62,318 nt of DNA from a bacterium CG_4_9_14_3_um_filter_65_15 (lineage in GTDB: Bacteria > Krumholzibacteriota > Krumholzibacteriia > LZORAL124-64-63), in assembly GCA_002790835.1 (NCBI GenBank), contig PFVX01000080.1:1-62318 (forward strand), written 5' to 3'. A program made the translations under genes and the position numbers. The notes below the pieces were generated by a model. The model had not been told where the DNA came from. It searched no databases and saw only the letters and a list, made by a program, of their open reading frames with translations. Of the stretch, positions 1-62,318 are shown piece by piece; positions within the stretch are counted from its first letter, which is position 1, and every line of letters begins with the position of its first letter.

Positions 1-1
1 C

Positions 2-49
2 AAGGGCAAGATGACCACGTTCGCCGGCGGCGTGACGTTCGGCTTCTAG
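2..49 (+). CDS. C-terminal end of a truncated gene, probably an outer membrane beta-barrel
   Basis: Only the last 15 codons are inside the window, reading K-G-K-M-T-T-F-A-G-G-V-T-F-G-F and then TAG at 47-49. The alternating hydrophobic pattern and the terminal phenylalanine resemble the last strand of an outer membrane beta-barrel, but this is too short to be sure. It lies 13 bp upstream of the lipoprotein gene at 63 on the same strand, so the two may be co-transcribed. Confidence 0.4.
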   Translation, partial: KGKMTTFAGGVTFGF

Positions 50-62
50 AAAGGATCCTCGG

Positions 63-719
63 ATGAAAAGAATGCTGATACCGGAGGCCCTGGTGGGCCT
101 GTTGATGATCATCGCCGGCTGCGGCAGCGACAGCCTGGCACCCAACGACCCGATTCCCGCCCTGAGCGAGCAGGCTTCCGCCACGCAGGCCGGCTTGGTG
201 GGTTACGCGGTGGCTGCGGTCGGCCCGTTGGCCGTGACCTACTCCGCGAAATCCGAGATCTATAATTTCCCGGCCGGCGGCGACGTCACCGGCGGCGTTC
301 TGCTCGATTTCCGCACCGGGGGCGCCGGAGGCACGGCCTCCACCCCGGGCAACGCCGATTACGTGGAGATCACCACCATGGGTGACGACGGCCTGACCAT
401 CACCGCCCCCCTGGGCGGCCAGTTGTTCGTGACGGCCGACATCATGGCGAGCATCACCCGCGGCACTCCCGACAGCGCCACCGTGCTGACCGGCAGCGGC
501 GGCACCTTGGATGCCGGCGATTACCAGACCGACTTCACCATCGGGGCGGTCGCGGTCTACGAAACCGGATACCCCACCGGTGGGCCGGTGGTCTGCGACA
601 ACGGTTACCACACCGTGGAGATCATGTTCGACGGAACCGCCCTGGCGGACCTGTCCCTGGACGGACTCGTGCGCTGGAGATTCAACCTGGATACCCTCGA
701 GATGGCGGAAGTCGACTGA
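63..719 (+). CDS. Predicted secreted lipoprotein of unknown function
   Basis: A 218-residue protein. The N-terminus has two basic residues, a hydrophobic stretch and a lipobox I-A-G-C with the cysteine at residue 20, so it should be lipidated and exported. An AGGA ribosome site sits just upstream of ATG 63. The mature part is rich in Gly, Thr, Asp and short beta-prone segments, and contains one further cysteine near residue 178. I do not recognise a family. It follows closely the truncated gene at the window start and is followed by a strong terminator, so it is the last gene of its transcript. Confidence 0.75.
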   Translation: MKRMLIPEALVGLLMIIAGCGSDSLAPNDPIPALSEQASATQAGLVGYAVAAVGPLAVTYSAKSEIYNFPAGGDVTGGVLLDFRTGGAGGTASTPGNADYVEITTMGDDGLTITAPLGGQLFVTADIMASITRGTPDSATVLTGSGGTLDAGDYQTDFTIGAVAVYETGYPTGGPVVCDNGYHTVEIMFDGTALADLSLDGLVRWRFNLDTLEMAEVD

Positions 720-756
720 AACGAAATAACCCAGCGATAAATTGCGGAAAAAATGA

Positions 757-787
757 GAGGCGGACCCTTGATGGGGCCCGCCTCTTT
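757..787 (+). terminator. Rho-independent terminator after the first lipoprotein gene
   Basis: The arms at 757-767 and 774-784 pair over 11 bp (GAGGCGG...CCGCCTC) with one A.C mismatch, and a short T run follows. It lies about 40 bp after the stop codon at 719. Confidence 0.75.
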
Positions 788-1149
788 CTCCGCTTGTGCC
801 GAACTCCGCACACGGTTTGCCGTCGTCGTCGCCAAGGGCCCGATCCCGAGATCGTGAGTCGCTGACCCTTCCGACACCCGGTCCACTCTGACTTTGCGCT
901 GCCTTTAAGCAGGTCGGAAACGACGGATCGCCCCGTACGAGGTCCAGTGATTCTCCGCTACCGCTCCATCTCGCGTGAGAACCAAGATGTCGAGCAACCG
1001 ACTCCTTGCCGGTATGATGATTCACCGTAGTCGGGATAATGATTCATCATGATTTCTTGTGCAAGGACGATTTCGCCCGTTTGTCCGTTGTCGCCGGCGG
1101 TGCCAATGGTTATCATCCCCCGCGATTCTCCTCAACGAAGGAAGGCGGC
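788..1149 (+). other. Intergenic region, 362 bp, possible promoter elements only
   Basis: I see no convincing gene here. A -10-like TATGAT lies at 1013-1018 without a good -35. The octamer ATGATTCA occurs twice, at 1017-1024 and 1039-1046, 22 bp apart, which is about two helical turns. A GATAAT overlaps the second copy at 1035-1040. These could be control sites for the barrel gene at 1150. In-frame ATG and other codons upstream of 1150 would add a non-secretory leader to that protein and were not used. Confidence 0.35.
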
Positions 1150-1806
1150 ATGCGCAAGCATCACGACACGAGATGGATGACGATGCTGGGGGCGGTCCTG
1201 CTGGTGCTGGCGGTGCCCGCGGCGTGCCTGGCGGGTCACCCTTCCGCCGAGGTGCAGGGCGACGCGGGTTACACCGTGCCCGGCGGCGATCTGGGCGACG
1301 ACTTCGCCGGCACTCCCCAGGGCTTCGGCGCCGACCCCGGTTACGAGGTGGGCCTGCTGTGGCGCTACCGCTTCGACCTGCGCTGGTCCCTGGCCGCCGC
1401 CGGCCACTTCACCAAGTTTTCGGATTTCTCCGGCACCGACGAGATCGCCGGCGACTACACCGTGGGCGTCACCGGTTTCCGCTACGTGCTGCAGGCGCGC
1501 CGCTCCTTCGGCGGCGGCACCGGATGGCAACCCTTCCTGATGGCGGGCGGGGGGGTGTTTCGCAACCGGGTCCAGGGGCGGGACAAGGTCCTGCTCGATC
1601 CCTTCGACCGCTCCGTCACCACCCTGGGCGCCACCCTCGGGCTGGGCATCCGGCGCGGAGACGTCGAACTGGGCGCCGTGTGGAACATCAACAGGTTCTC
1701 GTCCTGGCGCTTTTTCGCGGCCGACACCGAGCTGGATTACAACTGGGACACCCTTAGCGTGCGCTTCAGCTGGCTGATTCCCCAGAAGAAACCCGGCAAA
1801 AAATGA
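1150..1806 (+). CDS. Outer membrane beta-barrel protein
   Basis: A 218-residue protein starting at ATG 1150, chosen because it follows a GGAAGG ribosome site and begins a normal signal peptide (basic residues, hydrophobic core, cleavage near A-C-L-A-G at about residue 30). The mature protein alternates polar and hydrophobic residues with many aromatic residues, e.g. LLWRYRFDLRWSLAAAGHF, as in small 8-stranded OmpA/OmpW-type barrels. The last strand, LSVRFSWL, is followed by a basic tail. The stop codon overlaps the start of the MFS transporter gene (ATGA at 1803-1806), so the two are translationally coupled. The function is unknown; it might aid outer membrane passage of the transporter's substrate, which is inference. 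Confidence 0.7.
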   Translation: MRKHHDTRWMTMLGAVLLVLAVPAACLAGHPSAEVQGDAGYTVPGGDLGDDFAGTPQGFGADPGYEVGLLWRYRFDLRWSLAAAGHFTKFSDFSGTDEIAGDYTVGVTGFRYVLQARRSFGGGTGWQPFLMAGGGVFRNRVQGRDKVLLDPFDRSVTTLGATLGLGIRRGDVELGAVWNINRFSSWRFFAADTELDYNWDTLSVRFSWLIPQKKPGKK

Positions 1807-2978
1807 AACCATCCGGAGCCGCGGCCTGGGCCGGGCTGGCCGTCGTCTACCTCGGTTTCCTGACGGTTGGTTTCGTCTTCCACTTCATTCCGCCGGTGCT
1901 TCCGGCCATGCTCGCCGACCTGGGGATCAACCACGGCCAGGCCGGCCTGCTCATGTCCCTGTTCGCCCTGCCGGGGATTCTGCTCTCGGTGCCCGGCGGC
2001 TGGCTGGCCGATCGCATGGGACCCGCGCCCCTGGCCGCGGCCGGGTTGCTGGCCATGGGCCTGGGCTCCCTGGACATGGGCCTGGCGCCGAGCTTCACGA
2101 CCATCCTGGCCGCGCGGGCCATCGCGGGCATCGGTTGGGCCGTCGCGGTGGTGGCCATGCAGCGTCTGGTGGTGAAGCTTTTCGCCGGACGGCCCCTCGG
2201 CTTGCCCATGGGGATCAGCGGCACCGCCGTTCCGCTGGGTATCATCATCATTCTCAACGTCGCCGGGCCCTGGGGCGCCGAACACGGGTGGCGGGCGGTG
2301 GCCAAGGGCACGGGCCTGGTCACGGCGACCGCGGCGATCCTGGTGGGGATAGCCGGCAGGGTCCTGGCCGGACGCAGTCAGGCCGCCGCAGCGGACTCCC
2401 CGCACCTGGTCCACTCGACCAGCCGCGCGGGTTTCGGCGCGCTTTGGGCGGCTGCCGGCGTCTGGTTCTGCGCCAACGGCGCCATGACGGGGTTCATGAC
2501 CTTCGCTCCCGACCACTTTTTCGAACTGGGCTGGAGCATTCGCGACCGCGGCCTGGTCACCAGCATTCCCATGTGGATCTCGGTGCTGCTGGGTCCGCTG
2601 ACCGGCTGGATGACCGATCGCCACGGCCGGCGCGCGGGGTTCATCATTGCGGGCATGGGCCTGATGGCCGTCTCCCTGGCCCTGATCCCCGGCGGTGTGG
2701 TGCCTCAGTGGGTGCTGGGAGTCGCCCTGGGGGTGGCCCTGGCGGCGGTGGTCTCGCCCCTGTTGGCCCTGCCGGGCCTGCTGCTGCCGCCCGGCCGGGT
2801 GGGGTGGGGCTTCGGGGTCCTGGCGACCTGCGCCAACCTGGGGATCTTCTGCATTCCGCCCCTGGTGGGCATGGCGCGGGACCGCAGCGGGGCCTTCGTC
2901 GCGCCGTTCCTGCTCATGGGGGCCGTCGCTTTGGCCGGGGTCCTGGCCTGGCCCGGTCTGCGCCGCGGCCGGGTTTGA
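1803..2978 (+). CDS. Major facilitator superfamily transporter
   Basis: A 391-residue integral membrane protein with about 12 hydrophobic segments in two halves. The loop after the second segment carries the MFS signature (G-G-W-L-A-D-R-M-G near residues 62-70), and the second half repeats it (GWMTDRHGRRAGF near 261-273). The composition resembles the nitrate/cyanate/sugar-acid branch, but no substrate can be assigned. Its ATG overlaps the stop of the barrel gene by 4 bp, so expression is probably coupled. A good promoter for the next gene begins 15 bp after its stop, so the operon likely ends here although no hairpin is evident. Confidence 0.85.
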   Translation: MKPSGAAAWAGLAVVYLGFLTVGFVFHFIPPVLPAMLADLGINHGQAGLLMSLFALPGILLSVPGGWLADRMGPAPLAAAGLLAMGLGSLDMGLAPSFTTILAARAIAGIGWAVAVVAMQRLVVKLFAGRPLGLPMGISGTAVPLGIIIILNVAGPWGAEHGWRAVAKGTGLVTATAAILVGIAGRVLAGRSQAAAADSPHLVHSTSRAGFGALWAAAGVWFCANGAMTGFMTFAPDHFFELGWSIRDRGLVTSIPMWISVLLGPLTGWMTDRHGRRAGFIIAGMGLMAVSLALIPGGVVPQWVLGVALGVALAAVVSPLLALPGLLLPPGRVGWGFGVLATCANLGIFCIPPLVGMARDRSGAFVAPFLLMGAVALAGVLAWPGLRRGRV

Positions 2979-2992
2979 GCGCGCGCGACCGG

Positions 2993-3022
2993 TTGCCAGC
3001 CGCGGGGATGAGGCCTTATTAT
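2993..3022 (+). promoter_or_regulatory. Sigma-70-type promoter for the HD-domain gene
   Basis: TTGCCA at 2993-2998 matches TTGACA at five of six positions. TATTAT at 3017-3022 matches TATAAT at five of six. The spacer is 18 bp. The start point would be near 3029, which leaves a short leader before ATG 3063 and argues against the in-frame ATG at 3021, which lies inside the -10 box. Confidence 0.6.
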
Positions 3023-3062
3023 GGATTGGGTAAACAACCCGGCCTTCCAACAAGGAGAACCC

Positions 3063-3599
3063 ATGAACGCCGAAGTGTACGCCCTGTGGCCCGAGCTGGA
3101 CTGGATCGAGAACGACACCCTGCGCGAAGCCACCGCCCGTACCTGGGAGTTGGCCCTGGAGCGCAGCCCGCTGACGGCTGAGGACCTGCAAACCATCCCG
3201 TTCACCCTGCTGGTGCCGGATCTGAAGGTCAGCTTCATGGCTCACAAGCGCTGTGTGGTGCACGTGGCGCGTGAATCGGCGCTGAAGATGAACGAATTCT
3301 TCGGTGACGACCTGCCCGTCGATCTGGACGTGACCATCGCCGGGGCCATCCTGGCCGATGTGGGCAAGCTGCTGGAATACGCCGTCAAGGACGGCAAGAG
3401 CTGCAAGAGCGAGATGGGCGAGTACGTCCGCCACCCCTTCAGCGGGGTGGGGCTGGCCATGGAGGCCGGGGTGCCGCCGCGGGTCTGCCACATCATCGCC
3501 GCCCATGCGGGAGAGGGGGACATGGTCAAGCGCACGCCGGAGGCCTATGTGGTCCATCACGCGGACTTCATGACTTTCCTGCCGTTCAAGCACCGTTAG
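3063..3599 (+). CDS. HD-superfamily protein with an altered HD doublet
   Basis: A 178-residue soluble protein. The start at 3063 follows a clear AAGGAG. The fold pattern is that of HD metal-dependent phosphohydrolases: an early His (H61), the helix A-I-L-A-D-V-G-K-L-L at 95-104 where H-D-x-G-K is expected, then H124, H148 and a final H-H-A-D (D168). In the doublet the histidine is replaced by A98 while D99 is kept, so metal binding may be altered or lost. It stands alone between its own promoter and the ferredoxin gene. The substrate is unknown; it may be a nucleotide or phospho-compound phosphohydrolase, or a non-catalytic relative. Confidence 0.7.
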   Translation: MNAEVYALWPELDWIENDTLREATARTWELALERSPLTAEDLQTIPFTLLVPDLKVSFMAHKRCVVHVARESALKMNEFFGDDLPVDLDVTIAGAILADVGKLLEYAVKDGKSCKSEMGEYVRHPFSGVGLAMEAGVPPRVCHIIAAHAGEGDMVKRTPEAYVVHHADFMTFLPFKHR

Positions 3600-3618
3600 G
3601 GCGGACGCGAAAAAATCT

Positions 3619-3646
3619 TTGCGCAGACGGGAATCGGGTTTATTAA
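3619..3646 (+). promoter_or_regulatory. Possible promoter for the ferredoxin gene
   Basis: TTGCGC at 3619-3624 and TATTAA at 3641-3646 are separated by 16 bp in an unusually AT-rich patch. Both boxes match the consensus at only four positions, so this is weak. Confidence 0.35.
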
Positions 3647-3723
3647 GGGTGGGAATCCGATGACGGGACCCGGCGGTCCCAGTGCCCAACGGGTCTCAAC
3701 CGTGAATCCTCGGGAGGATCATC

Positions 3724-3954
3724 ATGGCCGACAATACCGACAAGGTCGAAGGGAACGTGGACGGCTCGTTCTTCGTCGACTCCAACTGCATCGATTGCGA
3801 CCTGTGCCGCCAGACGGCTCCGGACAACTTCGAACGCAACGAGGACGAGGGCTTTTCCTACGTGTCCAAGCAACCGGAGAACGAGGAAGAGGAAGAGGCC
3901 TGCCGCGACGCCATGGAAGAGTGTCCGGTCGAGGCCATCGGCGACGACGGCTGA
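3724..3954 (+). CDS. Small [4Fe-4S] ferredoxin
   Basis: A 76-residue acidic protein with one iron-sulfur motif: C22-x2-C25-x2-C28, and C67-P near the end (CPVEAI). This is the single-cluster pattern of the Fer4_13/ferredoxin I type. A further Cys, C60, lies in the acidic stretch and may form a disulfide or a second ligand, as in some 3Fe/4Fe ferredoxins. GGAGGA precedes the start codon. It should be a soluble one-electron carrier in the cytoplasm. It is a single-gene unit followed by a strong terminator, so its partner enzyme cannot be read from the neighbours. Confidence 0.9.
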   Translation: MADNTDKVEGNVDGSFFVDSNCIDCDLCRQTAPDNFERNEDEGFSYVSKQPENEEEEEACRDAMEECPVEAIGDDG

Positions 3955-3976
3955 TTGCCCGCCGGCCATTTTTTTG

Positions 3977-4015
3977 ACTTCGGCCCCCTTGGTGGGGCCG
4001 AAGTTTTGCTTTTTT
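3977..4015 (+). terminator. Strong Rho-independent terminator
   Basis: A perfect 11-bp stem pairs 3977-3987 (ACTTCGGCCCC) with 3994-4004 around a 6-base loop. It is followed by TTTTGCTTTTTT. It closes the ferredoxin transcript. Confidence 0.9.
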
Positions 4016-4109
4016 GTGGAACCCCGACTCCATCGGTGAGGTTTGAAGGCGACGATGCAGAGAACGAGGCGCTCCTGCGCCCCCTGAATTCCCTCGCAAG
4101 GAGCATATC

Positions 4110-5528
4110 ATGAATAGTCGACGCAAGACCCTTCTGTGCGCCCTGGTCCTGGCGGCCCTGGCGCTCACGACCACAAGCCAGGTTCTGGCCCAGGGACCCC
4201 TGGAAAACCCCCTGCGCTCGTACGCCGACGTGGCGGACCGCAGCATGCCCGCGGTGGTGAACATCTCCACCGACAAGGTCGTGGAGTCCAATCCCTACTT
4301 CGACGACCCCATTTTCCGCCGCTTCTTCAACATGCCCGACGACGAGAACCACGGGCGCGGCGGCAAGCAGGTCCAGCACTCCCTGGGCTCGGGCGTGGTG
4401 ATCTCGCCCGACGGCTACATCATCACCAACAACCACGTGGTGGAAAACGCCGACCGGATCATCGTCAACGTGCACGGCGAGCAGGAGTACGAGGCCACGG
4501 TCATCGGCACCGATCCCCCGACCGACGTGGCCTTGATCAAGGTCGATGCCAAGGATCTGCCGGCCATCATCATCGGTGACAGCAATCTGCTGCGCGTCGG
4601 GGACCAGGTTCTGGCCATCGGCAACCCCTTCGGCGTGGGACAGACCGTGACCAAGGGCATCGTCAGCGCGCTGAACCGGAACATCAACCTGATGGCCTAT
4701 TCGGATCTGATCCAGACCGACGCGGCCATCAACCCCGGCAACAGCGGCGGCGCCCTGGTCAACATGGAGGGCGAACTGGTGGGCATGAACGCCGCGATCC
4801 TCAGCCGCAGCGGCGGCAGCCAGGGCATCGGCTTCGCCATCCCCACGAGCATGATCATGCGGGTGGTCGACCCCCTGAAGTCCGACGGCAAGGTCGCGCG
4901 GGCCTATCTGGGGGTGTTGCCCCAGGAGGTGAACCAGGCCGTGGCCCAGTACTACGGGCTGGAAAAACCCGAGGGTGTGCTCATCGCCCAGGTCAACGAG
5001 GACACCCCGGCCAAGAAGGCGGGCCTCGAGGACGGGGACATCATCCTGTCGGTGGACGGTCGGGACATCCGCAACCCCAGCATGCTGCGCAACGTGATCA
5101 GCCTTTCGGACGTGGGCCACGAGGCCAAGCTGGAGATCCTGCGCGAGGGCAAGCGCAAGACGGTCGATGTCAAACTGGACGCACTTCCCGAGCAGGAACT
5201 GGCCCAGGCCGGGGGGCACGGGAGCGACGATGCCCAGTCCTCGGATCTGGAAGGCGTCTCGGTGCGGGAACTGACCGAGCGGGTGCGCTCGATGACCCAG
5301 GTGCCGGACGACATCGACGGGATCTATGTCATGGCCGTGGACCCCACGAGCAACTCCGCCCGCGAAGGCTTGCAGCCCGGCGACGTGATCCAGGAGGTCA
5401 ACCGCCAGACGGTCACGACCATCAAGGAGTTCCAGGCCGCCCTCGGCGAGAAGACCGATCGCCCGGTGTTCATGCGGGTGTACCGCCCGCAGGCGCAGCG
5501 GAGCATCTTCATCGCCGTGCCCCGATAA
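4110..5528 (+). CDS. degP: DegP/HtrA-family periplasmic serine protease (Do protease)
   Basis: A 472-residue protein with a signal peptide cleaved near A-Q at residues 27-28. The trypsin-like domain holds the catalytic triad H109 (in TNNHVVENAD), D139 (in TDVALIKVD) and S212 (in NPGNSGGAL). Two PDZ domains follow, roughly 255-345 and 375-465. The length and two-PDZ layout match DegP/DegQ. The role is ATP-independent degradation or chaperoning of misfolded envelope proteins. The start at 4110 is preceded by AAGGAG. It is a single-gene unit between two terminators. It could equally be named DegQ or MucD; the sequence alone does not separate these. Confidence 0.95.
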   Translation: MNSRRKTLLCALVLAALALTTTSQVLAQGPLENPLRSYADVADRSMPAVVNISTDKVVESNPYFDDPIFRRFFNMPDDENHGRGGKQVQHSLGSGVVISPDGYIITNNHVVENADRIIVNVHGEQEYEATVIGTDPPTDVALIKVDAKDLPAIIIGDSNLLRVGDQVLAIGNPFGVGQTVTKGIVSALNRNINLMAYSDLIQTDAAINPGNSGGALVNMEGELVGMNAAILSRSGGSQGIGFAIPTSMIMRVVDPLKSDGKVARAYLGVLPQEVNQAVAQYYGLEKPEGVLIAQVNEDTPAKKAGLEDGDIILSVDGRDIRNPSMLRNVISLSDVGHEAKLEILREGKRKTVDVKLDALPEQELAQAGGHGSDDAQSSDLEGVSVRELTERVRSMTQVPDDIDGIYVMAVDPTSNSAREGLQPGDVIQEVNRQTVTTIKEFQAALGEKTDRPVFMRVYRPQAQRSIFIAVPR

Positions 5529-5548
5529 TCGGGCACAGGGAACCTACC

Positions 5549-5591
5549 AAATCCCCTGGTTGGAACGGATTCTGACCGGGGGATTTCTTTT
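5549..5591 (+). terminator. Terminator after degP
   Basis: AAATCCCC at 5549-5556 pairs with GGGGATTT at 5579-5586, followed by CTTTT. The loop is long, about 22 bases, with a small inner GGT/ACC pairing. The following 200 bp up to the protease gene are AT-rich for this genome (for example around 5660-5700), which probably marks the promoter of the next gene, but I cannot fix its boxes. Confidence 0.65.
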
Positions 5592-5792
5592 GTCCCGCCT
5601 TCATGCAAGCGATTCACCATTTGGATATGAATTCCAGTTTCCAGGAAAAATGAATCACGCTTTTGTTATTAGGGTGGGTTTAATGATATGGGGTAGTATC
5701 AAAGGTGATATGTCGGAGGGTCGACATGATCTCTCCGGCTTTTTTGGGCCATGCCCACATGTCTTCCACTTTCTCGCCGAATGGAGACACAG

Positions 5793-8700
5793 ATGAAACG
5801 AATCCTGAATCTTGCCCTCATCATCTTCGTTCTTGCCGCTCCTGTGGCCTGGGCCGCCAGCCCGGACGCTCCGGAGACGGCCAAGGCCATGGAAAACTCA
5901 ACGCGGGTCTTCGTGCCCGTTCAGGATGGATTTTCCCAGACCGGTATTGCATCGCTTCCCTATGCAACGGATCGTCTGTTGGTCCAGTTCAAGGCCGACA
6001 CCATGGACAAGGCCATGGGCCTGGAAATCCCCTGGGAACGGGGCGCAAAGGCGGCCGGCATCGCCACCGGCTTGGCCGACCTGGACGATATGATGGAAGA
6101 GGCGGGTGCCGTGAGCATCGAGCGCCCCTATATCCGGGTCAAGAGCCAGGACAAGGCTCAGGACCTGGGCGTCGATCGCTGGTTCATGTACCGGTTCGAC
6201 GCCGACACGGACCTTGAGGATCTGGCCGCGCGGGTCCGGGCGGACAAGAGCGTCCAGGCCGTTTCCCTGGACTGGATCGCCTATCCCGCGGCGACTCCCA
6301 GCGACCCCCTGTTCCCCGACCACTGGGGCCATAACAACACCGCCCAGCTGCCCGACCTGGACTGGGGCGGAACCTACGAGCACACCCTGCCCAACACCGT
6401 GGGCACCGTCGGTTTCGACGCCAACGCCCAGGCGGCCTGGGATGCGTCCCAGGGCTACGGCAGCGCCGGGGTGATCGTGGCCATCATCGACAGCGGTGTG
6501 GACGCGGGCCACCCCGACCTGCGCCAGGTCGCCGGCTATGACTACGGCGACAACGACAGCAACCCGACCGACGACAGCGCCAGCCCCGGCCACGGCACCG
6601 CCTGCGCCGGTGTGGCCGCGGCCATGAACAACGGGGTCGGAGCCGTGGGCATCGCCGGCGGCTGCAGCATCATGCCCCTGAAGGTCGCCAACAGCGCCGG
6701 TTCCATGTACTTCAGCAGCATCCAGAACGCGCTGTACCACGCCGCGGACAACGGCGCGGACATCGCCAGCATGAGCCTGGGCGCGGCGATCAGCAGCGAC
6801 TCGGCCACCGACGCGGCCATCCTGTACGCCTACAACGCCGGCGTGACGATTCTGGCCGCCACCGGCAATGAGAATGCTTCGTCCATCAGCTACCCCGCCG
6901 TCAACCAGTACGTCATCGGCGTGGGTGCGGCTTCCCCCTGCGGCGAGCGCAAGCGCTCCTCCAGCAGCAGCGGCGAGGTCAACCCCGGCGTCAGCACCGA
7001 TCCCAACGGCTACACCTGCGACGGTGAGCGCTGGTGGGGCTCGAACTACGGCGTGAATTCCCAGGACGCCGCGGGCGCCGTGGACATCATCGCCCCCACC
7101 ATCCTGCCGACCACCGACATCCAGGGCAGCGGAGGTTACGACGCGAGCGATTACAGCGGGTTTTTCAACGGCACCAGCTGCGCCACGCCCTATGCGGCCG
7201 GCGTTGCGGCGCTGGTGAAATCCGCGAATCCGGGCTTCACGCCCGCCCAGGTGCGGAGCGCCCTGGTGGATAACGCCCAGGACGTGACGAGCGTCGAATC
7301 GGGCTCCGGCTGGGACCGCTACACCGGCTACGGCATGATCGACGCGGCCGCGTCCGTCGGCGGTGGCGGCAGCACTCCGGTGGCTCCGACGGCGGCCTTC
7401 GTCGGCAGCCCGACCAGCGGCACCTTCCCGCTTTCGGTCAGCTTCTCCGACCAGTCCGCCGGCGTGCCGACCAGCTGGAACTGGACCTTCGGTGACGGCG
7501 CGACCTCCACGGCCCAGAACCCCAGCCACACCTACACCGTGGCCGGGACCTTCTCCGTGAGCCTGACGGCGACCAACGCACAGGGCAGCGACGCCATCAC
7601 CAAGAACGCCTACATCACCGTGACCGATCCCGGCGACACCTACGCTTCCCTGCCCTATTCCACGGGCTTCGAGAGCGGGTCGCTGGACCAGTACTGGACC
7701 ACCTACACGTCGTCCAGCGTCGGTCGGATCCAGGTGACCACGGCCAACACGCCCCACGGCGGCAGCTACCACCTGACCATGGACACCTCGACCAACGGGA
7801 CCTATTCCCAGAACGAGGGCTGGTTGCAGCTGAATCTGGCCGGCACCGGTCAGGTCGACCTGTCTTTCTGGTGGAAGGACTTCAGCGACGAGACCCACAC
7901 CCAGGACGGGGTCTACTTCTCCGACAACGGCGGCGCCAGCTTCGTGAAGGTCCTGGATCTGAACGGCGCCAGCTACACCAACAACGTCTGGAGCAACTTC
8001 ACCCTCGACGTGGACACCGAGGCCGCGGGGGCGGGTCTCAGCCTAACCTCCAACTTCGTGGTGAAGTTCCAGCAGTACGACAACTACGGCATCACCACCG
8101 ACGGCATGGCCTTCGACGACATCAGCGTCACCGGCAGCGCCGGCACCCCGCCGGTGGCGGCCTTCTCCGGCACGCCGACCAGCGGAACGACACCCCTGAC
8201 GGTCCAGTTCACCGACGCCTCCACGGGCGCGCCCACCAGCTGGAGCTGGACTTTCGGCGACGGCGGCGCCTCGTCGGCCCAGAACCCGTCCCACACCTAC
8301 AACAGCGCCGGGACCTACACCGTGGCCCTGACGGCCAGCAATGCTTTCGGTTCGGACGTCAATACCAAAACCGGCTACATCACCGTGACCGATCCGGTGG
8401 GCAACCCCCCGGTGGCCAACTTCACGGGCACCCCGACCAGCGGCACCGCACCCCTGGCCGTCCTGTTCAGCGACGCTTCGACGAACTCTCCCACGAGCTG
8501 GAGCTGGAACTTCGGTGACGGGGGCACATCGACGACCCGGAACCCCTCGCACACCTACGCGTCTGCGGGCACCTACACGGTGTCGCTGGCCGCCAGCAAC
8601 GCCTGGGGTTCGGACACCAACACCAAGACGGGTTACATCACCGTGACCACCGGTGGTGGCACCGCAGTCTGGGAGACCATCACCTACGACGACTTCGAGG

Positions 8701-9446
8701 CCGGCTGGGGCAGCTACAGCGACGGCGGCGGGGACTGCTCCCGCTACACCGGCGGCAGAAGGGCCTACCAGGGCTCGGCGGCCCTGGATATCCAGGACAA
8801 CAGCGGCACGAGGTCGTCGTTCTACCACACCACCGGCTACAACGTGAGCGCCTACGTGGACCTCGAGGTGGATTTCTACTTCTATGCCTACAGCATGGAT
8901 CGGGTGGAGGACTTCTGGGTGCAGTACTACAACGGTTCGGCCTGGCAGACGGTGGCCGTGTTCACGGTTTCGGTCGATTTCGTGAACAACACCTTCTATC
9001 ACGCCACCGTGCAGATTCCCAACACCTACAACTATCCCACGAACGCCAAGCTGCGGTTCATGTGTGACGCCAGCGGCAACGCCGACGACGTCTACATCGA
9101 CCAGATCACCTTCCGCGGTCTGACTTCCGGAGGCGCCGGAGGCGGTCTCGATCTGGCAGGCGGCGACCAGGACCTGCCGTCCAAGATCAGCCTCGACGGC
9201 AATTACCCGAACCCCTTCAACCCGATGACGTCCATCAAGTTCAGCCTGCCGAGGGAATTGCCCATGACCCTGCGCATCTTCAATGCGCGCGGTCAGGAGG
9301 TCGCAACCCTGATCCAAGGTTCGACCATGGGCATCGGTCAGCACACCGTGACCTGGCAGGGCGGGAACAACCCCAGCGGCGTGTATTTCTACCGCCTGGA
9401 GGCTCCCGGCTTCGTCCAGACCGACAAGATGATCATGCTGAAGTGA
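5793..9446 (+). CDS. Large secreted subtilisin-like protease with PKD repeats and a C-terminal sorting domain
   Basis: A 1217-residue protein. ATG 5793 was chosen because GGAG lies 6 bp upstream and a signal peptide (cleaved near A-W-A-A-S, residue 22) begins there. Order of parts: a propeptide to about 165; an S8 domain about 170-520 with D233 (AIIDSGVD), H267 (GHGTACAG), the oxyanion N359 and S462 (NGTSCATP); PKD1 about 530-612; a beta-sandwich about 616-785; PKD2 about 786-867; PKD3 about 869-952; a second beta-sandwich about 955-1120; and a C-terminal domain from about 1135 that opens with N-Y-P-N-P-F-N-P and ends in K. That last domain is typical of type IX secretion cargo (or FlgD-like Ig domains). 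The likely role is a surface or released protease digesting external protein. It sits alone between terminators. Confidence 0.93.
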   Translation: MKRILNLALIIFVLAAPVAWAASPDAPETAKAMENSTRVFVPVQDGFSQTGIASLPYATDRLLVQFKADTMDKAMGLEIPWERGAKAAGIATGLADLDDMMEEAGAVSIERPYIRVKSQDKAQDLGVDRWFMYRFDADTDLEDLAARVRADKSVQAVSLDWIAYPAATPSDPLFPDHWGHNNTAQLPDLDWGGTYEHTLPNTVGTVGFDANAQAAWDASQGYGSAGVIVAIIDSGVDAGHPDLRQVAGYDYGDNDSNPTDDSASPGHGTACAGVAAAMNNGVGAVGIAGGCSIMPLKVANSAGSMYFSSIQNALYHAADNGADIASMSLGAAISSDSATDAAILYAYNAGVTILAATGNENASSISYPAVNQYVIGVGAASPCGERKRSSSSSGEVNPGVSTDPNGYTCDGERWWGSNYGVNSQDAAGAVDIIAPTILPTTDIQGSGGYDASDYSGFFNGTSCATPYAAGVAALVKSANPGFTPAQVRSALVDNAQDVTSVESGSGWDRYTGYGMIDAAASVGGGGSTPVAPTAAFVGSPTSGTFPLSVSFSDQSAGVPTSWNWTFGDGATSTAQNPSHTYTVAGTFSVSLTATNAQGSDAITKNAYITVTDPGDTYASLPYSTGFESGSLDQYWTTYTSSSVGRIQVTTANTPHGGSYHLTMDTSTNGTYSQNEGWLQLNLAGTGQVDLSFWWKDFSDETHTQDGVYFSDNGGASFVKVLDLNGASYTNNVWSNFTLDVDTEAAGAGLSLTSNFVVKFQQYDNYGITTDGMAFDDISVTGSAGTPPVAAFSGTPTSGTTPLTVQFTDASTGAPTSWSWTFGDGGASSAQNPSHTYNSAGTYTVALTASNAFGSDVNTKTGYITVTDPVGNPPVANFTGTPTSGTAPLAVLFSDASTNSPTSWSWNFGDGGTSTTRNPSHTYASAGTYTVSLAASNAWGSDTNTKTGYITVTTGGGTAVWETITYDDFEAGWGSYSDGGGDCSRYTGGRRAYQGSAALDIQDNSGTRSSFYHTTGYNVSAYVDLEVDFYFYAYSMDRVEDFWVQYYNGSAWQTVAVFTVSVDFVNNTFYHATVQIPNTYNYPTNAKLRFMCDASGNADDVYIDQITFRGLTSGGAGGGLDLAGGDQDLPSKISLDGNYPNPFNPMTSIKFSLPRELPMTLRIFNARGQEVATLIQGSTMGIGQHTVTWQGGNNPSGVYFYRLEAPGFVQTDKMIMLK
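7384..8650 (+). repeat. Three PKD-domain repeats inside the protease gene
   Basis: Three units of about 245 bp lie at roughly 7384-7626, 8150-8395 and 8402-8650. Each encodes A-F/N-x-G-x-P-T-S-G, then W-x-W-x-F-G-D-G and N-P-S-H-T-Y. The second and third are adjacent and very alike; the first is separated from them by a beta-sandwich domain. They are protein repeats conserved at the DNA level, and could recombine. Confidence 0.85.
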
Positions 9447-9472
9447 TATGGGTTCACCCCTTCTTCACGAGC

Positions 9473-9506
9473 AGCGGCCGTCGGGGTGACCCGGCGGCCG
9501 CTTTTT
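9473..9506 (+). terminator. Terminator after the protease gene
   Basis: AGCGGCCG at 9473-9480 pairs with CGGCCGCT at 9495-9502. A run of T follows directly. It lies 27 bp beyond the protease stop codon. Confidence 0.85.
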
Positions 9507-9517
9507 GCCCAAGAAAA

Positions 9518-9546
9518 TTCACCCCAGCGGCGTCGTGTGCTATATG
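9518..9546 (+). promoter_or_regulatory. Likely promoter for the lipoprotein gene at 9598
   Basis: TTCACC at 9518-9523 and TATATG at 9541-9546 are separated by exactly 17 bp. The site lies between a terminator and a gene that needs its own promoter. The -35 matches the consensus at four of six positions. Confidence 0.45.
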
Positions 9547-9597
9547 ATTGTCCGTATGCAGTTTGTATATCGAACCCCATTGCCAAGGAGCCATGCC

Positions 9598-10257
9598 ATG
9601 CCGATATCGAAATTTCGGTTGATTGCCCTTGTGACCCTGATCTTGACCCTGCTGGCCGGTTGCAAGGATAACAAGCGGGTATGTTGCGATCCGCCCCCGC
9701 CTCCCTTGGGGCTGCCGTTCCCCGATTCCCCGGCAAAGCTGATGGCCAACTTCCAGACCATCTACGAGACCATGGACTACGCCGGCTACCAGGACCTGCT
9801 GGCCCCGGACTACCAGATGATCCTCAGGTCGTCCACGACCGTTGATTTTCCCGAGTTGGGCGCGACCCTGGACTACACCGAGGAAATGGGTATCGCCGAT
9901 CACATGTTCAGCGGCGCCGACGGCCACGATGCCGAGGGTTACCTGATGGATCCCATTTCTACCACCATCATGCAGGATCCGGAGCAATTGACGGGCTGGG
10001 ATGTCTCGCCGTCCGACGACCCCATTCCCGACACCGACAGCGCCTTGTTCAACGTGGATATGGACTTTTTCAGAGCCGGGGACCATTCCCTGAACGTGTT
10101 CGGACAGTTGAAAGTCTATATTTCCGCCAGGGATTCCCTGTATCAGGGTGAGGTCCGCCCCTATTACCAAATCGCCGGGATATGGGATCTGACCGATGAC
10201 GGGGGCAAGGGAACCGAAAGTACCTGTTTCGGGTACGTCAAAGCCCTGTTCCGCTAG
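9598..10257 (+). CDS. Secreted lipoprotein ending in a WG-x-VK-x-LFR-type tail
   Basis: A 219-residue protein. Of two adjacent ATGs behind AAGGAG, the one at 9598 is in frame. The lipobox is L-L-A-G-C at residue 22. The mature protein begins with a proline-rich linker and then a segment (ANFQTIYETMDYAGYQDLL) reminiscent of NTF2/SnoaL-like folds, which is only a tentative match. The last residues, C-F-G-Y-V-K-A-L-F-R, closely resemble the end of the secreted protein at 46262 (S-W-G-N-V-K-S-L-F-R). That shared tail may be a lineage-specific tag. The gene has its own terminator upstream and probable promoter; the next gene starts 76 bp downstream. Confidence 0.7.
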   Translation: MPISKFRLIALVTLILTLLAGCKDNKRVCCDPPPPPLGLPFPDSPAKLMANFQTIYETMDYAGYQDLLAPDYQMILRSSTTVDFPELGATLDYTEEMGIADHMFSGADGHDAEGYLMDPISTTIMQDPEQLTGWDVSPSDDPIPDTDSALFNVDMDFFRAGDHSLNVFGQLKVYISARDSLYQGEVRPYYQIAGIWDLTDDGGKGTESTCFGYVKALFR

Positions 10258-10333
10258 CGCGGGTTTCTCTCCGGGCGTCCAGTTGACTATATTGCCGGAT
10301 GTTTCCCGCTAAGGTTCCATCACGGAGGATTGC

Positions 10334-10894
10334 ATGACCCGCTCCCTGCGCGTTGTTCTCATTCTGGCCGCGATCTGCGGCCTGCTCACGGCCGGTTGCG
10401 CCAAGACCAAATCCGGCCATCAGGATCCCGCGGCCGCAGTCCAGGCCGCGACCCTGACCCATGTGGGCGACACGGCCCCCGATTTCACCGTCACCCGGCT
10501 CGACGGCTCGACCTTCACCCTTTCCGCATTGCGCGGCAAGGTGGTGCTGGTGAACTGGTGGGCCACCTGGTGCCTGCCCTGCGTCGAAGAGATGCCCCTG
10601 CTGCAGTCTTTGGTCTGGGACCGTTTCCAGGACGCGGACTTCGCCATGGTGGCCGTCTCGCGCGCCGAAACTCCCGAGGTGGTCGAGCCCTGGATCGCCC
10701 AGAAGGGCTTCACCTTCCCGGTGGCCGTCGATCCCGAGCGCACGTCCTACGCGAAATACGCCTCGGCCTACATTCCCCGCAGCTACGTCATCGGACCGGA
10801 CGGCCGGATCCTGTTCCAGTCCCAGGGCTACGAGCAGGCGGAGTTCGCCACCATGATCGAGACCATCACGGCCGCCCTGGGCGGAGGCGTTTGA
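10334..10894 (+). CDS. TlpA/ResA-type thioredoxin-like lipoprotein
   Basis: A 186-residue protein with lipobox L-T-A-G-C (C22) and then a thioredoxin fold of the TlpA/AlkB-Prx type. The active site is W-C80-L-P-C83, preceded by VVLVNWWAT, and the cis-proline lies in A-Y-I-P-R-S-Y. Such membrane-tethered proteins act outside the inner membrane as thiol-disulfide reductants, often for cytochrome c maturation or other periplasmic cysteines. No cytochrome genes are nearby. It is separated by only 4 bp from the ABC exporter gene, so it begins a three-gene operon with the exporter and a glycosyltransferase. Confidence 0.88.
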   Translation: MTRSLRVVLILAAICGLLTAGCAKTKSGHQDPAAAVQAATLTHVGDTAPDFTVTRLDGSTFTLSALRGKVVLVNWWATWCLPCVEEMPLLQSLVWDRFQDADFAMVAVSRAETPEVVEPWIAQKGFTFPVAVDPERTSYAKYASAYIPRSYVIGPDGRILFQSQGYEQAEFATMIETITAALGGGV

Positions 10895-10898
10895 GGGC

Positions 10899-12818
10899 AT
10901 GAACACCTACGGCCGCATGCTGCGCATGATCCGGCCCTACCTGGGGCAGGTCGTGCTGTCCATCGTGTTCATGGTTCTGTTCTCGGTGCTCAGCGTGCTG
11001 AGCATCACCATGGTCTCGCCCTTCCTCAAGGCCCTGTTCCTGTCCGACGGGCCGGCGACCGAGATGGTCAGCGAGCAGGTGCCCGCTTCAGGGCTGGCGC
11101 TGGCGCAGGTGGCGGCCGATTCGACCGATGCCGCCCGCGCCCGCCTGGAGGACATCCAGGGCACGCTGTCGTGGGTCGAACGGATCAAGGTAGAGTTCGC
11201 CACGCGGGTGCAGGACACCCTTCTCCAGGGCAGCGACGAGGAACGCCTGCTGCGGGTCTGCTGGGCCATCTTCCTGCTGTTTCTGGGCAAGAACATCGCG
11301 GGCTACCTGCAGGAAATCCTCATGACCTACGTGGGCCAGGCGGTGATCCGCGACCTGCGCAACCTGCTGTTCATCAAGTTCACGGGGCTGCCCCTGGGCT
11401 TCTACCACCGCAACAAGGCCGGCGAACTGATCAGCCGCGCCACCAACGACGTGCTGGTGGCCCAGCAATGCGTCAGCCTCAGCTTCACCAAGCTGGTCAA
11501 GGATCCCATCATGATCCTCATGTACCTGGCGGTGGCGCTGATCCTCAGCTGGAAGCTGACCCTCATGGCCGGGGTGCTGCTGCCGTTGAGCCTGGCGGTG
11601 ATTGTTCGCATCGGCAAGCGCCTGCGCCGGCTCAGCACCCTGCAGCAGGAACAGATGGCCGACCTGACCAGCACCCTGCAGGAAACCGTCTACGGCATCC
11701 GCGTGATCAAGGCTTTCGCCATGGAGGACTTCGAGAACCGCAAGTTCCTGGGCCAGAGCCAGACGCTGTTCGGGCAGATCTTCAAGTTCAACTGGGTGAT
11801 GAAGCTCAGCTCGCCGCTCACCGAGCAGCTGTCCATTATCGTGGGCCTGTGCCTGCTGTGGTACGGGGGCACCAAGGTGTTCACCGGCGGCATCATGGCG
11901 CCGGACCTGTTCGTGGTGTTCCTGATCGTGATCTTTTCCATGGTGCGGCCCATCAAAAGCCTGGGTCAGGTCAACAACGAGATCCAGGCGGGGATGGCGG
12001 CGGCCGACCGCATCTTCGCGATCCTCGACAGCGACCCCGAGGTGGCCGACAAGGATGCGGGATTCCTGCCCGGAAAAATCGCCGGGCAGGTCGAGCTGGA
12101 GCACGTGTCTTTCGCCTACGTGGCCGGCGAGCCGGTGCTGCAGGACGTGAGCCTGCAGGTGGCCCCCGGGGAGATCGTGGCCCTGGTGGGCAGCAGCGGG
12201 TCGGGCAAGAGCACCCTCATCGACATGATCCCCGGATTCCATCACCCCGACGCAGGCAGGGTGCTCGTCGACGAGCACGATGTGCGCGAGATGAACACGG
12301 GCGCGCTGCGCCGCAGCATGGGCATCGTGACTCAGGAAGTGATCCTCTTCCACGACACCGTGTTCAACAACATCGCCTACGGCCTGCGCGAGATGGGCCA
12401 GGACCAGGTGGAGGCCGCCGCCCGCGCGGCCAACGCCCACGACTTCATCATGCGGCTGCCCAAGGGCTACCGGACGGTCATCGGCGACCGGGGGCTGAAG
12501 CTCAGCGGGGGGCAGCGGCAACGCATCTCCATCGCGCGGGCCATCCTCAAGAATCCGCCCATCCTGCTGCTGGACGAGGCGACCAGCGCCCTGGACACCG
12601 AGTCCGAGCTGCTCGTGCAGGAGGCCATCGACCGGCTGGTGCGCCACCGCACGACCATCGTCATCGCCCACCGGCTGTCCACCATCCAGAACGTGGACCG
12701 CATCTACATGCTGGAGGAGGGCCGCATCGTGCAGGTGGGAACCCACACCGAATTGCTGGCCTCCGGAGGGCGCTACCGCGAATTGTACGAGATGCAGTTC
12801 CAACAGGGCGCTTCGTAG
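10899..12818 (+). CDS. MsbA-like ABC exporter, fused membrane and ATPase domains
   Basis: A 639-residue half-transporter. The membrane domain spans about 1-350 with six predicted helices, and the ATPase domain follows. Walker A is G-S-S-G-S-G-K-S-T near 432, the signature L-S-G-G-Q-R-Q-R near 534, Walker B ILLLDEATSALD near 555 and the switch His in I-A-H-R-L-S-T near 589. It works as a homodimer. The family includes lipid A flippase MsbA and lipid or peptide exporters. An unusually long loop (about 50-125) lies between the first two helices. The neighbour directly after it is a heptosyltransferase-type enzyme, which favours export of lipopolysaccharide or another glycolipid. Confidence 0.88.
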   Translation: MNTYGRMLRMIRPYLGQVVLSIVFMVLFSVLSVLSITMVSPFLKALFLSDGPATEMVSEQVPASGLALAQVAADSTDAARARLEDIQGTLSWVERIKVEFATRVQDTLLQGSDEERLLRVCWAIFLLFLGKNIAGYLQEILMTYVGQAVIRDLRNLLFIKFTGLPLGFYHRNKAGELISRATNDVLVAQQCVSLSFTKLVKDPIMILMYLAVALILSWKLTLMAGVLLPLSLAVIVRIGKRLRRLSTLQQEQMADLTSTLQETVYGIRVIKAFAMEDFENRKFLGQSQTLFGQIFKFNWVMKLSSPLTEQLSIIVGLCLLWYGGTKVFTGGIMAPDLFVVFLIVIFSMVRPIKSLGQVNNEIQAGMAAADRIFAILDSDPEVADKDAGFLPGKIAGQVELEHVSFAYVAGEPVLQDVSLQVAPGEIVALVGSSGSGKSTLIDMIPGFHHPDAGRVLVDEHDVREMNTGALRRSMGIVTQEVILFHDTVFNNIAYGLREMGQDQVEAAARAANAHDFIMRLPKGYRTVIGDRGLKLSGGQRQRISIARAILKNPPILLLDEATSALDTESELLVQEAIDRLVRHRTTIVIAHRLSTIQNVDRIYMLEEGRIVQVGTHTELLASGGRYRELYEMQFQQGAS

Positions 12819-13853
12819 ATGTCACGCCGCAGCTTCCTGATCATCCGCCAGGACCGCATCGGGGATTGTGTGCTGGCTTCGGGACTGCCCCGCGAGCTGA
12901 AACTCCGCTGGCCGGATTGCCGCGTGACGATGATGACCCGTTCGCTGACCGCCCCGCTGTTCGCCCACAACCCCCACGTCGACGAGATCCTGACCGACGA
13001 CTGGGACGACCCCGGGCGGCGCGAACCGTTCTGGTCGCTGGTGGGCCGCCTGCGCCGCGGCCGGTTTTCCCACGCCCTGCTGTTGCTGCCCCAGAAGCGC
13101 TACGCCTACGCGGCTTTCTGCGCCGGCATTCCCGTGCGCCTGGGCCACGGGCTCAAGCTCTACCAAACGGTGACCTTCACGCGGGAGATCCGCACCCGCA
13201 AGTCGCGGCCCGGTCGCCACGAGGCCGACTACGCCCTGGACCTGGCCCGCGCCGTGGGCCTGGGCAAAGCCGACCCCACGCCGGAGCTGCATCTGACCGT
13301 GGAGGAAGGGCGCGAAGTGCGGCGGCGCCGGGAGGCGTGGAGCGCCGGGGACGAAAACCGGCTCATCGTGGGGCTGCATGCCACCAGCGGACAGTCGGCG
13401 CCCAACTGGCCGCCGGAGGTGTGGGCCGATCTGGCCGCCCGGCTGGGCGGAGATGAGGATCTGGCGGTGGTGTTGACCGATCCGGCGCCGCCGACGCCGT
13501 TGCCCGAAGTGTCGGGGGTGATCCAGCCCGCTCGTTCCGTCGGCCTGCGCGACGGGATGCTGAACTTCGCCGCCCTGGACCTGCTGGTCTCCGCCAGTAC
13601 CGGTCCCATGCACATCTGCGGCGCCCTGGGCGTGCCCACGGTGTCGCTCTTCTGCCCGCTGCCCGCCTGCCGGCCCGACCTGTGGGGCCCGCTGGGGGGA
13701 CAATCCTCGCCCGTCCTGCCCCGCGCGGAATATTGCCGCGACCAGTGCCCGGGCGATCCCCACATCTGCGATTACAGGGGTGACAGCGGCGTCGATCCGG
13801 CCGCGCTGGAATCACGGATCCTGGAGCTGCTTCAGTCCTCGGGCTCGTCGTAG
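12819..13853 (+). CDS. Glycosyltransferase family 9 (heptosyltransferase-like)
   Basis: A 344-residue protein whose start codon directly follows the exporter's stop codon. The N-terminus has the GT9 hallmark I-R-Q-D-R-I-G-D at 8-15, and the C-terminal half has SASTGPMHICGALGVPTVSL, which binds the nucleotide-sugar. Enzymes of this family transfer ADP-heptose to the lipopolysaccharide inner core. The cysteines near the end (C-R-D-Q-C, C-D-Y) are frequent in this group. The coupling to an MsbA-like exporter fits a role in lipopolysaccharide assembly. Its 3' end overlaps the convergent PhoU-like gene by 22 bp. The exact acceptor and sugar are unknown. Confidence 0.88.
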   Translation: MSRRSFLIIRQDRIGDCVLASGLPRELKLRWPDCRVTMMTRSLTAPLFAHNPHVDEILTDDWDDPGRREPFWSLVGRLRRGRFSHALLLLPQKRYAYAAFCAGIPVRLGHGLKLYQTVTFTREIRTRKSRPGRHEADYALDLARAVGLGKADPTPELHLTVEEGREVRRRREAWSAGDENRLIVGLHATSGQSAPNWPPEVWADLAARLGGDEDLAVVLTDPAPPTPLPEVSGVIQPARSVGLRDGMLNFAALDLLVSASTGPMHICGALGVPTVSLFCPLPACRPDLWGPLGGQSSPVLPRAEYCRDQCPGDPHICDYRGDSGVDPAALESRILELLQSSGSS

Positions 13854-14506
13854 AAGTCGATCAGATCCAGCGGCATGACCACCGTCGTGGCGATGTTGCT
13901 CATATGGGCGACCAACCGCTTGTAGAATCTCAGCACCAGCACCAGACACACCGCGTCGCGGGTGGCCAGATCGCTGTCGGTGATATCCCGGATGGCGGTT
14001 TCCATTTCGCGTCCCGCAGCCTTGGCGGTCTTGATGACCTGGCCGGCCAGAGCCTCGTCGCTCCCGACGAAACCGTCGCGGGTGGTTTGGAACAGGCCGG
14101 TGATGGCGGCGGTGGAGCCGGCCAACCATTTGCGGTACAGTTCGCGGTCCGGATTCTCGGGCATCATCTCGGCGACTTCGTGCAGGTTCTTGATGTAGTC
14201 GCCCAGGCGTTCGCCGTCCTTGACCACGTTCATGAAGATCAACGCCGAAGGGACGTCGCGGGCGTCGTTGCCCACCGACAGCCGCGAGACCACGCGACGG
14301 CGGATCTTGCGTTCCAGCTTGTTGATGCGCTGGTCGCGGTCGTAGATGTTGACCTGGGGATCGGTGTCGGGGGCGCCGTCGACGATCACCGCGCTGGTAT
14401 GGGCGAACATGGCCGCAGCCAGTTCCAGAATCTCGGTGATGCGTCCGACCAGCTTGTTGCTCCAGTTGTCCTCTTTGAACAGGTCGAGCAGGGACTTGAA
14501 ATGCAT
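13832..14506 (-). CDS. PhoU-like (DUF47-type) protein
   Basis: A 224-residue, mostly helical protein without a signal peptide. It has the pattern of PhoU helical bundles, with acidic and charged helices (D-R-D-Q-R-I-N-K-L-E-R-K-I-R-R and an E-R-L-G-D-Y-I-K-N-L segment). It lies 16 bp downstream of the Na/phosphate symporter gene, in the same direction. In many bacteria such a domain is fused to the end of the symporter; here it is separate, which supports the assignment. It probably controls phosphate flux through the symporter from the cytoplasm. The C-terminus is Asp/Glu rich. It overlaps the GT9 gene tail-to-tail. Confidence 0.8.
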   Translation of the reverse strand: MHFKSLLDLFKEDNWSNKLVGRITEILELAAAMFAHTSAVIVDGAPDTDPQVNIYDRDQRINKLERKIRRRVVSRLSVGNDARDVPSALIFMNVVKDGERLGDYIKNLHEVAEMMPENPDRELYRKWLAGSTAAITGLFQTTRDGFVGSDEALAGQVIKTAKAAGREMETAIRDITDSDLATRDAVCLVLVLRFYKRLVAHMSNIATTVVMPLDLIDFYDEPED

Positions 14507-14522
14507 GACGGCCTCCCGGGAA

Positions 14523-15683
14523 TCAGGATCCCCTGATCATCTTGTCCACCAGGACGAAGACCAGGGGAAGCAGGAAAAAAACCCCGATCATATAGACCAG
14601 GGCGAAATAACGGCGCCGGGCGGTGGCGGCCGCCAGCCCGCGGGCAAGGTTCAGGGGAATCCTCCGGATCCACGGCACCGGATAGATGATCAGGATTCCC
14701 GACAGGTTGAACATCAGGTGGACCAGGGCCACGGTCACCGCGGCCGGCGTGCCGGTCAGCGAGGCCAGCAGAGCGGTGACGGTGGTGCCCACGTTGGCAC
14801 CCAGGGTGGCGGCGAACCCCGATTCCAGGGGAATGATGCCCGCCCCGATCAACGGCACCAGCAGGCTGGTCGTGATGGAGCTGCTCTGAACGGCAATCGT
14901 CACGGCCAGTCCCATCAACATGGCGGCGAAATTGTTGTTGCACAGGGTCCTGGTGAAAACGCCCTCGGCCTGGTTCAACACCAACTTCTTCAACAGGCGC
15001 GACAGGGAGGTCAGGGCGAAGAAGAGAGCGGCCAGGGCCAGGACGAGCATGATGACGGCCGCAGCCCCCTGATGCAACCCCACCGGCCCGGTCAGCAGGT
15101 CCTGGATCGCGCTGACGGTCGGCTTGACCGCATCCTTGACCGGATTGGGGAACTCGGCGCCCTGAGCCCCCACCAGTTGCCCGCTCAGCCAGGTTGCGCC
15201 TTTCTGCAGGAAGTGGGTGCCCATCTCCAGGGGAAACAGGATCATGATCGACATCAAGTTGAAGAAATCGTGCATGGTGGCGCCGGCGAAGGCCCGCTGG
15301 AATTCGGTGCGCCGGTTGATGGTGGTCATGGCCACCAGGGTGTTGGTCACGGTGGTGCCCATGTTGGCGCCCATGATGATGGGGATGGCGTTGGTCACGG
15401 TCAGCACCCCGCCCGAGACCATACCCACGACGATGCTGGTGGTGCTGGACGAACTCTGGATCAGCGATGTGGCCAGCAGGCCGATCATCAGCCCCAGGAC
15501 CGGATGCGACGTGGTGGCGATGAGGTTTTCGCTGACTTCCTTGCCCATGAGCTTGAAGGCGACCCCGAACATGGCGATGGCGGCCAGGAAAATGTAGAGC
15601 AAAGCCACTAGGGACAGGATGTTGAGAAGACCGCGCAGGATCCGGTCGGGGGTGGTCGCAGCGGTTTCGTGGGCGTCCTGCAT
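14523..15683 (-). CDS. Na+/phosphate symporter family protein (NptA/PNaS)
   Basis: A 386-residue membrane protein. ATG 15683 was chosen because GGAG lies 5 bp upstream; longer in-frame versions add a non-homologous leader. The protein is an inverted duplication: each half has a Q-S-S-S signature (IQSSSSTTSIVVG and VQSSSITTSLLVP) and a G-A-N-x-G-T-T-V-T motif (GANMGTTVTNTL and GANVGTTVTALL). These are the defining features of sodium-dependent phosphate transporters. It imports or exports phosphate using the sodium gradient. With the PhoU-like gene it forms a two-gene unit. It lies downstream of a TonB/ExbBD and PstS-like operon, suggesting a phosphate theme. Confidence 0.92.
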   Translation of the reverse strand: MQDAHETAATTPDRILRGLLNILSLVALLYIFLAAIAMFGVAFKLMGKEVSENLIATTSHPVLGLMIGLLATSLIQSSSSTTSIVVGMVSGGVLTVTNAIPIIMGANMGTTVTNTLVAMTTINRRTEFQRAFAGATMHDFFNLMSIMILFPLEMGTHFLQKGATWLSGQLVGAQGAEFPNPVKDAVKPTVSAIQDLLTGPVGLHQGAAAVIMLVLALAALFFALTSLSRLLKKLVLNQAEGVFTRTLCNNNFAAMLMGLAVTIAVQSSSITTSLLVPLIGAGIIPLESGFAATLGANVGTTVTALLASLTGTPAAVTVALVHLMFNLSGILIIYPVPWIRRIPLNLARGLAAATARRRYFALVYMIGVFFLLPLVFVLVDKMIRGS

Positions 15684-15732
15684 GTCACTCCAGGGCCTAT
15701 CCTGGGGACGACCGGGGCGGCGGAAACAGGTC

Positions 15733-15762
15733 AAAAATTCCCCTGCAAGGCGGAGCTTGCAG
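15733..15762 (-). terminator. Possible terminator between the tonB operon and the symporter gene
   Basis: On the minus strand, CTGCAAG and CTTGCAG (15756-15762 and 15743-15749) form a perfect 7-bp stem with a 6-base loop. A run of five T follows after GGGAA. The 144-bp gap between the TonB and symporter genes contains little else. Confidence 0.45.
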
Positions 15763-15827
15763 CCGGGCGAGGCCAAGGTACCGGGCGGTGCGGGCGGGGT
15801 CAAGGAATCATGCCCGGTCGGCCGAGT

Positions 15828-16631
15828 CTAACCCCGCAATTTGAACGTGACGGGGATCACCACCCACACCTCGACCGGTTTCTGGTCGATGAGCGCGGGT
15901 CGGAAAACCGCCGTGCGCGCGCAGTCGTCGGCTGCCTGGCGCAGGGCGTCGGGCCCGTCGACGACGATGGCGTCCTTGACCTTGCCGTCCTTGCCCACGA
16001 GCACCTGAACCAGACACGAACCCTCGATGCCGGCGGACCGGGCCACCGGAGGAAAGACCGGCGCATCGATGCTGAGCCGCACCGGTTCCTGGTCCACGAC
16101 GATGAAATCGGTCGGTGCGGGGGACGTGTCCAGATCGATGTCCACCGACAGGGAGTCGCCCGTACCCTCTCCGGTGCCGAGGTTCGACAGGTCGACCGTC
16201 GGGACCTCCTCCGCCATCTGGGTCTGGGTGGCGATGGTCTGGACTTGAGCCTTCTCGTCGGCCACCGGCTCCGGCACGGCGATGGCCGGCGGCGGGGCTG
16301 CAATCTTGGCCACCGCTTCGGCCACGTTGATCTGCGGCACGGTGGGCTGGGCGATGGACGGGGGCACGCCCAGGTCGGTGTAACGGACGATCTTCACGCG
16401 GTGCGCCACGGCCCGGACGGGTGGTTGCCGGTGGGAATACCACACCCAGGACCCGGCGGCGACGGCGGCCAGGATCAGGGTGATCAGGTTGGCCCAGGTC
16501 AGCCAGCGCGCGCGCTCCCGCCGCAGGGGGTGCCGGTCTCCCGTCAACGGCAGCCGTGGCGCCTGTTCCAGGGAAAAGGCCCAGGGAATGTGCCGGATTT
16601 CGGGTGTGGCCGGGCGCTCGGATGGGGTCAT
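15828..16631 (-). CDS. tonB: TonB-type energy transducer
   Basis: A 267-residue protein. A cytoplasmic N-terminal segment of about 43 residues precedes a single membrane helix (44-66), then a periplasmic linker rich in Pro, Ala, Val and acidic residues, then a C-terminal TonB domain (about 180-267) with F-P-P-V-A-R-S-A-G-I-E-G near its start. It couples the inner membrane proton gradient, through ExbB/ExbD, to outer membrane receptors. The start overlaps the end of the second exbD gene by 4 bp. The N-terminal cytoplasmic part is longer than in enteric TonB. One plausible client is the receptor at 37348, though other clients elsewhere are likely. Confidence 0.88.
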   Translation of the reverse strand: MTPSERPATPEIRHIPWAFSLEQAPRLPLTGDRHPLRRERARWLTWANLITLILAAVAAGSWVWYSHRQPPVRAVAHRVKIVRYTDLGVPPSIAQPTVPQINVAEAVAKIAAPPPAIAVPEPVADEKAQVQTIATQTQMAEEVPTVDLSNLGTGEGTGDSLSVDIDLDTSPAPTDFIVVDQEPVRLSIDAPVFPPVARSAGIEGSCLVQVLVGKDGKVKDAIVVDGPDALRQAADDCARTAVFRPALIDQKPVEVWVVIPVTFKLRG

Positions 16632-17131
16632 CGGGATCCCTCCAGAGCCTCGGCGTCCTTATCCTTCATGGGTATCACGCTGAATCGCTCCATGCCGGCG
16701 TCCTCCAGCAGGTCCATCATGTCGACCATGGGTTCGTAGCGCGCCTCGCGGTGGATCTTCACCAGGATGATGATGTTGGGGTTGGCTGCCTCGGCGGACT
16801 CCAGATTGGGGCGCAGGTCCTCCCAGGTGATCGGCTCGATCCCGCCCTTGCCCAGCTTCATGAACAGGGATTCGTCGCGGTCGACGAAGACCGTCATCAC
16901 GTTGGACTCGGGGACCTCGACCTTGGCGTCCGGTTCGGGCAGGTTGACTTCCATGGCCAACGGACGCCGGAACACGGTCGTGACCATGAAGAAGATCAGC
17001 AGCAGGAATGCCACGTCCACCATGGGCGTCATGTCCACCCGCACGCCTACGCGCTTCTTCTTGGCCTTTCCCAACACGCCCTTGGCGGGCAGTTTGCTGT
17101 TTCCGCTGTCCGCGGCGGCGATATCAGCCAT
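16628..17131 (-). CDS. exbD: ExbD/TolR-family protein, second copy
   Basis: A 167-residue protein. A lysine-rich N-terminus leads to one membrane helix with the family motif V-D-M-T-P-M-V-D-V-A-F-L-L-L-I-F-F (about 32-48), where the first-helix Asp carries protons, and then a periplasmic domain. It overlaps the preceding exbD gene by 8 bp and the tonB gene by 4 bp. Two ExbD paralogs in tandem are usual in Bacteroidota-like TonB operons and may form a heteromeric stator. Confidence 0.92.
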   Translation of the reverse strand: MADIAAADSGNSKLPAKGVLGKAKKKRVGVRVDMTPMVDVAFLLLIFFMVTTVFRRPLAMEVNLPEPDAKVEVPESNVMTVFVDRDESLFMKLGKGGIEPITWEDLRPNLESAEAANPNIIILVKIHREARYEPMVDMMDLLEDAGMERFSVIPMKDKDAEALEGSR

Positions 17132-17612
17132 CGGCAGACTCCTCGGGATTGGGCGTCGTCGGGGTCGGGCTCTCGGGGGCCGTGTTCTCGGGTCGCGGCG
17201 TCCGCTTCTTCAGGTCGGTCATCAGGTTGAAGCGCAGGGTCTTGGCCTGGGCCAGATTGTCCATCAGGTCGGCCATGGCGCCGAAGGGGGCGTCGCGGTC
17301 GCCCTTGACCACCACCACGGCGGCGGGGTTGCGGCTGCGCCAGTTGACGATGGCGTCCAGGATGTTGTCCGGAGCCAGGGCCTGGACTTCCTTGCCCGAG
17401 GCGTCGGAGATGAACATCTGCCCGGTCTTGTTCACCGTCAGGATGATGGTGCCGGTCTCGGGCACGTGGATCTCGGAACTGGACAGCGGCAGCTCCACCG
17501 AGACCTGCTCCGGGGGTTTGAACTGCGTGGTGGACATGAAGAAGATCAGCAGCAGGAACGCCACGTCCACCATGGGCGTCATGTCGATGTGGACTTTCTT
17601 GCGACTCGCCAC
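17124..17612 (-). CDS. exbD: ExbD/TolR-family protein, first copy
   Basis: A 162-residue protein with a very short cytoplasmic start, M-A-S-R-K-K-V-H, and the membrane motif I-D-M-T-P-M-V-D-V-A-F-L-L-L-I-F-F (about 9-25) containing the conserved Asp. The periplasmic domain ends in a proline/threonine-rich tail. It is only about half similar in its periplasmic part to the second copy, so the two are old duplicates rather than a recent repeat. It follows exbB by 3 bp and overlaps the second exbD by 8 bp. Confidence 0.92.
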   Translation of the reverse strand: MASRKKVHIDMTPMVDVAFLLLIFFMSTTQFKPPEQVSVELPLSSSEIHVPETGTIILTVNKTGQMFISDASGKEVQALAPDNILDAIVNWRSRNPAAVVVVKGDRDAPFGAMADLMDNLAQAKTLRFNLMTDLKKRTPRPENTAPESPTPTTPNPEESADG

Positions 17613-17615
17613 GGT

Positions 17616-18332
17616 TTACACCCCTTGCTCGGAATCCAGCAACTGGAGCACCTCGTAGGACGTCTCCTCGACCCGGGTGTTGAATTTGTCGACCTTGGTG
17701 GTGAAGTAGTTGTAGAGCATGGTCGCGATGATGGCGGTCGTCAGGCCCAGGGCCGTGTTCACCAGCGCCTCGCTGATGCCGAGGGCCAGCTGGGTGGCGT
17801 CAGGCGCGCCGGCGCGGCTCATGGCGTGGAAGGAGCGGATCATGCCGATGGTCGTGCCCAGCAGACCGAGCATGGTGGCGATGGAGGCGATGGTCGACAG
17901 GGCGTTGAGATTCTCCTCCAGGTTCGGGCTCTCCAGGGCGTTGGCCTCCTGCAGGGCGCGCCGGGTCTCGTCCATGAGCTCCTTGTGGGAGGTCTTGCGG
18001 CCCGCTTGGCGGTGATAGCTTTCCAGGCCGGCGCCGATGACGTTGGCCAGGCTGCCGCCCTGCTTCTTGCAGGCGGTGATGGCGTCCTCGATGGCGCCCG
18101 AATGCACGGTCTGCTTGAGGTTCTTGACGAACCCGCCCACGCTGCCCCGTCCTCCGGCCCGCCACAGGACGATGAATCGCTCCACGGCGAAGGTCAGGGT
18201 CAGCAGGAAGAAGGTCAGGCCCATCACCAGGAGGGGGCCGCCCTGTTTGAGGTACTCCGGAGAGTTCTGCCAGATGAAATACGACACCACGATGGAGACG
18301 AGGGTAATCGGGATGAGCACATAGCTTTTCAT
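17616..18332 (-). CDS. exbB: ExbB/TolQ/MotA-family proton channel protein
   Basis: A 238-residue membrane protein. There is an N-terminal helix pair, a cytoplasmic loop and two more helices. The signature region I-A-T-M-L-G-L-L-G-T-T-I-G-M-I lies near 151-165, followed by ALVNTALGLTTAIIATMLYN. It forms the pentameric proton channel of the ExbBD-TonB motor. The ATG overlaps the stop of the TPR gene by 4 bp. The first hydrophobic segment is long and doubled compared with enteric ExbB. Confidence 0.9.
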   Translation of the reverse strand: MKSYVLIPITLVSIVVSYFIWQNSPEYLKQGGPLLVMGLTFFLLTLTFAVERFIVLWRAGGRGSVGGFVKNLKQTVHSGAIEDAITACKKQGGSLANVIGAGLESYHRQAGRKTSHKELMDETRRALQEANALESPNLEENLNALSTIASIATMLGLLGTTIGMIRSFHAMSRAGAPDATQLALGISEALVNTALGLTTAIIATMLYNYFTTKVDKFNTRVEETSYEVLQLLDSEQGV

Positions 18333-20176
18333 TGCTGCGTGGTTTCCTTTCCGTTGCTGCGGGCCTGGAGCAAAAGTTCATTTCCTGTCTTGAGCATCGG
18401 GTTCGCGGGGTCGATGGCGCGGGCCTTGGCGAAAGCCTTCTCCGCGTCATCCAGCCGGCCTTGTCCCAGGCGCGCACTGCCCAGGCCCGCCCAGCCGTCG
18501 GCATTGCCGGGGTCGGCCTCGGCTGCCCGTCGATAGGAGTCGGCCGCCTGATCGTAGGCGGCGCGGCGCAGACTGCAAAAGGCCGTCCCGCGCAGGGCCT
18601 TGGCGTTGGCCGGGTCGCCGGCCAGGACGGCGCGGTATTCCGCTTCGGCCGCGTCAAGGTCACCGGTCATGGCCAGAGACTGGGCCAACAGCAGGTGCGC
18701 CACCTCCAGATCGTTCCGCAAGGTGACCGCGCGGCGGAAATCCCCCGTCGCCTCGGCGTAGTTGCCGGCCCGGAAGCGGGCGATCCCGAGGTTCAGGTGG
18801 TAGGCGGCGTTGTCGGGGTCCATGGCGGCGGCCCGAGCCAGCAGCACAATGGCGGAGTCGGTCCGGCCGCGCTCGAGGGCCAGCAATCCCTGCCGGTAGG
18901 GAACGCTTGCCGCAGCGGGATCCAGTCCGGCGGCGCGGTTCAACAGGGAGTCCGCGCCCGCGGGGATTCCCGCGCCGTTGAGCAGGACCGCGGCGTCGAT
19001 GAGGTCGTCGATGCGCCAGGAAAGATCGGCGGGAAGCGCGAGCATCAGTTCGGCGGCGGCGGTCCGGGTGGAATCATCGGAGGCGTGGAGGCCGAACCTG
19101 GCGAAGTTGAAGCGGGATACGGTGTCCTGCGGCGCCAAGGCGAGCGCCCTGCGCGCCGCGGCCAGGGCCTGCTCGGGGCGACCGGCCTGGTCCATGGCGT
19201 CAGCCAACCGGGACTGGAGGTCGGCCGCGTCGGGTTCCAGGGCGACGAGACGCAGGTAGCAGCCGGCGGCCTGGTCGTGCCGCTTGGCAAGGGTGAAGAG
19301 GTTGGCCAGATCCTTCAGGGCCGGAGCGTAGGTGGAATCGGCGGCCACCGCCTGCAGGTATTGATCCTTGGCGGCGTTGAACCGGCGCTGGGATTCGTAG
19401 AGCCGGCCCAGCCGGGTGCGGAGCTCGGGTTCGCGGGGCGGATTGGGCGCTGCGAGCATCTCTTCGAAAATCGGGATGGCCAGAGCGGGATATCCTTCGG
19501 CCACGTCGATTTCGGCCACCAGCATGGCGTAGGTCGGGTTGGCGGGGGCCAGCGACCGGGCCTTGAGGCCGGACTTTTCGGCCGAGGCCAGATCCCCCGT
19601 GCCCTGTTGCACCAGGGCCAGTCCGTGCCAATACCAGTCCTCGCCCTCATTCAGCCCGTGCCGGCCTTTCCCGCGGTCCAGGTGGCTACGGGCTGCATCC
19701 CATTTCTCCCCGGCGATCAGCAGCAGGGCCTGGCCGTAGTTTGCCGCCCAGTCCTTGGGGTCTTCCCGTATGGCCCGGTCGATTTCCGCGGCCGCGGGGC
19801 CCGGCTGATCCTCCCGCAAGAGGGCGATGCCCAGGCCCGCCCGGGCCGACGGGAAAGCGTCTCCCGCCGCGGCCACAGCTTGCCGGCACCGGGCCTCGGC
19901 GCCGGCGGCGTCACCCCGGCTGAGGGTGATCCGGGCCAACCCCCACAGGGCTTCGGGAAGCTTGTAGCCGTGGGCTACGGCGTCCTCGTACAACGTCGTC
20001 GCCTGGTCCAGGTCGCCGTCCGCGAAGGCATTGTTACCCTGACGCAAAGGGTCGTTGTCCACGGTGTAGGATGGGCCGGCGGCCAATGCCGGATGGACCG
20101 CCAGCAGCGACAGGGCCGTCAGCAGGACGACCGTTATGGCGGCGCGATGTTGGATGTGGGACTTCTGCACGGACAA
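18329..20176 (-). CDS. Secreted tetratricopeptide-repeat protein in a TonB operon
   Basis: A 615-residue protein with a signal peptide (cleaved near H-P-A-L-A-A, about residue 33) and then at least twelve TPR-like helical hairpins with the usual A/G/Y/P positions (for example NPTYAMLVAEIDVAEGYPAL, then the repeats of about 34 residues to the end). The start is TTG at 20176, which lies 5 bp behind GGGGGAG; a GTG two codons on is an alternative. TPR proteins scaffold protein complexes. It is placed between the PstS-like gene (2 bp gap) and exbB (4 bp overlap), so it probably works in the periplasm with the TonB motor. Confidence 0.85.
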   Translation of the reverse strand: MSVQKSHIQHRAAITVVLLTALSLLAVHPALAAGPSYTVDNDPLRQGNNAFADGDLDQATTLYEDAVAHGYKLPEALWGLARITLSRGDAAGAEARCRQAVAAAGDAFPSARAGLGIALLREDQPGPAAAEIDRAIREDPKDWAANYGQALLLIAGEKWDAARSHLDRGKGRHGLNEGEDWYWHGLALVQQGTGDLASAEKSGLKARSLAPANPTYAMLVAEIDVAEGYPALAIPIFEEMLAAPNPPREPELRTRLGRLYESQRRFNAAKDQYLQAVAADSTYAPALKDLANLFTLAKRHDQAAGCYLRLVALEPDAADLQSRLADAMDQAGRPEQALAAARRALALAPQDTVSRFNFARFGLHASDDSTRTAAAELMLALPADLSWRIDDLIDAAVLLNGAGIPAGADSLLNRAAGLDPAAASVPYRQGLLALERGRTDSAIVLLARAAAMDPDNAAYHLNLGIARFRAGNYAEATGDFRRAVTLRNDLEVAHLLLAQSLAMTGDLDAAEAEYRAVLAGDPANAKALRGTAFCSLRRAAYDQAADSYRRAAEADPGNADGWAGLGSARLGQGRLDDAEKAFAKARAIDPANPMLKTGNELLLQARSNGKETTQQ

Positions 20177-20178
20177 AC

Positions 20179-21147
20179 CTACTCCCCCAGGGGTTTGCGG
20201 CTGAGCTGGATCTCCCTCAACACCTGACGCGCGGGAATCGTCCCCGCCCGCTCGACCTGGCGCATGCCGCGGGCCGAGGTCAGATGCGTCAGGAAACGGC
20301 CGCCGGTGGCGCCGTCGTTCCCGCGACAGGCGAGGTACAGGCGATGGTGAAACGGGTACCGGCCGGTTGCCACGTTCTCATAGGTCGGCACAGCGGCCGC
20401 GCTGTCCGGCGCCGTCCGCGCCGTCAGGAACCGGACTCCTGGAGGCGGCGAAAGTCCCGGGTCTCCGGCCAGGGTCAGGCTGCTCACCAGGCCCCAGACG
20501 TCGGTCCGCTGGGCCTCGGCGGCGGCCTGCACGGCGGCCAGGACGGCTGCCTGGTCGGCCAGAAACACCATGACCGAGGGGATCGAGTCCGCAGGTGTGG
20601 CCATTCCGAGGTTGCGGCCAAGATCCTCCCAGAGCCCGTCGTTGGGGTCGGAGAGATAGAACCGGGCCAGGCCGGGCCGGCCACCCCGGAGCGCGGTGCG
20701 CAACTCCTCGGGCGTCAGGCCTTGCGCATCATCCTGCCGGGGCGCGGCGACCAGCAGGGCGCCGACGGCCACGGGCGCCACGATGGCCGTATCCCCGGTG
20801 ACTTCCCGGAACAACCGCTGCTCCGTGGCCGAGGGCGGGGTGTACAGGAAGGCCGCGTCGGCCTGCTTGTTGATCAGGTCCTCGAGAGCTCGACTGGTGC
20901 CGCCGTCGCGGACCGAAACAACCAGAGCAGGATAATCGCGCTGGTATGCGGCCAGCAGGCGGTCAATGAGTTCAGGCGCCTGGTTGTGGCCGGAGATCAC
21001 GAGGGAGGAGGGGGTTTCCGGGGAAAATTTGAGAATATCTTTCAAATTTTGCCAGGATGTGTTTCCGCGGGCGTGAATCAGGAATCCGATGACGACCAAG
21101 TACAGGGTCACACGAACCAGGAACCAGGTGCGTTTCCGCGTTGGCAT
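20179..21147 (-). CDS. PstS-like substrate-binding protein, membrane anchored
   Basis: A 322-residue protein. ATG 21147 was chosen because it begins with MPTRKRTWFLV and a single membrane helix (about 8-25) and avoids running into the divergent gene; an in-frame start at 21213 is possible but would overlap it. The rest resembles phosphate-type periplasmic binding proteins (PBP-like fold), with S-G-H-N-Q-A-P near 48-55 and D-G-G-T-S-R-A-L near 82-89 in place of PstS phosphate loops. The usual Pst transport genes are absent. The protein is followed by TPR, ExbB, ExbD, ExbD and TonB genes. Its role may be sensing or carrying an anion; this is inference. Confidence 0.72.
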   Translation of the reverse strand: MPTRKRTWFLVRVTLYLVVIGFLIHARGNTSWQNLKDILKFSPETPSSLVISGHNQAPELIDRLLAAYQRDYPALVVSVRDGGTSRALEDLINKQADAAFLYTPPSATEQRLFREVTGDTAIVAPVAVGALLVAAPRQDDAQGLTPEELRTALRGGRPGLARFYLSDPNDGLWEDLGRNLGMATPADSIPSVMVFLADQAAVLAAVQAAAEAQRTDVWGLVSSLTLAGDPGLSPPPGVRFLTARTAPDSAAAVPTYENVATGRYPFHHRLYLACRGNDGATGGRFLTHLTSARGMRQVERAGTIPARQVLREIQLSRKPLGE

Positions 21148-21163
21148 CAGAACCCGATTTCTG

Positions 21164-21192
21164 TTGCGCCAGCTGGCCATTGGTTTGATAAT
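21164..21192 (+). promoter_or_regulatory. Likely promoter giving a leaderless message
   Basis: TTGCGC at 21164-21169 and GATAAT at 21187-21192 (five of six matches) are separated by 17 bp. The expected start point is at or next to 21199, the ATG of the following gene, which has no ribosome binding site. This suggests a leaderless transcript. Confidence 0.5.
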
Positions 21193-21196
21193 GGCC
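21175..21196. promoter_or_regulatory. Inverted repeat, possible operator in the divergent promoter region
   Basis: GGCCATT at 21175-21181 and AATGGCC at 21190-21196 form a perfect 7-bp inverted repeat with an 8-bp spacer. It overlaps the -10 box of the rightward promoter and lies in the 51-bp gap between divergent genes. It does not match the LacI-type consensus found at 34 kb. Confidence 0.5.
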
Positions 21197-21198
21197 GC

Positions 21199-22680
21199 AT
21201 GGCTGAACAACACTCCAATTTGCGGCTCGACGGCCGCCGCGCGCTTGGCTTCGGGCTCCTCCCGGTGCTGGCTTCCGTCCTCGTCCTGTTCGTCGTGTCC
21301 GGTTGCGGGAATTCTCCCGAGCAGAAGGAGCCCGCTTTTTCTGGCTCATCTTATGAAAACAGTTTCATTGATTCCCTGCAAGCGAGAACTTTCCAATATT
21401 TCTGGGATTTGGGCGATTCGCCCACCGGTCTGGCCCCGGATCGATACCCCACGCGCTCCTTTGCCAGTGTCAGTGCAACAGGCTTTGCTTTAACAAGTTA
21501 TCCGATTGGTGTGAGACGGGGATGGGTGACTCGCGAGGCGGCCGCCCGGCGGGTTTTGAAAACCCTCGTTTTTTTCCGCACCGCGCCCCAGGATTCCACG
21601 GCCACCGCCACCGGCTACCATGGATTCTCTTATCACTTCCTCGACCAGGAATCCGGACGCCGCTTCGCCCAGGTGGAACTGTCCACCGTGGACACGGCGC
21701 TGTTGCTGGCCGGCGCCCTGTTCTGCCAGTCGTACTTCGACGGGGCGACGGCGGTGGAGGACAGCATCCGCACGGTGGCCGAGGAATTGTATCGGGCGGC
21801 GGACTGGCAGTGGGCTTCGGTGCGGCCGCCGCTGATCGGGCACGGCTGGAGTCCCGAGCATGGCCATATGCCGTATGACTGGGGCGGATACAACGAAGCG
21901 GCCCTGGTCTATCTCATGGCGCTGGGCTCGCCCACCCACCCGGTCGACCCTGCGGCCTGGCAGGCCTGGACCGAGGGGTATCGCTGGGGGGGATCGCCGG
22001 GACGCGAACGCATCGGTTTCGCCCCGCTGTTCGGCCACCAGTACACCCAGGTGTGGATCGACATGCGCGGCATCGCCGACACCTATTGCCGCGAACACGG
22101 CTTGGACTACTTCGAGAATTCCCGGCGCGCGGTGCTGGCCCAGCACGATTACGCCCTCGCCAATCCGGACGCATGGCGGGGATACGGGCCGCGGATGTGG
22201 GGTCTGACCGCCTGCGACGGACCGGTGGAGGGAGCCTTCACCATCGACGGCCGGCAGCGGGCTTTCCACACCTACTGGGCGCGCGGCGCTTCGTTCACCG
22301 CGGTGCGTGACGACGGCACGGTGTGCCCCTCGGCCATCGCCGGGTCGCTGCCATTCGCGCCGGAACTCATCATCCCCACGCTGGAAGCCATGCGCGCCGA
22401 CCACGGCGACCACCTCTACGGAACCTACGGTTTTCTGGATGCGGTGAACCCGACCTTCACCCTGGATGTGCCGGTGCAGCACGGAAAGGTCGTTCCCGGC
22501 CGCGGCTGGTACGACACCGATTATCTGGGCATCGACCAGGGACCCATCGTCGCCATGATCGAGAACCTGCGTTCCGGGTTCGTCTGGGAGATCATGCGTC
22601 GCAACCCCCACGTGCGTCGCGGCCTGTTGCGGGCGGGCTTCACCGGCGGTTGGCTCGATGATCCCGGGGAAGGCCCGTGA
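21199..22680 (+). CDS. GH144-type endo-beta-1,2-glucanase-like lipoprotein
   Basis: A 493-residue lipoprotein (lipobox V-V-S-G-C, C36) followed by one glycoamylase-like (alpha/alpha)6 domain. Family marks are T-F-Q-Y-F-W-D near 64-70, HGFSYHFLD near 141-149, G-Y-N-E-A with E233, LFGHQYTQVWIDMRG, L-D-Y-F-E-N-S-R-R and GIDQGPI near the end. The characterised members of GH144 cleave beta-1,2-glucan. The paralog at 44506 shares all these motifs. The protein should sit on the periplasmic side or outer membrane. It starts an operon with a sugar ABC importer: the following gene begins at or 14 bp after its stop. The substrate is known only through the family. Confidence 0.85.
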   Translation: MAEQHSNLRLDGRRALGFGLLPVLASVLVLFVVSGCGNSPEQKEPAFSGSSYENSFIDSLQARTFQYFWDLGDSPTGLAPDRYPTRSFASVSATGFALTSYPIGVRRGWVTREAAARRVLKTLVFFRTAPQDSTATATGYHGFSYHFLDQESGRRFAQVELSTVDTALLLAGALFCQSYFDGATAVEDSIRTVAEELYRAADWQWASVRPPLIGHGWSPEHGHMPYDWGGYNEAALVYLMALGSPTHPVDPAAWQAWTEGYRWGGSPGRERIGFAPLFGHQYTQVWIDMRGIADTYCREHGLDYFENSRRAVLAQHDYALANPDAWRGYGPRMWGLTACDGPVEGAFTIDGRQRAFHTYWARGASFTAVRDDGTVCPSAIAGSLPFAPELIIPTLEAMRADHGDHLYGTYGFLDAVNPTFTLDVPVQHGKVVPGRGWYDTDYLGIDQGPIVAMIENLRSGFVWEIMRRNPHVRRGLLRAGFTGGWLDDPGEGP

Positions 22681-22694
22681 CCGGGAAGGGCCGG

Positions 22695-24023
22695 ATGCGG
22701 TTGCTGCGGCCCGGGCTGCTCCTGGCCGCCTCGATCCTCGCCCTGGCCGTCTCGGGTTGTAGGGATTCCCGGAACGGCACGACCGTTCTGCGCTTCTGGG
22801 CCATGGGGCGCGAAGGGGAAGTCGTCCGCGAGCTGTTGCCCCGGTTCGAAGCCAATAACCCGGACGTGCGGGTGGATGTGCAGCAGATTCCCTGGTCGGC
22901 GGCCCACGAGAAACTGTTGACCGCATTCGTCGGGGGCAGCGTTCCGGACGTCGCTCAGCTCGGCAACACCTGGGTGGCGGAATTCGCCGCCCTCAAGGCC
23001 CTGGCTCCCCTGGATGGCCGGGTGGCGGAATCCGCTGCGGTGCACGCGTCGGACCATTTCGCCGGCATCTGGCAGACCAACGTGATCACCGGGACGCTGT
23101 ACGGCATTCCTTGGTATGTCGACACCCGCGTCATGTTCTACCGCCGGGATCTGCTGGCCGAGGCCGGGTTCCCGACACCCCCGCAGACCTGGTCCCAGTG
23201 GCGCACGGCGCTGGAGGCGGTCACCACCCGCGGAGGGGAGGGTCACTACGGGGTCCTGCTGCCTCTGAACGAATGGACCCAGCCGGTGATTCTGGGCCTG
23301 CAGCGCGGCGCGACCCTTCTGCGGGACGACGACACGCGCGGGGATTTCTCCTCGGACGCCTTCGCCTGTGCCTTCACCTTCTACCTCGATCTTTTCCGCG
23401 ACGGCCTGGCGCCCCCGGTGGCCAACAACGAAGTGGCCAACCTGTACCAGGAGTTCGCCCGCGGCGTCTTCGCCATGTACGTGAGCGGCCCGTGGAACCT
23501 GGGGGAATTTCGTCGCCGCCTGCCGGCCGATCTGCAGGACGTCTGGGCGACGGCGCCGTTGCCGGTTCCCGACGACCAGGCCGACAGCGGCTTGCCGGGG
23601 GTGTCCCTGGCCGGAGGTTCGAGCCTGGTGGTGTTCCGCCGCTCGTCGCACCAGGACGCCTCGTGGCGTCTCATCGAGTTCCTGTCGCAACCCGAGCAGC
23701 AGGCCGAATTTTCCCGCCTGACCGGCGACCTTCCCGCCCACCGCGCCGCCTGGGAAGATTCCACCCTGGCCGACGACCCGCGGGCTCGCGCCTTCCGCAT
23801 CCAGCTCGAGAACGTGACCGCCACGCCCAAGATCCCCGAGTGGGAGCAGATCGCCAACCGGGTCTGGGTCGCGGTGGAGCAGGCCGTACGCGGAGCGGCC
23901 ACCGAGAAGCAGGCGCTGGCCGACCTGGATACGGACGTGGACCGGATGCTGGCCAAGCGACGTTGGCTGAGGGATCACGCCGGTCCCCCCAAAGTGGATA
24001 AAACCGGGGAGGACGGCCCATGA
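22695..24023 (+). CDS. Sugar ABC transporter substrate-binding lipoprotein
   Basis: A 442-residue lipoprotein with lipobox V-S-G-C (C22). ATG 22695 follows GGAAGG; a GTG at 22677 overlapping the previous stop is the alternative. It is an extracellular solute-binding protein of family 1 (MalE/UgpB type): it opens with T-V-L-R-F-W-A-M-G, then R-F-E-A-N-N-P-D-V-R-V-D-V-Q-Q-I-P-W, the usual binding-protein start. It should capture an oligosaccharide in the periplasm for the two permeases encoded next. Given the neighbours, beta-1,2-linked gluco-oligosaccharides are the likely ligand. It overlaps the first permease gene by 4 bp. Confidence 0.9.
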   Translation: MRLLRPGLLLAASILALAVSGCRDSRNGTTVLRFWAMGREGEVVRELLPRFEANNPDVRVDVQQIPWSAAHEKLLTAFVGGSVPDVAQLGNTWVAEFAALKALAPLDGRVAESAAVHASDHFAGIWQTNVITGTLYGIPWYVDTRVMFYRRDLLAEAGFPTPPQTWSQWRTALEAVTTRGGEGHYGVLLPLNEWTQPVILGLQRGATLLRDDDTRGDFSSDAFACAFTFYLDLFRDGLAPPVANNEVANLYQEFARGVFAMYVSGPWNLGEFRRRLPADLQDVWATAPLPVPDDQADSGLPGVSLAGGSSLVVFRRSSHQDASWRLIEFLSQPEQQAEFSRLTGDLPAHRAAWEDSTLADDPRARAFRIQLENVTATPKIPEWEQIANRVWVAVEQAVRGAATEKQALADLDTDVDRMLAKRRWLRDHAGPPKVDKTGEDGP

Positions 24024-24910
24024 GTTCGGCCCTGGAGCGTCGCAAGGCCCGAGCCGCCTGGGTTTTCCTGGCGCCGGCGCTGCTGTTGCTGACGGTGTTC
24101 TTCGTCCTGCCGGTGGGGGCGGGCCTGCTGCTGAGCCTGACCGATTTCGACGTCTACGCCATCGCCTCCCCGGGTGCCATGCGCTTCGTGGGGCTGGCCA
24201 ACTACGCCCATCTGCTGCGGGACGCAACCTTCTGGCACGCGGTGGGCAACACCCTGCAGTTCGTGCTCATCGGCGGGCCCCTGTCCCTGGCGGTGTCCCT
24301 CGGCGCGGCCATGCTGGTGAACGCCAAGCTGGTGCGGATGCGCGGAATTTTCCGCACGATCTATTTCGCCCCGGTGGTGACCACGCTGGTGTCGGTGGCC
24401 ATCGTCTGGAAGTACCTCTACCATCCGCGCTACGGGCTGATCAACTGGCTGCTGCACCTGGTCGGGGTCGGGCCGGTGGACTGGCTCGGCGACCCCCATT
24501 GGGCCATGCCGGCCATCATCCTTCTGGCCGTCTGGAAGAACTTCGGCTACAACATGCTGATTTTCGTGGCCGGGCTGCAGATGATCCCCCGCGAGCTTTA
24601 CGAGGCGGCGGCCATCGACGGCGCCGGCTCCGGCCGCCGCTTCCGGCACATCACCATGCCCGGTCTGGCGCCCACCTTCCTGTTCGTCAGCGTCACGACC
24701 ATGATCGGTTACTTCCAGATCTTCGCCGAGCCGTACGTGATGACCCAGGGCGGTCCCCTTGGCGCGACGCGCAGCGTGGTGCTGCTGATGTACGAGGAGG
24801 GCTTCCGCTGGTGGCGCATGGGCATGGCCTCGGCGGTGGCGGTGCTGCTTTTGCTGATCACCCTGGCGGGCACCCTCGTGCAGCTGCGCTGGGCCAGGAG
24901 GGATCCATGA
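24020..24910 (+). CDS. Sugar ABC transporter permease, MalF/UgpA type
   Basis: A 296-residue protein with six predicted membrane helices. The cytoplasmic coupling loop has the family EAA motif, E-A-A-A-I-D-G-A-G near 194-202, followed by I-T-M-P-G-L-A-P. It forms the transport channel with the next permease. It overlaps the binding-protein gene and the next permease gene by 4 bp each. It should contact an ATPase of the MalK/MsmK type, which is not encoded in this operon. Confidence 0.92.
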   Translation: MSSALERRKARAAWVFLAPALLLLTVFFVLPVGAGLLLSLTDFDVYAIASPGAMRFVGLANYAHLLRDATFWHAVGNTLQFVLIGGPLSLAVSLGAAMLVNAKLVRMRGIFRTIYFAPVVTTLVSVAIVWKYLYHPRYGLINWLLHLVGVGPVDWLGDPHWAMPAIILLAVWKNFGYNMLIFVAGLQMIPRELYEAAAIDGAGSGRRFRHITMPGLAPTFLFVSVTTMIGYFQIFAEPYVMTQGGPLGATRSVVLLMYEEGFRWWRMGMASAVAVLLLLITLAGTLVQLRWARRDP

Positions 24911-25731
24911 GAAGCGTGACCTGGCGCAAGATGATCCTGCACGTCGGTCTGGTCAGCGGCGCGCTGATCACCCTGATGCCCCTGGCCTGGATGATCGCGG
25001 CCTCCTTCATGCATCCGGGAGAGGCCAACCGGATGCCGCCGCCCCTGCTGCCGTCCCAGCCCACGCTGGAAAACTACCGGCAGCTCTTCACCCGGTTGGA
25101 TCTTCTGCGCAACTTCATCAACAGCGCGGTAATCACGATGCTGGCGACGGTGCTGTCCGTCGTGGTGACGTCCCTGGCGGGCTATGCCTTCGCCAAGCTC
25201 CCGTTTCCGGGGCGCGAGCGGATGTTCAAGTCCCTGGCCTCGGCTCTGGTGGTGCCGGCGCAGGTGGGCATGTTGCCGCTGTTCTTGATCCTGAGGGAGC
25301 TGGGCCTGGTCAACACGTACGCGGGAGTGATCATCCCCTACCTGGCGAGCATTTTCGGCATCTTCCTGATCCGCCAGTACACCCTGGGGGTCTCCGACGA
25401 ACTGCTCGACGCGGCCCGCATCGAGGGTGCCGGCGAGTTCACCATCTTCCGCCTGGTGGCCGTCCCTATCATCAAACCCATTCTGGTCACGTTGGCTGCG
25501 TTCACCTTCCTCAGCGCGTGGAACGATTTCATGTGGCCGCTGATCGTCCTTTCCGACAGCGGCATGTACACCCTGCCGGTGGCCCTGGCCAACCTGGTGG
25601 GCGAACACGTGCAGGACACCGAGCTGATGATGGCCGGTTCGGTGTTGACGACCCTGCCGGCCCTGATCGTGTTCCTGATCTTCCAGCGCACCTATGTGGA
25701 AGGCATCATGGCCGGAGGCGTGAAGGGATGA
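24907..25731 (+). CDS. Sugar ABC transporter permease, MalG/UgpE type
   Basis: A 274-residue protein with six predicted helices. The EAA motif reads D-A-A-R-I-E-G-A-G near 167-175, followed by VPIIKPI, and the N-terminus carries the usual M-P-L-A-W-M-I-A-A-S-F after the first helix. It pairs with the MalF-type permease. ATG 24907 overlaps the previous stop by 4 bp, and its own stop overlaps the next start (ATGA at 25728-25731), so the five genes from 21199 to 28874 form one translationally linked operon. Confidence 0.92.
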   Translation: MRSVTWRKMILHVGLVSGALITLMPLAWMIAASFMHPGEANRMPPPLLPSQPTLENYRQLFTRLDLLRNFINSAVITMLATVLSVVVTSLAGYAFAKLPFPGRERMFKSLASALVVPAQVGMLPLFLILRELGLVNTYAGVIIPYLASIFGIFLIRQYTLGVSDELLDAARIEGAGEFTIFRLVAVPIIKPILVTLAAFTFLSAWNDFMWPLIVLSDSGMYTLPVALANLVGEHVQDTELMMAGSVLTTLPALIVFLIFQRTYVEGIMAGGVKG

Positions 25732-28700
25732 GAGCGGCGCTGCCCGGTCTGGTCTCGGTGTTGCTGGCCTGTTGCGGAATGTTGACCGGTTGCGGCCCAC
25801 AGTCTCCGGTGTCCCTGCAGGATCCGGCCGTCTGGACGGCGCATCCGGCCGACGGCGTGACCATGAAGCTGGCGGATGAACAGGGATCTCTGCGGCTGGA
25901 TTTTTCCTTCGCCGGCGGCGGTTGGGCCATCGCCCGACGCACGGTGGATCTGGACCTGCCCGCGAACTATGCCTTCCGCTTTCGCCTGCGCGGCGCCGGC
26001 ACCGCCAATCACCTGGAATTCAAGCTGAGCGACCGGTCGGGGGAGAACGTCTGGTGGCACGTCGAGCGGGATGTCCGGTGGCCTGACCAGTGGCGGGAGA
26101 TCTCCATTCCCCGTCGCCGGATCGAGTTCGCCTGGGGGCCGCAGGGAGGCGGGGAGATCCGGCACGTGGCCGCCATCGAATTCGCCGTGACCGCGGGGGG
26201 CGGCGGTACCGGCACGGTGTGGATCGACGGTCTGGAACTGGTTCCCCTGGACGAGGTGACGGGTCCGCCGCCCCCCCTGGTCGCGCAGGCCGGTTCGCAG
26301 GAGAAGGATCATCCGGACAGCGCCGCCGTCGACGGCGATTCGCTGACCTGGTGGGCGCCCGCGCCCGCCGACACCGCGCCGCAGTTGGAGATCGACACGG
26401 GCCGGGCGCGCGAATTCAGCGGCCTGGAGGTGGCGTGGGTCCCCGGGCGATCGGCAGCCGACTGCTGGGTTATGGTTTCCCTCGACGGGAAGACCTGGCA
26501 GGAACCGACGCAGGTCCGCGGCCGCATCGGCGACCGGGAGGTGTTCTCCCTGCCCGAGACCCAGGCCCGGTTCGTGCGCTTGCGGATGTCCCGCCGACCC
26601 GGCGACGACGGTCCCGCCCTCGCGGACCTGACCCTGCATCCGGTGGATTGGGCCACCTCCCCCACGGAATTCTTCATGCGTCTGGCTTGCCGTTCCCGGC
26701 CGGGCATCTACCCGCGCGGATTCCTCGGTCGACCGACCGCCTGGACCGTCGTGGGTGTGGATGCGGACGATCGGGAAGGCCTTCTGGGCGCCGACGGCGC
26801 CGTGGAAGCGGGGCCCCAGGGGTTCTCAATCGAGCCGTTCCTGGCCGTGGGCGGTCGTCTGGTCACCTGGCACGATGTCGAGTCGGTTCCGAGTCTGATC
26901 GACGGCAACCTGCCCGTGCCGCAGGTGGCCTGGGAGGCCGGCCCCTGGCGTCTGGTCGTCACGGCCCTGGGCATCGGCGAGCCGGGTCGCTCCAGCGTGC
27001 TGGCGCGGTACCGGCTGGAAAACCGCGGCGCTGATCCCGCCGAGGCGGATCTGTGCCTGGCCCTGCGCCCGTTCCAGGTGAACCCGCCGTCGCAGACCCT
27101 CAACAACCCGGGCGGCGTCGCCCGGATCGAGACCCTGGAGCGCCGGGGGGATCTTGTTCTCGTCGACGGCAAGCCCGGCGCGCTGTTTCTGCGAACCCCC
27201 GACGCCTTCGGTGCGACGACCTCCGCGCACGGAGACGTGGTGGAAGCCTACCTGGATCATGGCCTCCTTCCCACAGCGGACACCGCGCAGGACCCCTTCG
27301 CCGCCGCCTCGGGGGCCGCGCGCTTCACGCTGCGGGTCCAGCCCGGGGCCGTCGAGCAGGTGGACGTCCTGCTTCCCCTCCACGACGAATCCCCGTTACC
27401 CGAGGGTCTGGATGCCGACGCCGCCCAGCACCAAGCCGTGGCTTCCTGGCGCAAGGTCCGGGACACGGTGGTCATCACCGGCCCGCCGCAGGCCCGGGAG
27501 TTCCTGGACACCCTCGATGCCCAGGTCGGCTGGATCCTCGTCAACCGGGCCGGGGTGGGATTCCAGCCGGGCGCGCGGTCCTATGCCCGGTCGTGGATCC
27601 GGGACGGAGCTCTGACCGGGGACACCTTGTTGCGGTTGGGGCATGCCGGGGAAGTCCGGGATTTCCTGACCTGGTTCGCGCCTTTCCAGTACCCCGACGG
27701 CAAGGTGCCCTGCGTGGTGGACCGGCGCGGGCCGGATCCCGTGCCCGAGCACGACTCCACCGGGGAATTCATCCACCTGGTGGTGCAGTACTATCGCTAC
27801 ACCGGCGACCGGGAGCTGCTGCGCGAAATGTGGCCGCGCATTCTGGCGGGTGTGGACTACCTGGAAGCCCTGCTGGATACACGGCGGACCGACGCGTATC
27901 GGCAGGCGGACAAGCGGGAGTTCTTCGGAATCCTGCCGCCATCCATCAGCCACGAGGGTTATGCGGCCAAACCGATGCACTCGTACTGGGATGACTTCTG
28001 GGCCCTGCGCGGCCTGCGGGATGCGGTGTGGGTGGCCGATGGCGCCGGCGCCGGGGTGGCGACCGAGAGCCAGCGGCTCCGCCTGATCGCCGCGCGCGAC
28101 GAGTTCGCGGCCGATCTGCAGGCGTCCATCCCTGCGGCCATGGCGCGGCACGACATCGCCCATATCCCCGGCTGCGCCGATCTGGGTGATTTCGATCCCA
28201 CCTCGACCACCATCGCCCTGGACCCCGCCGCCGGCGAGAACCTGCTGCCGGCCGGGGCGATCGAGGCCACCTTCGCCGGCTACTGGGATTTTTTCACGGC
28301 TCGCCGCGACGGCGCGCCCTGGGACGCCTTCACTCCCTACGAGGTGCGCACCATCGGCAGCGCGGTGCGGCTGGGTTGGCGGGAACGGGTCGCCGAACTG
28401 ACGGACTTCTTCCTGGCCCACCGCACGCCGCCCGGCTGGCGGCAATGGGCCGAAGTGGTCGCCAGCGATTCGCTCCACGCCCGCTTCATCGGGGACATGC
28501 CCCACACCTGGGTGGGGTCCGACTTCGTGCGCAGCGGCCTGGACATGTTCGCCTACGAGTTGCGCCGGGAGGAACTGGGGGGACCCGCCCTGGTGCTGGC
28601 CGCGGGGCTGCCGGCAGCCTGGCTGCGGGAAGGCGGGGTGGAAGTCGAAGGTCTGGCCACGCCATATGGCGCACTGTCCTACCGGCTGTACCGGGGGGAC

Positions 28701-28874
28701 GATCAGGTCGTGATGAGCATCGGCGAGGGACTGGACCTGCCGGCCGGCGGCCTGCTGTGCGATCCGCCGGCCGAGGGTCGTCAGCCCACCGTCGGCGGCA
28801 CCCGGCCGGAGCTGGACGACCAGGGCCGCGTCCGCATCCGGGCGTTGCCGGTCATCGTGACCTGGAGTCGCTGA
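25728..28874 (+). CDS. Large lipoprotein with discoidin and six-hairpin glycosidase-like domains
   Basis: A 1048-residue lipoprotein (lipobox L-T-G-C, C22). Order of parts: a beta-sandwich, possibly carbohydrate binding, at about 30-165; a discoidin/F5-8C-type module at about 180-305; a beta-rich domain to about 590; and a helical (alpha/alpha)6 domain at about 595-970 with YARSWIRDGAL near 617, HDSTGEFIHL near 678 and YWDDFWALRGLRDAV near 751. The helical part resembles GH15/GH63/GH65-like six-hairpin glycosidases. I cannot place it in a numbered family or name catalytic residues. It is the last gene of the importer operon and probably trims the sugar before uptake. Its end overlaps the convergent GH1 gene by 23 bp. 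Confidence 0.8.
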   Translation: MRAALPGLVSVLLACCGMLTGCGPQSPVSLQDPAVWTAHPADGVTMKLADEQGSLRLDFSFAGGGWAIARRTVDLDLPANYAFRFRLRGAGTANHLEFKLSDRSGENVWWHVERDVRWPDQWREISIPRRRIEFAWGPQGGGEIRHVAAIEFAVTAGGGGTGTVWIDGLELVPLDEVTGPPPPLVAQAGSQEKDHPDSAAVDGDSLTWWAPAPADTAPQLEIDTGRAREFSGLEVAWVPGRSAADCWVMVSLDGKTWQEPTQVRGRIGDREVFSLPETQARFVRLRMSRRPGDDGPALADLTLHPVDWATSPTEFFMRLACRSRPGIYPRGFLGRPTAWTVVGVDADDREGLLGADGAVEAGPQGFSIEPFLAVGGRLVTWHDVESVPSLIDGNLPVPQVAWEAGPWRLVVTALGIGEPGRSSVLARYRLENRGADPAEADLCLALRPFQVNPPSQTLNNPGGVARIETLERRGDLVLVDGKPGALFLRTPDAFGATTSAHGDVVEAYLDHGLLPTADTAQDPFAAASGAARFTLRVQPGAVEQVDVLLPLHDESPLPEGLDADAAQHQAVASWRKVRDTVVITGPPQAREFLDTLDAQVGWILVNRAGVGFQPGARSYARSWIRDGALTGDTLLRLGHAGEVRDFLTWFAPFQYPDGKVPCVVDRRGPDPVPEHDSTGEFIHLVVQYYRYTGDRELLREMWPRILAGVDYLEALLDTRRTDAYRQADKREFFGILPPSISHEGYAAKPMHSYWDDFWALRGLRDAVWVADGAGAGVATESQRLRLIAARDEFAADLQASIPAAMARHDIAHIPGCADLGDFDPTSTTIALDPAAGENLLPAGAIEATFAGYWDFFTARRDGAPWDAFTPYEVRTIGSAVRLGWRERVAELTDFFLAHRTPPGWRQWAEVVASDSLHARFIGDMPHTWVGSDFVRSGLDMFAYELRREELGGPALVLAAGLPAAWLREGGVEVEGLATPYGALSYRLYRGDDQVVMSIGEGLDLPAGGLLCDPPAEGRQPTVGGTRPELDDQGRVRIRALPVIVTWSR

Positions 28875-30213
28875 GGATCTCGCCGTTGGTCGCGATCACA
28901 TCTCGGTAGAACAGGGCACTGTCCTTCAGGTGACGTTCACCGGTGGCGAAGTCCACGCCGATCAGGCCGAACCGTTTGCTGAAGCCGAAGGTCCATTCGA
29001 AGTTGTCCAGCAGCGACCAGGCGAAATAGCCCCGGACCACGGAACCGTCGGCCACGGCATCGTACAGGGCCAACAGATGCGTGCGGAAGTATTCGGTGCG
29101 CAGGGGATCGGCGATCCGTCCGTCTTCATCGGGCTGGGGATCGGCGAAGGCCGCCCCGTTCTCGGTGATGAACAGCGGGATGTCGCCGTACAGCTTCCGC
29201 AAACGCATGAGCAACTCGTACAGGCTGCGCGGCCGCACCTCCCATTCCATCTCCGTGTAGAGGGCTCCGGGCCGGCGGACCTGGGAGGCCTGGACCGGCT
29301 GCGCGGTCGGTGAAGGGTCGAAACGGTTCACCGACCGCGTGTAGTAGTTCACGCCCAGGAAATCGATGGGTTGCTGGATCTGAGCGAAGTCCGCGGCGGG
29401 AAAATCCGGCCAGTGGGCTGCGAAGATCTCCGCCATCTCGTCCGGGTAGCTTCCGAGCAGAACGGGGTCGAGGAACTGCCGGTTCATGTAGGCGTCGGCG
29501 CGGCGGGCGGCGGCCTGGTCGGCGGGATCGTCACCGGCGGCGTCCTTGGGTTCCTGGTTGACCACGATGCCGATTTCCCCGCGGCATTCGGCGCGGAAAT
29601 TCTGGACGGCGAGGCCGTGACCCCGCAGCAGATTGTGGGTGACGTGGGGTGCGGCGGAAAGATCCCGGATCCCGGGCGGGTGCACCCCGTGGACGTAACC
29701 GGCGTCCACCACGACCCACGGTTCGTTGTGGGTCGTCCAGCGCGGCACGCGGTCGCCGAGGCGCTGAAAGACGATCCCCGCGTAATCCGCGAACCACTCC
29801 GCGCAATCCCGATTGCGCCACCCGCCCCGCTCCGCGAGAGCGTCGGGAAGATCCCAATGGAAGAGGGTCGGCACCGGTTGGATGCCCGCGTCCAGCAACG
29901 CGTCGACGAGGCGCGCGTAGAAATCCAGCCCCGGCCCGTTCACGGCGCCGGTGCCCTCGGGCATGATCCGGCTCCAGGACAGGCTGAACCGGTAGGCCTG
30001 CAGGCCGAGCTGCCGCATCAGGTCCAGATCCCCGGGCCAGCGCTGATAGTGGTCGCACGCGATATCGGCGTTTTCGCCGGTCAGGATACCTCCCGGTTGA
30101 TGGGAAAACCGGAGCCAGTTGCTCGGTCCGGCGCCGTCGGCCAGCGGGGAGCCTTCGATCTGGAAGGCCGCCGTGGCCGCGCCCCACAGGAAGTCCTTGG
30201 GGAAGGTCGTCAT
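28852..30213 (-). CDS. GH1 beta-glucosidase
   Basis: A 453-residue cytoplasmic enzyme of glycoside hydrolase family 1. The N-terminal signature F-L-W-G-A-A-T-A-A-F-Q-I-E-G is at 8-21. The acid/base is E164 (in T-H-N-E-P-W) and the nucleophile E351 (in F-I-T-E-N-G). The late motif W-S-L-L-D-N-F-E-W binds the sugar. The length matches the family. It overlaps the GH94 gene upstream by 4 bp, so both are made together. In this context it would hydrolyse sophorose or other short beta-glucosides left by phosphorolysis, but family 1 enzymes are broad. Confidence 0.95.
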   Translation of the reverse strand: MTTFPKDFLWGAATAAFQIEGSPLADGAGPSNWLRFSHQPGGILTGENADIACDHYQRWPGDLDLMRQLGLQAYRFSLSWSRIMPEGTGAVNGPGLDFYARLVDALLDAGIQPVPTLFHWDLPDALAERGGWRNRDCAEWFADYAGIVFQRLGDRVPRWTTHNEPWVVVDAGYVHGVHPPGIRDLSAAPHVTHNLLRGHGLAVQNFRAECRGEIGIVVNQEPKDAAGDDPADQAAARRADAYMNRQFLDPVLLGSYPDEMAEIFAAHWPDFPAADFAQIQQPIDFLGVNYYTRSVNRFDPSPTAQPVQASQVRRPGALYTEMEWEVRPRSLYELLMRLRKLYGDIPLFITENGAAFADPQPDEDGRIADPLRTEYFRTHLLALYDAVADGSVVRGYFAWSLLDNFEWTFGFSKRFGLIGVDFATGERHLKDSALFYRDVIATNGEILSDSRSR

Positions 30214-33200
30214 GGCACCGGACCCCGGGCGGCGCCGAGGGTGATCGCGACCACATGATGCCGGCCGTCGGAGGCCAGGGGCAGGCGGGCGGATCCGTTC
30301 ACCGGATCCAGGGCGCTTCCATCCAGGGCGACGGCGACGACGGCCTCGCTGCAGCCGGTGGGGTTGTCCACGGTGATGGTGTAGCGGGTTTCGTCCGGCC
30401 CCGGGATGCGCCAGGTCAGGCTGTAGCCCGGCCAGGAGTCGGGCACGCAGGGCTTGACGACCAGGGTGTCGCCCTCGGGGCGCAGACCGAGGATCGATTC
30501 GTACGCCACGCGCAGCATCCAGCCCGAAGAGCCCGTGTACCAGGACCAGCCGCCCCGCCCGATGTGGGGGTCGGCACCGTAGACGTCGGCCGCCATCACA
30601 TAGGGCTCCAGCTCATAGAGCTTCACGTCCTCGGGGGTTTGCGTGTGCCGGATGGGATTGATCATGTCCAGCAGGTCGGCCGCTTCGTTGCGCCGGCCCA
30701 TCTCGGCCAGAGCGCGGATGACCCACAGGGCGGCGTGGGTGTATTGGCCGCCGTTTTCCCGCACGCCGGCCACATAGCCCTTGATGTATCCCGGGTCGTG
30801 AGGGGAGTCCACGAAGGGCGGCGCCAGCAGGCGGATCAAGCCGTGCTCGCGGTCGATCAGGTGTTCCTGCAGCGCGGCCATGGCCTGCTCCGCCCGGTCG
30901 GCCGGCGCGACACCGGACAGCACCGACCAGGCCTGGGCCAGGGCGTCGATGCGACATTCGGAGTTGGCGCTGCTGCCCAGGGGGGCGCCGTCATCGTAAT
31001 ACCCGCGGCGATACCAGCTGCCGTCCCAGCCGACGTCGTTGAGGGCTGTGGTCAGGTGTCCGCGATGGGCCCGGTAGCGGGCCGCCCGGTCGTGATCCCC
31101 GCGCTTCTCGCACAGCGGCACGAAGCCGTCGATGATGGTCACCAGGAAAAAGCCCATCCAGACGCTTTCCCCGCGGCCTTCGCGTCCCACCCGATTCATC
31201 CCGTCGTTCCAGTCACCGGTGCCGAACAGCGGGAGTCCGTGCCCGCCCGTGCCCAGGGAGCGGTCCAGGGCGAGGCAGCAGTGTTCGTACACCGAGGCGG
31301 ACTGGCCGGACGGTTGCGGGTGGACGAATACCTCATCCTGGCCGGGCTCCAGTTCGGTTCCAGTCAGGTAGGGGGCCGACTCGTCGAGCAGGGCCGCATC
31401 GCCGGTCTGACGCACGTAATCCACCAAGGCGAAGGGAAGCCACAGCAGGTCGTCGACGAAGCGCGTGCGGATCCCCCCGTCGTGGGGCGGGTGCCACCAG
31501 TGCAGGACGTCGCCCTCGATGAACTGGTGGGAGGCGTGCAGCAGGATCTGGTTCCGGGTCAACTCGGGCCACAGGGGCATCAGGGAGAGAGAGTCCTGCA
31601 GCTGGTCCCGGAATCCGAAGGCTCCGCCGGATTGGTAGAAGGCGGACCGGGCCCGGATCCGGCAGGCCAGGGTCTGGTATCCCAGCCAGCCGTTGACCAT
31701 CAGGTCCAGGGGCCGCGACGGGGTCGAGATCTGCAGCCCTTGCAGCCCGTTGCGCCAGAACTCCCGGACCAGGGCGGCAGCCTGGGAGCCGGAGCCGGGA
31801 CGGGTGTAGTGCCGGTAGAGGGATTTGGCGTGATCGCGGTCCCCGCCCTCTCCCAACAGGAAGGTGACGGCGACGGTTTCCCCGGCCGGCACCCGGATGA
31901 GGGCCTGCAGGGCGAAGCAGGGATCCAGGCCCCCGCCGAGGCTCGGGTCCAGTTCGGGGGTGGCCAGCGCGGCGGGACGGGCGGGGTCGCAGGCCGCCCC
32001 GAGAAACGACCGCCGGTCACCGCTGGAATGAACGGCCAGGACATGGTCGTCCTGCGCGACTGCGGCAAAGGCCACCGCGTCCCTGAAAGGGCCGGCGGTG
32101 GGATTTTGCGCCAGCAGACCCTGTCCGTCGAATCCCGGGGTCGTGGCCACGAAGCGGCCGTGGCCATGGGGCGTTGCGCCCATCACCAGCTGCTGGTAGG
32201 CGAACAGGGACAGGTTGCGGGGCCGTGAGCTGTGGTTGGTCACCGTGACGGTGGTGATGCGGACCGGGTCGTCTGCGGCGACGGTCAGCAGGGTTCCGGT
32301 CTCCAGGTCGGCGGCGTCCGGCCGGCGCCGGCAATGACTGTAACCGAAACCGTGGGCCATGGTGTAACGGCCCCCGGCCGGTGTGGGGCCGGGAAGGCAT
32401 GAAAAATACGCCCCGTCGTCGTCGTCCCGCAGGTACAGGGCATCGGCGTGGGGGTCGAAGACCGGGTCGTTGAACCAGGGCGTCAGGCGATGCTCGCGGC
32501 TGTTGCCGAACCAGGTGCAACCGGCGCCGGTCTCGCTGACCAGGCAGCCGAAGTTGTCGTTGGCCAGGACGTTGATCCAGGGCTGGGGCGGCAGGCGCAG
32601 GTGGCCTTGGTCGTCGCAGGCGATGGTCATGGCATAGGCATGATCGAGCGCGGTGAAACCCCCGAGGCCGTTGGCGAATTCCCGCTCCGGGTCCGGCGCG
32701 GCCACCGCCGGGTTTCCCTGATCCACCGCTATCGGGGCCTCGGGACCCTGGATCGCCACCGCGACAGCGGCTTGGTCCCGCAAGAGGGATGCTTCAGGCC
32801 AGGAACCCTCGACCACCAGTCCGGAGCAGGCGACCAGCGCCTGCACCAGCTCTTGCGGGGCGGCGTCGGCAAGAATCCTGGCTCCCGGAGTGGCCGCTGC
32901 ACCCGGTGCGGCGACGACCATCTGGAAGTCCAACCCGAGGGCATGCTTGATCGCCGCCACCTTTTCCCAGCGATTTTCCCGGTCCTGCAACACCGTCACC
33001 AGGGGGAGGTCGGGATCAAGCCCGAGGGCGCCGAGCCGGGCGCGGGGATCCCCGGCGGCGGGCGACCGCGGCACGACGAACCTCCGGTCCCCGCCCATGA
33101 GAACGGCGCCCAGATGCTGGGTGTATTCCACCTCCGGAAGCGGAGCGGCGAGGTCGGTCACCGTGTCCCCGCTCATGGCCCGGAGGATTTCCAGCTTCGA

Positions 33201-34049
33201 GCCACAATGCTCCACGAGCCCGGCCGCCGCGGTTTCGTCATCGGCGATTCCGAGCAGGAAATCCAGGGTCAGGGTCTGGCCGGGATCCAGATCGAACGGG
33301 CAGCGTAGCGAAACCACCGGATCCAGGATATTGCCGATGGACCCGCTGAGTTCGGCTGCCGGGGTCAGGGCGGCCGGTGCGGACCACGGCCGGCCCCGCC
33401 CGAAGAAGCGGGCGCGGTCGGTTTCAAACGTGGGCTCGGTGGACGGAGCGCCCAGGAGGGCGTGGAAAAGAACCCGCGGGGATTCGTCCGCGCCCCGGGG
33501 ACGGCGTCGGACCAGCAGGGTCCGTTGGTCCCGGAGGTAGCGGGTCTGCAGGAACAGCTTGGAAAAGACCGGGTGGGCCTCGTGGGCTGCGGGATCGTTC
33601 AGGACGATTTCCGCCAGCGAGGTGATGTCCAGACGGCGCACGGTCGAACTGCGGTTGGTCAGGGTCAGGCGCCGATTCTCCACGATCAGCCCGGGCAGAA
33701 TGCGGGTATCCAGGGTTGCTACGATGCCCCGGCGTTCGTCGCCGGCGATGAAGTGGCCCGGATGCCAGGACGCGGTCCTGTGCCGGGGGTCAGCGCCGAG
33801 GGCCCAGAATTCCCCGGAATCCCTGTCGCGCAGGAAAAACACCAATCCCTGGCGGTTCGGTGGGTTGCCCGGGTTCCAGGCCGTCAAGGCGAGAGGGCGG
33901 CCGTCCCGGTCGCAGCGCGAAAATCCCGTTCCATCGGCCCGGACCAGGACCGAGTAGCGCAGGCCCTGCGGGGCGGTTCCCGTCAGGACCGCCGACCCGT
34001 TGATGAGCCCTGCCCCGGAGGTTACGGGCGATCGATCAGAATCTGACAC
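30210..34049 (-). CDS. GH94 family protein, 1,2-beta-oligoglucan phosphorylase-like
   Basis: A 1279-residue protein without a signal peptide, so cytoplasmic. It starts at GTG 34049 behind GGAG. Two beta-sandwich regions precede an (alpha/alpha)6 barrel (about 800-1170). The motifs FYQSGGAFGFRDQLQDS, W-H-P-P-H-D-G-G-I-R-T-R-F-V-D-D-L and G-T-G-D946-W-N-D949-G-M are those of the GH94 half of cyclic beta-1,2-glucan synthases and of 1,2-beta-oligoglucan phosphorylases. The enzyme would release glucose 1-phosphate from beta-1,2-glucan oligomers. It is roughly 150 residues longer than the usual phosphorylase size I recall. No GT84 domain is present, so it is not a synthase. Cellobiose-type specificity cannot be excluded. 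Confidence 0.85.
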   Translation of the reverse strand: MSDSDRSPVTSGAGLINGSAVLTGTAPQGLRYSVLVRADGTGFSRCDRDGRPLALTAWNPGNPPNRQGLVFFLRDRDSGEFWALGADPRHRTASWHPGHFIAGDERRGIVATLDTRILPGLIVENRRLTLTNRSSTVRRLDITSLAEIVLNDPAAHEAHPVFSKLFLQTRYLRDQRTLLVRRRPRGADESPRVLFHALLGAPSTEPTFETDRARFFGRGRPWSAPAALTPAAELSGSIGNILDPVVSLRCPFDLDPGQTLTLDFLLGIADDETAAAGLVEHCGSKLEILRAMSGDTVTDLAAPLPEVEYTQHLGAVLMGGDRRFVVPRSPAAGDPRARLGALGLDPDLPLVTVLQDRENRWEKVAAIKHALGLDFQMVVAAPGAAATPGARILADAAPQELVQALVACSGLVVEGSWPEASLLRDQAAVAVAIQGPEAPIAVDQGNPAVAAPDPEREFANGLGGFTALDHAYAMTIACDDQGHLRLPPQPWINVLANDNFGCLVSETGAGCTWFGNSREHRLTPWFNDPVFDPHADALYLRDDDDGAYFSCLPGPTPAGGRYTMAHGFGYSHCRRRPDAADLETGTLLTVAADDPVRITTVTVTNHSSRPRNLSLFAYQQLVMGATPHGHGRFVATTPGFDGQGLLAQNPTAGPFRDAVAFAAVAQDDHVLAVHSSGDRRSFLGAACDPARPAALATPELDPSLGGGLDPCFALQALIRVPAGETVAVTFLLGEGGDRDHAKSLYRHYTRPGSGSQAAALVREFWRNGLQGLQISTPSRPLDLMVNGWLGYQTLACRIRARSAFYQSGGAFGFRDQLQDSLSLMPLWPELTRNQILLHASHQFIEGDVLHWWHPPHDGGIRTRFVDDLLWLPFALVDYVRQTGDAALLDESAPYLTGTELEPGQDEVFVHPQPSGQSASVYEHCCLALDRSLGTGGHGLPLFGTGDWNDGMNRVGREGRGESVWMGFFLVTIIDGFVPLCEKRGDHDRAARYRAHRGHLTTALNDVGWDGSWYRRGYYDDGAPLGSSANSECRIDALAQAWSVLSGVAPADRAEQAMAALQEHLIDREHGLIRLLAPPFVDSPHDPGYIKGYVAGVRENGGQYTHAALWVIRALAEMGRRNEAADLLDMINPIRHTQTPEDVKLYELEPYVMAADVYGADPHIGRGGWSWYTGSSGWMLRVAYESILGLRPEGDTLVVKPCVPDSWPGYSLTWRIPGPDETRYTITVDNPTGCSEAVVAVALDGSALDPVNGSARLPLASDGRHHVVAITLGAARGPVP

Positions 34050-34067
34050 AATTTGTTCTCCGGGGCC

Positions 34068-34081
34068 TGGAAACGGTTACA
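34068..34081. promoter_or_regulatory. LacI-family operator upstream of the GH94 gene
   Basis: TGGAAACGGTTACA fits the LacI-family consensus TGNAANCGNTTNCA at every fixed position. It lies 19 bp before the GH94 start codon and downstream of the likely minus-strand promoter, where a bound repressor would block elongation. Confidence 0.7.
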
Positions 34082-34106
34082 GTATCGCCTCAATCAAGGT
34101 TGGGAA

Positions 34107-34135
34107 TGCTTATCCTAATTGAGGTGGTTTGTCAA
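34107..34135 (-). promoter_or_regulatory. Likely promoter for the GH94-GH1 operon
   Basis: On the minus strand, TTGACA (34130-34135) is a perfect -35, and TAAGCA (34107-34112) follows after exactly 17 bp, though it is a poor -10. Transcription would begin near 34100, so the operator at 34068-34081 is inside the transcribed leader. A 7-bp inverted repeat, CCTCAAT/ATTGAGG (34088-34094 and 34118-34124), overlaps this promoter. Confidence 0.5.
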
Positions 34136-34162
34136 AGAACACTTGACACCTTTCTGGATTTA

Positions 34163-34176
34163 TGAAACCGTTTACA
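34163..34176. promoter_or_regulatory. LacI-family operator upstream of the regulator gene
   Basis: TGAAACCGTTTACA fits TGNAANCGNTTNCA at every fixed position. It lies 106 bp before the regulator's GTG start and 82 bp from the first operator, so one repressor tetramer or two dimers could control both divergent operons and the regulator itself. Confidence 0.7.
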
Positions 34177-34281
34177 GGGAACACAAGAATGTTTCATCCG
34201 GGACTCAGGACGACCCGGAATTCCAGGGAAGATCGTTCCGCACCACGGACGGGTCGGCAGGATCGAGCCAAAGGTACGGAT

Positions 34282-35379
34282 GTGGCGACAATTCGCGATG
34301 TGGCCCGTGCAGCGGGGGTATCCATAGCTACGGTATCCCGAGTTTATAACAACCAGACCTTGGTCAATCCTCAAACAGCCCAACACATTCTCAAAATCGC
34401 AGGCGATCTGGATTACGTTCCCAACCCTGCCGCACGGAGCCTGACCACCCGCCGAACCCACACCTTTGGTGTTCTTTTGCCCGACCTTTTTGGCGAATTC
34501 TACTCCGAACTCATCCGCGGAATCGATCTCATCGCCCACCGCAACGGATTCCAGATTCTCCTGTCCAGCTTCTTCCGCAACAGCGAGGACCTGGTCATGA
34601 CCAGCAAGGCCATGCTGGGCCGCATCGACGGCGTGATCATGATGGCGACGGACGAACGGTCCATCAATACCGCAGCCAAAGTGCGGAAAAAGGTGCCCGT
34701 CGTCCTATTGAATCCCTGCAAGATGATCGAGGGCTGCCACGCCGTGGCCGTCGACAACGTCCGGGGGGCGAAAGATGCGGTATCGCACCTGATCGGGTTG
34801 GGTCACCGGAACATCGCCATGGTGGCTGGTCCCGAGGAAAATATCGACGCCAGGGATCGTTTGACGGGATTTCGACAGGGCTTGACCGAAGCCGGGCTGG
34901 ATCCCGGGGCCGCCCTGGTGGTCCCGGGGGATTTCCGGGAACTGGCCGGCTACAAGGCCGGGGCGACCATTCTGCGCCACAAACCCCGACCTACCGCGGT
35001 TTTCGCCGCCAACGACGGCATGGCCATCGGACTGCTGGCCTCCCTGCGCGAGTGGGGGTTCGGCGTCCCGGACGACATCGCGGTTGTGGGGTTCGATGAC
35101 GTCGCCTTGGCCGGTTTCATGAATCCACCCCTGACCACGGTGCATGTCGATGCCAGCGGCCTCGGGGGCCACGCCGTGGAAATGATGCTCGAGGTTCTGG
35201 CCGGCGGCGCGGATTCCGAAACCCGCCGGATCGTTTTGTCCCCCAGTCTCAAAATCCGTCAATCATGCGGGACCCTCGATCCCGCTCAGCTCGTGAGAAG
35301 GCCGCTGATGGAGCCCAGGCCAAGCAATCGTGATGACGCAACACCTCGCCTCCAAGGCGAGGAGGAGGTTCAACCATGA
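34282..35379 (+). CDS. LacI-family transcriptional regulator
   Basis: A 365-residue repressor. GTG 34282 was chosen because the helix-turn-helix (T-I-R-D-V-A-R-A-A-G-V-S, with ATVSRVYNN) must begin at residue 2, and AAAGG lies upstream; longer frames add an unlikely leader. The hinge helix is at about 50-57 (N-P-A-A-R-S-L), followed by a ribose-binding-type sugar-sensing core to about 335. An extra tail of some 25 residues follows. It is encoded next to two LacI-type operators and between the cytoplasmic enzymes and the surface-protein operon. Its stop overlaps the start of the CBM9-like gene (ATGA), so it is made with the surface proteins. The inducer is probably a short glucan or its product. 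Confidence 0.92.
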   Translation: MATIRDVARAAGVSIATVSRVYNNQTLVNPQTAQHILKIAGDLDYVPNPAARSLTTRRTHTFGVLLPDLFGEFYSELIRGIDLIAHRNGFQILLSSFFRNSEDLVMTSKAMLGRIDGVIMMATDERSINTAAKVRKKVPVVLLNPCKMIEGCHAVAVDNVRGAKDAVSHLIGLGHRNIAMVAGPEENIDARDRLTGFRQGLTEAGLDPGAALVVPGDFRELAGYKAGATILRHKPRPTAVFAANDGMAIGLLASLREWGFGVPDDIAVVGFDDVALAGFMNPPLTTVHVDASGLGGHAVEMMLEVLAGGADSETRRIVLSPSLKIRQSCGTLDPAQLVRRPLMEPRPSNRDDATPRLQGEEEVQP

Positions 35380-37268
35380 AAAAAATGTTCCTGACCTTTG
35401 CGGCTTGTCTGGCCCTTGTGCTGACAGGTGCAGCCGTAACCCAGGCCGCGACCCAGCGCCTGGACGCCATCTGGGCGCGCACGGCCGCCGACAGCGTCGT
35501 CCTGGACGGCGTTCTGGACGAGGCGGACTGGGCCCAGGCCGAAAGTTACGTCATCGATTACGCCACCGACGCCGGGATTCCCGGCAGCGGGTGGAAGAGC
35601 GAAAGCGGCTGGGCTCCCATCGATCCCACGCACGCGGTCCTGAACTTCCTGGTACGCAACAACCAGCTCTACATGGGGGTGTACATCCAGGACCAGTCCA
35701 TCGGCGGCAGCACCCAGTTCAATCGTTTCGACGGCCTGCTCATGGGGCTGAAGGACCACACCTTGGACTCCTGGCCCAAGCCCGCTTCCGAGTATTTCTA
35801 CTCCTGGTGGCACGACGAGTTGACCGATCCCCAGCCGACCGGCACCATGCCGGGCTTCATCGGCGCGTGGGCGGAATTGCCCCACGGAGCTCCCCGCACG
35901 CCGGAACAGATCGCGGCCTGGGACGCGGTGACGGTGGTCGACGGGGTGACCAACGACGACGCGGTCCAAGATGTCGGTTACACCATCGAAATGCGCTTCG
36001 ACCTGACCGTCATGGGTTATGACGTGACCCAGCCCGGCGGCGACGTGGTGGAATGGAACATCTCCCTCTACGATTGCGACTGGTTCTGGCCCATCAACGT
36101 GAACACCTTCAGCTCGAACCGAGTCTGGTGGCAGGGGCCCTGGGGCAACACCTCCTGGTACAACGAAGTGCGGATCTTCGGCGCGCCCGAGGTGACGACC
36201 ACTTCGGGCCCGGCGCCCGTCATCGCGCCGGAAATGTCCATCAAGGAGCTCGCGGACATCCCCACCATCGACGGTGTGCTGGGTGAAGCGGTCTGGACCA
36301 ACCCGGACGTGTACACCTTCGATATCCAATATGACGGCGGAACGGCTCTCTACGACACCTACGACGGGGTCGGGCCCTTCCGGGCCGGCCAGTTCCAGCC
36401 CGACGTCAACGGCGGCCTGGCCTTCATCGCCGACCCCGCCGACGCCACGGTCAAGCTCTACCACCGGGGGAACATGCTCTACATGGGCTTCGAGTCCCGC
36501 GATGCGGTGGTCCAGTACCATCCGGACCTGAACCGTTGGGACGGATTCATCGTGACCATCGACGACCGCGTCGAGCGGGGATCCGACAACCAGATGCTCA
36601 CGCGTCGCCTCTCCTTCCAGGTGGGCGATACGGGCCAGGCCGTGGCTCAGGACGACCTGCTGAGCTTCGTGACCGGGGGTTCGGCGCAGGTGGCGGTGTC
36701 GCTGATGGCCGGCACAACGGTCGACACCTTCGGCACCCAGGCCGACACGGGGTTCACGGCGGAGCTCGCCCTCGATCTGACCAGCCTGGGTTATCCCGCA
36801 GACCTCGGTGACGGGGCCTTCTTCTTCGGCGTGACCCTTCTGGACGGGGATTCCTTCCTGCCGATCACCGACAGCTACGGCACACGGACCTGGTGGTACC
36901 GGGAATTCCCGGGCGTGTGCTGCCCGACCTGGGCCCATCTGGTGTCCAGCCTCAGCGGCGTGCCCGATCTGGGCGAAGGCCGCGGGGGATATGCCATCAC
37001 CACGGGCGGCAGCGGTCCCTCTTCGCGTCCGGACATCCGTTTCGCCATGCCCGACCGCAACCTGGTCACCCTCGAGGTCTACGACGTGCGGGGACGCCTG
37101 GTTGAGAAGCGGCCCCTGGGCGAAATGGGCAGCGGCGAAAACGAGATCATGATCTTTCCCGCGCGCCGACCGGGCGCCGGTGTCTATCTGTATCGCCTGC
37201 ACATGGCGAATCCCGTCACCGGAATGCCCCGCGGCGTCCTGACGGGCAAGGTGTTGCTGATCAAGTAG
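35376..37268 (+). CDS. Surface protein with two CBM9-like domains and a sorting tail
   Basis: A 630-residue protein with a signal peptide cleaved near A-V-T-Q-A-A (about residue 25). Two DOMON/CBM9-like sugar-binding domains follow, at about 32-265 and 280-540. Each opens with the same I/L-D-G-V-L-x-E-A-x-W motif and includes a W-x-x-N/F-rich edge. The last 75 residues form a C-terminal sorting-type domain ending in G-K-V-L-L-I-K. It should bind glycan at the cell surface. The start overlaps the regulator's stop and lies 7 bp after GAGGAGG, an optimal ribosome site. A 13-bp hairpin separates it from the receptor gene. Confidence 0.85.
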   Translation: MKKMFLTFAACLALVLTGAAVTQAATQRLDAIWARTAADSVVLDGVLDEADWAQAESYVIDYATDAGIPGSGWKSESGWAPIDPTHAVLNFLVRNNQLYMGVYIQDQSIGGSTQFNRFDGLLMGLKDHTLDSWPKPASEYFYSWWHDELTDPQPTGTMPGFIGAWAELPHGAPRTPEQIAAWDAVTVVDGVTNDDAVQDVGYTIEMRFDLTVMGYDVTQPGGDVVEWNISLYDCDWFWPINVNTFSSNRVWWQGPWGNTSWYNEVRIFGAPEVTTTSGPAPVIAPEMSIKELADIPTIDGVLGEAVWTNPDVYTFDIQYDGGTALYDTYDGVGPFRAGQFQPDVNGGLAFIADPADATVKLYHRGNMLYMGFESRDAVVQYHPDLNRWDGFIVTIDDRVERGSDNQMLTRRLSFQVGDTGQAVAQDDLLSFVTGGSAQVAVSLMAGTTVDTFGTQADTGFTAELALDLTSLGYPADLGDGAFFFGVTLLDGDSFLPITDSYGTRTWWYREFPGVCCPTWAHLVSSLSGVPDLGEGRGGYAITTGGSGPSSRPDIRFAMPDRNLVTLEVYDVRGRLVEKRPLGEMGSGENEIMIFPARRPGAGVYLYRLHMANPVTGMPRGVLTGKVLLIK

Positions 37269-37279
37269 GGCCGTGAGGG

Positions 37280-37310
37280 CCGGTGGAGGGGGAGCGCCCC
37301 CCTCCACCGG
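37280..37310 (+). other. Strong hairpin between the CBM9-like and receptor genes, no T run
   Basis: CCGGTGGAGGGGG at 37280-37292 pairs perfectly over 13 bp with 37298-37310, leaving a 5-base loop. What follows is TGCTTGTTGC, so it is not a normal terminator. It may protect the upstream message or tune the ratio of the abundant binding protein to the receptor. Confidence 0.6.
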
Positions 37311-37347
37311 TGCTTGTTGCGGGGGACCAACCGAAGGTGGAAACCTG

Positions 37348-40116
37348 GTGCTGCGAACGAGAGTCAGACCCGGAATCTCCCAGCGACTGCTGGCCATGGC
37401 GCTGAGCGCGGTCGTGTGCCTTTGCGCCCTGCAGGCTCCGGTGCAGGCCGGGACGACCGGCACGGTCTCCGGTAAGGTCACCGACCAGGGAGGGCGACCG
37501 GTGATCGCCGCCACCGTCCAGATCGTCGGCCTGCGACTGGGCGCCTACACCAACACCGAGGGCGAATTCACGATCCTGAACATCCCGCCGGGAACCTATG
37601 ATGTCAAAGCCAGCCGGCTCGGCTTCAACGCGGTGACCCTCACCGGTGTCGTGGTCTCGGCGGACAAGACCGCTCGCGCCGAATTCAAGATGGGCGACAC
37701 CACTCTCAAGACCGAGGAAGTCGTGGTGGTCGCCGAGCGGCCGCCGGTCGACCTGAAGAAGACCAGCTCCCAGACGAGCCTCGACTCCAAGGAAATCGAA
37801 CAGCTGCCGGTGCAGGATCTGAACGATGTCGTCAACCTGCAGGCCGGCGTGGTGGACGGGCATTTCCGCGGCGGACGCCAGGAAGAGGTCAACTACCAGG
37901 TCGACGGCGTGAGCGTCAACAACGCCTTCGACAACTCGTCCAGCCTCAAGATCGACCGCTCCCTGTTGCAGGAAGTCCAGGTGATCAGCGGAACCTTCGA
38001 CGCGGAATTCGGTCAGGCCATGAGCGGGGTCGTCAACGCGATCCTCAAGCAGGGCACGGAGAATTTCGAAGCCTCCGGCGAGATCTATACCGGTGGGTTC
38101 TTCTTCCCCGGCCGGGAAAAAGCGCGCTTGATGGGCGTCACCCCTCCTCAGACCTTGAGGCGCGCCGATGACGGCTCCCTCCATCTGGCCGAGGCGCCGA
38201 GCCACGACGACACCCACCATCTGACCGGGACGCAGAGCTACCAGCTCACTCTCAGCGGACCCCTGCCCCTTGAGCAGACCACCTTCCTGGCCAGCGGGCG
38301 GTACTACCAGTTCGACGACTACATCTACGCCGAGCGGCTATTCAATCCCGGCGACGACGTGGAAGATCCGACCGACCCGGGCAGCCCCTTCATCGCCACC
38401 GGCGACGGCAAGCGTGAAGCGCTGGGATACAGCAACGAGTGGTCGGGCGTGGTGAAGGTCACCAGCAACGCCCTGTCCAACACCAAGCTCAACTACCAGG
38501 CCATCTTCAACGGACGCAAGGGCCGGCCCCAGAACTACGAGTTCCGCTACATGCCCGACGGCCTGTCGATCCAGCGGTCGATCTCGATTTCCCACGGCCT
38601 GGATCTGACCCGGACCCTGGGCACCGCGACCTTCCTCGACCTCAGTCTGCGGCAGAACTACTTCGAGTATACCGACCACCTCTATGACATCGTCGTCGAC
38701 TCTCTGGGGAACTACGTCGGATCCCCCTACGACGATTTGCCGCAGCTGGATTCGCAAACCAATTTGGGGGACTGGTTCTACCAGGGCGCCCAGCTGAACC
38801 ACTACATCCAGAAGACCAACACCTACATCGCGAAGGGTTCGGTGGTCAGCCAGCTCAACCCGATCCACCAGATGAAGACCGGGTTCGAGCTCAGCCTGCC
38901 CGAGGTCAAGTTCGGCAACGACGTCTACTTCACCTACGGCGAGGGCACACTGGTCCCTCACATGGATGAGCCCCCGGACTATCCCGCCCCCAAGACCTAC
39001 TACCCGGTGATGGGCGCGGCGTACATCCAGGACCAGGCCGAATCCAAGAACCTGATCGTGCGGTTCGGCATGCGCGTGGATTACTTCGACGCCCGGTCGA
39101 CCATTCCCAGCGACCTGGCCAATCCCGCCAACACCATCGCCGGCGCGCCCGAGTCGCACCCCCAGAGCACGTCGGTGAAGGCGGCGTTTTCCCCGCGGCT
39201 GGGCGTGGCCTATCCCATCGAGGACAAGGCGGCCATCCATTTCGCCTACGGACACTTCCGCCAGTTTCCCTCGGTGGGGACCATGTTCGCCAACTCGGAC
39301 TACGACATCCTGGGCAACCTGCAGGCGGGCGAGGTCCGCTACGGATTGTTGGGCAACCCCGACGTCAGGCCCGAGGAGACCGTGCAGTACGAGGCCGGTT
39401 ACAAGCAGATCATCAACCCGGACCTGGGTTTCGATCTGACGATCTTCTACAAGGACATCCGCGAACTGCTGGGGGTCGAGTTCATCGAGACCTACACCGG
39501 TGCGGAGTACACGCGGCTGACCAACGTGGATTTCGGCAACATCCTGGGCGTCACCCTGGCGATCGACCACCGGAAGGTGGGGCCCTTGAGCCTGGCGCTG
39601 GACTACACCTGGCAGCAGGCCCTGGGCAACTCCAGCGACCCCAGCGAGACGGCCAACCGCGCCGCCGCGGGCGAGGATCCCCGGCCGCGCCTGGCCCCCT
39701 TCAACTGGGACCAGCGCCACACCGTCAACTTGACCGCAGCCCTGAGCGAGCCGGGCAGGTACAGCGTCAGCGCCGTGGGCCGGTTCGCCAGCGGCCAGCG
39801 CTACACCCCGGTGAGCGAGGCCGCGTTCGGTTTCAACAGCGAGACCAACTCGGGCACCAAGCCCTCGGCCTTCCTGGTGGATCTGCGCGCCGAGAAGACC
39901 ATCGGCGCCGACAGTCGGGGCGGCGTATTCCTGCGGGTCTTCAACCTGTTCGATGCCCGCTACTTCAACGGACCCGTGTTCTCCACCACCGGCAGTCCCT
40001 ACTATTCCCGCACCGCGAGCCCCAGCGAGGAGATCGCCCTGCGGAATCCGACCCGTTTCTACTCTCCGCGGCGCATCGAACTCGGGGTGCGGTGGAGTCT
40101 GGGAGGAGCCCCATGA
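37348..40116 (+). CDS. TonB-dependent receptor
   Basis: A 922-residue outer membrane receptor. GTG 37348 starts the signal peptide (cleaved near A-P-V-Q-A-G, about residue 36) better than upstream codons. A carboxypeptidase-regulatory-like Ig domain spans about 38-115, the plug about 140-235 (with V-D-G-V-S-V-N-N and EFGQAMSGVVNAI), and the rest is a 22-strand barrel of aromatic-rich strands with long loops. It belongs to the Oar/CirA-like group, not SusC. The stop overlaps the next start (ATGA). It is powered by a TonB/ExbBD system such as that at 15.8-18.3 kb. In context it imports glucan oligosaccharides. Confidence 0.93.
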   Translation: MLRTRVRPGISQRLLAMALSAVVCLCALQAPVQAGTTGTVSGKVTDQGGRPVIAATVQIVGLRLGAYTNTEGEFTILNIPPGTYDVKASRLGFNAVTLTGVVVSADKTARAEFKMGDTTLKTEEVVVVAERPPVDLKKTSSQTSLDSKEIEQLPVQDLNDVVNLQAGVVDGHFRGGRQEEVNYQVDGVSVNNAFDNSSSLKIDRSLLQEVQVISGTFDAEFGQAMSGVVNAILKQGTENFEASGEIYTGGFFFPGREKARLMGVTPPQTLRRADDGSLHLAEAPSHDDTHHLTGTQSYQLTLSGPLPLEQTTFLASGRYYQFDDYIYAERLFNPGDDVEDPTDPGSPFIATGDGKREALGYSNEWSGVVKVTSNALSNTKLNYQAIFNGRKGRPQNYEFRYMPDGLSIQRSISISHGLDLTRTLGTATFLDLSLRQNYFEYTDHLYDIVVDSLGNYVGSPYDDLPQLDSQTNLGDWFYQGAQLNHYIQKTNTYIAKGSVVSQLNPIHQMKTGFELSLPEVKFGNDVYFTYGEGTLVPHMDEPPDYPAPKTYYPVMGAAYIQDQAESKNLIVRFGMRVDYFDARSTIPSDLANPANTIAGAPESHPQSTSVKAAFSPRLGVAYPIEDKAAIHFAYGHFRQFPSVGTMFANSDYDILGNLQAGEVRYGLLGNPDVRPEETVQYEAGYKQIINPDLGFDLTIFYKDIRELLGVEFIETYTGAEYTRLTNVDFGNILGVTLAIDHRKVGPLSLALDYTWQQALGNSSDPSETANRAAAGEDPRPRLAPFNWDQRHTVNLTAALSEPGRYSVSAVGRFASGQRYTPVSEAAFGFNSETNSGTKPSAFLVDLRAEKTIGADSRGGVFLRVFNLFDARYFNGPVFSTTGSPYYSRTASPSEEIALRNPTRFYSPRRIELGVRWSLGGAP

Positions 40117-43100
40117 TGGCCCGATGGTTCCCGTCGGCATCCCGGAAGCGCTTTTTGCGTCGGCCAAGCGGTGTGGCCGCTCCGCTGGCGCTGGGGTTGC
40201 TCGTGGTCCTTTCCGTGGCCGCGGTGGCCGATGTCGTCACGCCGGTCCCCCCGGATCAGCGGGGCCAGCTGGACGCCGAACGCTCCGGACAGCACGACGC
40301 CAACAACATGCGCACGGTCTTCTGGAACTACGGCATGGTGGGCGACTACCCGCGCGATCCCGGCAACGTGGACCTGAGCGTCTTCCACTCGGTGGAAGTG
40401 CCCAAGGGCAGCGGCATGAACTACAGCGACGGGGTGACGCCCTTCGTGCTGGCCAAGGTCACCCAGGCCGACGGATTGGACGCCTACATCATGGAGACCG
40501 GCTTCCGGGAGCGGCAGGGCACCAGCCCCTACTACAACCGGGTCATGCGGTTCGAACCGCGGCCGGGATATTTCCAGCCTGATCCCGGGCTGAACCCCGG
40601 GCGCTCGCCCGCTCTGAGCAACGACCCGCGCACCTGGCCGGATTTCTGGCCCGACCGGCTGGACGAACCCAGCGATCCCGGCTGGCCGGGCTCCTGGAAC
40701 GGGTATTTCGGCAAGCAGGTCGTCGCCGACCAGGAAAGCTACGTGGTTTTGGACGACAACTTCTACGACGCGTGGCCCTTCTATCCCGACAGCCGCGACT
40801 CCACCCGCCGAGGCCTGGGCCTGCGCATCGAGGTCCGCGGGTTCCAGTGGGCCAACCCCCAGGCCCGCAACGTCATCTTCTGGCACTACGACATCACCAA
40901 CGAGGGCACGACGGATTACGACGACAACATCATTTTCGGGCTGTACATGGACTCCGGCGTGGGCGGGTCCGCCCTGTCCTGCGACGGCATCTTCGAATCC
41001 GACGACGACAACGCCTTCTACCAGGACGAATTCAACGGCCAGCGGATCAACCTGGTCTACACCTGGGACAACGGCGGCCACGGCCGCGACCTGACCGGTT
41101 CCTGCGCCACGACGGGATACCTCGGCTACGCCTACATGGAGACCCCCGGCAATCCCACCGACGGCCTGGACAACGACCTCGACGGGATCACCGACGAGAG
41201 GCGCGACGGGGGCGAGGGCACCCTGCTGATCGGCGAAGACCAGATCCTCTCCTACGTGGCGGCCAACTACGACCAGGCCCGCTTCGAAGCCGTCTACGGC
41301 CCGGTGACCGAGACTCCCGCCTACCGCGCGGGCCTGTGGTGGACCGGTGACGAGGACATGGACTGGACGGTCGAGGGCCACGACGTGGGTGCCGATGGTC
41401 TGGCCGAGACCGGCGACATCGGCGAGGGCGACGGAATCCCCACCGCCGGTGAACCCAACTTCGACGGCACGGATCTGAACGAATCCGACCAGATCGGATT
41501 GACCGGTTTCAAGCTCAACCGGATCCGCCCGGGACAGGGCAATCCCAACCAGGAAACCGACGGGATCGTTTTCTTCACCGACAACCACGATTGGCCCGAA
41601 AGACTCTACAACCAGTTCTCGAGCCCGGATTCGACCACCCGTTTCGATCCGCCCCTGGCCTCCAACTACAACATCGGCTTCCTGTTCGCCTCGGGGCCGT
41701 TCCGGCTCGCCGCGGGTCAGACCGAACGCTTTTCCCTGGCTCTGGCCTACGGGGCGAGCCTGGAAGACCTGTCCCGCAACACCCAGACCGTCCAGCAGAT
41801 CTACAACGCCAACTACCGGTTCGCGGTCCCGCCGCCGGCCCCGACGGCCACCGCCGAGACGGGTGACGGCTGGGTGCGGTTGTCCTGGGACGATGTTGCC
41901 GAACGCGGCGCCGACCCGGTCACCGGGGAATACGATTTCGAGGGTTACCGCATCTACCGGTCCACGGATCCCGATTTCCGCGATCCCCAGGTCATCTCCA
42001 CCGGCACCGGCAGCGGACCCTTGGGCAACGGCAAGCCCATCGCCCAGTTCGACCGCATCGACGGGCAGAGCGGTTTTTCGGAGCTGACCATCGAAGGCGT
42101 GGCCTACTATCTGGGCACCGAGACCGGGCTGACCCACACCTGGACCGACTACAGCGTCACCAACGGCCAGCAATACTACTATGCGGTGACGGCCTACGAT
42201 TTCGGTTCCACGGATCCCAAGTTCAACTTCTATCCCTCGGAGAACGCCATCGCTCCGTCGCGCACTCCCCGCGGCGGGCTGGTTTTGCCGAGCAACGTGG
42301 TCGCCGTCAGGCCCGACCCGCGGGTGCTGGGCTTCGTGGCGGCTACCGCCGAGGAGGCCGATCAGGCCGGCGGCCGGGGTTCGGGATCGGTGGCCATCGA
42401 AGTGGTCAACTCCAACGAGGTGCCCGACGGTCACGATTTCCAGGTGAGTTTCGCCGTGCCGCATCCGGACAGCCTGCGGGCTTCGCACTACCTCCTGACC
42501 GATCTGACCACCGGCGAGATCCTGTTCGAGGAAGGCAAGGACCTGATCGGCCAGGGCATCGGCCCGGTGGGCGAGGGCCTGTTGCCGGTGGTGGAGACCC
42601 CGGCCCAGGTGGCCGTCGATACCGCCGGGACCGGGTTCCGCGAGGGAAGTTCCACCGACGCCACCCTGGTGTTGTCCTATCAGAAAGTGCTCTCCATCAA
42701 CCAGCCGCGGCCCGGGTTCCCCGACGACCTCACCCTCGAGTTCTTCGACAGCATCGTGGACACGTCCCTCGGCGGGTTCCCCTTCGTGGAGACGCCGGCG
42801 CGCTTCAAGGTCATCGCCCACAGCGAGGACGGGGACCGGCAACTGGATTTCCGCTTCCGCGACCGCGACGGCGACTACACCCTCAGCGGGTCGAACGAAC
42901 TGATCGACGTGGTCACCTACCTGGAAGACGATCCGGCCACGCCCTACGTGACCTGGCGTTTGCAGCTCGACCCGAATGCGGAGGCGCCCACCGTCCTGCC
43001 CGGATCCGGGGATGTCTTCGAGGCGCGTCTGGTCCGGCCCTTCTCGAGCGACGACGTCTTCACGTTTTCCACCCACGGCGCCTACGTCGATCCGTCGGCG

Positions 43101-43421
43101 GCCAAGGGCAAGCTCGAACCCTACGTGGTGCCCAATCCCTACATGGCCTCGGCCGGTTTCGAGCCCGAGCGGTTTGCCGTGTCGGGTCGCGGGGTGCGCA
43201 GGATCGAATTCCGGGGGCTGCCGGCTCGATGCACCATCCGCATCTACAACCTCCTAGGGGAACTCGTGCAGACCCTGCAGCACGACGGGTCGGATGACGG
43301 GTTCGTGGCCTGGGATCTGCGGACCAAGGACCAGCTCGATGTGGCCCCGGGGCTGTACATCTTCCATGTGGACGGCGGGGAAACAGGAACGGCGACCGGC
43401 AAGTTCGCCATCGTGAAATGA
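40113..43421 (+). CDS. Large surface protein paired with the TonB-dependent receptor
   Basis: A 1102-residue secreted protein starting at ATG 40113, behind GGAGGAG, with an unusually long basic N-terminal region before the signal helix (cleaved near A-V-A-D, about 40). A calcium-loop-like D-G-L-D-N-D-L-D-G-I-T-D-E segment is near 355, a fibronectin type III-like domain lies at about 575-700 (containing WVRLSWDD and the F-E-G-Y-R-I-Y-R strand), and a C-terminal sorting-type domain covers the last 85 residues (Y-V-V-P-N-P-Y entry, G-K-F-A-I-V-K end). It has no SusD similarity that I can see. Its position, translationally coupled to the receptor and before the PorV-like gene, suggests a surface substrate-delivery role. 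Confidence 0.82.
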   Translation: MMARWFPSASRKRFLRRPSGVAAPLALGLLVVLSVAAVADVVTPVPPDQRGQLDAERSGQHDANNMRTVFWNYGMVGDYPRDPGNVDLSVFHSVEVPKGSGMNYSDGVTPFVLAKVTQADGLDAYIMETGFRERQGTSPYYNRVMRFEPRPGYFQPDPGLNPGRSPALSNDPRTWPDFWPDRLDEPSDPGWPGSWNGYFGKQVVADQESYVVLDDNFYDAWPFYPDSRDSTRRGLGLRIEVRGFQWANPQARNVIFWHYDITNEGTTDYDDNIIFGLYMDSGVGGSALSCDGIFESDDDNAFYQDEFNGQRINLVYTWDNGGHGRDLTGSCATTGYLGYAYMETPGNPTDGLDNDLDGITDERRDGGEGTLLIGEDQILSYVAANYDQARFEAVYGPVTETPAYRAGLWWTGDEDMDWTVEGHDVGADGLAETGDIGEGDGIPTAGEPNFDGTDLNESDQIGLTGFKLNRIRPGQGNPNQETDGIVFFTDNHDWPERLYNQFSSPDSTTRFDPPLASNYNIGFLFASGPFRLAAGQTERFSLALAYGASLEDLSRNTQTVQQIYNANYRFAVPPPAPTATAETGDGWVRLSWDDVAERGADPVTGEYDFEGYRIYRSTDPDFRDPQVISTGTGSGPLGNGKPIAQFDRIDGQSGFSELTIEGVAYYLGTETGLTHTWTDYSVTNGQQYYYAVTAYDFGSTDPKFNFYPSENAIAPSRTPRGGLVLPSNVVAVRPDPRVLGFVAATAEEADQAGGRGSGSVAIEVVNSNEVPDGHDFQVSFAVPHPDSLRASHYLLTDLTTGEILFEEGKDLIGQGIGPVGEGLLPVVETPAQVAVDTAGTGFREGSSTDATLVLSYQKVLSINQPRPGFPDDLTLEFFDSIVDTSLGGFPFVETPARFKVIAHSEDGDRQLDFRFRDRDGDYTLSGSNELIDVVTYLEDDPATPYVTWRLQLDPNAEAPTVLPGSGDVFEARLVRPFSSDDVFTFSTHGAYVDPSAAKGKLEPYVVPNPYMASAGFEPERFAVSGRGVRRIEFRGLPARCTIRIYNLLGELVQTLQHDGSDDGFVAWDLRTKDQLDVAPGLYIFHVDGGETGTATGKFAIVK

Positions 43422-43465
43422 CGACCGAAGGCCGGCGCGGCCGGCACTCTTACGCGGGGATGGAA

Positions 43466-44476
43466 ATGAAGAAAGCAGTGCTGATCCTGGTGATTCTCTC
43501 CTGCGGAGCCGCAAGCGGCGCCGTGGCCCAGACCCAGGTCGGAAGCACCATCGGCACGTTCCTGCGCATCGAACCGAGCGCCAGGGGCGCCGCCGTCGGC
43601 AATGCCGGATCCGCGTTGCCGGGCGGGATGGAAGCCGTCTACTACAACATCGGCGCCCTGGGTCTCATCGAGAATTCCGAGGTGCAGTACTCCCGCACCC
43701 TGTGGTTCGAGGACATCAACCTCGACTACGTGGCGGTCGGCCTTCCCATCCGCGGGGTGGGCAACTTCCTGGTCAGCGTCACGGCTCTCAATTCGGGTGA
43801 CATCGACGTCCGCACCGTCGAGCAACCGCTGGGAACGGGTGAACTCTACTCCGTCTCGAACGTCGCGCTGGGGATCGGGTTCGGCAAGCGGATCACCAGC
43901 CGCTTCTGCGCGGGGATCCAGGCCAACTACGTGACCGAACGCATCTGGACGGCTTCGGACAAGATGGTCACCTTCAATCTGGGCACGACCTACCGGCTGA
44001 CCGAGAGCGGTGTCCTGATGGCCTTCAGCCTGGCCAATCTCGGGACGCGCGCCAGGTACAGCGGCAGCGGGCTGGGAATCCGCTTCGACCCCGATCCCGA
44101 TTCGTACGGCGACAACAGCGCCCTGCCCGCCGAGCAATCCACGGACAACTTCCCCCTGCCGGGGCTCTTCCGGATCGGCCTGAGTATTCCGTACCGCGCC
44201 GGGACTTCCTCCACCCTGCTTTTCCTGGTCGAGGGCCTGCATCCCAACGACAACAGCGAAAGCGTGAACCTGGGTGTGGAGTGGGAACTCTGGAAGATCC
44301 TGTCCCTGCGTGGAGGCTATCAGACCCTGTTCCAGACCGACGGCGAACTGGGTCCGACCCTCGGGTTCGGGGTGGCGCGTGATCTGGGCACGTCCCATTA
44401 CAACGTCAACTACGCTTGGGCGGATCACGAACATCTGGGCAGTACGCACCGGGTGACGGTGACGATCGAGTTCTAG
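43466..44476 (+). CDS. PorV/PorQ-family outer membrane protein
   Basis: A 336-residue beta-barrel protein. The start at 43466 follows GGGGA and opens the signal peptide MKKAVLILVILSC (cleaved near A-V-A-Q-T). The segment S-A-R-G-A-A-V-G-N-A-G-S-A at about 36-48 and the later A-V-Y-Y-N-I-G are the marks of the PorV/PorQ (UPF0164-like) family, relatives of the FadL fold. In Bacteroidota, PorV helps transfer type IX cargo to the surface. Here it lies after the receptor and its big partner, both in the same operon, and 29 bp before the surface GH144 gene. It may be a dedicated shuttle for these sorting-tail proteins. Confidence 0.85.
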   Translation: MKKAVLILVILSCGAASGAVAQTQVGSTIGTFLRIEPSARGAAVGNAGSALPGGMEAVYYNIGALGLIENSEVQYSRTLWFEDINLDYVAVGLPIRGVGNFLVSVTALNSGDIDVRTVEQPLGTGELYSVSNVALGIGFGKRITSRFCAGIQANYVTERIWTASDKMVTFNLGTTYRLTESGVLMAFSLANLGTRARYSGSGLGIRFDPDPDSYGDNSALPAEQSTDNFPLPGLFRIGLSIPYRAGTSSTLLFLVEGLHPNDNSESVNLGVEWELWKILSLRGGYQTLFQTDGELGPTLGFGVARDLGTSHYNVNYAWADHEHLGSTHRVTVTIEF

Positions 44477-44505
44477 GTGCCGGAAGGCACAAGGAGCAGC
44501 ATCCT

Positions 44506-46158
44506 GTGAAGACACCGAAAAGCTTCCCCCTTTCGTCGCACGCCGCCCTCGGGCCGATCGTGGCCTTGACGCTGATCGTGCTGGCGCTGACCGCCGGGCC
44601 CGCCTCCGCCGCCCGCAACGTCACCCTGCCGGCCCAGACATCCCTGACCGACGAGGCGTTGCTGGACAGCCTGCAGCGCACGGCGTTCCTGTATTTCTGG
44701 AACGAGGCCAACCCGGTCAACGGCCTGATCCGCGACCGCAGCCAGGCGGGGTCCGCCTGCAGCATCGCCGCCCAGGGCTTCGGGATCACGGCCATCTGCA
44801 TCGCCATCGAACACGGCTGGATCACCCGGGAAGAGGGGCGCGCCCGCATCCTGCTGGGCATGCAGACCCTCTGGAACGGTCCCCAGGGCGACACCGAATA
44901 CAACACCAACGGCTACAAGGGACTGTTCTACCACTTCCTGGACATCAACAACGGGCTGCGGACCTGGAGCAGCGAGCTGTCGACCATCGACACGGCCCTG
45001 CTCATGGTCGGGGTGATCGACGCCAAGCAGTATTTCTCCTCCGCCGATCCCGGCGATGCGGAGGTGCGTGCCCTTTCGGATTCTCTGTATTACCGGGTGG
45101 ACTGGGAGTTCGTGCGCAACGGCGGCTACGGCATCCGCATGGGCTGGAAGCCGCTCACGGGATTCAGCGGCTACGGGACCTGGGTCGGCTACAACGAAGC
45201 CATGGTCCTCTACCTGCTGGCCCTGGGGTCCCCCACGCACCCGGTTCCCGACTACACCTGGGCCTACTGGACCGGCGGCTACAACTGGAGCACGCAGTAC
45301 GGGCAGACCTACGTGATCTTCCCGCCCCTCTTCGGCCATCAGTATTCCCATTGCTGGATCGATTTCCGCGGCATCCGGGACGCCTACATGAACCTGCACG
45401 GGATCGATTATTTCGAGAATTCCCGCCGGGCCACCTATGCCGCCCGGGATTACTGCATCGACAACCCCTTCAACTGGGTCGGGTACGGCGCAAACGTGTG
45501 GGGATTGACGGCCTCGGACGATCCGGGGGGCTACCTGGCTCACGGTGCACCGCCGGCCCAGAGCGACAACGGAACCATCACGCCCACGGCGGCCGCGGGT
45601 TCCATCGCCTTCGCGCCCGAGATCGTCCTGCCCGCCCTGCACTACATGTACGACAACTACGGTTCGGTGCTCTGGGGCGAGTACGGGTTCAAGGACGCCT
45701 TCAACCTGACCCAGTTCTGGTGGGCCAGCGACTTCCTGGGCATCGACCAGGGACCGATCATCATCATGATCGAGAATTACCTCAACGAATCGGTCTGGAA
45801 CCGGATGATGGCCAACGCCGACATCCGCAACGGACTGGTCAGGGCCGGATTCAGCACGGTTTCGGCGGCCCCGCACGAGCCCTTGGTCGCCGAGGGCATG
45901 ATCGAGCTGGGGCAGAATTCGCCCAACCCCTTCCAGGGGTCGTCCGTCATTTCCTATCGGGTGGCCGAACCGGGCGAAGTGACCCTGAGCCTGTACGACG
46001 TGCGCGGCCGCCGGGTGCGCACACGCCGGACGGAGGCAACCGACAAGAGTATGCAACAGATCACCTTGGACGCCGAGGGTCTGCCCAGCGGCGTCTATCT
46101 CTACTCCCTCGCGTCCCATGGTCGGACGGAGTGGAAAAGGTGCATCATCATCAAGTAG
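44506..46158 (+). CDS. GH144-type endo-beta-1,2-glucanase-like enzyme with a surface-sorting tail
   Basis: A 550-residue protein starting at GTG 44506, 9 bp behind AAGGAG. The signal peptide is cleaved near P-A-S-A-A (about residue 36). The glycoamylase-like (alpha/alpha)6 domain covers about 45-460 with T-A-F-L-Y-F-W-N, L-F-Y-H-F-L-D, V-G-Y-N-E-A (E231), LFGHQYSHCWIDFRG and FLGIDQGPI, all shared with the lipoprotein at 21199. From about 465 a C-terminal domain opens with N-S-P-N-P-F-Q-G and ends in I-I-I-K, typical of type IX cargo. This would be the cell-surface enzyme that cuts polymer to oligosaccharides for the receptor. Confidence 0.87.
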   Translation: MKTPKSFPLSSHAALGPIVALTLIVLALTAGPASAARNVTLPAQTSLTDEALLDSLQRTAFLYFWNEANPVNGLIRDRSQAGSACSIAAQGFGITAICIAIEHGWITREEGRARILLGMQTLWNGPQGDTEYNTNGYKGLFYHFLDINNGLRTWSSELSTIDTALLMVGVIDAKQYFSSADPGDAEVRALSDSLYYRVDWEFVRNGGYGIRMGWKPLTGFSGYGTWVGYNEAMVLYLLALGSPTHPVPDYTWAYWTGGYNWSTQYGQTYVIFPPLFGHQYSHCWIDFRGIRDAYMNLHGIDYFENSRRATYAARDYCIDNPFNWVGYGANVWGLTASDDPGGYLAHGAPPAQSDNGTITPTAAAGSIAFAPEIVLPALHYMYDNYGSVLWGEYGFKDAFNLTQFWWASDFLGIDQGPIIIMIENYLNESVWNRMMANADIRNGLVRAGFSTVSAAPHEPLVAEGMIELGQNSPNPFQGSSVISYRVAEPGEVTLSLYDVRGRRVRTRRTEATDKSMQQITLDAEGLPSGVYLYSLASHGRTEWKRCIIIK

Positions 46159-46261
46159 GCCGACGCGAGGAGGCGAAGGCAAAGGAGGTGGGGTTTCGAT
46201 TATGGAAATAGCCCCCTTGGACGATCGAGTTAGTCACACAAACAACTGAAGGAGACACAAC

Positions 46262-47068
46262 ATGTTCAAGTTCATCAAGATTTCCGCCGTGGTCGCCTTG
46301 GCCCTCGTGGCCTTGACCGCCGGGCTGGCTCAAGCCACCATCGCGCCTTCCAGCGCGGTCGTCATCGAGCGGGTCTTCAACGATTCGTTCGCTTCGATCC
46401 TCACGGTGAACAACAGCTACCCGGGCCTTATCGACATCAACGACGAGGCTTCCGGACCCCTGGGTTGGGCCAACCTCCACGTGTGGCGTTTCTCCAGCGA
46501 CGGAGTGACCGCCCAGCAATTCGACAACACCGACGGTTTCGCCTTTTTCGCGGACGTGACCATTTCGGGCACGGGCAACGGAGAGGCCGGCCTGCAGATC
46601 GCTCCCTGGTGGTCCCCCAACGTCGACGGCCGCTTCAACGTGCGGACCACCGACGGCGAAGTGGCCTGCTTCGGTGGCCGTCTGCCGTTCTATTCTTTCA
46701 CCGGTAGCAACGGCGTGCACTACGTCAAGGGTACGACCGTGCACATGGGTATGATCTACACGCCGAACGTCGAGATGACCTTGGCCATGCCGGCCACCAT
46801 CGAGTACATCTATGACGACGGCACGGCGTACTCCAGCGGTCCGATCGCCTTCGACGAGGGCAATCCCTTCGAGAATCCCCCGCACGGCGTGTTCGGCATC
46901 CTCTCGCCGGCCTACGTCGGCGGCCACATGCAGTTCAACGACATGGCCGGCTCCGGCGCCGGTTCGAACCTGAATGCGACCTGGTCCAACATCGTCTTCC
47001 AGGATCTGGGTACGGTGGTTGGCGACGAGGACACGAGCTGGGGCAATGTGAAGTCCCTGTTCCGGTAG
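46262..47068 (+). CDS. Secreted protein ending in an SWGNVKSLFR tail
   Basis: A 268-residue protein with a signal peptide cleaved near L-A-Q-A-T (about residue 25). The start follows GGAG. The mature part is beta-rich, probably a jelly-roll (a concanavalin/LamG-like fold is possible but not shown), with an internal T-D-G-F-A-F-F-A-D segment. The last ten residues, S-W-G-N-V-K-S-L-F-R, match the end of the lipoprotein at 9598. It follows the surface GH144 gene by 103 bp and is closed by its own terminator. It may extend the glucan operon or be separate. The function is unknown. Confidence 0.72.
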   Translation: MFKFIKISAVVALALVALTAGLAQATIAPSSAVVIERVFNDSFASILTVNNSYPGLIDINDEASGPLGWANLHVWRFSSDGVTAQQFDNTDGFAFFADVTISGTGNGEAGLQIAPWWSPNVDGRFNVRTTDGEVACFGGRLPFYSFTGSNGVHYVKGTTVHMGMIYTPNVEMTLAMPATIEYIYDDGTAYSSGPIAFDEGNPFENPPHGVFGILSPAYVGGHMQFNDMAGSGAGSNLNATWSNIVFQDLGTVVGDEDTSWGNVKSLFR

Positions 47069-47090
47069 TCCGAACGATCTGCTCGATAGA

Positions 47091-47123
47091 GGGGACCCGG
47101 GACAGTCCGGGTCCCCTTTCTTT
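47091..47123 (+). terminator. Rho-independent terminator closing the glucan-locus right side
   Basis: GGGGACCCGG at 47091-47100 pairs perfectly over 10 bp with CCGGGTCCCC at 47107-47116, followed by TTTCTTT. Confidence 0.88.
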
Positions 47124-47315
47124 CCGGGGAAATTCCTGCCGCCCACGGTGGTAACGAATTCCCCATATTTGCCCCAAAGCCAGCAATTTGGCCCTTCTCC
47201 AGCGTTTTTCGCGGCCTCGTTATTGCATCACATCCCACAGGCGTTATCATGGAAGGCGTGACCCCGCCTGCTTTTGGCAGGCCGAACCTTCCACGACGAC
47301 GAGGAATGAAACGCC

Positions 47316-47870
47316 ATGGCGATCCTGAAAGTGGCCCGCATGGGGCATCCGGTGTTGCGGCGCAAGTGCGCCCCCATCGCGCCGAGCCAGATCACCGGAG
47401 CCAAGATCCAGGGCCTGATCCGGGACATGTTCGAGACCATGGCCGAGTACAGCGGGGTGGGGCTGGCCGCGCCCCAGGTCCACAACCCGGTCCGGTTGGC
47501 CATCGCCGGCGGCGAAGTGGATGGAGACGGCGAACCCGTGTACCGGGTGGTGATCAACCCGGAAATCACGGTCCTGGACGACGATCACAAGCTCGGCATG
47601 TACGAGGGATGCCTGTCCGTTCCGGGGTTGCGCGGCTGGGTCGAGCGTCCGGCGAAGATCCGGGTCAAGGCCTGGAACGAGAAGGGCCAGGAAGAGGTAT
47701 TCACGCTGGAGGGCTTTCCCGCCATCGTGATGCAGCACGAATGCGACCACCTGGACGGCGTGCTCTATGTGGATCGCATCACCGATATGACGCGGTTCGC
47801 GTTCGAGACCGAAGCCGATCGCTTCCTCGAAGAAGCGGACCTGGACCCAGAGGACGAAGCCGAGGATTAG
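47316..47870 (+). CDS. def: Peptide deformylase
   Basis: A 184-residue enzyme removing the formyl group from nascent proteins. All three family motifs are present: G-V-G-L-A-A-P-Q-V at 47-55, E-G-C-L-S-V-P with C99, and H-E-C-D-H with H141, E142 and H145. C99, H141 and H145 bind the metal. It has an acidic C-terminal extension rich in Glu and Asp. The gene lies between a terminator and a small helical gene; formyltransferase is not beside it. Confidence 0.97.
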   Translation: MAILKVARMGHPVLRRKCAPIAPSQITGAKIQGLIRDMFETMAEYSGVGLAAPQVHNPVRLAIAGGEVDGDGEPVYRVVINPEITVLDDDHKLGMYEGCLSVPGLRGWVERPAKIRVKAWNEKGQEEVFTLEGFPAIVMQHECDHLDGVLYVDRITDMTRFAFETEADRFLEEADLDPEDEAED

Positions 47871-47911
47871 CCGCATTGCGGGCAATCTCCTCGGCCGGCA
47901 GGGAGGATGCC

Positions 47912-48289
47912 TTGAACCAGATCATACTGAACCGCACCGTTTCCGCCTTCAACCACCGCGATTTCGCCGGCGCCGCCCGCCAGGCCGCCGAGGGCCTGGC
48001 CACCGCCACCGGAGCCGATGAGGCTTTCTGGATGGGCCTGGGCGAGGCTTGTGAGGGAATGCTATTCCTGATGGAAAACCAACTCACCCGGGCCGAGCAC
48101 AAGCTGATCATGGCCCTGCGCACCCTGCGCAATTTCGGCTTCCGCTACGAGAACTTCGAGGTCACGTCCACCCTGGCGGGGGTGCGGCGCGTGGTGGAGG
48201 AGATCCGCCTGGTCCGTTCCAACAGGGGAAAGGTCTTCGACATGACGCTGCTGCCGCGGATGAAGATGGCGGCCATCGCCGACGACTGA
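47912..48289 (+). CDS. Small helical protein, DUF309-like
   Basis: A 125-residue protein. TTG 47912 was chosen because GGGAGG lies 5 bp upstream and no in-frame ATG fits. The pattern F-N-H-R-D-F-A-G-A-A, then L-G-E-A-C-E-G-M-L-F-L and A-L-R-T-L-R-N-F, resembles the helical DUF309 family, but the usual H-x-x-E motif is missing. Function unknown. It lies 41 bp after the deformylase gene and is convergent with the arginine deiminase remnant. Confidence 0.6.
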   Translation: MNQIILNRTVSAFNHRDFAGAARQAAEGLATATGADEAFWMGLGEACEGMLFLMENQLTRAEHKLIMALRTLRNFGFRYENFEVTSTLAGVRRVVEEIRLVRSNRGKVFDMTLLPRMKMAAIADD

Positions 48290-48329
48290 CGCGGGTCCGC
48301 TGAGATTGATGGTCACGGACCGGGCAGGT

Positions 48330-49284
48330 CTATGACTCCGGTACCGGATCGCGCCGAATCGGCAGCGTCATGCAGCGGCACCCGCCGCCGCCCCGGGCCA
48401 ATTCCGAGCCCGGCACCGTGACCACGCAGCGCCCCATCTGCTCCAGGTCGACCTTTCCGGAAACGACGTCTTGTGCCGGGACGATGGTGAACCCCCGCCC
48501 GGCGAGCTCGGCGAGCGTATGCTGATTGCGCTCGTAGCCGAGCACCTTGCCCGGCGCCAAGGCGAAGAAATTCGTTCCCGAGTGCCACTGTTCGCGTTCC
48601 TGGCTCCAGCGGTCGTGTCCTCCGCAGAAAACGGGTTCGAAATCCATGCCCAGATCCTTCAGGCCGTCCATCAGGTTGGGGACCTCGTGGATGCGCCGGA
48701 CCTCACCGTCCTCGATCTCGATGTGCACGGTCTCGAAGTGGTTGTGCTCCAGGATCAACGGTGCGTAGACCATGCACAGGTCGCGGTCGAGCAGGGTGAA
48801 GACCATGTCCAGGTGGATGAACGACTCGGGTTCAAAGGGGATTTCCTGCACGAGAATGTGCCGCCGGCCCCCCAGCTCCTTGAGTTGTTCGACGAGGAAG
48901 TCCACGGCCTGGGTGGAGGTGCGCGCCCCTTGGCCGACCAGCAGGACATCCTGGCGGGCGACCATCACGTCGCCGCCCTCGATTGTCACTTCTGGCTGGG
49001 TGTGTCCGCGCCGCGCCGGGTTCACCGTTTCGGTTTCCAGCAGGGGATGGGCGTCGAAGACCGCTTCCATGATCAGCGCTTCGCGCGCGCGGACGGCGCA
49101 GGCGCACGCCCTGCAGCAGACCGTATTCGCGTTGGGCCACGGCCAGATTCAGGATGTCGCTGTAGAGCGCGCGCTCGGCCGTCGCGGGGGTCATCGCCTG
49201 CACTTCGGGGACGGGGCGGTGAAGGATCACGCCGCGCAGACGGCCGATCTCGCTGCGGACATCGATCTGGATGGGGTTGCTCAT
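48330..49284 (-). pseudogene. Decayed arginine deiminase-family gene: frameshift and internal loss
   Basis: Read from 49284, the first ~60 codons (from MSNPIQIDVRSEIG to REYGLLQGV) match the start of arginine deiminase-type enzymes. The frame then changes near 49095-49120, and a second frame running to 48330 gives the rest (REALIMEAVF, TIEGGDVMVA, F-I-H-L-D, G-G-G-G-C-R-C), including the catalytic Glu, His and Cys. The joined protein would be about 316 residues, against about 400 expected. The stretch that normally contains the F-T-R-D motif before R-R-E-A-L is missing. So both a frameshift and a deletion of about 90-130 residues are present, or the assembly is wrong there. The family converts arginine to citrulline and ammonia. 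Confidence 0.7.
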
Positions 49285-49613
49285 GGAGGATCTCTCGGTT
49301 CGGGTCAGTCGCGGAATGCGCCGCAGGAGTTGGTTGCGAGCACACCCTGGTTTTCAATTTTCCCGTCCTATTGCCACCCGCCTTAGCACGGAAATCCCCT
49401 ATGCCAAAAGCAGCTGACAGAAGAATCGGCAGCAATATCGGGGGCCATGGAGGCCATGGAGGCCATGGGCCGCCCGGCCGCCCCTTCACGGGGATTGCCG
49501 GCTTTCCTGGTCCAGTCGGATGAAGAAAGTTGGATTGTGGCCAATCCGCGGGTGGGGGGTTATTTTGGGCGAAAATCCCAAACCTCGGTTCCTCCTGAAG
49601 GAGAGCGCTTCCC
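49285..49613 (+). other. Intergenic region, 329 bp, with a short tandem repeat
   Basis: No gene is apparent. At 49443-49469 there are three 9-bp units, GGCCATGGA twice and then GGCCATGGG. The stretch 49530-49566 has an AT-rich patch (TTATTTT at 49560-49566) that may hold the promoter of the MqnE gene, but no good box spacing was found. AAGGAG at 49598-49603 is the ribosome site of that gene. Confidence 0.5.
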
Positions 49614-50693
49614 ATGCTGCCTGTGACCCATCCGCTGGCCGACATCGCCGCCAAGGTCGATGCCGGTGAGCGTCTCAATACCGAAGAAGGTTTGCGTCTG
49701 GCGCAAAGCCACGACCTGCCCGCCCTGGGGTTGATGGCCCACGCCGTCCGTGCGCGCCTGCACGGCGACGCGGTCTACTACAACATCAACCGCCACCTGA
49801 ACCCGACCAACGTCTGTTACGTGGGCTGCGAGCTGTGCGCCTACGCCGACGACCCCAACGCCGAGGGGACCTGGTCCTACTCGCCCGAGGAGTGCGTCGA
49901 TCTGGCCCGCCGCGACTGGTCGCCCGACGTGACCGAGTACCACATCGTGGGGGGGCTGCATCCGCGCTGGAAGTTCGACGTCTACGTGGAGATTCTGCGC
50001 GCGTTGAAGGAGGCCTTCCCGCAGGTCCACCTGAAGGCCTTCACCATGGTGGAGATCGATTTTCTCGCCAAGTTGGCCAAGAAACCGGTGCCCGAGACCA
50101 TCGCCATCCTGCGCGCCGCGGGGCTGGACAGCTGCCCGGGCGGCGGGGCGGAGATCTTCCATCCGGAGATCCGCGACCAGATCGCCTCCAAGAAGATGAG
50201 TGGCGACCGCTGGCTGGAAGTCTCGGGAATGGTCCACGAATCGGGTCTGAAGTCCAATTGCACCATGCTGTTCGGGCACATCGAGCAGCCGGGGCATTGG
50301 GTCGATCACCTGGTCAGATTGCGCGAGCAGCAGGACATCAGCGGCGGCTTCCAGTGCTTCATCCCGCTGGCCTTCCATCCGGCCGGCACCAAGTTCGCCC
50401 ACCTGCCGGGCCCCGACCTGGTGACAAAGCTGAAGGTCATCGCCCTATCAAGGCTGCTGCTGGACAACATCCCGCACATCAAGGCCTACTGGGTGATGCT
50501 GGGCCGGGAGATCGCCCAGATGGCGCTGCGCTTCGGGGCCAACGACCTCGACGGCACCGTCGTCGACGAGCGCGTCACCCTGGCCGCCGGCGGCAAGGCC
50601 GGCAAGGGCATGACCGTCGACGACATCCGCGACTTCATTCGCGGCGTCGGGCTGCGGCCCGTGCTGCGCGATACCGTCTACAACGAGATCTGA
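49614..50693 (+). CDS. mqnE: Aminofutalosine synthase (radical SAM enzyme of menaquinone synthesis)
   Basis: A 359-residue radical SAM enzyme. The 4Fe-4S site is C68-x3-C72-x2-C75 in N-V-C-Y-V-G-C-E-L-C, followed by H-I-V-G-G-L-H-P and S-C-P-G-G-G-A-E-I, marks that separate MqnE from the related MqnC and CofG/H. It makes aminofutalosine from 3-(1-carboxyvinyloxy)benzoate and S-adenosylmethionine in the futalosine route. Its presence suggests the organism makes menaquinone by this route. No other mqn genes are adjacent. The gene is convergent, 4 bp apart, with the lipoprotein gene on the other strand. Confidence 0.93.
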   Translation: MLPVTHPLADIAAKVDAGERLNTEEGLRLAQSHDLPALGLMAHAVRARLHGDAVYYNINRHLNPTNVCYVGCELCAYADDPNAEGTWSYSPEECVDLARRDWSPDVTEYHIVGGLHPRWKFDVYVEILRALKEAFPQVHLKAFTMVEIDFLAKLAKKPVPETIAILRAAGLDSCPGGGAEIFHPEIRDQIASKKMSGDRWLEVSGMVHESGLKSNCTMLFGHIEQPGHWVDHLVRLREQQDISGGFQCFIPLAFHPAGTKFAHLPGPDLVTKLKVIALSRLLLDNIPHIKAYWVMLGREIAQMALRFGANDLDGTVVDERVTLAAGGKAGKGMTVDDIRDFIRGVGLRPVLRDTVYNEI

Positions 50694-50697
50694 GCCG

Positions 50698-51354
50698 CTA
50701 CTTGCGCGCGCCCTTGACCATGGCCAGCAGGTCGCCTTCCATGGCGGCCGCGCTGGCCTTGGGACCGGTCAGCTTGAAGAACACGCCGCCCTGGGGTCCT
50801 TCCAGAACCACGCCCACCAGCCGATAGCCTGCCATCAGTTCGCCGCCGCCGCCCATGGGGCGCATGCCGCCCGACTTGTAGCTGCCGTCCAGGGAGATCA
50901 CGTGGCCGGCCATGCCGTCGGCGGTGAACTCGCTGCGGGTGGCGGCCGCCAGGGGATCGGCGCCGTCGGGCAGGGTCATCTGGCCGATCCAGCGCTGCAG
51001 GTTGGCGTCGACGCCGCCGCCGGATGCGGGGCCGAAGTTGAAGACGTTGACTTCGGCAGGAGCGCCGTCGCCCTCGACCGGACCGGATCGATACTGGGCC
51101 TGGCGCATGCCTTCGGGTCCCAGGTCTTCCCAGGCCACGGGCGGGGTGAAGGTCACCCCGGCGATGATCGCGCCGCCGGTTGCGGGGGTGTGGGTCGAAG
51201 CGGTCGGATGATCGTGAGCGTCAGCCGCGGCCGGGGCCGGATGGTGTGCCGCCGTTTCCTGGTCCTTGCCGTCGCAACCGGCGTGCAGGATCAGGATCGA
51301 CAGGGCGCATCCGACAGCGAACAGCGACCTCGCGGTGTTTTTGGGATTCCTCAT
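50698..51354 (-). CDS. Predicted lipoprotein, conserved type, function unknown
   Basis: A 218-residue protein with a lipobox L-H-A-G-C (C27), then an Ala/His/Pro/Thr-rich low-complexity linker (about 35-60), and a compact globular domain with V-T-F-T-P-P-V-A-W, M-R-Q-A-Q-Y-R and N-L-Q-R-W-I-G-Q. The domain resembles uncharacterised secreted proteins of Planctomycetota and myxobacteria; I cannot name a function. It is divergent from the SDR gene. Confidence 0.65.
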   Translation of the reverse strand: MRNPKNTARSLFAVGCALSILILHAGCDGKDQETAAHHPAPAAADAHDHPTASTHTPATGGAIIAGVTFTPPVAWEDLGPEGMRQAQYRSGPVEGDGAPAEVNVFNFGPASGGGVDANLQRWIGQMTLPDGADPLAAATRSEFTADGMAGHVISLDGSYKSGGMRPMGGGGELMAGYRLVGVVLEGPQGGVFFKLTGPKASAAAMEGDLLAMVKGARK

Positions 51355-51480
51355 GTTGATATAGGATAACCGGAGTCCGGTATTTTGCCACCCCCGTTTG
51401 CGATCCGATGCAGACCAGGCACCTGTCCCGTGTTAACCTCCTACCCACACGGATTTTCGCCTTCTTCAGGGAGTACCGAC

Positions 51481-52314
<834 letters not shown>

Positions 52315-52318
52315 GGCC

Positions 52319-54382
52319 ATGACCGGAACTTCCCGTTTTTCCGCCTGGTTGTGGCCCGTGGGAGCGTTCATCGCGGTATTCGCGGTGGGGCTGCGTCTGC
52401 ATACCCAGGGCTTCAATCTGCTGGACGACGGCCTGTGGGTCCTGGGCGCCCGCGTGATCGCCGACGGCGATCTGTTGTATCGCGATCTGTTCTCGATTTA
52501 CGGCCCCGCCCGCTATTTCTTCCTGTTGCCTTTCTTCCTGGCCTTCGGCAAGAGCGTCCTGGGACTGGCGGTGGCCAAGGCCGCCGGCGACGGGCTGGCC
52601 GCGGTGGTGGGGATGTGGGGCGTGCGCCGCCTGGGCGTGGGCCGCTGGGCATGGTTGGTTCCGCTGGGGGTGATCGTGCTGGCGCCGATCCAGCCCCGTT
52701 ACGTCGCGGCCATGGTGCTGGCCGTTCTGGCCGCCGACACCTTGATGCGGGGGCTGGACCAGCGCCGCGGCATCCTGTTGGGATTGCTCTGGGGCGTGCT
52801 CTCGCTGTTCGGATTGGACATGACGGGGTACGGCGGGGTGATTCTCGGTATGGCCTTCCTAGCGGATCGCCGCTGGTCGTCCCCGGAGGGTGGGGATTTG
52901 GCCGGGCGCACCTGGCTGAACGTGCTGCTGGGGTGGGCGGGGATTCTGGCCGTCACCGCAGTTTTGGCTCTGGTCCTGGGCGTGGCCCGCGACGCGGTCT
53001 GGGACACCATCATTTACCCGATCACCCGGTTCCGGGGCGGCATGGGCCTGTCCTGGTGGAGCGAATTCGGCGATTCGACCAAGCTCGGCGAGACCTTCGC
53101 CACCCTCTACACCGGCGAAACTCTGGGGCAGGTGTGGCCCGGCCAGATCCGGCAGCGGGTCCTGGGGCTGCGGGTGCTCTATGCGCTGATCTGGATCGTG
53201 CCCCCCCTGGGGACCTGGCTGATCGTGCGGGGCCGCAAGGCGGCGTGGGCGCCGGTGGCCGGGCTGGCTGTCGCCGGCTGGGCGACCTTGATCGGCCGGG
53301 GGGATGTCAATCACCTGACCCTGGCCTGGTGCGGCAGTCTGCTGCTGATTCCGCTGATCCTGAAGGAATTGTCCGCGCGCAACCGGCCGCTGGCCGCAGC
53401 GACGGCGATTGTCGTGCTCGGGGCCTGGTGGCCGACCGGCATGGAGAACATCTGGCTGGCCACCCATATCGGGCGTTCGACCCTGGCCCACTGGGATCGG
53501 CCGACCGCCCGCATCAAGCTGGACGCCAAGCGCATCGGCGGCCTGGAGGAACTGCTCGGCTTCGTGCCGACCGATCCGAAAAACCCCCAGCTGACCTGGC
53601 CTGTCCAACCCGGCTTGACCTTCCTGCAGGGGGCGGCCCTGGCGACCGCCCAGACCACGCTGTTGGCCGGTGAAGTCCGGGATCCCCGGCGGGTCATCGC
53701 CGACCTGGAACGCACCCGGCCCCCCGCCATCATCCAGGGTCGAGCCGGGGGCCTGGTTCCGGGCGTCCGCACCTTTCGCGGCCTGGCGCCGGGTATCTAT
53801 CCCTACATCCGCACCCACTACGCCGCAGTGGGGATCTTCACCCTGGACCGCGAGACCTACCAGATCCTCGCCCGCCAGGACGACGGCCCGCGCGTGATCC
53901 CCGACATGGAGCTGAAGTATCAGCTTCCGGGCACCGAGCAGCTCGTGCAGGAGGCGTACACGCCGCTGGTCGCCGGCGACGTCCGGATCGTCCAGACCCT
54001 ACGCATTTACGAGAACGACTTCCGCGGCCTCGTGCTTCGGCTGACCGCGCCGGGGCCCTATCCGCGCACCGTGCCGGTGAAGCTGACCATCCTGGAGGCC
54101 CTGCCCGCGGGGAATTTCGCGGCGAGGGCTACCGGGGTGTACCCGGTGGTTCTGGAAAGCCAGGAGGAGAACAAGGAGTTCCGTTTCGATCCCATCCCCG
54201 GCACGGTGGGCAAGGCCATGGCCTTCGCCGTGTCGGCGCCGGATTCGGGCGCGGTGCCGTTTCGGTTGGTCTGGGATCGTCCGGCCGACCGCGAGGCCCA
54301 CGCGACGGACTTCTTTCCGGATGGCGAGGCCCTGGTGGACGGCCGGCCCGCCGGCGCGGACCTGTACTTCATGGCCTACTGA
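52319..54382 (+). CDS. Polytopic membrane protein, GT-C-like glycosyltransferase
   Basis: A 687-residue protein with about 9-11 membrane helices in the first 390 residues and a soluble C-terminal half. The first external loop has L-L-D-D-G-L-W-V-L-G-A-R, with the D-D pair typical of GT-C transferases that use lipid-linked sugars (PMT/ArnT-like), and D-L-F-S-I-Y-G-P follows. The C-terminal part carries a beta-rich domain. It could transfer sugars onto lipid or protein outside the inner membrane, which is inference. It ends 9 bp from the convergent sulfatase-fold gene. Confidence 0.65.
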   Translation: MTGTSRFSAWLWPVGAFIAVFAVGLRLHTQGFNLLDDGLWVLGARVIADGDLLYRDLFSIYGPARYFFLLPFFLAFGKSVLGLAVAKAAGDGLAAVVGMWGVRRLGVGRWAWLVPLGVIVLAPIQPRYVAAMVLAVLAADTLMRGLDQRRGILLGLLWGVLSLFGLDMTGYGGVILGMAFLADRRWSSPEGGDLAGRTWLNVLLGWAGILAVTAVLALVLGVARDAVWDTIIYPITRFRGGMGLSWWSEFGDSTKLGETFATLYTGETLGQVWPGQIRQRVLGLRVLYALIWIVPPLGTWLIVRGRKAAWAPVAGLAVAGWATLIGRGDVNHLTLAWCGSLLLIPLILKELSARNRPLAAATAIVVLGAWWPTGMENIWLATHIGRSTLAHWDRPTARIKLDAKRIGGLEELLGFVPTDPKNPQLTWPVQPGLTFLQGAALATAQTTLLAGEVRDPRRVIADLERTRPPAIIQGRAGGLVPGVRTFRGLAPGIYPYIRTHYAAVGIFTLDRETYQILARQDDGPRVIPDMELKYQLPGTEQLVQEAYTPLVAGDVRIVQTLRIYENDFRGLVLRLTAPGPYPRTVPVKLTILEALPAGNFAARATGVYPVVLESQEENKEFRFDPIPGTVGKAMAFAVSAPDSGAVPFRLVWDRPADREAHATDFFPDGEALVDGRPAGADLYFMAY

Positions 54383-54391
54383 CCCGGGTCC

Positions 54392-55807
54392 TCAGCGAAT
54401 GTAGCCCAGGGACCGCAGCCGCTTTTCCAGATCCTTGTCCAGGCGTTTGTCCAGCGGCTTCCCCACGCCCCAATGCTCCACCTTGCCGGTTTCCCAACCC
54501 AGGAGCCGCTCCTGCAGGGTCCGCACCTCCGGGCCCTCGCGGGTCCACAGATCGCGATACTCGCCGGGGTCGGCGGCGCGGTCGAACAGGGACCACTGAT
54601 CATGCTCCACGTCGTGGATGAGCTTCCACTTGCCCTGGGTAACGGCCGACAGGAAGGTGCCGCGTCCGGCCACGGGGGTGCCCGCCTCGTCCTTGTTGGC
54701 GGGATAGGCCACCTCATGGAACAGCACGCGGTCGCTGGGATATTCCTCGTGGCCCTGGAGGGCCCCGGCCAAAGATACGCCGTCCCAGCGGAAGTCGGTG
54801 ACGGGAGTGTGCGACAGGCCCATCAGGGTGGGGGCGATGTCCAGCAGGCTCACCGGATCATCCACTTCGGCCGGCGCCAGGCGACCGGGCAGGCTGACGA
54901 TCAACGGCACGTGCAGCAGGGTGTCGAAGAGGTTGCGGGTATGGCCGATCCACCGGTGCTCCATGAACTCCTCGCCGTGGTCGGCTGTCAGGATCACCAG
55001 GGTGTTGTCCCGCAGGCCCAGTTCGTCGAGGTGGTCCAGCAGCATGCCGATGTTATGGTCGGTGAAGGCGATTTCCTCACGGTAAAGGTCGCGCAGGTAG
55101 CGCGTCCCGTCCTCATCCAGCTCGTCCAGGCGCTTGCGCAATTCGGTGATCTTCAGGTCCCAGTTTCGCACCGGCCCGTGATACCAGGCGGTGCGGTCGA
55201 ATTCCGGGTGGTGCAGGTAGTGGGAGTGGGGATCGAAGAAGTGGACGAACATGAAAAAGTGCTGGTCCTGGAGGCGGTCCAGGTCGGCCGTGGCGGCTTG
55301 GTAGACCTTGGGCGAGGAGATGGCGCGGTGGTGGTTGACCACGGCCGATTCGTCGTAGGAATCGAACCCCTGGTTGAAGCCCAGCTTGGCGTCGATCAAG
55401 AAATGGCTCACGACGCCAGCGGTAGCCAGGCCCCGTTCCCGGAAGCGTTCGGCGAGGGTCACGTTGCGGGGCGGCAGGGAATCGAAAAGGTGCAGGACTC
55501 CGGTGCGCGACGGGGTGGTGCCGGTCATCAGCGCCGACATCGAGGGCTGGGTCCACGGCGCGGCGCTGAAGGCGCGGGTGAAGCGCACGCCGCTTTTGGC
55601 CAGTTCGTCGATGCGGGGGGTGGTGTCCAGCCCGGGGTTCAGGCACCCCACGTGGCCTGCACCCATGGTGTCGACGACGATCAGCAGGACGTTCATGTCC
55701 TCCAGGGCTGGCAGGTCGCCCCCGGGCGGCGTGGAACGGCAACCGCCGCAGGCAGCCAGGAACACGACGGCGAACAACAACTTGGGCGGGAAGAACTTCA
55801 CCGACAT
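54392..55807 (-). CDS. Sulfatase-fold lipoprotein without the formylglycine residue
   Basis: A 471-residue protein. ATG 55807 is used; the upstream in-frame TTG adds two residues. A lipobox F-L-A-A-C (C20) makes it a lipoprotein. The alkaline phosphatase/sulfatase fold is shown by V-V-D46-T-M-G-A near 44-50, P-W-T-Q-P-S-M at 84-90, L-T-A-D-H-G-E-E and the L-L-D-I-A-P-T-L motif. In true sulfatases the site reads C/S-x-P-x-R; here it is T86-Q-P-S-M90, so no formylglycine can form. A Thr nucleophile is used by phosphoethanolamine and phosphoglycerol transferases, so a transferase or phosphodiesterase is more likely. Confidence 0.8.
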   Translation of the reverse strand: MSVKFFPPKLLFAVVFLAACGGCRSTPPGGDLPALEDMNVLLIVVDTMGAGHVGCLNPGLDTTPRIDELAKSGVRFTRAFSAAPWTQPSMSALMTGTTPSRTGVLHLFDSLPPRNVTLAERFRERGLATAGVVSHFLIDAKLGFNQGFDSYDESAVVNHHRAISSPKVYQAATADLDRLQDQHFFMFVHFFDPHSHYLHHPEFDRTAWYHGPVRNWDLKITELRKRLDELDEDGTRYLRDLYREEIAFTDHNIGMLLDHLDELGLRDNTLVILTADHGEEFMEHRWIGHTRNLFDTLLHVPLIVSLPGRLAPAEVDDPVSLLDIAPTLMGLSHTPVTDFRWDGVSLAGALQGHEEYPSDRVLFHEVAYPANKDEAGTPVAGRGTFLSAVTQGKWKLIHDVEHDQWSLFDRAADPGEYRDLWTREGPEVRTLQERLLGWETGKVEHWGVGKPLDKRLDKDLEKRLRSLGYIR

Positions 55808-55849
55808 GACCAACTTTCGCGGTGTGCCTCCGGATTGTCGGGGGCGGCG

Positions 55850-55878
55850 TTGCCTTTCGGGAATCCGTCCCGTAAAGT
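55850..55878 (+). promoter_or_regulatory. Likely promoter for the SGNH hydrolase gene
   Basis: TTGCCT at 55850-55855 and TAAAGT at 55873-55878 have a 17-bp spacer, in the 108-bp gap between the divergent sulfatase-fold and SGNH genes. Each box matches the consensus at four of six positions. Confidence 0.45.
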
Positions 55879-55915
55879 TAATGGACGATCAAAACCACGG
55901 CCAAGGGGGATTTTC

Positions 55916-56959
55916 ATGCGCCGCATCATCGCCGTGCCGTTCATGTGGACGGTTTTTCTGGTCTTGCTGTCCGGGTGCGGAGCCGACACCGGTCCCGGCA
56001 GCAAGCCCGGCATCGATCTCGTGGTCGATCTCCAGCCCGCCGCGGATCTTGGCTACGACGTCAGCCGGGTCGTGATCACAGTCGCCGGGTCCTTCGTCTA
56101 CCGCCGGACCGATCTGCTGATCAACGGGAATACCGCCACGGGCTCCATGGGCAATCTGAAGGAGGGCAAGTACACCGTCACGGTGAAGGTGCACGCCGGC
56201 CCGGTGGTCCTGGCCAGCGGATTCCGGTCGCTTTCCGCCGGCACGGAGACCGTGGCATTCACGTGGGTGGATTGGGAAGCCCTCTTCCCGGACCTTCCCC
56301 GCAGCATCCTGTTCATCGGCAACAGCCTGACCTTGACCAACGGCGGCCTCGCCGAGCATTTCCAGGCCATGGCGGCGGATTTCGACCCCCATGTGACGAT
56401 CACCTGCGGCATGGTCGCCCGCGGCGGCATGACCTTGATGAACCACTGGACGATCAACAATTCCGGCGCCGTCGCGGCGGTGGAATCCGGGGAATACGAC
56501 CTGGTCGTGCTGCAACCCAGCCCGGGCAGCGTCATCGATGGGTCCAGCGATTACGCCACGGCCATCAAGAACTTCACCACCCTGGCCCGTGATAACGGCA
56601 GCGAGGCCGTGCTCCTGGTGCCCCACACCTACACGGATGCCCCCGACCAGGCCGGTACCATCGTCCAGCGCCTCCACACGGTGGCCAAGGAGGCCGGGAT
56701 CGACGAGCTGCCCATGAACCAGACGTGGGAGGCCTGGCAGGAGGAGCGTCCGGAAGTCTCGCTCTATACCGATTCCATCCACCAGACGCCCCTGGGAACG
56801 TACCTCTACCTCTGCGTGGCCTACGCGGGGATCCTGGAGACCAGTCCCGTGGGGCTGACCTTCGTCAACGATGAGGGGATATCCGCCACCGACCGCGACC
56901 AGATGCAGTCCCTTGCCTGGGATACGGTGAGCTCGTACCGGGGGTGGACCCCCCAATAG
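55916..56959 (+). CDS. SGNH/GDSL-type hydrolase lipoprotein
   Basis: A 347-residue protein behind AAGGGGGA. It has lipobox L-L-S-G-C (C21), an Ig-like beta domain at about 30-120, and then an SGNH hydrolase. The nucleophile is S137 in F-I-G-N-S-L-T, and D286-x-x-H289 in T-D-S-I-H closes the triad. Such enzymes deacetylate or hydrolyse carbohydrate or lipid esters. Being a lipoprotein it acts outside the inner membrane. Its neighbours give no clear substrate. Confidence 0.85.
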   Translation: MRRIIAVPFMWTVFLVLLSGCGADTGPGSKPGIDLVVDLQPAADLGYDVSRVVITVAGSFVYRRTDLLINGNTATGSMGNLKEGKYTVTVKVHAGPVVLASGFRSLSAGTETVAFTWVDWEALFPDLPRSILFIGNSLTLTNGGLAEHFQAMAADFDPHVTITCGMVARGGMTLMNHWTINNSGAVAAVESGEYDLVVLQPSPGSVIDGSSDYATAIKNFTTLARDNGSEAVLLVPHTYTDAPDQAGTIVQRLHTVAKEAGIDELPMNQTWEAWQEERPEVSLYTDSIHQTPLGTYLYLCVAYAGILETSPVGLTFVNDEGISATDRDQMQSLAWDTVSSYRGWTPQ

Positions 56960-57061
56960 CCGCGGACCCGCAGTCCGTGCTAAGGTGGCCGCGACCGTCC
57001 GGCACTTGGCGTCGAAAATTCATGGTGGGTGGATCGATCCGTCCGCCGCGCGGGGGCTTTC

Positions 57062-58477
57062 ATGATCAAGACCAAGATCATCTGCACCATGGGGCCGGCC
57101 AGCCGCGACCCCGAAATGCTGGCACGTTTGATGGAGGCGGGCATGAACGTGTGCCGTCTCAACTTTTCCCACGGCACCCACGAAGGACACGCGGCGATGA
57201 TCCGGGACATCCGCGCGGTGTCCGAGCGCCTGGGCAAGCCCGTGGCCATCCTGCAGGATCTGGCCGGGCCCAAGATCCGCACGGGTCCGATGGCGGCGGG
57301 CGAGGTGGAGCTGGTCGAGGGCGCCAAGCTGGTGCTGACCAACCGTGACGTGCCCGGCGACGTGAACGAGGTCGGCCTGACCTATCCGGATCTGCCCGGC
57401 AGCGTGCAGGCCGGTGACATCATCCTGCTGGCCGATGGAGCCATGGGCCTGGAGGTCGAATCCAGCGACGCCACGGACATCCGCTGCCGCGTGGTGACCG
57501 GGGGCCGGCTGGGCTCCCACAAGGGCATCAACCTGCCCGGCCGCACCCTGAACGCACCGGTCCTGGGGGCCAAGGACCGCGCCGACCTGGAATTCGGCCT
57601 GGCCCAGGGTGTGGATTTCGTGGCGCTGTCGTTCGTGCGCACCGCCCGGGATGTGGAGACGGCCAAGGAGGCCATCCGCAAGGCCGGCTGCGACACCCCG
57701 CTGATCGCCAAGATCGAGAAATTCGAAGCTTTGGAGAACATCGACGCCATCATCGCCGCTGCCGACGGGGTGATGGTCGCCCGCGGCGACCTGGGCGTAG
57801 AGATCCCCCTGGAGCAGGTGCCTCGGGCCCAGAAAATGATCATCGCCAAGGTCAACACCGCCGCCAAGCCCGTGATCACGGCCACCCAGATGCTCAAGTC
57901 CATGGTCGAGGCGCCCCGGCCCACGCGCGCCGAGGTTACCGACGTGGCCAACGCCATCTACGACGGGACCGACGCCATCATGTTGAGCGAGGAGACCGCC
58001 ATGGGGCGCTATCCCGTGGAGGCGGTGGAGGTGATGTCGCGGGTCGCGGCCGACACCGAGCAGCAGTTCGACTACGAGGGTTGGACCGAGAAATACGCCC
58101 ATTCGGAACACCGTCTCAGCTACGGCGACGCGGTGGCCCACGCCGCGGTGAAGATGGCCGAGGACATCGAGGCCGCCGCCATCCTGACCTGCACCCGCAG
58201 CGGCGGCACCACCCTGCGCGTGGCGCGCCACCGCCCGCGTCAAGTGGTGCTGTCGCTGACCCCCGAGCGCACCACGGCGCTGCGCATGGCCCTGACCTTC
58301 GGCGCGGTGCCGGTGTACATCGACCTGGCCCAGACGGTGGAAGACCTGGAGAAGATGGCCCTGGAGAAGGCCCTGGCAGGCGGCTTCGTTGGTCCCGGCG
58401 ACCCGGTCGTGCTGACCGCGGGCGTGCCGTTCGCCGACAAGCTGGCCACGAACATGATCAAGGTGGTGACGGCGTAG
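57062..58477 (+). CDS. pyk: Pyruvate kinase
   Basis: A 471-residue glycolytic enzyme that makes pyruvate and ATP from phosphoenolpyruvate. Marks include K-I-I-C-T-M-G-P-A-S near 5-14, the NFSHGTHE loop, the active-site peptide I-A-K-I-E-K-F-E near 218, M-V-A-R-G-D-L-G-V-E-I-P near 238 and TATQMLKSM near 275. The length fits the usual bacterial enzyme with its C-terminal regulatory domain. It starts at ATG 57062, 5 bp behind GGGGG. It would drain glucose 6-phosphate arising from glucan phosphorolysis, but this is ordinary central metabolism. Confidence 0.98.
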   Translation: MIKTKIICTMGPASRDPEMLARLMEAGMNVCRLNFSHGTHEGHAAMIRDIRAVSERLGKPVAILQDLAGPKIRTGPMAAGEVELVEGAKLVLTNRDVPGDVNEVGLTYPDLPGSVQAGDIILLADGAMGLEVESSDATDIRCRVVTGGRLGSHKGINLPGRTLNAPVLGAKDRADLEFGLAQGVDFVALSFVRTARDVETAKEAIRKAGCDTPLIAKIEKFEALENIDAIIAAADGVMVARGDLGVEIPLEQVPRAQKMIIAKVNTAAKPVITATQMLKSMVEAPRPTRAEVTDVANAIYDGTDAIMLSEETAMGRYPVEAVEVMSRVAADTEQQFDYEGWTEKYAHSEHRLSYGDAVAHAAVKMAEDIEAAAILTCTRSGGTTLRVARHRPRQVVLSLTPERTTALRMALTFGAVPVYIDLAQTVEDLEKMALEKALAGGFVGPGDPVVLTAGVPFADKLATNMIKVVTA

Positions 58478-58504
58478 CCGGCAAGGCGCGCAGGGAGGTT
58501 TCGC

Positions 58505-58990
58505 ATGAAGATCCAAGCCAACATGATGATCAAAGCCAGGGTGATGGTCGGCCTGTTCCTGTTCGTTCTCGGCGCCTGCTCCTCAGGGCAAAAAGCGCCC
58601 GCGGAAAACGCCAAACCCACGGTCGAGGTGCGGCTCGCGGATCGGGAATCCCGGGACGGGTTCACGGCCATGACCGATGCCGGAACCGGGGAGACCATCT
58701 CCGTGTCCCCGGAAATCACCCTGTCGAACAACGACATCATGAGCGCACAGGCCATTGCCGACAGCGAGGGCGGTCCGGCGGTGGAAGCGGTGCTGAACCT
58801 TTTGGGAACGCAGAAATTCGCCATCTTCACCTCCAACCACATCGGGGAGATGGCGGCCGTCATCGTGAACGGGCAGGTGGTTTCAGCCCCGGTGATCCGG
58901 GCCCCGATCATGAAGGGGCGCGTCATCATCAGCGGGAAATTCACCCAGGGTGAGGCCGAGGGTCTCGCCCGATCCCTGGGCGGGGATTGA
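58505..58990 (+). CDS. Lipoprotein with a SecD P1-head-like domain
   Basis: A 161-residue protein with a GGGAGG ribosome site. The hydrophobic start ends in a lipobox-like L-G-A-C, cysteine at residue 25. The rest matches the head of the SecD first periplasmic domain: L-S-N-N-D-I, G-G-P-A-V-E-A, I-V-N-G-Q-V-V-S-A-P-V-I and S-G-K-F-T-Q-G-E-A. SecD's membrane helices are absent. A free-standing secreted copy of this domain might bind partly exported chains; the role is not known. It lies 27 bp after pyruvate kinase. Confidence 0.75.
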   Translation: MKIQANMMIKARVMVGLFLFVLGACSSGQKAPAENAKPTVEVRLADRESRDGFTAMTDAGTGETISVSPEITLSNNDIMSAQAIADSEGGPAVEAVLNLLGTQKFAIFTSNHIGEMAAVIVNGQVVSAPVIRAPIMKGRVIISGKFTQGEAEGLARSLGGD

Positions 58991-59013
58991 ATAGGCAGCG
59001 CTCCGCGGGGGAG

Positions 59014-59299
59014 ATGCGCATGAACGACGAGTTCTCCAACGTCTATGCCGACGGCGACCTCTCGGGCCTGCCGGCTGGCGCTTTCGACCTCATCCTTTCC
59101 GCCTTCACCTTCGCCAATGTGCCGACGCTGGAGAAGAAACTCGGCCTCTTCACCGCCCTGCGGGGCCTGTTGAGCCCGGAAGGCCGTCTCGTGAACCTTG
59201 TCTCGGCCCCGGAGATCTACACCCACGAGTGGGTGTCATTCTCCACGCGCGATTTTCCCGAGAATCGTCGGGCGGTCAGTGGGGACCGGGTGAGGATAG
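59014..59299 (+). pseudogene. Remnant of a SAM-dependent methyltransferase
   Basis: The frame from ATG 59014 encodes about 95 residues with D-G-D-L-S-G-L-P-A-G-A-F-D-L-I-L-S-A-F-T-F, then L-L-S-P-E-G-R-L-V-N-L-V and E-I-Y-T-H-E-W. This is the middle of a methyltransferase of the class I type. The N-terminal SAM-binding G-x-G-x-G part and the C-terminal part beyond G-D-R-V-R-I are missing; the frame runs on with no similarity. It lies between the SecD-like gene and the next start. It is a decayed gene rather than a working enzyme. Confidence 0.6.
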
Positions 59300-59422
59300 A
59301 TGAATTTCGGGAGGATACCCCGAGTAATCAAGCCGTACCCGTTTGCGCTTGCCCTGGATCTCGGGACGCGGGACCATGGGCGAGAAATTCCGACACACCC
59401 TTCAACCCGACGGAGGGATGCC

Positions 59423-61114
59423 ATGCGCCACCCCCAATTCGCCCGCTGGGCCCTGATTCCGGTCCTTGTCGTGACTTTCGCGGTTTCGACCGCCACGGCC
59501 GGACCCCTGCCCCGGGACGCGAAGAGCCTGCTGCCCGCCGATCCGGCCGCCGTGCTTGTCGTGGCCTCGGTCAACGAGATGATCGATCAGGTCGTCACGG
59601 TGACCGGTGTTTTCGAGGAGGGTGATGGCCTCGAGCGCGAGAAGATCCTCGACGATATCCTCAAGGGCTTCGGCGGATACGCCGCCTTGCTCGACCTGGA
59701 TCGCCCGGTGATCGCGGCGTTCGGGTTGCCGGACATGATGGGCGGAGGCGACCCCCCGGTAACTTTGATCATGCCCCTGCACTCCGGCAGCAGCGTTCCC
59801 GATACGCTTCATTTGGAAGACTTCGATGTGGCCGCCATGGCCCGACGGGGCGACTACCTGGCGCTGTCCACTTACCCGCAGTTCGTACCCGCCGACGCCG
59901 TGCCGGACCTGGCCGGGCACCTTCCCGATGGGCTGGTCGCTCTCAGCCTGGATCTCGAACAGGTGGTCCTGAACTTTCGCCCCTTCATCGAGATGGGTCT
60001 GATGGGCATTCCCACGCGTCCGGCGGACACGCCGCCCGACAGCACCGGCGCATTCAGTCTCGAGGAGGCCCGGGTCATCGGCGACGTCGTCCGCGACCTC
60101 ATGGATGCGGCCACGCGACTGGACTTGGCTGCGGGTATGGAGGGCGACAAGCTGACCTGGGCGGTCGGCCTGGGTGTGAAGCCGGGTTCGGTGCTGGATC
60201 CCGGGCCCCAGCCGGATTTCGACCGAGCCCTGGCCCTGACCTCGGCCCTGCCCGCCGATGCGGACATCGTGCAGGTCCTGGCCTTCGACCAGACGCGCAT
60301 GTTCGATGCCTTCGGCGACTACTACCGGATCACCATGCGTCAGTCGATGGCCGCGCTCGAACCGGAGGTCGGGGAGCGCTATTCCGCCTGGGTCGAATCC
60401 TATCTCCAGAGCATGGATCTGTGGGCCGTGCCCATGGCTGCGGCCCTGCGCGTGCGGGACGACCACATGGCGGTGACGGCCATATCCGAACTCGCCGACG
60501 CGACCGATGCCCTGAACCGACTGAGCGGACTCCTGGACGGATTGAACGCCGTGGGCGTCGGCTTCTCCCTGACCCCCGGCGACGGGGTGACGGTCGCGGG
60601 CGTGGATTTTCGGACCTGGACCATCGATTTCGATCTGGCCCAGTTCCAGGCCATCCTGGAAGCCGATGGCGCGATGGAGACGCCGGGCCCGGCCAACATC
60701 CCGGTGGAGCAGATGGTGGGCTTGCTGCGCAAGATCATGCCGAAGCTGTATCTGGGGGTCTGCAAGGGGCACATGCTCATCGCCTCGGACGAGAACACCG
60801 AGGACCTCGCCCATATGGTGGAGACGGTCAAGGCCGGGCAACTCCACGTGACCATCGGCCAGGTGGCCGCCGCCGCGCATGCCGGCAAGGGCTGTCGGCA
60901 AACGATCAACGGCGATCTCATGTCAATCGTGTCCTGGATGACCGAAATGGTCAACGAGATGGACCCGCAGCAGAAATTGGCCCTCGCCGAGAATCCCATT
61001 CCCTTCCAGAGCGATTTCGCTTTTGAGGCGTCGAATTTCCATTTCTGGTTCGGGATTGATCTGGAGGCGGCCGCCCAGTTGTCCAGGGCCATGGAGGCGA
61101 TGGAACAGGATTGA
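59423..61114 (+). CDS. Large secreted protein, DUF3352-like
   Basis: A 563-residue protein. Of two adjacent ATGs after GGAGGG, 59423 is in frame. The signal peptide is cleaved near A-T-A-G-P (about residue 25). The rest opens with L-L-P-A-D-P-A-A-V-L-V-V-A-S-V-N, as in DUF3352-type secreted proteins, and consists of two similar halves of alternating helices and strands (duplicated V-A-L-S-L-D / L-G-V-C-K-G segments). No catalytic residues are evident. The function is unknown. The next gene starts 32 bp downstream. Confidence 0.65.
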   Translation: MRHPQFARWALIPVLVVTFAVSTATAGPLPRDAKSLLPADPAAVLVVASVNEMIDQVVTVTGVFEEGDGLEREKILDDILKGFGGYAALLDLDRPVIAAFGLPDMMGGGDPPVTLIMPLHSGSSVPDTLHLEDFDVAAMARRGDYLALSTYPQFVPADAVPDLAGHLPDGLVALSLDLEQVVLNFRPFIEMGLMGIPTRPADTPPDSTGAFSLEEARVIGDVVRDLMDAATRLDLAAGMEGDKLTWAVGLGVKPGSVLDPGPQPDFDRALALTSALPADADIVQVLAFDQTRMFDAFGDYYRITMRQSMAALEPEVGERYSAWVESYLQSMDLWAVPMAAALRVRDDHMAVTAISELADATDALNRLSGLLDGLNAVGVGFSLTPGDGVTVAGVDFRTWTIDFDLAQFQAILEADGAMETPGPANIPVEQMVGLLRKIMPKLYLGVCKGHMLIASDENTEDLAHMVETVKAGQLHVTIGQVAAAAHAGKGCRQTINGDLMSIVSWMTEMVNEMDPQQKLALAENPIPFQSDFAFEASNFHFWFGIDLEAAAQLSRAMEAMEQD

Positions 61115-61146
61115 TGAAACCCGGTCCGAGCCGGTAGATCGTCACC

Positions 61147-61464
61147 ATGGGAGCTGGTTCCGAAATGCAGTGCCTGGGTTGTCAGAGGGAGTTCGGCGAA
61201 TCCGACCGGATCGCCACCATGTCCGGGAGCATCATGGGCGACGAGGTCACCGACACCTATTTCCTGTGCCCGGATTGCGGCGTCTATACCGTGGCCCAGT
61301 GGTGGGACGACTTCACCGGTGAAGAGACACTGAAGGTCTCGGGGCCCGTGTCGAGGGAAGACGGAGACACGCAGGTCCAGGTCATCCGGGGATGCGACCA
61401 GCCCTGGAACAAGAAATGCCGCTGTGACGCCCATCGGGACCATTTCAACGACCAACTCGATTGA
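61147..61464 (+). CDS. Small zinc-ribbon protein, function unknown
   Basis: A 105-residue soluble protein. Two cysteine pairs, C9-L-G-C12 and C41-P-D-C44, can form one zinc ribbon, and a C-R-C-D-A-H-R-D-H near the end may bind a further metal. The start is uncertain: ATG 61147 has no ribosome site, while ATG 61165 (residue 7) has GGGAG 11 bp upstream. No family was recognised. Confidence 0.6.
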   Translation: MGAGSEMQCLGCQREFGESDRIATMSGSIMGDEVTDTYFLCPDCGVYTVAQWWDDFTGEETLKVSGPVSREDGDTQVQVIRGCDQPWNKKCRCDAHRDHFNDQLD

Positions 61465-61523
61465 AGCCCCGATCCCGGCAAACAAATGAACCCGGTCTGA
61501 ATCGCAGACAGGAAGGAATGACG

Positions 61524-62243
61524 ATGGTCACGCAAAACCGCAGCAGCGCCCTGATCCTGGGCGCCTTCATCTGCCTGGGGCTGGGCTTGCTCGGCTACCT
61601 GTTGGGCGGAGCGTTCATTCGCTCCAAGTCGTTCGAGCGCACGGTCACGGTCAAGGGCCTGTCCGAGCGGGAATTCGAGGCCGACATCGTGATCTGGCCG
61701 ATCTCGTTCACCGTCGCCGGCAACAGTATCGAAGGTGTGTACGGTTCCATCGAGGCCGGAACCTCCAAGATCCGCGCCTTCCTGGACGGCAAGGGAATCG
61801 CTGCGGGCGAGATATCCGCCAGCTCGCCCACGATCACCGACAAGTCGGCCCAGCAGTACGGCGGGGGGCCCCGGCCCGAGTTCCGTTACACGGCAATGCA
61901 GACGGTGACGGTGTATTCGCCAAATACCGCCGCGGTGCGCGGGGTCATGAGCGAGCTGTCGGAACTGGGCATGCAGGGCATCGTGCTGACCGGGGACAAC
62001 TACCAGTCCCAGACCGAGTACCTCTTCACGCGGCTCAACGAGGTCAAACCGGAGATGATCGAGGAAGCCACGCGGAAAGCGCGGGAGGTGGCCGAGAAGT
62101 TTGCAGCCGATTCCCAGAGCACCCTGGGCAAGATTCGCAAGGCGTCCCAGGGGCAGTTCAGCATCTCGGCGCGGGACAAGAACAACCCGCACATCAAGAA
62201 GGTGCGGGTGGTCTCGACGGTGGAGTACTACCTGTCGGATTGA
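61524..62243 (+). CDS. SIMPL-domain membrane-anchored protein
   Basis: A 239-residue protein. ATG 61524 lies 6 bp behind AGGAAGGA. A short basic N-terminus, one membrane helix (about 8-30) and then an outer SIMPL (DUF541) domain follow, with T-V-T-V-K-G-L-S-E-R-E-F, S-A-S-S-P-T-I and R-K-A-R-E-V-A-E-K-F-A-A-D-S. The family includes the immunogenic BP26/OMP28 proteins, which form oligomers; the molecular role is unclear. The 75 bases after its stop to the window end hold no gene I recognise. Confidence 0.88.
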   Translation: MVTQNRSSALILGAFICLGLGLLGYLLGGAFIRSKSFERTVTVKGLSEREFEADIVIWPISFTVAGNSIEGVYGSIEAGTSKIRAFLDGKGIAAGEISASSPTITDKSAQQYGGGPRPEFRYTAMQTVTVYSPNTAAVRGVMSELSELGMQGIVLTGDNYQSQTEYLFTRLNEVKPEMIEEATRKAREVAEKFAADSQSTLGKIRKASQGQFSISARDKNNPHIKKVRVVSTVEYYLSD

Positions 62244-62318
62244 AATTCGACCGAATGTGGCTAGTGCATAGTCAGGCTTACGAATTATGGTGTTCAGGGC
62301 CGGAGAGACGTGGGAAAC

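What the first reader, a model, noticed from the sequence alone, without database searches (positions are those of the whole stretch)
37348..44476. TonB receptor, 1102-residue surface protein and PorV-like protein as a transport module without SusD
The receptor and large protein genes overlap, and the PorV-like gene follows. The large protein has FN3-like and calcium-loop-like parts and a sorting tail but no SusD similarity that I can see. It may be the substrate-binding lid of a receptor class other than SusCD, with PorV helping to place it on the surface.
Basis: inference. Interest (0 to 1): 0.68.

Follow-up and report, generated by a model that had tools for sequence, protein, structure and literature searches.

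The report
Glycan uptake module without SusD
A bacterium from a little-studied phylum carries a three-part outer-membrane device (an energised channel, a large surface protein with a secretion tail instead of a lipid anchor, and a small partner barrel) that recurs across several phyla and probably does the job done by the SusCD sugar importers of gut bacteria.

Summary
Receptor, large surface protein ("BIG") and PorV-family gene overlap end to start (ATGA twice). In 79 loci holding a BIG ortholog from several FCB phyla, the receptor is directly upstream in 70/70 testable cases and the PorV-family gene directly downstream in 71/71. By homology the locus is a β-1,2-glucan utilisation cluster; a similar cluster in Ignavibacterium album is published, but BIG and PorV were not mentioned in the passages I read. 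The trio is a multi-copy family: in five other genomes 36 of 53 listed PorV-family genes follow a TonB receptor, and paralogous trios co-diversify; several sit beside starch-binding, GH13 or GH94 genes. BIG is not SusD: no SusD profile, an almost all-β model, and a first domain resembling the β-supersandwich of GH94/GH15 enzymes. It has no lipobox. Its T9SS-like tail is far better conserved than the tails of neighbouring cargo, as expected for a dedicated PorV-type shuttle. Best reading: a SusD-independent, T9SS-delivered glycan-uptake module. Contact between BIG and the receptor, glycan binding, and the PorV-like protein's role are inferred, not shown.

The parts
37273..40116 (+). TonB-dependent receptor (947 aa from GTG 37273; or GTG 37348), CarboxypepD_reg-like extension, plug and barrel; not SusC by profile
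40113..43421 (+). BIG: 1102-aa surface protein; signal peptide, beta-supersandwich-like N-domain (about residues 41-574), FN3-like and further beta-sandwich stalk, T9SS-type tail (about residues 1001-1102), no lipobox
43418..44476 (+). PorV/PorQ-family outer-membrane protein, probable dedicated shuttle or anchor of BIG
35376..37268 (+). S630: secreted protein with a T9SS-type tail, directly upstream of the receptor; found in 66 of 79 related loci; possible surface glycan-binding protein (inference)
34162..35379 (+). LacI-family regulator
44416..46158 (+). PF10091 beta-1,2-glucanase-type enzyme with a T9SS tail that passes the curated cut-off (real start probably a little downstream)
30210..34049 (-). 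[quoted passage not shown] no evident signal peptide
28852..30213 (-). GH1 beta-glucosidase-type enzyme
20071..22680 (+). second PF10091 glucanase-type enzyme (real start further downstream; N-terminal lipoprotein-like signal)
22677..25731 (+). sugar ABC transporter: binding protein 22677-24023 and two permeases (24020-24910 and within 24499-25731)
15828..18332 (-). TonB, ExbD, ExbD, ExbB: a possible energiser for the receptor beside the locus

Best explanation
The three genes form one outer-membrane uptake module, here for beta-1,2-glucan fragments. Shown by sequence: a TonB receptor, a large protein (BIG) with a signal peptide and a T9SS-type tail, and a PorV-family barrel, translationally coupled and not separated in any testable ortholog. 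Inferred: BIG crosses the outer membrane through the type 9 translocon (SprA is encoded in this genome); its tail is taken over by the cognate PorV-like protein, which keeps it on the surface beside the receptor; BIG's N-domain captures glycan fragments made by the T9SS-tailed glucanase and hands them to the receptor, doing the job of SusD without the SusD fold or a lipid anchor. The receptor imports them with TonB-ExbBD energy; periplasmic glucanase, ABC transporter, GH94 and GH1 complete the pathway.
For: Synteny 70/70 and 71/71. Beta-1,2-glucan enzymes around it and a published homologous cluster with an enzyme shown to act on beta-1,2-gluco-oligosaccharides (PMC8861115). No SusD in the own genome nor in 38 of 50 genomes with the module. 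N-domain model resembles beta-supersandwich domains of GH94, GH15-like and cyclic-glucan-synthase enzymes. SprA present, PorU-type C25 protease beside the PorV-family gene nearest true PorV. BIG tail more conserved (0.715) than its body (0.593), unlike neighbouring cargo tails (0.39, 0.37). Module PorVs form one clade. 36 of 53 PorV-family genes follow a receptor in five genomes; paralogous trios co-diversify (receptor-BIG r 0.83, Mantel p<=0.0002) and some sit with starch-binding, GH13 or GH94 genes.
Against: No structure, binding or genetics; receptor-BIG contact is not predicted. Fold similarity of the N-domain is moderate (TM-score by query 0.34 at best). The BIG tail misses T9SS tail cut-offs in single-sequence scans. 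Some paralogous trios have no obvious glycan genes nearby (FeoB, penicillin amidase, M14). GH94 and glucanase genes are also often linked to the trio, so linkage alone does not prove contact.
Confidence: 0.62

Rival explanations
1. BIG is a PorV-anchored surface glycan-binding protein (like SusE/SusF) or adhesin that concentrates substrate but does not cap the receptor.
For: Nothing here shows contact with the receptor; multi-domain beta-sandwich stalks are typical of surface adhesins. In the own genome PorV-family genes also follow tailed proteins with no receptor between or beside them in the stretches read (contigs C64, C50).
Against: Receptor and BIG are adjacent in every testable ortholog and their paralogues co-diversify more tightly with each other (r 0.83 overall, 0.80 within genomes) than either does with PorV. 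Separate tailed starch-binding or S630 proteins already fill a SusE/F-like place.
Confidence: 0.2
2. BIG is a surface enzyme of an undescribed family that cuts or rearranges the glycan before uptake.
For: Very high conservation of the N-domain with many invariant acidic and aromatic residues; the fold resemblance is to domains of carbohydrate-active enzymes.
Against: The resemblance covers the non-catalytic supersandwich; the model has only short helices, so no (alpha/alpha)6 catalytic barrel. Enzymes for the pathway are already present. BIG paralogues also sit in alpha-glucan contexts.
Confidence: 0.1
3. The genes are merely operon neighbours: the PorV-like protein serves the T9SS-tailed enzymes of the locus and BIG is unrelated to transport.
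For: Operons often group proteins that do not touch; the glucanase and S630 also carry T9SS tails.
Against: The enzymes move or drop out while the trio keeps order and adjacency, and the trio recurs with other enzymes. The tail that is specially conserved is BIG's, not the enzymes'.
Confidence: 0.05

Closest known systems
SusCD glycan importers of Bacteroidota (SusC TIGR04056, SusD PF07980)
   Same: TonB receptor with a CarboxypepD_reg-like extension paired with a surface protein gene directly downstream, inside glycan-utilisation loci, many paralogues per genome
   Different: Receptor far below the SusC cut-off; partner is not SusD by sequence or fold, has no lipobox, carries a T9SS-type tail, and comes with a PorV-family gene
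BtuBG vitamin B12 complexes of Bacteroides (PMC10404256)
   Same: Precedent for a TonB receptor capped by a surface partner that is not SusD
   Different: BtuG is a lipoprotein with a seven-bladed beta-propeller; no T9SS tail or PorV partner is described in the passages read
Type B T9SS cargo with cognate PorP/SprF-like shuttles (PMC12618676)
   Same: A dedicated shuttle gene directly downstream of the cargo gene
   Different: Here the tail resembles type A and the shuttle belongs to the PorV/PorQ family; that paper states that type A tails are all recognised by PorV
Beta-1,2-glucan cluster of Ignavibacterium album (PMC8861115)
   Same: GH144-type glucanases, GH94 like the synthase C-terminal domain, ABC binding protein, and a proposed TonB-dependent transporter
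   Different: The passages read do not mention a BIG-like protein or a PorV-family gene, and I could not check that genome directly

Membership tests
SusCD importer | SusC/RagA-type receptor (TIGR04056 above cut-off) | tested here: not met
   49 bits against a cut-off of 368
SusCD importer | SusD/RagB partner (PF07980) | tested here: not met
   no match in the own genome, control rings in Bacteroides; BIG has no Pfam match, an almost all-beta model and no SusD among the fold matches shown
SusCD importer | partner is a surface lipoprotein | tested here: not met
   no convincing lipobox in 73 BIG orthologs; three pattern matches are not at a signal-peptide end
T9SS cargo | C-terminal sorting domain | tested here: inconclusive
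   below cut-off alone (14.5 against 23), but profile-profile homologous to a tail that passes; 75 of 76 end in Lys
T9SS cargo | type 9 translocon encoded in the same genome | tested here: met
   SprA, summed 500 bits against 200; C25 protease next to a PorV-family gene
PorV/PorQ family | NF033709 above cut-off | tested here: met
   142 bits against 90; below the PorV and PorQ equivalog cut-offs, so a family member and not PorV itself
Beta-1,2-glucan utilisation locus | glucanase, GH94 of the beta-1,2-glucan type and sugar ABC transporter together | tested here: met
   by homology; activity not tested
Lid-capped TonB receptor | partner physically covers the receptor and binds substrate | not testable with these tools
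   only single chains can be modelled; no binding data

The most novel reading that the evidence does not exclude
A second, SusD-independent class of nutrient-specific receptor complexes, in which a T9SS-exported lid with a beta-supersandwich domain is held on a TonB receptor by a cognate PorV-family barrel, with many paralogues per genome serving different glycans across Krumholzibacteriota, Eisenbacteria, Ignavibacteria, Calditrichota, KSB1 and Rhodothermia.
Probability: 0.45. Interest if true: 0.88.

Novelty: new variant of a known kind. Interest (0 to 1): 0.72.

Why it matters
SusCD pairs are treated as the way FCB-group bacteria take up large glycans, yet 38 of 50 genomes with this module show no SusD at all. 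A recurrent alternative would explain how these phyla may feed, give a function to a class of large uncharacterised T9SS-tailed proteins, and account for the many PorV-family genes they carry (11-53 matches per genome in ten genomes). It would also mean that the type 9 system helps assemble receptor complexes, not only secrete enzymes and adhesins. A named strain with a complete genome, Roseithermus sacchariphilus, carries the module, so it can be tested.

Tried and rejected
SusD homology of BIG: rejected by profile and fold. BIG as an ordinary type A cargo using the general PorV: disfavoured, because its tail is conserved at 0.715 while neighbouring tails are at 0.37-0.39. Mirror-tree on orthologs was uninformative: all gene pairs correlate (r 0.66-0.85) through shared species history and partial correlations were inconsistent; the paralogue test was used instead. 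The whole-protein fold search was dominated by FN3-type beta-sandwich matches, so the N-domain was modelled alone. Literature searches for such a trio found no description in the held library, which lacks most subscription journals.

Full report
Observation. The receptor, the 1102-residue protein (here BIG) and the PorV-family gene are present as described. BIG starts at ATG 40113 overlapping the receptor's stop (ATGA), and the PorV-family gene's first ATG, 43418, overlaps BIG's stop (ATGA). The receptor has a CarboxypepD_reg-like extension, plug and barrel but scores 49 bits against a cut-off of 368 for SusC/RagA. The third protein passes NF033709 (PorV/PorQ family) at 142 bits and falls below the PorV and PorQ equivalog cut-offs.

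Conservation. A scan of one genome per species (84,980 species) gave 214 candidates, of which the best 79 loci were kept, in records labelled Krumholzibacteriota, Eisenbacteria, Ignavibacteria, Calditrichota/Caldithrix, KSB1, Rhodothermaceae and others. Wherever enough flank is held, the receptor is directly upstream (70/70) and the PorV-family gene directly downstream (71/71). S630 (66 of 79), the PF10091 glucanase (66) and GH94 (54) are common but change place. In the window's own phylum 20 of 80 genomes match, 19 of them at near full length of the N-domain model.

Substrate. [quoted passage not shown]). The tailed PF10091 enzyme is closest to XCC2207, studied as XcSGL in PMC12102758 on beta-1,2-glucanases. 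A second PF10091 enzyme, a sugar-binding protein and two permeases, GH1 and LacI and TonB-ExbD-ExbD-ExbB lie nearby. PMC8861115 describes a similar cluster in Ignavibacterium album, shows that its GH35 enzyme acts on beta-1,2-gluco-oligosaccharides, and speculates that a TonB-dependent transporter imports the products. The substrate is thus assigned by homology.

A general module. In ten module-bearing genomes the PorV family gives 11-53 matches and receptor plugs 7-64 per genome. In five of them 36 of 53 listed PorV-family genes have a same-strand plug 2.5-8.8 kb upstream, against one downstream and two on the other strand; a rough random-placement null gave mean 4.9 and maximum 11 in 1000 trials (the PorV list was cut at its weak end). 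Twenty regions were read, four of them the beta-1,2-glucan ortholog itself. Most show receptor, BIG-family protein, PorV in that order, including paralogues only distantly related to the window's BIG. L148 and L149 show lipoprotein, receptor, PorV instead; contig C90 of the own genome has a tailed protein, a lipoprotein, a receptor and a PorV. Own contig C94 has a receptor, a 956-aa tailed protein and a PorV in which only the tail and part of the FN3 region resemble BIG. Across 14 trios distances correlate: receptor-BIG 0.83, receptor-PorV 0.75, BIG-PorV 0.75, Mantel p<=0.0002 each; within genomes receptor-BIG is 0.80 and the pairs with PorV about 0.5. Neighbours of paralogous trios include tailed CBM20/CBM48 proteins (L154, L155), GH13 with a sugar ABC transporter (L150), and GH94, GH2 and PF10091 with CBM30 (L156); others have FeoB, penicillin amidase or M14 peptidase nearby, so not every trio need serve glycans.

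BIG itself. It has no Pfam family and no solved relative. The full model (pLDDT 83, pTM 0.74) is almost all beta. The N-domain alone (pLDDT 82.6, pTM 0.84; [quoted passage not shown]). That is fold resemblance at moderate strength, not proven homology; which part of those enzymes is matched is my reading of the lengths and of the lack of long helices in the model. SusD does not appear. Majority-residue conservation is 0.65-0.86 over residues 51-700, about 0.5 in the stalk and about 0.8 in the tail.

Delivery. SprA is encoded, as is a C25 protease next to the PorV-family gene nearest to true PorV. In PMC10994853 a type A tail is bound in the translocon with PorV loops, a conserved Lys bonds to PorV, and the contact surface is otherwise poorly conserved. 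In 27 loci BIG's tail is more conserved (0.715) than its body (0.593), while the tails of the glucanase and S630 are less conserved (0.386, 0.371) than their bodies (0.554, 0.433); 75 of 76 BIG tails end in Lys. The module's PorV proteins lie on one side of a branch with SH-aLRT 98, apart from six own-genome paralogues (long branches make the order outside it unsure). This fits a dedicated shuttle, as PorP/SprF-like proteins are for type B cargo (PMC12618676).

Judgement. Shown: the unit, its recurrence and co-diversification, its glycan context here, the absence of SusD. Inferred: export by T9SS, holding by the PorV-like protein, glycan capture by BIG and contact with the receptor. BtuBG (PMC10404256) is a precedent for a non-SusD lid. 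SusD is absent from 38 of 50 module-bearing genomes, while Roseithermus has seven matches, so the two systems can coexist. I file it as a new variant of the known kind 'TonB receptor with a surface partner', and give 0.45 to the stronger reading that it is a distinct class of lid complex.

Noticed in passing
15828-18332 (-): TonB, ExbD, ExbD, ExbB cluster beside the glycan locus; it may energise this receptor or serve the whole cell.
   Followed up: partly
25518-28874 (+): 1118-aa ORF (real start probably near 25.7 kb) with an F5/8 type C domain and a region that reads like an (alpha/alpha)6 glycosidase but matches no Pfam enzyme family.
   Followed up: no
46262-47068 (+): 268-aa secreted protein of no known family ending the operon; found in 14 of 79 related loci, mainly close relatives.
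   Followed up: no
own contigs C64 and C50 (L100, L104): PorV-family genes also directly follow an M6-metalloprotease-like tailed protein and a 2002-aa tailed protein, so dedicated PorV-family partners may be common for large T9SS cargo.
   Followed up: partly
L133, L135, L145: BIG-family paralogues in receptor-PorV trios whose tails run on past the usual KFxIK end (ending PQKQLPRF, EQQMLKVY, EKERLSNF): a possible second tail type.
   Followed up: no
L148, L149: Receptor-PorV pairs preceded by a lipoprotein-like gene instead of a BIG-family gene between them: a second arrangement.
   Followed up: partly
own contig C91 (L101:491-3280): 930-aa tailed protein whose N-part aligns with BIG's N-domain (hhalign 97.5%) with no receptor or PorV found beside it on a short contig.
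   Followed up: no
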